From positions 1-23,219 of the IMG/VR virus record IMGVR_UViG_3300010885_072489: a stretch of 23,219 nucleotides of DNA. One strand, 5' to 3'. Below are positions 1-23,219 of this stretch, in pieces; positions within the stretch are counted from its first letter, which is position 1, and each line of letters opens with the position of its first letter. The position numbers and the translations under genes are program-made. Below the pieces are notes generated by a model. It had not been told where the DNA came from and made no database searches. It saw only the letters and a program-made list of their open reading frames with translations. Source of the stretch: a virus.

Positions 1-85
1 AATCGAGATCATTAGGTGTGACAATCTTCTTTTCAACAACAGTCTCATTAGTTTCCACAACTACCTCTTCCTTTTTCTTAACCAT
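1..85 (-). CDS. 5' end of a Lys/Glu/Val-rich protein, cut by window edge
   Basis: An ATG at 85-83 opens a frame that stays open to base 1, giving about 28 residues that begin MVKKKEEVVVETNETVVEKK. The start lies two bases after the stop of the neighbouring nuclease gene, and a GAGGA ribosome-binding sequence sits just upstream at the end of that gene. The visible part is charged and low in complexity (Lys, Glu and Val), and looks like a flexible N-terminus. No family can be named from so little sequence. The tight spacing and the ribosome-binding site make it a real gene rather than a chance frame. Confidence 0.6.
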   Translation of the reverse strand, partial: MVKKKEEVVVETNETVVEKKIVTPNDLD

Positions 86-86
86 T

Positions 87-890
87 TTAATCCTCTATTG
101 TAAAGTTACGTTCTTGGTTTGTTTTTTTATTTGATATATTGTCCAGAAGCTCTTTGAGCACAGAATACATTTGTGTTGATCTGGTCTTAGAAAAATCTTT
201 GGTTTGCTTAATCCTAATAAGCATTAAGCCTTTACCTAAAATGAGTCCTTCTTTTTTTTGGTCATACTTAATATTTTTTTGAAGAGCATCCTCTCCCCAA
301 ACTGGAAGAAAGTGAGAAGGTCCGTCAATCTCTATAGCTATGTTCATGGTAGGAAGAAACAGGTCGATTTGCAACTTGGTATTTAGTAGGCTTTGCTCTT
401 TATGAAATTCTACCTTATATCCATCCTCTAGCAACTTATTGAATACGAATTTTTCTAATTTTGATCCTGTTTTTGAAGTAGCTCTGACAGCATCATTAGC
501 CAGCTTTGTCATATTTTGCTTTGATTCTTCGTCTAGTTTGTCCCAAGAGTCTTTTGCTTTTAATCTTCTCTGATTCAATGAATCTTCATCTAAAGAATCC
601 CAAGACTTCATTACTCCAACACCAATTTTATTCTTGGTATCCTCTGATCTATTCTGTCCTTTAGTGGGATGTTTGTGTTTTCCCGATTTCAGAGCATTTT
701 TTTGAGCATCAGATTTATCTCTAATTGGAATTTTTAAAGTTAATATCTCTCTTCTGATCTTATTAGGATAGGTACCAAGCTCAGTAGCTATATCTGCAAA
801 ACTCTTTTTTTGAGTCAGATACATATCCTCTAATATAGAATATTTTTCTTTAGTATTTAATTTATCAAATGATTTTGGATAATGATTCAT
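87..890 (-). CDS. HTH/NUMOD-like EDxHD-type endonuclease, probable free-standing homing endonuclease
   Basis: This 267-residue protein has a helix-turn-helix-like N-terminus (about residues 12-55, with SFADIATELG). A NUMOD3-like patch follows (about 74-92, HPTKGQNRSEDTKNKIG), then a 19-residue tandem repeat beginning SWDSLDE and SWDKLDE (about 96-133), then a nuclease domain. The nuclease domain shows D176 in IDLFLP, the run EIDGPSHF (E187, D189, H193) and D210-Q211, the arrangement of Vsr-fold EDxHD endonucleases such as phage homing enzymes. NUMOD segments are DNA-recognition modules typical of homing endonucleases. It overlaps the preceding gene by 26 bases and a GAG element precedes the ATG. 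I infer DNA cleavage at a specific phage site. A repair or recombination nuclease is the alternative. No intron is visible around it. Confidence 0.7.
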   Translation of the reverse strand: MNHYPKSFDKLNTKEKYSILEDMYLTQKKSFADIATELGTYPNKIRREILTLKIPIRDKSDAQKNALKSGKHKHPTKGQNRSEDTKNKIGVGVMKSWDSLDEDSLNQRRLKAKDSWDKLDEESKQNMTKLANDAVRATSKTGSKLEKFVFNKLLEDGYKVEFHKEQSLLNTKLQIDLFLPTMNIAIEIDGPSHFLPVWGEDALQKNIKYDQKKEGLILGKGLMLIRIKQTKDFSKTRSTQMYSVLKELLDNISNKKTNQERNFTIED

Positions 891-1335
891 AGTTTAGCTC
901 TGGTATGGTTGCTATGGGTTTTTTCCAACAAATTTCGTATATATCACTAATGTTCTGGTTCTTTGCAACAATTTCAAGATTAGGCTGAGAAAGCATATCC
1001 TTCCAATCTTTGTGTATTGTGGCAGGATTATCTGCCCATGGAATATTAGTAGCATAAAAATATCTATTAATTAGATTTGGACAATCTTTTGTTAAGATTA
1101 ATGATGGTAGATCAAAAAGAAATAAAGATCCAAAGAAATACTTCATTTCATTCAGATGGAATATGGGTAGTCTTCCATCAGGCCAACCATCCACAGTACT
1201 ACTGAATATACAAACTTGATCATATGGTCTGTTTCTAGAAATATCTAAGAGTGGTTCTATAATACCTGAAATACTAGAGTCTAGTTTTAATAGAACAAAT
1301 CCGATATCTCTCTTTTGTGTTTCTTTTGTTTTCAT
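865..1335 (-). CDS. Conserved-looking protein of unknown function, last gene of the glycan-type cluster
   Basis: This 156-residue protein has no motif I can assign. It begins with a hydrophobic strand-like stretch (IGFVLLKL, residues 11-18), and shows a DGWPDGRLPIFHLNE segment and the short run YATNIPW. Alternating strands and helices suggest an alpha/beta fold, perhaps a reduced Rossmann-like domain related to its glycosyltransferase neighbours. No signal peptide or membrane helix is evident. It overlaps the upstream gene by four bases and the downstream nuclease by 26 bases. No clear ribosome-binding site precedes the ATG, so it may depend on translational coupling. Function is unknown. A link to the cluster rests on position only. 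Confidence 0.6.
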   Translation of the reverse strand: MKTKETQKRDIGFVLLKLDSSISGIIEPLLDISRNRPYDQVCIFSSTVDGWPDGRLPIFHLNEMKYFFGSLFLFDLPSLILTKDCPNLINRYFYATNIPWADNPATIHKDWKDMLSQPNLEIVAKNQNISDIYEICWKKPIATIPELNYESLSKII

Positions 1336-2048
1336 ATTAAATTTGATTCTATAAAGTTTTTATATGTTGTTATTTTTTTCTTACTGGTTTTTATTTTAGA
1401 TTTTGATTTTAGATTTTTAAGTTCAGATAGAGATATTACCTTACAGCCACAATTTAAAGCCTCGTTGGAATAATAGTTGTCTATCGATAGAAAATATTCT
1501 GACTCATTTAAAATTTCTGGTTTAGTAAACTCATTTAACATTCCAAGATTCTGATGATGTTTGATCCTATGATTATTGAATAGTCTTATTTTAAGTTTAG
1601 AGTTTGGATATAAGTGCTCCTCTAGTTCTTCTGGTATATTATCTAGTTGGTCTATAAAGCATGAAATATGGTCTCGTTTCTTTGTTTTTGTATTAACATA
1701 GATATAATCATTAACTAAAGATGGGATTTGAATGCATTGCTTATGTTTAATTAACGATAGATTTGTGCAGGCTTGGTTGAAGTGTGTGAGTATATCTAGG
1801 TTAATTTCTTTTTCGTTATGATAAATAAAGAATTTAATATCTTTAGAATGAAACTCAGATATGAATTGAGCTATTTCCATATTAAATAGAGAGGATACAA
1901 ATATAGCGTGGTCGAACTTAAATTTATAGTACGTTCTATATAGGTCATCAGAGATAGGACACGACACAACTTGGTGTCCCATACGCCTTAAAGATATAAC
2001 GATATTGTTAATAAATTTATCGTCTAGCTCCTGCACAAAAAATTTCAT
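1332..2048 (-). CDS. GT-B-like glycosyltransferase-family protein, divergent
   Basis: This 238-residue protein begins with a strand-like MKFFVQELDD. Near residues 186-206 it carries the run YFLSIDNYYSNEALNCGCKV. That run matches the donor-binding region of GT4-type enzymes, where EAxxCGxPV follows the last sugar-nucleotide contact. The second Glu of the usual EX7E motif is present (NEALNCG), but the first is a Ser, so the catalytic or binding pair is incomplete. The protein is shorter than the 350-400 residues common for GT-B enzymes, so the N-terminal acceptor domain seems reduced. The C-terminus is Lys-rich. It overlaps both neighbours by four bases. The fold assignment is fair. Whether it is active is uncertain. 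Confidence 0.5.
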   Translation of the reverse strand: MKFFVQELDDKFINNIVISLRRMGHQVVSCPISDDLYRTYYKFKFDHAIFVSSLFNMEIAQFISEFHSKDIKFFIYHNEKEINLDILTHFNQACTNLSLIKHKQCIQIPSLVNDYIYVNTKTKKRDHISCFIDQLDNIPEELEEHLYPNSKLKIRLFNNHRIKHHQNLGMLNEFTKPEILNESEYFLSIDNYYSNEALNCGCKVISLSELKNLKSKSKIKTSKKKITTYKNFIESNLI

Positions 2049-2722
2049 ATAAATACTTTCGCTCGTTGAAGATCTTTCATTGCTGTTATTTTCATTATAC
2101 TGTTTTTGGGTATCTTTATCTTTTCGAAAAAAAGACCTGTATCTATCAACATATTAACTAGCTCAAAGACGTACAGCTGTGTAATATTTTTATGTTTTAC
2201 TATATCTTTTATTTTAGTAATCGCATCGTGGTTCAAAAAAACGCATTCACTCCATTTTTCTGGTAAATCATAAAAAAGATACGTAGTGTCGCTTGACGCC
2301 TGACATCCTACGTTAAAGTCTGGTTTTCCTTTATCTAGAACATATATTGCAGAAGACTCTTGATCACAAACTTCACCGAACGGTTTTTTAAATAGAACCC
2401 CGTTATTTATCACCAAGAGACTTTTAATTTCAAGTTCTTTAATGCAGTCAACTATAGATTTGACCTGATTAGTTGTTTTAAATTCTTTGTTAATTATAAG
2501 ATTAACATCGTATTGAGATAATGCTTTAATCATTCGTTCAGACTCAAAACCTATTGAGATATTAATACTAATTTCTTTATAGCATTTTTTAAGCTCAAAA
2601 ATTTGATACTCTATAACGGATAAAGTTTTCTTAATTTGCAGCAAAGATTTTGGTCCAACAGACTTCATTCCTTTAGTAATTTCTGTTGCTATAATAATAG
2701 CATTTATCTTATTTGGTTCCAT
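2045..2722 (-). CDS. Nucleotidyltransferase-like (sugar-phosphate/phosphocholine type) protein with degenerate active site
   Basis: The 225-residue protein opens with INAIIIATEITKGM and then VGPKSLLQI. This aligns with the start of NTP_transferase-fold enzymes, whose signature is roughly AIILAAGxGTRM-x4-PKSLLPI. A second match is TTNQVKSIVDCI followed by LLVINNGVLF, where LicC-like enzymes have TNNxxSL and then a GD pair that binds the metal. Here the Gly-rich GxGTRM loop reads EITKGM and the GD pair reads NG. The fold is therefore recognisable but key residues are replaced. Active members make CDP-choline or sugar nucleotides. This copy may bind without catalysis. It overlaps the next gene by four bases and the upstream gene by 14. 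Confidence 0.5.
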   Translation of the reverse strand: MEPNKINAIIIATEITKGMKSVGPKSLLQIKKTLSVIEYQIFELKKCYKEISINISIGFESERMIKALSQYDVNLIINKEFKTTNQVKSIVDCIKELEIKSLLVINNGVLFKKPFGEVCDQESSAIYVLDKGKPDFNVGCQASSDTTYLFYDLPEKWSECVFLNHDAITKIKDIVKHKNITQLYVFELVNMLIDTGLFFEKIKIPKNSIMKITAMKDLQRAKVFI

Positions 2723-3467
2723 AAGATAACTTAATAGTTCCCTCCAAATCAGATATTGCTTTTAATATATTGGGATTCTCACCCTTCGCATAAGAATAGG
2801 AGTCAAATGACATTAAAAGTCCGTCCATGCTATCTTCTTTTCCTTTTTTGAATAGAACATGAAAGTTTGGCTGGTCAATATTTATTATGGTATTAATTTC
2901 ATTAATATCTTCGTCAAGACTATCTATATCTCTGGGGCTATAAAATAATAATAGTTGTGAGTTATTGTTTTTTAGATTTGTGTCTAAAGCTAAATGAATA
3001 GCTTCCATTTTATTCATTTGAACTATAAAGCCATGCGATTTCCACTCAGTATTTTCTATTTTGGCTTCTTCTATAGTTTTTATCTTTCCTTTAGAATTTC
3101 CTTTGGAGTTATTCAAAATTAAAAAAGATATGTATTTGGGCGGTATCTGTAGTTCTTTTATTTTTTTACATACTATTGATAGTTCTTTGTTATCTAATGA
3201 TGTTATATCCATTACAAGATAATATTTGATACATGCATTTTGTAATATTTCAGATTTGATATCTTCAATAGAATGTTTATCTCTATTATTTTCAAAAGCC
3301 TGTTTAGAAAACCCCATCTTGCAAGTATAGTTTTCTATTACGTAAAAATCATTTTCTACACTCAGTTTTTTTGTATCTCTAATATGATCTATAATCATGT
3401 GCTCGCATGGATGATCACTAGATATCTTGTCGGAAAATAAACAGTTTTCGCATTTTGTATTTTTCAT
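2709..3467 (-). CDS. Cys4 N-terminal domain plus GT-A/GT2-like domain
   Basis: This 252-residue protein starts with four cysteines spaced C6-x2-C9-x11-C21-x27-C49, inside CENCLF, PCEHMIIDHI and FYVIENYTCKM. That pattern resembles a Cys-rich N-terminal domain that I recall in front of phage GT2-like proteins, and it could bind zinc or an Fe-S cluster. From about residue 80 the pattern suggests a GT-A fold: YLVMDITSLDNKEL, then YISFLILNN, then MNKMEAIHLALD. The expected metal-binding DxD after the LLLFY strand is replaced by SPRDID. It overlaps the nucleotidyltransferase-like gene by 14 bases and the methyltransferase-like gene by four. The GT2 assignment is tentative, and the missing DxD raises doubt about activity. 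Confidence 0.45.
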   Translation of the reverse strand: MKNTKCENCLFSDKISSDHPCEHMIIDHIRDTKKLSVENDFYVIENYTCKMGFSKQAFENNRDKHSIEDIKSEILQNACIKYYLVMDITSLDNKELSIVCKKIKELQIPPKYISFLILNNSKGNSKGKIKTIEEAKIENTEWKSHGFIVQMNKMEAIHLALDTNLKNNNSQLLLFYSPRDIDSLDEDINEINTIINIDQPNFHVLFKKGKEDSMDGLLMSFDSYSYAKGENPNILKAISDLEGTIKLSYGTK

Positions 3468-3883
3468 AGTATTTCTTTTCTCACTACAGATATTAAGATA
3501 GAATCCTCTCTATATTCTATTTTAGATAGAATAAATTCGTTATTATTTATTTTATCATTAATCTCTTCTACTGTTGTAAGAGTATTATTGTTTGATATTT
3601 TACTAATAAATTCTTGTGAAGTTATTTGATTATCCCAGTATAGTTTGGCTAGCGTCTTTGTGTCTATAAATCTAAGAACCAAAGAACCTCCAATCCTAAT
3701 TTTTTGCAGTAGCTTATTTAGGTATAAATCCTTAGTTTTTTCTTCAAAACGATTAATGATAGAACAATACAAAGTATCAACAGAATAGTTTATTATATCG
3801 TCTGCTCTAGAAACAGATACGCTTTCAAAACCATCTAAATGTTGTGTTGATACTGTGTCAACAACATGAATATTTCTGCTCAT
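3464..3883 (-). CDS. Truncated class I methyltransferase-like protein
   Basis: This 139-residue protein resembles only the second half of a class I SAM-dependent methyltransferase. LLQKIRIGGSLVLRFID (about residues 58-74) matches the helix and turn before motif IV-V (LLxxLKPGGxLxI). The preceding VDTLYCSIINRFEEK looks like the strand and helix before it. The Gly-rich SAM-binding motif I (GxGxG) is absent, and the N-terminus enters directly at a later strand. Sugar or glycan methyltransferases are common in polysaccharide clusters. This copy may be non-catalytic or need a partner. It overlaps the upstream gene by four bases (TATGA junction), and an AAGGA lies 11 bases before the ATG. Confidence 0.45.
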   Translation of the reverse strand: MSRNIHVVDTVSTQHLDGFESVSVSRADDIINYSVDTLYCSIINRFEEKTKDLYLNKLLQKIRIGGSLVLRFIDTKTLAKLYWDNQITSQEFISKISNNNTLTTVEEINDKINNNEFILSKIEYREDSILISVVRKEIL

Positions 3884-4752
3884 AGTATAAAAGGTTCCTT
3901 GGTTAAATCAATAATAAGTTTATATAGTTCTTTGTCAAAGATTTCAAAATTATATTCTTCAATAGTTTTTGCTCTTATTTCTTTGTTTTTAACTATATCA
4001 AAACCATTAAATGTTTCTGAAATAGCTTTATTCAGTTCATCGCTGGTATTATATGTTACAGTCTCATCATAGAATGGAATACTAGATATTACAGAACAAC
4101 CAGAAGCCATAGCCAGTAATGAATACAGAGAATTATCTAGTATGATTGCTACCTTATACTGGCCTAGCATAGTCATAATATTCTTAATCGATAAACTAGC
4201 TAAATCTACTAGTAGCCCTGCATCCTGTGCTATTTCTCTTATCTGAGAACATAGAGATCTGGCTTGTTTTTTATTAGACTCGGAAATAACTATTATGGAT
4301 TTCCTGTCTTTCGAGTCATTAAATTCAAATTCTGGTATGCCTGGTTTTATTTGAGTAATATCAAGATGTTCTTTCCATACATTGTATATTAATTTATTAA
4401 AACATATTTTCTTAGAATGAGATAGATTTTGTCTTAAAATAATCAGATCCTCTTTTTTAAGAAGTCCAAGAGGAAGATCAAGAAAAGGAATCACGCTATG
4501 AACATGCATCATGTTTGATATTACTTTATGTTGCCTATTTGTTTCTAAATAGTCATTAGTAAAATATGCACTATAGCCAATATTTAATATTTCTTCAGAG
4601 ATATTAGAAGTTTTGATAAAGTTTAATAACTTTGATTCCATAAGTAGTAAAGGAGTAATAGAGCTAATAGTATCGCTATATAGTATATTCATACTACTCT
4701 TATTAGAATTTCTGATTGTAGTTTCAATTATGTTATGTATATTAGTGGTCAT
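3880..4752 (-). CDS. GT-B (GT4-like) glycosyltransferase-family protein, degenerate EX7E
   Basis: This 290-residue protein looks like a GT-B glycosyltransferase. Two strand-rich halves are visible, with KSIIVISESNKKQARSLC (about 151-168) starting the C-terminal Rossmann domain and VAIILDNSLYSLLAMASGC near residues 201-219. The latter aligns with the GT4 segment PSxxEGFGxxxxEAMAxG, but the second Glu is Leu (LLAMASG) and the first is also lost. The first ATG (4752) has no good ribosome-binding sequence. The ATG at 4692, preceded by AAGAG and encoding MNILYSD, resembles the start of the next gene (MNILYIG) and may be the true start, removing 20 residues. It overlaps both neighbours. Confidence 0.55.
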   Translation of the reverse strand: MTTNIHNIIETTIRNSNKSSMNILYSDTISSITPLLLMESKLLNFIKTSNISEEILNIGYSAYFTNDYLETNRQHKVISNMMHVHSVIPFLDLPLGLLKKEDLIILRQNLSHSKKICFNKLIYNVWKEHLDITQIKPGIPEFEFNDSKDRKSIIVISESNKKQARSLCSQIREIAQDAGLLVDLASLSIKNIMTMLGQYKVAIILDNSLYSLLAMASGCSVISSIPFYDETVTYNTSDELNKAISETFNGFDIVKNKEIRAKTIEEYNFEIFDKELYKLIIDLTKEPFIL

Positions 4753-5762
4753 TATATTATATCTGATGTTTTATTTATGGGAATATCTTTTGGGGACTTA
4801 GAGTTTCCATTATTAGCATAATGAATCATATTAGATACTATACTTTGAGTTATAATAGATTCTATGGCGTCACCAGGACTATATCTGATATTATTTGAAG
4901 ATCTAGAATATGGAACCTCAACGACATTTGTATTATTCTTATCTATAATGTTATTACCAAAGAATAAAGCATACTCTTTTTGAAGCATCGAATCTCTGGG
5001 ATACAAGCTCAACAACGTATTACATGAATTATGTACGATTAGTTGGTCTATCTCAGACAGCCTATCAAATATATAAATCTCATTAATAGAATTATTAAAA
5101 GGAGATATTTCAATTTGTTCCTTCATTTCTTTTCTTGTTTTATTTAGATGCTCTTGGTCTTGACCTGATCCTTCAAGTACCATTATTAAGCTGGTTTTAT
5201 CTCTGCATCTAAAAGCTAGGTAAAAAGAAAGAATAATTTTATTAATTATCTCTAGGTCTTCTCTGTAATTGCCAAAGAAATAGAACTTATGATTGTTATT
5301 ATGTATACCAAAATCAAACTTCTTATCTTTAATCTCCTTAGCCATCTCTAAATTTATTGGACAAGTAATCTTTTTGATCTTAGATTTTACTTCTGATCTT
5401 ACAAGCATAACTTCTTCATTTTGACTATTGACAAGGACAGAATCAAATAAATTTAATTGATTGATAATAGGAGTAGAGTTAATACGTGTGAGTGGCTCAC
5501 TAATTGGAATTGCTATATTATTTTTGAATCTTGCAGAATACGACAACATATTTAGAGGCAGGTGCTGTATACAGCAATCGTATTCATTTAGTTCGTTTTT
5601 TTCTAGAGTTAAAATGTCTTGACTTACATGTTTTGTTTTTTCAGATAGAAACACAGGTCTAGCTGTAACATTATGTTTTTTAGCTAATCCCATCAGATAG
5701 AGTCTGGACATCTCAGAATCATCACCATATTCTCGATATGGTCCTATGTATAAAATATTCAT
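4752..5762 (-). CDS. GT-B glycosyltransferase-family protein
   Basis: This 336-residue protein begins MNILYIGPYREYGDDSEMSR, typical of the first strand and glycine turn of GT4-like enzymes. A C-terminal Rossmann domain starts near residue 158 with KFYFFGNYRED. It continues with a strand LIMVLEG, a strand IYIFDRLSEIDQLIVHNSC and a segment LLSLYPRDSMLQKEYALFFGN. The last segment is where the EX7E pair should lie. The second Glu is present (QKE) but the first is not. An AAGGGG sequence just before the ATG and a TAATG junction with the upstream gene support this start. No membrane segment is seen, so it is probably cytoplasmic. Donor and acceptor cannot be read from the sequence. Confidence 0.6.
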   Translation of the reverse strand: MNILYIGPYREYGDDSEMSRLYLMGLAKKHNVTARPVFLSEKTKHVSQDILTLEKNELNEYDCCIQHLPLNMLSYSARFKNNIAIPISEPLTRINSTPIINQLNLFDSVLVNSQNEEVMLVRSEVKSKIKKITCPINLEMAKEIKDKKFDFGIHNNNHKFYFFGNYREDLEIINKIILSFYLAFRCRDKTSLIMVLEGSGQDQEHLNKTRKEMKEQIEISPFNNSINEIYIFDRLSEIDQLIVHNSCNTLLSLYPRDSMLQKEYALFFGNNIIDKNNTNVVEVPYSRSSNNIRYSPGDAIESIITQSIVSNMIHYANNGNSKSPKDIPINKTSDII

Positions 5763-7432
5763 TATGATGACCCCTTCATCTCTGCGTATTCAATAAAGTC
5801 GTCGTTAAATTTAATATTTTGCATTCGAGCTTTTTCTGAACCATTGTTATTATCTATATATGTTGCTACTAAAGAAAGAGCATCAGATAGATCATATGAA
5901 CTTATAGCTTGTCCATTAGTTACAAATCCATAATCTAGATCTTTAAGCATATCTAGAAATAGCATACTAGACATCTTATTATAATTCTGTAAATTATTAT
6001 TACAGAAATACATCAATAAGTCAAAATACCTATTACCTACTTGATCTGGGTCTATTTTTGAAATTTGATTTAGTATTTTTGGTGGGGCACTCCAATCTGC
6101 TCTATAATTGCTGGCATCTAATTGATCTAAATAATTTTCCCACTTCTTGGTTGTTTTATCCCAATTATATTCTTTTTCCGTTAGAGCTCTAATATTTTTA
6201 GAAGCCCTATCTCTTGTCTCACTATCTGTTAAAAGATAATTTAACATTTTAGATACCAGGTCATCATTATCTGGATAAGTTCTTATTGATTTTGTCTCTA
6301 GTTCTTTGAATTTTGATTTGACCTTAATGCCTGTTGCATTTAGCTTATTAATAATATCCATCATTGCACTATATTCTACAGTAAATACTGGCACTCCACA
6401 AGCGCCAGCTTCTACTTGTGGCATCCCAGCCCCTTCACATATGGCATATTGTACATACGCATCAAATACATTGTAGATATAAGATAATTGTTCAGAAGAT
6501 ACTCCCTCTACCACTGATGGAAAATGACAAGATTTTTCTCCACATTCTGGACAACCACAAGTTGGGCCACAAAATTTTCTAGCAGAGATCCTCCTGCAAT
6601 TTCTGCAAAAATAAGTAAATAATACTCGATTAGCTAGTCTGTGTTCTTTTAATAGATGAGGAATATCCCATCCAGCATCAGGATAACTAGTATGCATATA
6701 TAGATAAAGATTTTTTCCTAGCTCTGGATGTTTTTTCTCACATATGTCTAGTAGTTTTCTAAAAGAAAGAAATAGATCAGGTATGAGTTTTCTTTTTTGG
6801 TTCCTCATTACAGAACCTATAATAACAGCATTCTCGTCTATATTAAGAGCCTTCTTGATTGCCTTTTTTGTTTCTTGGCTATGTGGCTTAAAAACAGAAA
6901 GATCAACCCCTGGAGCAGCAGTGCCTATGTAGTTAACCTTGTTTGAGGTTTGCTTCTTGAGCACATCCGCTCCCCAATCTGAATAAGTGAATATTGCGTT
7001 TGCAGAAAGATAGGTATCTAACCATGATTCTTGTTGTGGTTCTGAATCGACCGTTGGCATTAAAATCCAATGAAAGTATTGTCTTAATGGGGATAGTGCT
7101 TGATAAGAACTCATCCAGTAATCTCTTACATCTATAACAACGTCGGGCTTAAAGTCCAAAAGAACTTTTTCAAACCTCCATCTTCCAAACTGATTATCTC
7201 CTCTTGAGGAATATTCTTTATGCCTAGGATCATTATCTGCTACACAGTTAGCATAGTATCTCCATGGTATTTGACTATCTCTTGGATCATTTACTGTTCC
7301 ATAAGATGCAAATTCTGCTATTTCATATTTTTTAGTTTTATGCAAACGAGACAGAATCTCTTTAGTATAGACAGCAAAGCCAGAGCTTAAAAAACTGGCT
7401 TCAGAACACATGAGAACTTTTAATTTATCCAT
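5762..7432 (-). CDS. GT4-family glycosyltransferase with inserted Cys-rich knuckle
   Basis: The protein is 556 residues from the ATG at 7432, which has an AGGA nine bases upstream. A further in-frame ATG at 7474 lies inside a strong hairpin and is unlikely. Counting from the upstream ATG, SEASFLSSGFAVYTKEIL (24-41) is the acceptor-side glycine loop. YIGTAAPGVDLSVFKP (182-197) leads into the donor domain, and GSVMRNQKRK (220-229) is the expected phosphate-binding region. EGAGMPQVEAGACG (347-360) carries an intact EX7E pair. Between strand VLFTYF and VSSEQLSYIYN lies an insert with seven cysteines (C290, 293, 302, 306, 308, 311, 316), probably zinc binding. A C-terminal extension of about 120 residues is unassigned. 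This is the best candidate for an active glycosyltransferase in the cluster. Confidence 0.8.
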   Translation of the reverse strand: MDKLKVLMCSEASFLSSGFAVYTKEILSRLHKTKKYEIAEFASYGTVNDPRDSQIPWRYYANCVADNDPRHKEYSSRGDNQFGRWRFEKVLLDFKPDVVIDVRDYWMSSYQALSPLRQYFHWILMPTVDSEPQQESWLDTYLSANAIFTYSDWGADVLKKQTSNKVNYIGTAAPGVDLSVFKPHSQETKKAIKKALNIDENAVIIGSVMRNQKRKLIPDLFLSFRKLLDICEKKHPELGKNLYLYMHTSYPDAGWDIPHLLKEHRLANRVLFTYFCRNCRRISARKFCGPTCGCPECGEKSCHFPSVVEGVSSEQLSYIYNVFDAYVQYAICEGAGMPQVEAGACGVPVFTVEYSAMMDIINKLNATGIKVKSKFKELETKSIRTYPDNDDLVSKMLNYLLTDSETRDRASKNIRALTEKEYNWDKTTKKWENYLDQLDASNYRADWSAPPKILNQISKIDPDQVGNRYFDLLMYFCNNNLQNYNKMSSMLFLDMLKDLDYGFVTNGQAISSYDLSDALSLVATYIDNNNGSEKARMQNIKFNDDFIEYAEMKGSS

Positions 7433-7449
7433 AAGTAGTCCTAATATTA

Positions 7450-7479
7450 ACAGTACAGGGGCCGAAGCCCCCATACTGT
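7450..7479 (-). terminator. Strong UUCG-capped hairpin after ssb, probable terminator or processing element
   Basis: On the minus strand the 30 bases form a 13-bp stem, ACAGTATGGGGGC and its partner, closed by the extra-stable C(UUCG)G tetraloop. Only two pairs are G-U wobbles. It sits between the stop of ssb and the start of the large glycosyltransferase. The 3' side in the minus direction is only moderately T-rich (TAATATT), while the plus-strand 3' side is TTTTGTT, so terminator strength in the gene direction is uncertain. It could attenuate read-through from the replication genes or protect the ssb mRNA 3' end. Confidence 0.65.
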
Positions 7480-7502
7480 TTTGTTATAAAGATATATTCC
7501 TA

Positions 7503-7880
7503 TCAGAAGCTCACAACTTCATTTTCTTCAGCTTGAGCCTTACTTGGCTTACTAAGCTTTGTAATCTTAGAAAAGTTATTTACTCTAACCTTTAGACTAC
7601 TGTGCTTAACGCCATCCTTTTCCCACGAATCATTACGAAGAGAACCTTCTACTAAAACTAAGTCACCCTTCTTAAATGAAGAACCGATAATATCAGCACC
7701 AGAATCCCATGCTTCACAATTGATGAATGATGCAATCTTATCCTTTTCGCCATTAGCCTTCGTATACTCTCGGGAAACAGCAACAGTAAAATTAACTACT
7801 GATGTTTGCTTACCGCTAGTATTAACAACTCTTAGTTCAGGATCACGAGCCAAATTTCCTCTGAGAATAGTAATATTCAT
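7503..7880 (-). CDS. ssb: Single-stranded DNA-binding protein
   Basis: This 125-residue SSB has one OB fold. MNITILRGNLARDPELR, NFTVAVSREYTK, FINCEAWDSGADI and KKGDLVLVEGSLRNDSW are the standard SSB blocks. The C-terminus, rich in Glu with a terminal Phe (EENEVVSF), stands in for the usual DDDIPF tip that recruits replication and repair partners, in a weaker form. It is shorter than bacterial SSB (about 170 residues) because the linker is short, which is common in phages. An AGGAG eight bases before the ATG gives a strong start. A 70-base gap with a promoter-like sequence precedes it and a hairpin follows, so it may be expressed partly on its own. It would coat single-stranded DNA for the phage replisome. 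Confidence 0.93.
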   Translation of the reverse strand: MNITILRGNLARDPELRVVNTSGKQTSVVNFTVAVSREYTKANGEKDKIASFINCEAWDSGADIIGSSFKKGDLVLVEGSLRNDSWEKDGVKHSSLKVRVNNFSKITKLSKPSKAQAEENEVVSF

Positions 7881-7923
7881 CTAATCATCTCCTAGTTTCA
7901 AAAAGTAAATCGAACACAACACT

Positions 7924-7954
7924 GTTATAGTATCTGAACCACGCCAGAAGTCAA
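7924..7954 (-). promoter_or_regulatory. Sigma70-like promoter candidate for ssb
   Basis: In one of the few real gaps, the minus strand reads TTGACT at 7954-7949 and TATAAC at 7929-7924, a 5/6 match to each consensus, with a 19-base spacer. ACTATA at 17 bases is an alternative -10. The ssb ATG follows about 45 bases downstream. The long spacer lowers confidence. Confidence 0.4.
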
Positions 7955-9576
7955 GATTTAGGGGTAAAGCATTTTTCAATCACGAAGGCATCTTTGTTTT
8001 TTGTTTTATTACCCACAAAGATGAGAATATTTCTCTCAAATAAGTGGGCTTTATATTCGTCCCATTTTTCTGGAAATAATACAACAGAATCTAGTATCCC
8101 ACTATTGTCTTCAATAGTAATAAATGCCATTTCCTGACCTGGATTTTTACCCTTTTTTGTTTTTACAACATTAACATTAACTATTTCTCCAGCTAAAATA
8201 ATATTTTTATCAATAATGGTGTTTTTATATTCTTTACAATCCATGTTGGTCATACTTATGTCATAAGTGTCTAACTTTGAACACGTAATTGATGCTCCTA
8301 AAAGCTGACTTTCAGAATCAGAGAGCCACTCTATTTTATCTATTAAAGAATATGGAGGATTGTCTGTAAGCTTTATTAGATTAAGAATATTATCTTTACG
8401 ATTCTTATTAATCTTAGTACCATATTCATATAACCTACCAAGACATTGCTTGAGTGTGTACTTTTCTTCTGGTATTAATGATACCAATTGTTCTAATTCT
8501 TTTTTTGTTAAACCAGAAATAATGTCATATTCAAATAACATCTCTGTTCTATTTTTCTTAATATAGTCAAACGCTCCACTACTAATCAAAGCTTTTGCTG
8601 CTGTAGAGTTAATGTTCATTAGTATTTGACTACATATTTTTAACCAATCAAGACTATTAACGTCTATATTCTTTACTAACTCTAGAATTTTTTGAAATAC
8701 TGATGCCCCAACACCCTTTATGTCTGTTAAACCAAAATATATGTGCTTATCTTTTATGATAAAAAACTCATTAAGATTTCTGAAATCTGGAATATAAACA
8801 TTAATATCCATTTCATTTGCGTTTCTGATAAGTTCCTTAATCTCTTGTTGAGGATCTATCTTATCTTTAGCAAACCTTAAATAAGAAGCAAAAAATATCC
8901 TTGGAAAATGAGCTTTAGTATAAGCCGATAAATATCCATTTACAGCATAAGAAACAGCATGAGACTTATTAAAAGAATACCTCTGACTCTTTTCAATCCA
9001 CCCGAAAATTTCCTCTGCCTGCTCAACAGATACAGAATTAACTTTCTTGGTCCCTTCTAAAAACTTTGACTTTACCTTTGCCATCTCTTCTGGTTTTTTC
9101 TTTCCAATAGCCTTTCTTAACATATCCGCTTCTTTAAGATCAAAGCCAGCAATTGTTTGAGCTATTTCCATAGCCTGTTCTTGATAAATCATTTCTCCGT
9201 AAGTGCTTTTCAGAGCTACTTCTAATGCAGAATGAAAGTAGTCGATGCTTTCTTGTCCATTCTTTTTATCAATATAGTGATTTGAAACACTTTTCCCGTC
9301 TCTAATAGCTTCTAGACATCCTGGTCTAAGAATACTAATTAAAGCAGAGAGTTGTTCGATATTTTCTGGTTTGAGTTTTTTTGCCATGGATTGCCCAAGT
9401 CTGGACTCCAATTGAAAACAACCCTTAGTATTACCACTTGAGATTAAATCCCATGTCTTTTGGCATTCTAAATTAATTTGTTCAATATTAGGATTAAAAT
9501 GTATGGAATTATTTCCATTCTCCAGTTTTGTTGCTGGAAATTTACATCCACATTCAAAAGTTAAAAATTCAGGCAT
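7951..9576 (-). CDS. dnaE: DNA polymerase III alpha, C-terminal half (fingers, HhH, OB)
   Basis: This 541-residue protein is the second half of a DnaE polymerase. After a 38-residue extension with C9, C11 and C38 that canonical DnaE lacks, it enters at TWDLISSGNTKGCFQLES (41-58). It continues with LISILRPG, YGEMIYQEQAMEIAQ (126-140), MLRKAIGKKKPEEMAK (152-167), SFNKSHAVSY (201-210), a helix-hairpin-helix near FGLTDIKGVG (281-290) and an OB fold from about 458. The palm aspartates and PHP domain lie on a separate gene upstream, so the two products must assemble. I see no obvious clamp-binding motif or tau-binding domain. It overlaps the exonuclease gene by eight bases. Its own AAAGGA is about 14 bases from the ATG, so coupling is likely. 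Confidence 0.92.
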   Translation of the reverse strand: MPEFLTFECGCKFPATKLENGNNSIHFNPNIEQINLECQKTWDLISSGNTKGCFQLESRLGQSMAKKLKPENIEQLSALISILRPGCLEAIRDGKSVSNHYIDKKNGQESIDYFHSALEVALKSTYGEMIYQEQAMEIAQTIAGFDLKEADMLRKAIGKKKPEEMAKVKSKFLEGTKKVNSVSVEQAEEIFGWIEKSQRYSFNKSHAVSYAVNGYLSAYTKAHFPRIFFASYLRFAKDKIDPQQEIKELIRNANEMDINVYIPDFRNLNEFFIIKDKHIYFGLTDIKGVGASVFQKILELVKNIDVNSLDWLKICSQILMNINSTAAKALISSGAFDYIKKNRTEMLFEYDIISGLTKKELEQLVSLIPEEKYTLKQCLGRLYEYGTKINKNRKDNILNLIKLTDNPPYSLIDKIEWLSDSESQLLGASITCSKLDTYDISMTNMDCKEYKNTIIDKNIILAGEIVNVNVVKTKKGKNPGQEMAFITIEDNSGILDSVVLFPEKWDEYKAHLFERNILIFVGNKTKNKDAFVIEKCFTPKS

Positions 9577-10270
9577 TAGAGTTAACGAAAGATCCTTTAA
9601 ACTTTACTTTATCAGATAGGTTTCTATGTAGTTTCAAAAAACGAATTAATAATTGTGCAGTGTCCTTAACGTCTTTTAGAGCATCATGAGCATTCTCTCC
9701 ACTTAGCCCAAAATATTCTCTAACATGATCCAAGGTATAGTTTTTAAGCTCATTGCTTCCCTCAAACCAATAAAACATAATATTCATTATATCAACAACA
9801 TCTCTAGGATAAAATATTGAACTTTTTCCTTCTTTATTTAGATTATTATATTTGACACTTAGTCTTTCTGTAATCTTCAAATCGAATCTATTAATATTGT
9901 ATCCAACAGCAATAGGGGCGGAGAAACAAGATTTCTTTGTTGATCTAGTATGATACATATCTAGATAGGATGTGAACATTTTCCAGCCATTCTCTTGTTT
10001 TTGATATTCTGACCAAGACTTAAGAATATCTGCTTTTGTAGAATTTCTTACTTTGGCATGAAAGTCTAAAACATCACTATCGCTATAATCATAGTCTGGC
10101 TTATTTTGTAAAGCCTCTGGCTTAAGATTAATGTTAAACTCAGAATCTGGAATGATTTCCAATTTAACTGGATCAACCATAACGGCAGCTATCTGAACCG
10201 GGCTACATTTATCTGGATTAATCCCATCTGTTTCCAAATCGAATACGCAAAACTTTTGAAAATTAGCCAT
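9569..10270 (-). CDS. dnaQ: DnaQ-type 3'-5' exonuclease (DEDDh)
   Basis: This 233-residue protein carries all three exonuclease motifs. FDLETDG (10-16) gives D11 and E13, YNINRFD (124-130) gives D130, and HDALKD (195-200) gives the His and Asp of a DEDDh active site. The family removes mismatched 3' nucleotides, and as a stand-alone protein it is the usual proofreader for bacterial-type Pol III. Its place between the two halves of DnaE fits a role as the polymerase's proofreading subunit. The ATG has GGAAG immediately upstream and overlaps the end of the small gene before it. It is close in length to E. coli epsilon (243 residues). The tail (SFVNSNA) shows no clear clamp motif. Confidence 0.9.
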   Translation of the reverse strand: MANFQKFCVFDLETDGINPDKCSPVQIAAVMVDPVKLEIIPDSEFNINLKPEALQNKPDYDYSDSDVLDFHAKVRNSTKADILKSWSEYQKQENGWKMFTSYLDMYHTRSTKKSCFSAPIAVGYNINRFDLKITERLSVKYNNLNKEGKSSIFYPRDVVDIMNIMFYWFEGSNELKNYTLDHVREYFGLSGENAHDALKDVKDTAQLLIRFLKLHRNLSDKVKFKGSFVNSNA

Positions 10271-10442
10271 TTACTTCCACATCCATTTCTGATGAAAAAT
10301 AAGATTTATTGCCTGGATCACCAATAACTTCGCAATTAATTACCTTACAGCAAGTAACGCGATACTCTTGAATTTTAATATATTCTGTACCTGCGATAGA
10401 AAATTTTTCTCCAATTACAACGTCTTTCATTTTTTTAAGCAT
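10263..10442 (-). CDS. 59-residue protein between the polymerase halves
   Basis: An ATG at 10442 opens a 59-residue frame ending at a TAA at 10265-10263, eight bases into the exonuclease gene. AGGAG lies nine bases before the ATG, at the end of the polymerase N-terminal gene, which makes it a credible gene. The sequence has a GEKFSIAGTEYIKIQE start, a CCKVINCEVIGD middle with three cysteines, and an acidic end. Short alternating hydrophobic strands suggest a small beta barrel of a kind common in phages (F-x-x-G-x-x-Y-x-K). It lacks the termini expected of an intein. Function unknown. Location suggests a link to the polymerase. Confidence 0.7.
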   Translation of the reverse strand: MLKKMKDVVIGEKFSIAGTEYIKIQEYRVTCCKVINCEVIGDPGNKSYFSSEMDVEVNG

Positions 10443-10444
10443 GT

Positions 10445-12307
10445 CTATTCTCCTTTTTTTAAAGAATCTGCTATATTCATAATTTTATCTAACATCGCTA
10501 TACCAAGAACATCAAACTTAATGATGCCTAATGCTTCTAGGTCTTGCATTTCCATTCCGGCTATCGATTGCTTATTCTTTGAATCATATACCATAGGACA
10601 CACAGAACCTAAATTTTGACTACTGATAACTACACCGGCAGCGTGTTTAGACTGGTTAGATTTAGTTCCTTCTAAACGGATAGCTTGCTCAAACCTTTTG
10701 GCTAATGGACCAGATAGGTGATCGTCATCATCAATATAGCACCATTCCTTCAGCTTGTCAACATTATTTTCTAGAGACCATCGCAGAATAGATGCTTCTC
10801 CCGTATCTTCTTTCATTTGTTGTAACTCGTCTGCAATTTTTGCCTCATCAGGAATACATTTTGTGATTCTATTCATTTCTTCAAATGATATATTACCATA
10901 AACCCTTAATACTTCTTTTAGTGCTCCCCTACCCTTCATAGTGTTGAAGGTTATCATCTGAGAAACTTTATCATGACCATATTTTAATTTAATATACTCG
11001 ATAATAGATTCTCTCTTATTGATTGGAACGTCAACATCAATATCTGGCATAGAAATACGGTCTTTTGTATTTCGACCAGAATTGTAGAATCTTTCGAAAA
11101 TTAAACTATACTTGATAGGGTCAATGGATGTAATCCCAATTAAATAAGAGACCAGACAGCCCGCAGCAGATCCTCTACCGGGACCGGGTAGCCAATCCTC
11201 TAGTCTAACCTTATTCACAATGTCTCCCACAATCAAGAAATAACTGGACAATCCAGCCCCCTGTAAAATATCCAACTCGTACTTAATTCGATCAATATAT
11301 TTTTGTTGGTTTTCTTTATCAATATTATTAGCTATTTTATCCTTCCATCCTTTTCGGCAAAGTTCTCTAAGATACTCGTCTGGATTAAAATTATTAGGAC
11401 ATGAGAAAGGAGGTAGCATTGGCTTATGTAAAATATCATAATCTTCACATAGACTGTCTACGTAGTTAGTGTTCTCTATTTCTTCTTCAGTATGTAGTAG
11501 TGCTATCTCTTCTGGTGATAAGATATGGAAATTGTCTGACTTAAAAAAGCAACCCATAGGGATACTTTCATGATTAAGTATCTTCTTATTAATATCGGCT
11601 AAGGTTGTTTTAAGATTGTTGCAAAGAAGTATTCTCTGATCGACAGCATCTTCTTTCTCACAGTAATGAGCGTCTGGGGTACATATTACTTTTGTGTTTG
11701 TATTTTTGCCAAGTCTTCTTATTATGTTTGTTAGTTCGATTTGTTCTGGAGTACTTTCTTTATCCATAAGCTGGCACTCAAGAAAATATTCATCTCCAAA
11801 TAAGTCTTTCATATAAGAGACATGCTCTGTTCCGATCCTCATAGCATTGTCTGGATCATCTTGAATAGCATCTGCTATGGTCGAGCCCAGATGACCAGAG
11901 AAACCAATCAGATTACCATTCAAGAAAGGTTTTAGTCTATCAAAGCTAATTCTTGGTTTATGATAAAAATTTTCTGGCTTATTAGTTTCAGATATAATTT
12001 TAATGAGATCGAACCAGCCAGCATTATTTTTTGACAATACAATAAAGTGACTCAGGTCGCTATTTTCCTTTGTTTTAATATGGGAATCTTCACGACTAAT
12101 ATAAAGCTCACACCCAAGTATTGGCTTAATGCCCTTGGCCTTAATTTCTTGAAAGAATTGTACCGTACCTGCTATAGACCCATGGTCTGTAATAGCACAA
12201 GACTTTACTCCAATTTTTTCACATCTATTTGCTATTTGAGATGGTTTTGATAGTCCGTCCAATAAAGAGTAATGACTATGGGCATGTAATGGTATATACT
12301 TTTTCAT
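10445..12307 (-). CDS. dnaE: DNA polymerase III alpha, N-terminal half (PHP and palm)
   Basis: This 620-residue protein holds the PHP domain and palm of a C-family polymerase. PHP motifs are LHAHSHYSLLDG (7-18), AITDHGS (38-44), GCELYIS (65-71) and TPDAHY (210-215). The nucleotide-binding GPGRGSAAG is at 375-383, the acidic MPDIDVDV at 420-427 and the third catalytic Asp in KFDVLG at 598-602 (D599). Palm chemistry is therefore complete in this half. The gene stops 19 codons after D599 at a TAG, where normal DnaE runs on into the fingers. AGGA before the ATG and an ATGA overlap with the nuclease gene support the start. It should synthesise phage DNA with the C-terminal half at 7951-9576, SSB and the DnaQ-type protein. 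Confidence 0.93.
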   Translation of the reverse strand: MKKYIPLHAHSHYSLLDGLSKPSQIANRCEKIGVKSCAITDHGSIAGTVQFFQEIKAKGIKPILGCELYISREDSHIKTKENSDLSHFIVLSKNNAGWFDLIKIISETNKPENFYHKPRISFDRLKPFLNGNLIGFSGHLGSTIADAIQDDPDNAMRIGTEHVSYMKDLFGDEYFLECQLMDKESTPEQIELTNIIRRLGKNTNTKVICTPDAHYCEKEDAVDQRILLCNNLKTTLADINKKILNHESIPMGCFFKSDNFHILSPEEIALLHTEEEIENTNYVDSLCEDYDILHKPMLPPFSCPNNFNPDEYLRELCRKGWKDKIANNIDKENQQKYIDRIKYELDILQGAGLSSYFLIVGDIVNKVRLEDWLPGPGRGSAAGCLVSYLIGITSIDPIKYSLIFERFYNSGRNTKDRISMPDIDVDVPINKRESIIEYIKLKYGHDKVSQMITFNTMKGRGALKEVLRVYGNISFEEMNRITKCIPDEAKIADELQQMKEDTGEASILRWSLENNVDKLKEWCYIDDDDHLSGPLAKRFEQAIRLEGTKSNQSKHAAGVVISSQNLGSVCPMVYDSKNKQSIAGMEMQDLEALGIIKFDVLGIAMLDKIMNIADSLKKGE

Positions 12308-13386
12308 TCTGTGCTTCCTGGTGCTTTATATTTCCCAAAAGAGTGGTTCTTGTTTTTATACTGTTCTACCACAACATTCATTCCGTGCAAGTCTATGTCA
12401 TGTTTTACTTGTTCGCATTTGGTCATAGTCGAACCCATATTACAAGTATGGTTCTCTCTGTATTCTGTCTGTGGTGTTATGTGTGTATTATCAAATGTTG
12501 TTTTTCCAAAATGACATAATTTTGTACACATCCAGCTTTTATTTAATCTTGGCTTTCTAGTGTTTTTAACTATGTCAAATTTTTGACGCAACATTTCTTC
12601 TGTTTTGGGTAGATCAGACTTGTCAAAACAAATTGAAAAGGGGCCACCATCATTGATAAAATAAATAGAGAAAATGATATGATCTATGTGTGGATAAAGA
12701 TGACTAATGGCATAATGATATATTCTTAACTGAGGATCACTTTCTAATTTTTCCTGAGTTTTTTCTTTACCGGTAGCCCAGTCTAATCTTTTTCCTGTTT
12801 TCCAGTCTACAATTTCAATAGTATTTTCACTGACTAATGTTATAAGATCAATGGTTCCTTTTATAGCGAGATTGCCTTCAAGCTTTCCTTCTGGGGTATC
12901 ATAAGAATAGGCTGACCAAGGTTTCTTAATTTCAATATCAAAATGTTGTTCAGGGCATAGAATATGCCTATTCCTTGGGTCGAACATACCTCCATTAAAC
13001 TCAATAGCCTTATATACCCAAGCATTACAGTCTTTGTAGTCTTTTGGTGACCATTTATGGTGGGAGTTTGCCTCAGAATAGTGTTTATAGACTTTCTCTG
13101 TAATAGTATTTAAATCGTATTTATTGACATCTAGCTTGCCAACAACGTCGTCATCTATGGACGATAGTTTATCTTGTTGAGCTTTTTTGATAACTGCTAA
13201 GATTTCTAGAACCTTATGCACAATGGTTCCCTTATCGGCTTTTTGACCTGATGGGCCACGATAGCCTAAAACATATTCAAGAAAATATTGTTGCTCACAC
13301 ATTGAGTGCGTGTTATAGGAGCTGCTCCTAAAGTATGTAACTATAATGATAGATTCTCCTGTAGGAACTTTTGAATATCTGTGCAT
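12304..13386 (-). CDS. RecB/Cas4-type PD-(D/E)XK nuclease with possible Fe-S cluster
   Basis: This 360-residue protein has the RecB-nuclease core: GTIVHKVLE (H57), IKGTIDLI (D180), IEIVDWKTGK (D194, K196) and QLRIYHY (Q219, Y223). C30 in SMCEQQYFLEY, with C287, C291 and C315 near the C-terminus, brackets the fold the way a 4Fe-4S cluster does in Cas4 and AddB. The family resects DNA ends, so a role in phage recombination or host DNA breakdown is likely. The start is uncertain. The ATG at 13386 has no ribosome-binding site and overlaps the dNMP kinase gene by 46 bases. A good AGGAG lies further in, before an ATT codon that could be a rare start near 13350. No CRISPR array or other cas gene is present. 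Confidence 0.82.
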   Translation of the reverse strand: MHRYSKVPTGESIIIVTYFRSSSYNTHSMCEQQYFLEYVLGYRGPSGQKADKGTIVHKVLEILAVIKKAQQDKLSSIDDDVVGKLDVNKYDLNTITEKVYKHYSEANSHHKWSPKDYKDCNAWVYKAIEFNGGMFDPRNRHILCPEQHFDIEIKKPWSAYSYDTPEGKLEGNLAIKGTIDLITLVSENTIEIVDWKTGKRLDWATGKEKTQEKLESDPQLRIYHYAISHLYPHIDHIIFSIYFINDGGPFSICFDKSDLPKTEEMLRQKFDIVKNTRKPRLNKSWMCTKLCHFGKTTFDNTHITPQTEYRENHTCNMGSTMTKCEQVKHDIDLHGMNVVVEQYKNKNHSFGKYKAPGSTE

Positions 13387-14066
13387 TGTTCATATATATT
13401 CATATCGTCATTACGACATACATAGTTAAAATTAGACCAGTCATAATTAGGTTCATCTAATATTGTTTCACTTAAATGATCAGAATGAAACGGATTGCGT
13501 GTTAGTCTCATCACTGAACCACCAGTATCCTTGATGCTAGATACTTCGTTAGGAAATCGACAGTCTGTAATCAAGGCTAGTTCTGGCTTCTCTTTATTTA
13601 TCCTATTTATTGTTGCAGACACCCAGACGTCAGATTTCATCTTACGAAATACGTCAGTGCCAACATATTGCATAATATCTCTTGATGTCATGAGATCGGT
13701 AGAGTTCGGCCAAGTTAAACCTGTTAACATATTCTTATCTTCATCCGAGCCATAGCATTGTTCGTATGTCAAGCCCAAAATATTCATACATATATCTTGT
13801 TTAAGTGGATCTGCAAAGCTATAAATTTTTACATATTTATCTAATAGGGTATATAGCTTGTTAAGCATAAAATCATTTTTTCTTGCTGAAGTATCTAATA
13901 CTCCTCGATAATTAATATCCCCGAATAAATCAGAGACAACGATCCTGCCTTCTTCATCAAGATCGACCTGTCTTGATACTTCAAGTCTAGCTAAATATAG
14001 CGAAACAATAAAATTCCCTGTTGTGCTTTTGCCAGACTGTTTTCTTCCAGATATTCCTAGTATCAT
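13341..14066 (-). CDS. Deoxynucleoside monophosphate kinase (T4 gp1-like)
   Basis: The 241-residue protein begins ILGISGRKQSGKSTTG, a P-loop with the GRKxSGKST form typical of the phage dNMP kinase family (T4 gene 1). Further family features are IYSFADPLKQ (81-90), MQYVGTDVFRK (132-142) and ITDCRFPNE (about 166-174). The family phosphorylates dNMPs, including modified or recycled ones, to dNDPs using ATP, which feeds the replisome. It sits between primase and nuclease genes, four bases after the primase stop. A weak AAGTGA precedes the ATG. With the ribonucleotide reductase upstream, it suggests that the phage supplies its own nucleotide precursors. Confidence 0.87.
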   Translation of the reverse strand: MILGISGRKQSGKSTTGNFIVSLYLARLEVSRQVDLDEEGRIVVSDLFGDINYRGVLDTSARKNDFMLNKLYTLLDKYVKIYSFADPLKQDICMNILGLTYEQCYGSDEDKNMLTGLTWPNSTDLMTSRDIMQYVGTDVFRKMKSDVWVSATINRINKEKPELALITDCRFPNEVSSIKDTGGSVMRLTRNPFHSDHLSETILDEPNYDWSNFNYVCRNDDMNIYEQCTDIQKFLQENLSL

Positions 14067-14070
14067 TTAA

Positions 14071-15225
14071 TCACTTTATTAAGGGTAAGATATTATTTTG
14101 AATATATTCTATAGATAGTTCTGCAATGTCTGAGCCAGGAAAATCTATGCTTTTAACATTGTAGGTCTTATTGCATTTTTGACGGATAGTGTCTGTTGCT
14201 TTTTTGCCAGCCTCGTCGTTGTCCATCATAGTAATGATAGTCATGGCACCAGAAGCATCAAGTATCATTTTTTGTCTATCGCTTAGAGATGAACCAAAAA
14301 TAGCCACACTATTATGAATTCCAGCTTCTTCTAATCTCCATACATTACCAGGACTTTCTACTAAAATAACAATTGTTGTTTCTATAATAGATTTTTTAGC
14401 AAACCATATATTGTACAGGTGGTTTTGTGATTGAAAATTATTACTGTGTTTCCACTTTGAAAAGAAACGATATTGCTCATCCCTAGGACAAATATCTATT
14501 GTATTATGATAAGAGTTGCACTTATCGCATTTTTCAAAAATACTTCTACCACTACATCCAACCATATGCTTATACTTATGGTCGTATATTGGTACAACAA
14601 TCCTGTTCGACATCTCTTTTCCTAACCTACTACACAAACCAATATCGTACTTATCTAGTATTGATTTAGTATAACCTCTATCAATATAGTATTGTGCTGG
14701 AATTTCTAAATTATTTCGTATTTGTGATCTGGTAATACCTTGTATTTGTATTGTTTTTTCTGGACTAATGTATCTAATAGCTCCAACAAAAGATTTTTTA
14801 TCTCTGTCTGAATTAGATACTTTAATATTAGACAAGTCTTTATTTACAAAGGTTAAACAAAAACCTAAAGCCTCTTGAAAAGTACAAGTTTTATCTCCAT
14901 CTTTAGACCAATGATATTTTTGACTAGAAATAATACCTCTAATAAATCCTATAATAGAAGATTTGAAATGTTTTTCACAACCATGAGTTCTACATTTCCA
15001 ATTTCCTCTATAAACATCTCCTTGAGGATATAAATTTAATGCAGACTTATTGTCTCCACCGTGAATAGGGCAACTCATGGTGATAAGCTTACCACTATAA
15101 ACATACTCTATGTTAAAGTGTTCTAGTAGACTCTCAATATTGTCGCATAAATCATCACACACAATCTTGAGTTTGGCCTGATCATTCGAATGGTATGTCT
15201 GCTTCTTCATTATTATTTGATTCAT
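14071..15225 (-). CDS. dnaG: DnaG-type primase (CHC2 zinc finger and Toprim)
   Basis: This 384-residue primase starts with a zinc-binding domain. SCPIHGGDNKSALNLYP gives C52 and H55, and WKCRTHGCEKHF gives C78 and C83. A linker typical of DnaG follows (AQYYIDRGYTKSILDKYDIG, 177-196). A second Cys cluster is CDKCNSYH (C233, C236) with C246. The Toprim fold has IVILVESPGN (E290) and MMDNDEAG (D335, D337), the metal-binding acids for RNA primer synthesis. It lacks a C-terminal helicase-binding domain of DnaG size. Its start overlaps the end of the DnaB gene by 44 bases. The ATG at 15225 has a weak GGAT upstream, and an internal ATG at 15210 is an alternative. It should prime DNA for the adjacent helicase. 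Confidence 0.9.
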   Translation of the reverse strand: MNQIIMKKQTYHSNDQAKLKIVCDDLCDNIESLLEHFNIEYVYSGKLITMSCPIHGGDNKSALNLYPQGDVYRGNWKCRTHGCEKHFKSSIIGFIRGIISSQKYHWSKDGDKTCTFQEALGFCLTFVNKDLSNIKVSNSDRDKKSFVGAIRYISPEKTIQIQGITRSQIRNNLEIPAQYYIDRGYTKSILDKYDIGLCSRLGKEMSNRIVVPIYDHKYKHMVGCSGRSIFEKCDKCNSYHNTIDICPRDEQYRFFSKWKHSNNFQSQNHLYNIWFAKKSIIETTIVILVESPGNVWRLEEAGIHNSVAIFGSSLSDRQKMILDASGAMTIITMMDNDEAGKKATDTIRQKCNKTYNVKSIDFPGSDIAELSIEYIQNNILPLIK

Positions 15226-16648
15226 TGACTACAAATCCATCTTTATTGTTCTTATTATTACTCATTAATTCTAGTCGAGTTTCGCCTTCTGTGATTTTAG
15301 CACACCAACCCTTCATATGACAGTTGATATAATCATTATCGTCTAGTCCTCCTCCGTGTCTACTAATTAATGGTACCAATTTTCTATTACCGTTTGTTGG
15401 TCCGTCCTCAGCCATTTCTTCGTCAGATTTGCGTTTGAAAATTGAGAAATTGCTACATAACCAAATAATTCGATCTGAGCCACTAGCAGTATCTGTACTC
15501 TCTTTAGAAATACCATCTCTGTTTAGCTGAATAAAAGCCACAATTGGTACTTTATATCTAACGGCAAAATTATGAAGTGCTGTCATCATAAAGCCAAGAA
15601 CTTGATATTCTTTTAAGTCTTGACTCATTCCGGCACTATCCATAAGTTTTAGATAGTCATAAAATATAACACATTCCTTGGCTGATCCATCGTCATTAAG
15701 GCCGACTTCTTTCAAAAGCCACCTTCTCATTACTGCTAGTTGTTCCTCAAATGGTTTACCAGCAATAGACTTATGAAACCACTTGCTCTGTTTAAGCGTT
15801 GATGCTGCTTGTAGGATCTTAGACTTTTTATCTGGGGACTCTGCAAATTTACCCGTTTCTATAGCATTGATCTCTGTTTCCGTCATCATTGCTAAAATTC
15901 TATTTATATGATCTTCTTTATTCATTTCAGTATCCATATTCAAAACAGGAATACCCGCTTTATTTGCTATATACTGACCCATATTATCTGATAATAGTGT
16001 TTTACCAGTTTTTGGTCGTGCTGCAATAATGTTGACTGTTCCCTTTCTTAGACCTCCACCGATAGCCTGATCATAGATTGGAAATCCTGTCGAGATACCA
16101 ACTTGATCAACCTTATTTGTTTCAAGTGCTGCTATATAGTCATCAATATCTTTACCGAAAGCAACAGGATGATTATCTGTATCGCTTAACAGAGAAGAAA
16201 AGTTTAATACTGCATCTTCTGCTATTCCAAGAATAGATGCTATCGGCTCACTCCCTGTAACATCTAATATTTTATCTTGTGCTTCTTCTAGCTGTTTTCT
16301 TAGAAGTCTAGCAATCTCTAGTTTTCTAATTTTAGCAGCGAATTTCCTTACATTCTCCAGATTAACTGGAAAGTCTAGGATAGCCTTAAGATGTTGAGCC
16401 TCTTCTTTCTTTGAAAGAATATGACCAAAATTAAGTTCTTGGGCTATGGAAAAAATAGAAGGAATATCAATACTTGGCTTATGGTCCCTTTCACAAAGAG
16501 CTTTTAAGCAGGCATATATTATGCTATTACTGTCAATGGTGAATGTCGAAGACTGAATAATGTCTGCAATATCAAGATAAGCATCTTCGCCAAATTTACA
16601 AATACCAGCAAGAACGGCTCTCTCTGCTGATGGGTCACACAAAATCAT
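15182..16648 (-). CDS. dnaB: Replicative DNA helicase, DnaB family
   Basis: This 488-residue protein has the N-terminal helical DnaB domain (SAERAVLAGI, 7-16). Its RecA-like motor has Walker A AARPKTGKTLL (209-219), the NMDTEM segment (237-242) and Walker B with VIFYDYLKLM near 340. The length matches E. coli DnaB (471). DnaB rings unwind DNA 5' to 3' ahead of the polymerase and recruit primase, whose gene is next. GAGGAA before the ATG gives a clear start. The C-terminus ends EEADIPFE, very like the SSB acidic tip DDDIPF but with one extra residue. No separate DnaC-type loader is recognised. The zinc-ribbon gene upstream is a positional candidate. Confidence 0.93.
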   Translation of the reverse strand: MILCDPSAERAVLAGICKFGEDAYLDIADIIQSSTFTIDSNSIIYACLKALCERDHKPSIDIPSIFSIAQELNFGHILSKKEEAQHLKAILDFPVNLENVRKFAAKIRKLEIARLLRKQLEEAQDKILDVTGSEPIASILGIAEDAVLNFSSLLSDTDNHPVAFGKDIDDYIAALETNKVDQVGISTGFPIYDQAIGGGLRKGTVNIIAARPKTGKTLLSDNMGQYIANKAGIPVLNMDTEMNKEDHINRILAMMTETEINAIETGKFAESPDKKSKILQAASTLKQSKWFHKSIAGKPFEEQLAVMRRWLLKEVGLNDDGSAKECVIFYDYLKLMDSAGMSQDLKEYQVLGFMMTALHNFAVRYKVPIVAFIQLNRDGISKESTDTASGSDRIIWLCSNFSIFKRKSDEEMAEDGPTNGNRKLVPLISRHGGGLDDNDYINCHMKGWCAKITEGETRLELMSNNKNNKDGFVVNESNNNEEADIPFE

Positions 16649-16662
16649 TTATTTTTCCTCAA

Positions 16663-17055
16663 TTAGCCCGATTGGGTTGAACAATTATTACACTTATATC
16701 TACTTGGAGCCTCAAACAACAACGAAGGACTTATGGTCTCTTTTTTGCCACAAACCCGACATACAACATCTATCATATCAAAAGATCTGCTTCTACTAAC
16801 AGGAGCAAACTTAGCAAGTTTTTTATCAACTTCAATATCATCCTTATGCATGTCCTTTTCGGGCATATCTAAAAACTTATTCTTATTTTGGTTTGGCTTG
16901 CGTTTAGACCCTCTAGTTCTTAGGGGGGCGGTGAACTCGTCTCCGTCCTCTGTATCTGTAGTAGTCTCAGAACCATCAGCAGGCAACATAGCCTGCAATG
17001 CCTGAATCAAATTTTTTAGTTGCTCAGGATTTTTCATTAATTCATTAAGATCCAT
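16663..17055 (-). CDS. Acidic/basic linker protein with C-terminal Cys4 zinc ribbon
   Basis: The 130-residue protein has a short helical start (MDLNELMKNPEQLKNLIQAL), then a Thr/Asp/Glu-rich disordered stretch (28-42). A Lys/Arg/Asn-rich stretch follows (47-61), then a C-terminal ribbon with C99-x2-C102 and C122-x2-C125. A zinc ribbon with a charged tail would suit binding to nucleic acid or to the replication machinery. AAAGGTG precedes the ATG, and the first 11 bases overlap the upstream gene. It sits directly before dnaB, where a helicase loader might be expected, but nothing in the sequence proves that. Function unassigned. Confidence 0.65.
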   Translation of the reverse strand: MDLNELMKNPEQLKNLIQALQAMLPADGSETTTDTEDGDEFTAPLRTRGSKRKPNQNKNKFLDMPEKDMHKDDIEVDKKLAKFAPVSRSRSFDMIDVVCRVCGKKETISPSLLFEAPSRYKCNNCSTQSG

Positions 17056-17530
17056 TGTTTTTCACCTTTGCTCTTTGAATAGATAACATGATATCAGACA
17101 GATGCTTTATACTGTTCGCTAAATACTGAAGTCTATCGCTTCTTTGCTTGGCATATTTTTTAATTTTATTTAGGGCTGATGCCTTTTCATTATTTTTAAT
17201 AGCTTGACAAGATTTTTCGATATACCCATAACCCTTATAGTTATTAATCTCTTCTGCTATTGTTTCCTTTATCGACTCATCTGCCCAATTTAGTCTCGAC
17301 AATTCTCTATTTATAGATCGTTGAACATGAAATGCGAATTGTCCCAATCTATAAGCTATTTCGCCACAAACTTCTGGGGTCGTTTTTTCTAGTTCGTCTC
17401 TGCTCATCTGAAAATAACTATTAAGCTCTTCTTCTGGAAAAGTATCCGCTCTATATGTTCCTAGACCAATACCCTTTTCGTATTCATCAAGAACCTTATC
17501 CCATTCATTAACTTGTTCTTTAGTGTTCAT
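17045..17530 (-). CDS. Small helical protein, possible UvsY-like recombination mediator
   Basis: This 161-residue protein is mostly helical and charged. Near the C-terminus it shows YAKQRSDRLQYLANSIKHLSDIM, whose SIKHLSDIM run resembles the tail of T4 UvsY (where AIKHIQDM occurs). An earlier RLGQFAFHVQRSINRELSR helix resembles UvsY's central basic helix. T4 UvsY (137 residues) loads UvsX onto SSB-coated DNA. The uvsX-like gene lies two genes upstream and dnaB follows soon after, which fits. The similarity is short and by eye only. A scaffold or other replication accessory is equally possible. AAGGA six bases before the ATG supports the start. Confidence 0.5.
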   Translation of the reverse strand: MNTKEQVNEWDKVLDEYEKGIGLGTYRADTFPEEELNSYFQMSRDELEKTTPEVCGEIAYRLGQFAFHVQRSINRELSRLNWADESIKETIAEEINNYKGYGYIEKSCQAIKNNEKASALNKIKKYAKQRSDRLQYLANSIKHLSDIMLSIQRAKVKNNGS

Positions 17531-17960
17531 TTTTTATCCTTGATATCCATTGGTCTGTTTGGTCAAATGGTAATTCTATATATTCAATTCCATTTAATTC
17601 ACACCAATCTTTTTTCTCCTGATCTCTTTTCTTATGTCTGATAAAACCTAATGGGCTATTATGAAAAAATCTACTAAATTTATAATGTTGCTCTCCATGA
17701 ACCTCTATACATTTCTTGACCAGAGGCAAATAGAAATCCAGATAAAGAGTTTCTGCCCTTCTGATATTAACCGGTATTTCTTCCAGAACCTGCAAGGTAG
17801 GAAAACACATATGGATTAAATCTCTGGCCTGTAAATGTAGGCTAGATTTTTTTTGAATAGAGCCATGTGCAATATTACCAATTAATTGCCAATTACAAGA
17901 ATTGCCATCTAGGTCTTTTACTTGCATTTGATTCCCATAGTATCCTTGACTTTTATCCAT
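17520..17960 (-). CDS. Vsr-fold EDxHD-like endonuclease in the recombination module
   Basis: This 146-residue protein carries D75 in LDFYLP, the run IEVHGEQHY (E86, H88, H92) and D113-Q114 in KKRDQEKKDW. The layout D-x10-E-x-H-x3-H-x20-D-Q matches the Vsr/EDxHD nuclease fold and parallels the nuclease at 87-890, but it has no NUMOD or HTH part. A role in recombination or branch processing is plausible, since it lies between the RecA-type recombinase and the UvsY-like gene. A free-standing homing nuclease is the alternative. The first ATG (17960) lies inside the recombinase gene and lacks a clear ribosome-binding site. The ATG at 17927, after GGGA, is the likelier start and would give 135 residues. 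Confidence 0.6.
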   Translation of the reverse strand: MDKSQGYYGNQMQVKDLDGNSCNWQLIGNIAHGSIQKKSSLHLQARDLIHMCFPTLQVLEEIPVNIRRAETLYLDFYLPLVKKCIEVHGEQHYKFSRFFHNSPLGFIRHKKRDQEKKDWCELNGIEYIELPFDQTDQWISRIKNEH

Positions 17961-18937
17961 AGATCATCATAAACTTCGGGATGATCAACTAAATACTGTC
18001 TCGTTTTCTCAAGACCCTGAAATTTAGGCTTGTCCTCAACAGATGACATAGTATACCATGCACCACCCTTTGACACAAGCCCTAAATCTACACAGAGTGT
18101 TAATAATTCCATCTGCTTATCGATTCCCTGTCCATACCTAATATAGCTTGTAATTTTACCACCAGGAGCACCTAGAGCAGAACACATTACTTGCCAGTGT
18201 ACTTCTTGACCAATCTGGGGACTATCTGTACTTAAATTCCAAGGACTAAAATAGTTGGCTTTGATTTTAATATCTGTTTGATAAGCAATAGCCTGACCAC
18301 TCTTTTCTTTCCACTCACTATGACCCATTCCTGGATTACCCATTTGATGAGTAATACCTATAACTACATTCCTATTAACAGGAATAACATTAGAGACCTT
18401 TCTGCAAAACTTAGCTAATAACTTAGCTCCGTCTGCTCTTTGCATCTTATCCATATCACTAGTAATTTCAGCTTCTGTGCATAATGCAGAGTATGAATCG
18501 ATAATGACTACTGATCCTGGGATTTCATTAATAATTCTTTCTCCAATTTGGAGATATTCTTCTGCGTGTAGGATTTTACCTTCTTGAGATCCGATAATAT
18601 TAAATTTTTCTAGATTTAATCCTGGTATACCTTCTAAGTCCCTCTTCTTTAATCTTCCTTCTATGTTTAAATAATATATTTCTCTACCGGCTTTAAACGA
18701 ACCGTGAGCATATTCTGGTTTTTGAGCAGTTGCACAGAAGTCTAACGATGTTGTGGTTTTACCACATTTGGGTTGACCAGTAAAAATAACAAATGATCCT
18801 TCTGGAATACCTCCATTCAATACAACATCTAATGCTGGACTAACTGGAATGGTAATCAATGACTTATCAATAACAGCATTTGCTGTTAACATTACATTAT
18901 CGCCAAAATTTTTCTTAACATCTTCTTTAAGTGCCAT
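17918..18937 (-). CDS. uvsX: RecA/UvsX-family recombinase
   Basis: This 339-residue protein has the recombinase ATPase core. Walker A is GQPKCGKTT (54-62), the strand YYLNIEGR carries the catalytic-type Glu, Walker B is SVVIIDSYSAL (141-151) and the L2 loop region is THQMGNPGMGHSEWKEKSGQ. Length is close to RecA (352) and shorter than T4 UvsX (391). It lacks the acidic RecA C-terminal tail, ending in IKCK. It would catalyse strand exchange for phage recombination and recombination-dependent replication, and it sits upstream of nuclease, mediator and helicase genes. AAAGGAT before the ATG is a good ribosome-binding site. It overlaps the previous gene by 11 bases. RecA could be an equally good label; the context favours a phage UvsX type. 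Confidence 0.88.
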   Translation of the reverse strand: MALKEDVKKNFGDNVMLTANAVIDKSLITIPVSPALDVVLNGGIPEGSFVIFTGQPKCGKTTTSLDFCATAQKPEYAHGSFKAGREIYYLNIEGRLKKRDLEGIPGLNLEKFNIIGSQEGKILHAEEYLQIGERIINEIPGSVVIIDSYSALCTEAEITSDMDKMQRADGAKLLAKFCRKVSNVIPVNRNVVIGITHQMGNPGMGHSEWKEKSGQAIAYQTDIKIKANYFSPWNLSTDSPQIGQEVHWQVMCSALGAPGGKITSYIRYGQGIDKQMELLTLCVDLGLVSKGGAWYTMSSVEDKPKFQGLEKTRQYLVDHPEVYDDLWIKVKDTMGIKCK

Positions 18938-19358
18938 CGTCTAGATCCTTTAATTTTGAGAGTATTCCTTTTTTACTATTTTCATTAGTTTTATAGGTTT
19001 TATCTTCTTTCCTATCAAACTCAAGAGTCAATGAATCGTTTTGAGCCTCTAATATCAGTTCTTGTTGTTCTATAATAGGAATCAGGTGAGGAGCACGTAA
19101 GGAATAAATTTTTGACGCTTCCTTGGCTCCTAGCGCTTTAACAATAGCTGTTTCAGAATACTTTTCTAAAAGCTTATTAGCAGTACCTATCTGATTTCTA
19201 TAATATGACGACCATTTCTTATTAGCCCAAAACCTATAATGTAAATCTTGGCCGGTAAGCCTAGCTTTATTCTCACATATTATCTCTGTAATATATTGAG
19301 CTGCAGATACGAGCTTACCGTTCGAATATTTCGAAGGGTATTTTTTGCTCATGTTCAT
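18927..19358 (-). CDS. Basic protein of unknown function upstream of uvsX
   Basis: The 143-residue protein is basic at the start (MNMSKKYPSKYSNGK) and acidic at the end (LKDLDDGT). Its middle is rich in helix-forming residues and aromatic ones (LHYRFWANKKWSSYYRNQ), then ANKLLEKYSETAIVKALG and YSLRAPHLIPIIEQQE. No known domain is recognised. Aromatic and basic clusters suggest nucleic-acid or protein contact. The stop-start overlap with the upstream HTH gene (ATGA) and the overlap with uvsX place it in the same transcript. An ATG at 19352, after GGAT, may be the real start in place of the ATG at 19358. Confidence 0.6.
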   Translation of the reverse strand: MNMSKKYPSKYSNGKLVSAAQYITEIICENKARLTGQDLHYRFWANKKWSSYYRNQIGTANKLLEKYSETAIVKALGAKEASKIYSLRAPHLIPIIEQQELILEAQNDSLTLEFDRKEDKTYKTNENSKKGILSKLKDLDDGT

Positions 19359-19711
19359 CCATTGGGTCTAAAGATATTTTTTTGTATATTAGGGTGTGTA
19401 GTATTTGTCTTCTTAGAGTGGTCATTCATTTCTGATGCCTCTTTTGTCATAATAGCTACGCTATTGTTCTTTTTAGCAGCGGTGTGCCTGATCATTAAAT
19501 CCTTTGAGTTTATTCTTGTTGGTGCTGGCTCAACCACCGGACCGCTTTTGGTTTGAATATTATTGTTGCTATTCGTGTCATTAGCCTTTTCTAGTGCTTT
19601 TAATACCTGTTTATTTTCAAGACCAAGTTCATTGGCGATAGTCTCGGTTGTGCTGCCTTGGCTATTTAACCAATATATAGCATACTGATGCAATTTACTC
19701 ATTCTAGCCAT
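19355..19711 (-). CDS. Small helix-turn-helix protein
   Basis: The 118-residue protein starts at an ATG that shares its first base with the previous gene's stop (TAATG junction), preceded by GAGAGA. An upstream in-frame ATG at 19744 lies inside the previous gene and has no ribosome-binding site. Near the N-terminus, KLHQYAIYWLNSQGS and ETIANELGLENKQVLKALEK form a helix-turn-helix of about 40 residues, consistent with DNA binding. The rest is Asn/Thr/Lys-rich and probably flexible, except for a distinct patch SVAIMTKEASEMNDHSKK (about 83-100 from this start). It may be a phage transcription regulator, or an adaptor for host polymerase. No operator is identified. Confidence 0.65.
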   Translation of the reverse strand: MARMSKLHQYAIYWLNSQGSTTETIANELGLENKQVLKALEKANDTNSNNNIQTKSGPVVEPAPTRINSKDLMIRHTAAKKNNSVAIMTKEASEMNDHSKKTNTTHPNIQKNIFRPNG

Positions 19712-20097
19712 TATATCATCTCTCTTTCTACGTTGTGTAACCATGCAATATTTTTTGTCTTCAGAAAATTTAAATACATACCAAATACCTTACCATTAAC
19801 TTCCTTAAACTTAAATCCATCCCTCACCACTCTATCTAAAAACTTATTAACTTTTTCTTCTCCATAGACAGATACCGGATTGTATATTGATCCATTATTT
19901 GCTAGTCTAACATAAAATCTAGCTGATCCATCATCTCTATAGAGCTTTTTAGCACAAAGGTCTTTTGTCTCTGATGAAAGTCTTGGATTTCCACTAACAT
20001 CTAAAGAATCGTGTGAACCAGTTACCGTATAAAATTCATTAGATTTTAATTGGTCTTCTGGAACACTGGGTTTAGCTGTAAAAATAAATTCATCCAT
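19711..20097 (-). CDS. Unknown-function protein, paralogue of the gene at 20837-21262
   Basis: This 128-residue protein shares several blocks with the product of 20837-21262: SGNPRLSSE against KGNPRISSE, ARFYVRLAN against LRFYIKTKQ, IYNPV against IFNPV, and FLKTKNIAWLHNVERE against FLKTKNIRWLNAAQRE. The shared plan is a short N-terminal strand region, an Arg-Phe-Tyr strand and a C-terminal helix ending in a basic/aromatic KTKNIxWL motif. Two genes separate the pair. No known family is recognised. The conserved basic and tryptophan residues would suit nucleic-acid or protein binding. It overlaps the upstream gene by eight bases and runs into the HTH gene through TAATG. Confidence 0.7.
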   Translation of the reverse strand: MDEFIFTAKPSVPEDQLKSNEFYTVTGSHDSLDVSGNPRLSSETKDLCAKKLYRDDGSARFYVRLANNGSIYNPVSVYGEEKVNKFLDRVVRDGFKFKEVNGKVFGMYLNFLKTKNIAWLHNVEREMI

Positions 20098-20482
20098 TTG
20101 ATACTTCCTCTTCCTCCGGTTCTTTTTCTTTAGTTTCAGTGTTTTGTTTAGCGTGAGTGTGTGATTCTATCATTGTTTTTTCAAAGAATTCCATGAACAC
20201 ATCTATAAACTCATGATAGTCTTTGTCGGACGGTACGGGCATGTGGTAAGTTCTTGTGGTTAGCTCTTTAGATCCTACCGTATGTCCATCCTCGTTTTCT
20301 TCTAAAACATTAGCAGTAATCGAAAAAACTATTTCGTGTGGGCAAGAGATTAATTTTGTCTCTTCTGGAAAAAAGTTTAATTGATTCTCAAACCTATTTT
20401 TAATTTCATCAACTTCTTCTTTACTAAGAATTTTTTCTAGATTAGCATATATGTCTTCTTGATTTTGAATATCTTCTGTCAT
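20090..20482 (-). CDS. Acidic protein of unknown function
   Basis: The 130-residue product is strongly acidic, particularly at its C-terminus (TKEKEPEEEEVSNG). Its middle has strand-like stretches (HEIVFSITANVLEEN and TRTYHMPVPSDKDYHEF) and a helix FIDVFMEFFEKTM. No motif or membrane segment is evident. Acidic phage proteins can mimic DNA or act as adaptors, but nothing here shows that. It is four bases downstream of the FmdB-type gene and overlaps the paralogue at 19711-20097 by eight bases, so the genes form one translation unit. Confidence 0.55.
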   Translation of the reverse strand: MTEDIQNQEDIYANLEKILSKEEVDEIKNRFENQLNFFPEETKLISCPHEIVFSITANVLEENEDGHTVGSKELTTRTYHMPVPSDKDYHEFIDVFMEFFEKTMIESHTHAKQNTETKEKEPEEEEVSNG

Positions 20483-20486
20483 TTTA

Positions 20487-20834
20487 TTATGTCCATTTAA
20501 TTTTTTTGGTTGGTTTTTTCATTCTTGACATACCAGCAGGAAGATCTTGGGGAGTTCCTGTTTCTCTGTATGAATTATGCTTGTCATGTAACGACTGTTT
20601 CTGATCATCACTCATTCTGTCTCTGTTTCTATTTGCTAAATCTCCAAGACTTTTTAATTCACTATCGGACTTCTTTACCGAAGCATTTAGTGTTGAAACA
20701 TCATCCATATAGCGTCTGGAGGTTTTTTGTGATTTACATGCTGGACATTTTGGATGTTCAACATAATCCTTAATATATAAGAATAATTCAAATTTTTCTT
20801 CACAACTTGAACAGGAGTAAGAGTACGTTGGCAT
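20487..20834 (-). CDS. FmdB-type zinc-ribbon protein
   Basis: The 115-residue protein begins MPTYSYSCSSCEEKFE and continues to HPKCPACKSQKTSRRY, placing C8, C11, C30 and C33. This is the N-terminal zinc ribbon of the FmdB (putative regulatory) family. The rest is polar, with a helical stretch around RNRDRMSDDQKQSLHD and a basic tail (MKKPTKKIKWT). The family name comes from a bacterial regulator, but its members' biochemistry is poorly known. In phages the ribbon is often a small stand-alone protein. It lies between the paralogous pair, two bases from the gene before it and four from the gene after it. The regulator role is family inference only. Confidence 0.7.
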   Translation of the reverse strand: MPTYSYSCSSCEEKFELFLYIKDYVEHPKCPACKSQKTSRRYMDDVSTLNASVKKSDSELKSLGDLANRNRDRMSDDQKQSLHDKHNSYRETGTPQDLPAGMSRMKKPTKKIKWT

Positions 20835-20836
20835 GA

Positions 20837-21262
20837 CTATTTGAGTTCCCTCTGTGCAGCATTAAGCCATCTGATGTTTTTGGTTTTTAAAAAAGTAACA
20901 TATTTATCGAATACAGACTGAGGAACTTCTCTAAACTGTACTCCTCCCTTACAGGTATTATTAATAAACCCAAATGTCTCTCTGTCTTTTACATTTGATG
21001 CGAGTTGTACTGGATTAAAGATTACATCATTCTGTTTTGTCTTAATGTAAAATCTTAATTCCATTCTTGCTTTTGATGTCATATGTTTAGATGGCTTATT
21101 TGGAATTGCTTTTGCCATAACTTTTGGATTATCTTCAGATGATATCCTAGGATTTCCCTTATCGTCTAAGAAATCTTCTTCTCCAATTAATCCATAATAT
21201 GTACTATCTTCAGTCTTCTCTTCAGAGTTAGACTTGATATTAAAAATTCCATCTATTTTCAT
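20837..21262 (-). CDS. Unknown-function protein, paralogue of the gene at 19711-20097
   Basis: This 141-residue protein is the longer member of a paralogous pair. The shared core includes KGNPRISSED (about 35-44), MELRFYIKTK, VIFNPVQLA, a VQFREVPQSVF strand-helix and the terminal FLKTKNIRWLNAAQRELK. It has an added acidic N-terminal stretch (SNSEEKTEDS). No known domain is recognised. It lies 13 bases downstream of the HNH gene, in the same direction and apparently the same operon. Duplication followed by divergence is inferred from the matching blocks; identity outside them is low. Confidence 0.7.
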   Translation of the reverse strand: MKIDGIFNIKSNSEEKTEDSTYYGLIGEEDFLDDKGNPRISSEDNPKVMAKAIPNKPSKHMTSKARMELRFYIKTKQNDVIFNPVQLASNVKDRETFGFINNTCKGGVQFREVPQSVFDKYVTFLKTKNIRWLNAAQRELK

Positions 21263-21275
21263 TTATAAATCCTGG

Positions 21276-21857
21276 CTAGAAATATGATTCCGGCAAGTAT
21301 GGTTTCCACTCTGAGGGTATGTCCGATCTTATATTAATCAAAAGGCCGACCACAGGCAAGTATTTGAAACTTTTTGATGGTTGGTATGGGAGATTTTTCA
21401 ATGCCATATTTGCTTGTGTCGGGGTCTTATTTGCTTTTTTTCTATTGCATTCTACACAAGCAGTCACTATGTTAGTCCAACAAGTAGGACTCCCATTATT
21501 ATGATGCCATTTTGATTTAGGTATAACGTGATCATATGTCAATTTGCTTATATTTTTTGGCTGATGACAATACTGACAAGTATATGAGTCACGAATAAAT
21601 AAGTTTTTTCTAGAAAAATTCACAAATTGATTATGTAATTTAAAATATCTGTTTGTTTTAACTACTGATGGAATAGGGTGTTTTCTATTATTTGTTCCTA
21701 AGATATAATCATCTTTATAGAAATCAATAATATCAATAGACATTCTAGTATTTTGTTCATATTTAACAGACCAAACGAGAGCCCTTTGCCATCCAATTAT
21801 GCCAAGTGGTGTGTAATCAGAGTTTAGTACTAAGCACTTACTATTTTGGTCTTTCAT
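21276..21857 (-). CDS. HNH endonuclease
   Basis: The 193-residue protein contains a classical HNH domain. CQYCH (C94, C97) and CVECNRKKANKTP (C134, C137) form the zinc-binding CxxC pairs. TYDHVIPKSKW supplies D109 and catalytic H110, and N129 and N138 fit the NH part. The N-terminus (CLVLNSDYTPLGIIGWQRAL) is typical of a widespread HNH family found in bacteria and phages. It cleaves DNA with a divalent metal. It overlaps the PhoH gene by 17 bases and lies inside the operon, with no split gene around it, so it looks like a settled phage gene rather than a recent homing insertion, although that role is not excluded. Confidence 0.88.
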   Translation of the reverse strand: MKDQNSKCLVLNSDYTPLGIIGWQRALVWSVKYEQNTRMSIDIIDFYKDDYILGTNNRKHPIPSVVKTNRYFKLHNQFVNFSRKNLFIRDSYTCQYCHQPKNISKLTYDHVIPKSKWHHNNGSPTCWTNIVTACVECNRKKANKTPTQANMALKNLPYQPSKSFKYLPVVGLLINIRSDIPSEWKPYLPESYF

Positions 21858-22572
21858 TTTCGTAACTATCCAAACAGCCTATAATTTTTCCTATAATTGG
21901 ATTTCTTACGATATCTGAACTATCAAGTCTAGATATCCCTATTCCCTCAATGTCTGTTAAGACTTGGATCATGTTATGAAAACCACCCTGCATATGCCTA
22001 TTCAGATCTGATTGACTAACGTCTCCAGTTAGTATCATTTTACTATTATTGCCAATTCTTGTGAGTAACATTTTAAGCTGGTCGTATGACGCATTCTGAC
22101 ACTCGTCTGCAACAATAAAAGCATTATGAAAACTGCGACCTCTCATCAATCCAAGCGGAACTATTTCAATTTTATTATTTGTTTTTAGAGTAACATAATG
22201 AGCAGTTGGTATGAAATGGTTTACTTCATCTAATAATGGTAATAGATATGGATGAATTTTTTCTTCTGCTGTTCCTGGTAAATATCCTATTTTTTCTCCA
22301 GATTCTACTACTGGTCTAGTAATAATGATCTTTTTAATTTTTTCATCTAACAGATATTCTAACGCCATACCTATTGCAATATGCGTCTTGCCACTTCCGG
22401 CAACACCCTGACAAAAAGTAATAACATTTTCAGCAGCTGTTCTGATGTATTCTTTTTGATTTTCTGTTCTGGGTTTTAATCGATTTCTATAAACGCTTCC
22501 TATTGCTGGGGTGATGTCTTTTGTTCCATCTATAACTCTGGTCTTCTTCTTGGCGTTTTTTCTATTTCTCAA
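21841..22572 (-). CDS. phoH: PhoH-family ATPase
   Basis: This 243-residue protein has Walker A FCQGVAGSGKTHIA (53-66), the IITRPVVESGEKIGYLPG block and Walker B FIVADECQN (about 148-156), followed by LTGDVSQSDL. Together these define PhoH, an NTPase of the helicase superfamily 1 type that is common in phages and linked in bacteria with RNA processing or phosphate stress. The start is a TTG at 22572 after AAAAGGG. No ATG exists upstream in frame before the gap, and the first internal Met falls after Walker A, so a non-ATG start is most likely. The N-terminus is very basic. A 102-base gap precedes it, with a weak promoter candidate. Confidence 0.9.
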   Translation of the reverse strand: MRNRKNAKKKTRVIDGTKDITPAIGSVYRNRLKPRTENQKEYIRTAAENVITFCQGVAGSGKTHIAIGMALEYLLDEKIKKIIITRPVVESGEKIGYLPGTAEEKIHPYLLPLLDEVNHFIPTAHYVTLKTNNKIEIVPLGLMRGRSFHNAFIVADECQNASYDQLKMLLTRIGNNSKMILTGDVSQSDLNRHMQGGFHNMIQVLTDIEGIGISRLDSSDIVRNPIIGKIIGCLDSYENERPK

Positions 22573-22624
22573 TTTATGCCCTTTTACTATAGAGGAGAAA
22601 TGCCTACCAATATACTATTAATAT

Positions 22625-22660
22625 ACACCGCTATCTATAGTTGTGTTATTTTATACCACT
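22625..22660 (-). promoter_or_regulatory. Weak promoter candidate in the gap before phoH
   Basis: The 102-base gap between the reductase and phoH is one of the few open spaces. The minus strand reads TGGTATAAAAT, an extended -10 form (TG-N-TATAAA at 22655-22650), without a convincing -35. The gap is otherwise very AT-rich and holds no clear hairpin or small gene. Confidence 0.25.
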
Positions 22661-22674
22661 AGAATTGAATAATA

Positions 22675-23219
22675 TTAAATTAAACATGCTCCGCCAGCAC
22701 AACTAATCTCTTCTATGCCAACAGTATTATCTTCTGTTTCAGAAAGCTGGGTATAATCGACCTTTTTAAAACCATCAAATAGATCACAATAAATCTTCCA
22801 ACCATAAACATCCTTCATGCAATACGTTAATCTTTTAACATCTCCATTAAAATATTTTCCAGCAAAGTTTTTCATTTTGGCTAAAAATCTCAATCTGCTT
22901 TCTGTATCGCTTTCTTTTGATTGATTCATCGAAACATAATCACAAGCTGCCCATAGATTATTATTAAATTCATTTAGTCCAAGCTCAATTAAACCAGAAC
23001 ACCACAAAGCAGCATCTCCATATTCTTTAACAATTTCTCTGCTGGTATAAACTGTTGTGAATGGGGCTTGAGGATAGTCTTTATCTCCGCTTTGTGGAAT
23101 CAAGGATATTCCTGCAAAATACTTTCGATTATCATAAATGTACTGGGTTACAGAATCCCACTCGTCAGGTTTAACCGTGACAGTATTGCTCACATTATGA
23201 CTTAAATATTCTTGAGTAC
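22675..23219 (-). CDS. nrdJ: Class II (B12-dependent) ribonucleotide reductase, C-terminal part, cut by window edge
   Basis: The frame remains open to the window edge, reading TQEYLSHNVSNTVTVKPDEW before the first in-frame GTG, so the gene continues beyond base 23219. HNVSNTVTV, YDNRKYFAGISLIP and PQAPFTTV are blocks of the C-terminal region of adenosylcobalamin-dependent reductases. The tail ends SCAGGACLI, giving the CX4C redox pair (C165 and C170 counted from the GTG) that recycles the active-site disulfide. The enzyme makes deoxyribonucleotides without oxygen, and active-site and B12-binding parts would lie in the missing portion. It fits with the dNMP kinase downstream. A class I or III enzyme is less likely from these motifs. 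Confidence 0.8.
   Translation of the reverse strand, partial: TQEYLSHNVSNTVTVKPDEWDSVTQYIYDNRKYFAGISLIPQSGDKDYPQAPFTTVYTSREIVKEYGDAALWCSGLIELGLNEFNNNLWAACDYVSMNQSKESDTESRLRFLAKMKNFAGKYFNGDVKRLTYCMKDVYGWKIYCDLFDGFKKVDYTQLSETEDNTVGIEEISCAGGACLI

Follow-up and report, generated by a model that had tools for sequence, protein, structure and literature searches.

The window, meaning the whole stretch of DNA analysed here, is a 23.2-kb virus record from IMG/VR that codes almost entirely on the minus strand. Present on it are a phoH-like gene (so assigned from reading its translation), recA, genes for a DnaB-type helicase, a primase, a dNMP kinase and a PD-(D/E)XK nuclease, and a DNA polymerase III alpha divided between two genes, with an exonuclease gene lying between them, followed by ssb. 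Next come eight genes, named here gA (5762-7432) to gH (865-1335) in the order of transcription, and then an endonuclease-like gene:

7447..7477, minus strand: terminator-like GC-rich hairpin between ssb and gA, with a GGGGC-TTCG-GCCCC core
5762..7432, minus strand: gA, GT4-type glycosyltransferase (Pfam Glycos_transf_1, 6e-9; PHROG 2170, 1e-23)
4752..5762, minus strand: gB, GT4-derived protein, without EX7E in the window's lineage (Pfam GT4 in 7 of 47 homologues)
3880..4752, minus strand: gC, GT-B-like protein without EX7E (PDB profile match to 8xsg; hhalign match to gG)
3464..3883, minus strand: gD, 139 aa, weakly like the later part of a class I methyltransferase (Pfam CMAS, 0.008, one member)
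2709..3467, minus strand: gE, N-terminal Cys4 and a predicted GT-A-fold domain (AlphaFold, Foldseek), no conserved DxD
2045..2722, minus strand: gF, putative nucleotidyltransferase-derived protein (weak PDB profile and Pfam matches); EITKGMKS..K.LL replaces GxGTRM
1332..2048, minus strand: gG, minimal protein of predicted GT-B fold (AlphaFold; Foldseek to GT4 enzymes)
865..1335, minus strand: gH, 156 aa, conserved, fold unplaced, kept in order in all full loci
87..890, minus strand: endonuclease-like gene (PHROG 559 HNH endonuclease, 2e-13; PADLOC mREase_II, 4e-6)

Eight genes behind ssb, from 865 to 7432, are what the preliminary description had reported, and every one of their open reading frames is there, tightly packed on the minus strand. 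Their position behind ssb stands, but a strong hairpin separates the cluster from that gene, and at the far end the run continues into the endonuclease-like gene. The latter is conserved and overlaps gH by 26 nt in the window, which is also the most frequent overlap across loci, so the operon contains at least nine genes. Of 62 distinct ssb-gA spacers, 53 contain the G4...C4 hairpin, as against 0.45% of random 100-nt windows. Eight of the nine spacers that lack it were inspected, and other hairpin-like inverted repeats are readable in seven of these, the exception being the locus L003. The operon is thus set off from ssb by a terminator-like or attenuator-like element and is probably not a simple tail of the ssb transcription unit. 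The same hairpin makes 7432 a better start for gA than 7474, since the upstream start would sit over it and since the gA of L004, a related locus, begins at the same place as 7432. An Rfam scan gave no match, and matches to sigma-70-type promoters were no commoner than in shuffled sequence.

Conservation of the operon among uncultured phages

A profile search of IMG/VR with gA found 476 relatives, the best 80 of which were fetched, many of them on contigs of 100-244 kb. The synteny figures given here come from iterated HMM searches over the loci of these best 80 of 476, and more distant relatives may differ. The complete order gA-gB-gC-gD-gE-gF-gG-gH-endonuclease occurs in 53 loci (the window and 52 others), and in 18 further loci the order is the same with gE alone missing. 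L003 is a divergent version, with other genes where gE and gG would be. Counting this divergent locus, the gene order is shared by every one of the 72 loci long enough to include the endonuclease-like gene, which stands at the same place in each full locus. The rest are short and break off inside the cluster, except for two cyanophages, which have gA only. Junctions consist of an overlap or a gap of at most 10 nt in 96-100% of cases, commonly a 4-nt overlap at most of them. That one nine-gene order should recur in 52 other loci, and in 18 more that want only gE, makes the cluster more than chance, and a survey of the neighbourhood in related phages, an approach put forward in the preliminary description, shows it to be no local oddity.

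The operon is fixed in a large and widespread lineage of uncultured aquatic phages. No close isolate relative of gA was found in the collection searched (the best matches have 22% identity), and the window's polymerase reaches at best 35% identity to those of isolate phages. A profile search of genome contigs turned up a single near-complete relative; the 25-kb contig that carries it was binned into an Alphaproteobacteria MAG and most likely belongs to a phage. L003, used as a query for more distant relatives, returned itself alone. Moraphages resemble this lineage in being large, uncultured and aquatic and in having several glycosyltransferases among their core genes, and they are described as carrying PolB and DNA polymerase I (PMC12619734). 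In contrast, a family A polymerase is absent from all 16 large relatives considered here and the window encodes Pol III alpha, so identity with the moraphages was rejected on polymerase type.

The glycosyltransferase gA and its seven partners

Judged by its sequence, gA is the only intact GT4 glycosyltransferase among the eight genes. It scores 36 bits against PF00534 (cut-off 26.4) and has EX7E (E333, E341), an RNQKRK motif, a Cys4 insert (C276, C279, C294, C297) and a C-terminal extension of about 120 residues. EX7E and CxxC...CxxC are both present in 60 of 60 distinct homologues, and conservation reaches 85% or more at 220 of 556 positions. The Cys4 motif is absent from the gA homologues of the isolates S-EIV1 and S-CBS4. 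The L003 gene contains an apparent intein, inserted immediately ahead of the cysteine in front of EX7E. Inteins tend to sit at conserved sites in functional enzymes, and one at this place fits an active gA. A match of gA to PC4, at 0.005, was taken as chance.

Within the window the first gene alone keeps EX7E, as had been claimed for it; gB, gC and gG lack the motif. The wider claim, that the partners are without EX7E, DxD, GxGTRM or the SAM motif, was borne out for each absence by the motif checks. How far the partners can be placed in families differs from one to the next. Single-sequence scans of gB to gH with Pfam and PHROG gave nothing credible beyond the weak match of gD.

The case of gB is clear: it descends from GT4 and is degenerate in the window's lineage. 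The gB of the window matches no family, yet Pfam GT4 matches appear in 7 of 47 homologues, the best at 6e-16. Six sequences of a sister group (L053, L059, L064, L078, L081 and L082) retain an EX7E of the PSYGEAFCRPAAEA type, L003 has EX7D in its place, and neither occurs in the window's sequence or in 53 of 60 distinct homologues. The seven that match Pfam are probably these same six together with L003, since the numbers are equal and these proteins are longer; the scan itself provides counts and names only L003. The preliminary view that the cluster includes catalytically eroded proteins is borne out for gB by relatives that still have EX7E or EX7D. On the gA tree one change suffices to account for the distribution. 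The simplest reading, a single loss on the way to the lineage of the window, is not proven, since support for the branch between the two types is low (23) and the tree is rooted on L003, whose branch is long; the direction of change is my inference. A PDB profile match of gB to the designed protein 4hhu was short or weak and was discarded.

For gG, the AlphaFold model (pLDDT 95.9, pTM 0.89) confirms a predicted GT-B fold: Foldseek matches it to GT-B enzymes of GT4 type (9v0l at 7.6e-6, BshA at 3e-4, TMq about 0.52), the comparison being that of a predicted model much shorter than its targets. It keeps the region of the second glutamate, E196-A..CG, in which E196 is near-invariant among homologues, and lacks the first E of EX7E. 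The profile of gC aligns to that of gG (hhalign 85%), with the E196-A..CG stretch in common, and matches a putative glycosyltransferase in the PDB, 8xsg, over 159 positions (E=0.009). K99, E101 and D102 of gC are invariant and K100 nearly so (KKED). These matches weakly favour gC as a glycosyltransferase-like protein of GT-B type. Comparisons of gA with gB and gH, of gB with gC and gG, and of gH with gG and gC yielded no usable signal. A profile match of gG to ribosomal L1, short or weak, was discarded, and a PADLOC match of gC to CARF (E about 0.005) was taken as chance.

A GT-A fold is likewise confirmed for gE by prediction (AlphaFold pLDDT 93.6). Foldseek places the model with GT-A/GT2 enzymes at 2e-5 to 1e-3 (6yv7 2e-5, GtrB 6e-5, SpsA 1.6e-4), with a TMq of about 0.48 for the predicted structure. 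Its N-terminal cysteines C6, C9, C21 and C49 are invariant, and no acidic residues are conserved at the strand end, where DxD would lie, in 35 homologues. For gF the PDB profile search returned only four matches, all of them to nucleotidyltransferases and all weak (E 0.05-0.27), and Pfam NTP_transferase was matched by two members (best 0.0025), which lends slight weight to a nucleotidyltransferase-like assignment. The GxG[TS]R[ML] signature occurs in none of 55 gF homologues; EITKGMKS stands at its place in 54 of the 55, and K20, N85, E187 and N190 are invariant. Comparison of the gE and gF profiles gave no signal.

Profile matches of gD to methyltransferases in the PDB (E 0.1-0.6) are weak and cover only the part that follows the SAM-binding motif, and neither motif I nor any glycine-rich N-terminal motif is present in the alignment of homologues; a methyltransferase ancestry is only hinted at. 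No credible family or PDB match was found for gH, in which F44 and W100 are invariant. For the partners other than gB, then, profile-profile searches lend weak support to gC and gF as glycosyltransferase-like and nucleotidyltransferase-like, predicted structures uphold GT-B for gG and GT-A for gE, a methyltransferase ancestry of gD is left as a hint and gH stays unplaced. Profile matches of gE and gH to unrelated PDB proteins, being short or weak, were discarded, and a PADLOC match of gD to Cas7c (E about 0.005) was put down to chance. No credible match to a defence system was found in the operon except in the endonuclease-like gene, where the product bears a weak resemblance to a methyl-directed restriction enzyme.

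Purifying selection on the partners

Values of dN/dS were calculated (NG86) for the closest pairs, six listed per gene with dS mostly 0.2-0.7; medians over all pairs are higher but saturated and were left out. In these close pairs dN/dS is 0.04-0.06 for gA, 0.07-0.17 for gB, 0.11-0.18 for gC, 0.06-0.12 for gD, 0.11-0.27 for gE, 0.05-0.12 for gF, 0.10-0.27 for gG and 0.08-0.12 for gH, the last excluding one pair at 0.86, whose dN of 0.55 marks it as distant. The partners as a whole (about 0.05-0.18, and up to 0.27 in gE and gG) are held more loosely than gA, and such values indicate that they are needed. Every gene has an open reading frame in each locus covering the whole operon, so the relatives with decaying pseudogene copies that the preliminary description had envisaged are not to be found among these. 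Low dN/dS and the lack of broken copies together argue that the partners are not decaying, and on the dN/dS values decay was rejected for gB to gD and gF to gH. The word "eroded" thus holds for the canonical catalytic motifs, which are gone, and does not hold for the genes. Their sequences speak clearly for proteins that are functional and under purifying selection, and that change fast: identity to L004 is 40-58% for the window's partners, against 82-93% for its ssb, polymerase and exonuclease, and mean identity among homologues of gB, gC and gD is 27-29%. That the cluster is a decaying one, on its way out, is scarcely credible; lost motifs and a dN/dS above that of gA would fit, but open genes in every spanning locus and ratios far below 1 in close pairs do not. 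Some lineages have lost gE.

A proposed glycosylation complex and the alternatives

I propose that the operon encodes a phage glycosylation complex, in which gA is the catalytic GT4, moving sugar from a nucleotide sugar, and gB to gH are partners whose folds are those of glycosyltransferases, nucleotidyltransferases and perhaps methyltransferases. Most of the partners would be catalytically dead and would serve instead to bind acceptor or donor, or one another. gB would probably once have been a second working GT4, made into a partner by the loss of EX7E. This is the simplest model for one invariant transferase accompanied by overlapping, selected, motif-poor glycosyltransferase-like genes, and I put its probability at roughly 40%. 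The visible sign of such a complex is the coupling of the genes. The reaction would be expected in the cytoplasm, because no stretch of 19 residues in the gA-gH products of the window scores above 1.5 in Kyte-Doolittle hydropathy, and none of them thus shows an obvious membrane segment. A grander version, a many-subunit machine of one GT4 and up to seven partners of several folds (GT-B, GT-A, nucleotidyltransferase-like, possibly methyltransferase-like), mostly pseudo-enzymes, acting on an acceptor new to phage biology, would be the largest such set that is known around a single active glycosyltransferase, though I consider this doubtful.

The strongest rival, unlikely all the same, is a multi-step glycan pathway in which most of the proteins are active by way of non-canonical residues, gF activating a sugar or alditol phosphate, gB, gC, gE and gG transferring it and gD methylating. 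Many glycosyltransferase families, some of GT-B and some of GT-A type, work without EX7E or DxD, and absence of these motifs is therefore no proof that a partner is inactive. The residues kept invariant in gF, with its near-universal EITKGMKS, and in gC make these two the best candidate enzymes and may point to ligand binding or an alternative active site; in gG, E196 is also suggestive. Invariant charged residues in gC and gF could be catalytic, which would count against the proposed complex, as do the dispensability of at least gE, missing from 18 loci, and the low identity of gB, gC and gD, a faster change than would be expected at the interfaces of a rigid complex. It is difficult, on the other hand, to see an enzyme in a gE that conserves no acidic residue where DxD would lie, in a gD without SAM motif I, or in a gB that has lost its catalytic glutamates and conserves few residues. 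Less likely again is that the operon modifies a host surface polysaccharide or lipid-linked precursor and so blocks superinfection, a role that Iyer et al. propose for the glycan clusters of jumbo cyanophages (PMC7824862). The large relatives do carry a separate block of what read as sugar-nucleotide genes, with another GT4. Yet surface-glycan clusters are sporadic and variable where this operon is fixed and syntenic, and gA to gH of the window include no membrane protein, flippase, polymerase or anchor-type hydrophobic segment.

That separate block bears on the question of the acceptor. In all five large relatives that were read, a canonical GT4 lies beside an IMPDH-like gene elsewhere in the genome, near a variable block of what read as sugar-nucleotide and glycosyltransferase genes; the two such regions that were scanned have both a head protease and a tail-fibre-like gene no more than 10 kb away. 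It is this second region, not the gA-gH operon, that has the appearance of a classical module for virion or surface glycans. I accordingly favour, with low confidence, a protein as the acceptor of the operon, one most likely belonging to the phage or the host. The preliminary description had also offered phage DNA as the thing decorated. Glycosylation that shields phage DNA from restriction, while the endonuclease attacks host DNA left unmodified, would suit the position of the operon between ssb and a gene weakly resembling a methyl-directed restriction enzyme, and the dNMP-kinase gene in the window. A source of hydroxylated bases should then be present, but with working controls the thymidylate-synthase family (PF00303) was found in one of 16 large relatives and C5 cytosine methylase (PF00145) in none, on contigs that may be incomplete, and TET/JBP and 2OG-FeII_Oxy_6 (PF12851, PF20515) were found in none of the 16 by a search that lacked a working positive control. 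DNA as the target is accordingly improbable. Just as improbable is an anti-defence role, in which fast-evolving pseudo-enzymes bind nucleotide signals or defence proteins and make no glycan: several partners derive from nucleotide-binding folds and all diverge much faster than their neighbours, but gA is still a fully conserved transferase and the endonuclease provides the only credible defence-system match.

A precedent for the proposed complex is the GtfA/GtfB pair of serine-rich repeat adhesins, in which GtfA is the transferase and GtfB a chaperone acting on the acceptor (PMC6973325). One catalytic protein and one acceptor-chaperone partner suffice there, whereas the operon has up to four glycosyltransferase-like partners besides nucleotidyltransferase-like and possibly methyltransferase-like ones. 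No Pfam match to DUF1975 was found in gA or gB. What sets the operon apart from this precedent is the number and variety of partners around one GT4. From the GT4 family itself (PF00534, PHROG 2170), which gA matches with EX7E and of which gB is a clear descendant, gA differs by its Cys4 insert and C-terminal extension and the gB of the window's lineage by want of EX7E. The polysaccharide-modification clusters of jumbo phages also bring several glycosyltransferase-type genes together in a large phage, but they are described as sporadic and polymorphic and as including sugar-activating enzymes (PMC7824862), unlike a fixed, syntenic, motif-poor operon. T4-type DNA glucosylation offers a phage glycosyltransferase near replication genes together with an endonuclease-like gene, but a gene of the thymidylate-synthase (hydroxymethylase) family was not found in 15 of the 16 large relatives. 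The cyanophages S-CBS4 and S-EIV1 each have a gA homologue, followed in S-CBS4 by genes annotated as galactosyltransferase and methyltransferase; these homologues have about 22% identity and no Cys4, and no relatives of gB to gH were found nearby. The gA-gH operon is not described in the available portions of the closest literature (PMC7824862, PMC12619734).

An operon fixed in so widespread a lineage (476 gA contigs in IMG/VR) does something these phages need, and one intact enzyme with selected, motif-less relatives suggests a many-part phage glycosylation machine that is unstudied. If the complex is real, it would offer a new model of how pseudo-enzymes assist glycosylation, and perhaps also a novel way of modifying virion or host proteins. 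The change from enzyme to partner is traceable, since sister lineages hold gB with and without the catalytic glutamates, and the proteins are small, look soluble and fold well in silico.

Borders of the operon

Two elements border the run of eight minus-strand genes gA to gH (865-7432):
7447-7477, terminator-like hairpin in the spacer between ssb and gA
87-890, minus strand, endonuclease-like gene overlapping gH, the last gene of the run

The hairpin is conserved in the corresponding spacers of relatives, where its loops change and the pairing of G-rich with C-rich sequence is kept. The protein encoded at the other border weakly matches methyl-directed restriction enzymes. One might think of a wandering homing endonuclease, but the gene is too constant for that, since it holds its position behind gH in all loci that span the whole operon through this gene.

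Split polymerase and apparent inteins

DNA polymerase III alpha occupies 7951-12307 as two genes, with an exonuclease gene between them:
10445-12307, first polymerase gene
7951-9576, second polymerase gene

The same arrangement is found in L002, L003, and L004. In L003, a 170-kb relative with a divergent version of the operon, translation suggests two inteins, one interrupting the gene for the C-terminal part of polymerase III alpha (6927-9008) and the other the GT4 gene (9986-12844), just before the EX7E motif. That operon also includes a P-loop kinase gene (13977-14516; AAA_33, 7e-10).

A second glycan region

The large relatives L087 to L091 possess a second glycan region, near virion genes. 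There a gene resembling IMPDH/GMP reductase adjoins that of a canonical GT4 of about 352 aa, and putative sugar-nucleotide genes form a variable block.

Hints of a host

A near-relative of gA (L094) lies on a 25-kb contig within an Alphaproteobacteria MAG (Lanier in title), a weak hint of the host or simply mis-binning. Clear Shine-Dalgarno sequences are missing from most start codons within the operon, which instead have A/T-rich stretches ahead of them, a context that perhaps hints at a host of the Bacteroidota type.
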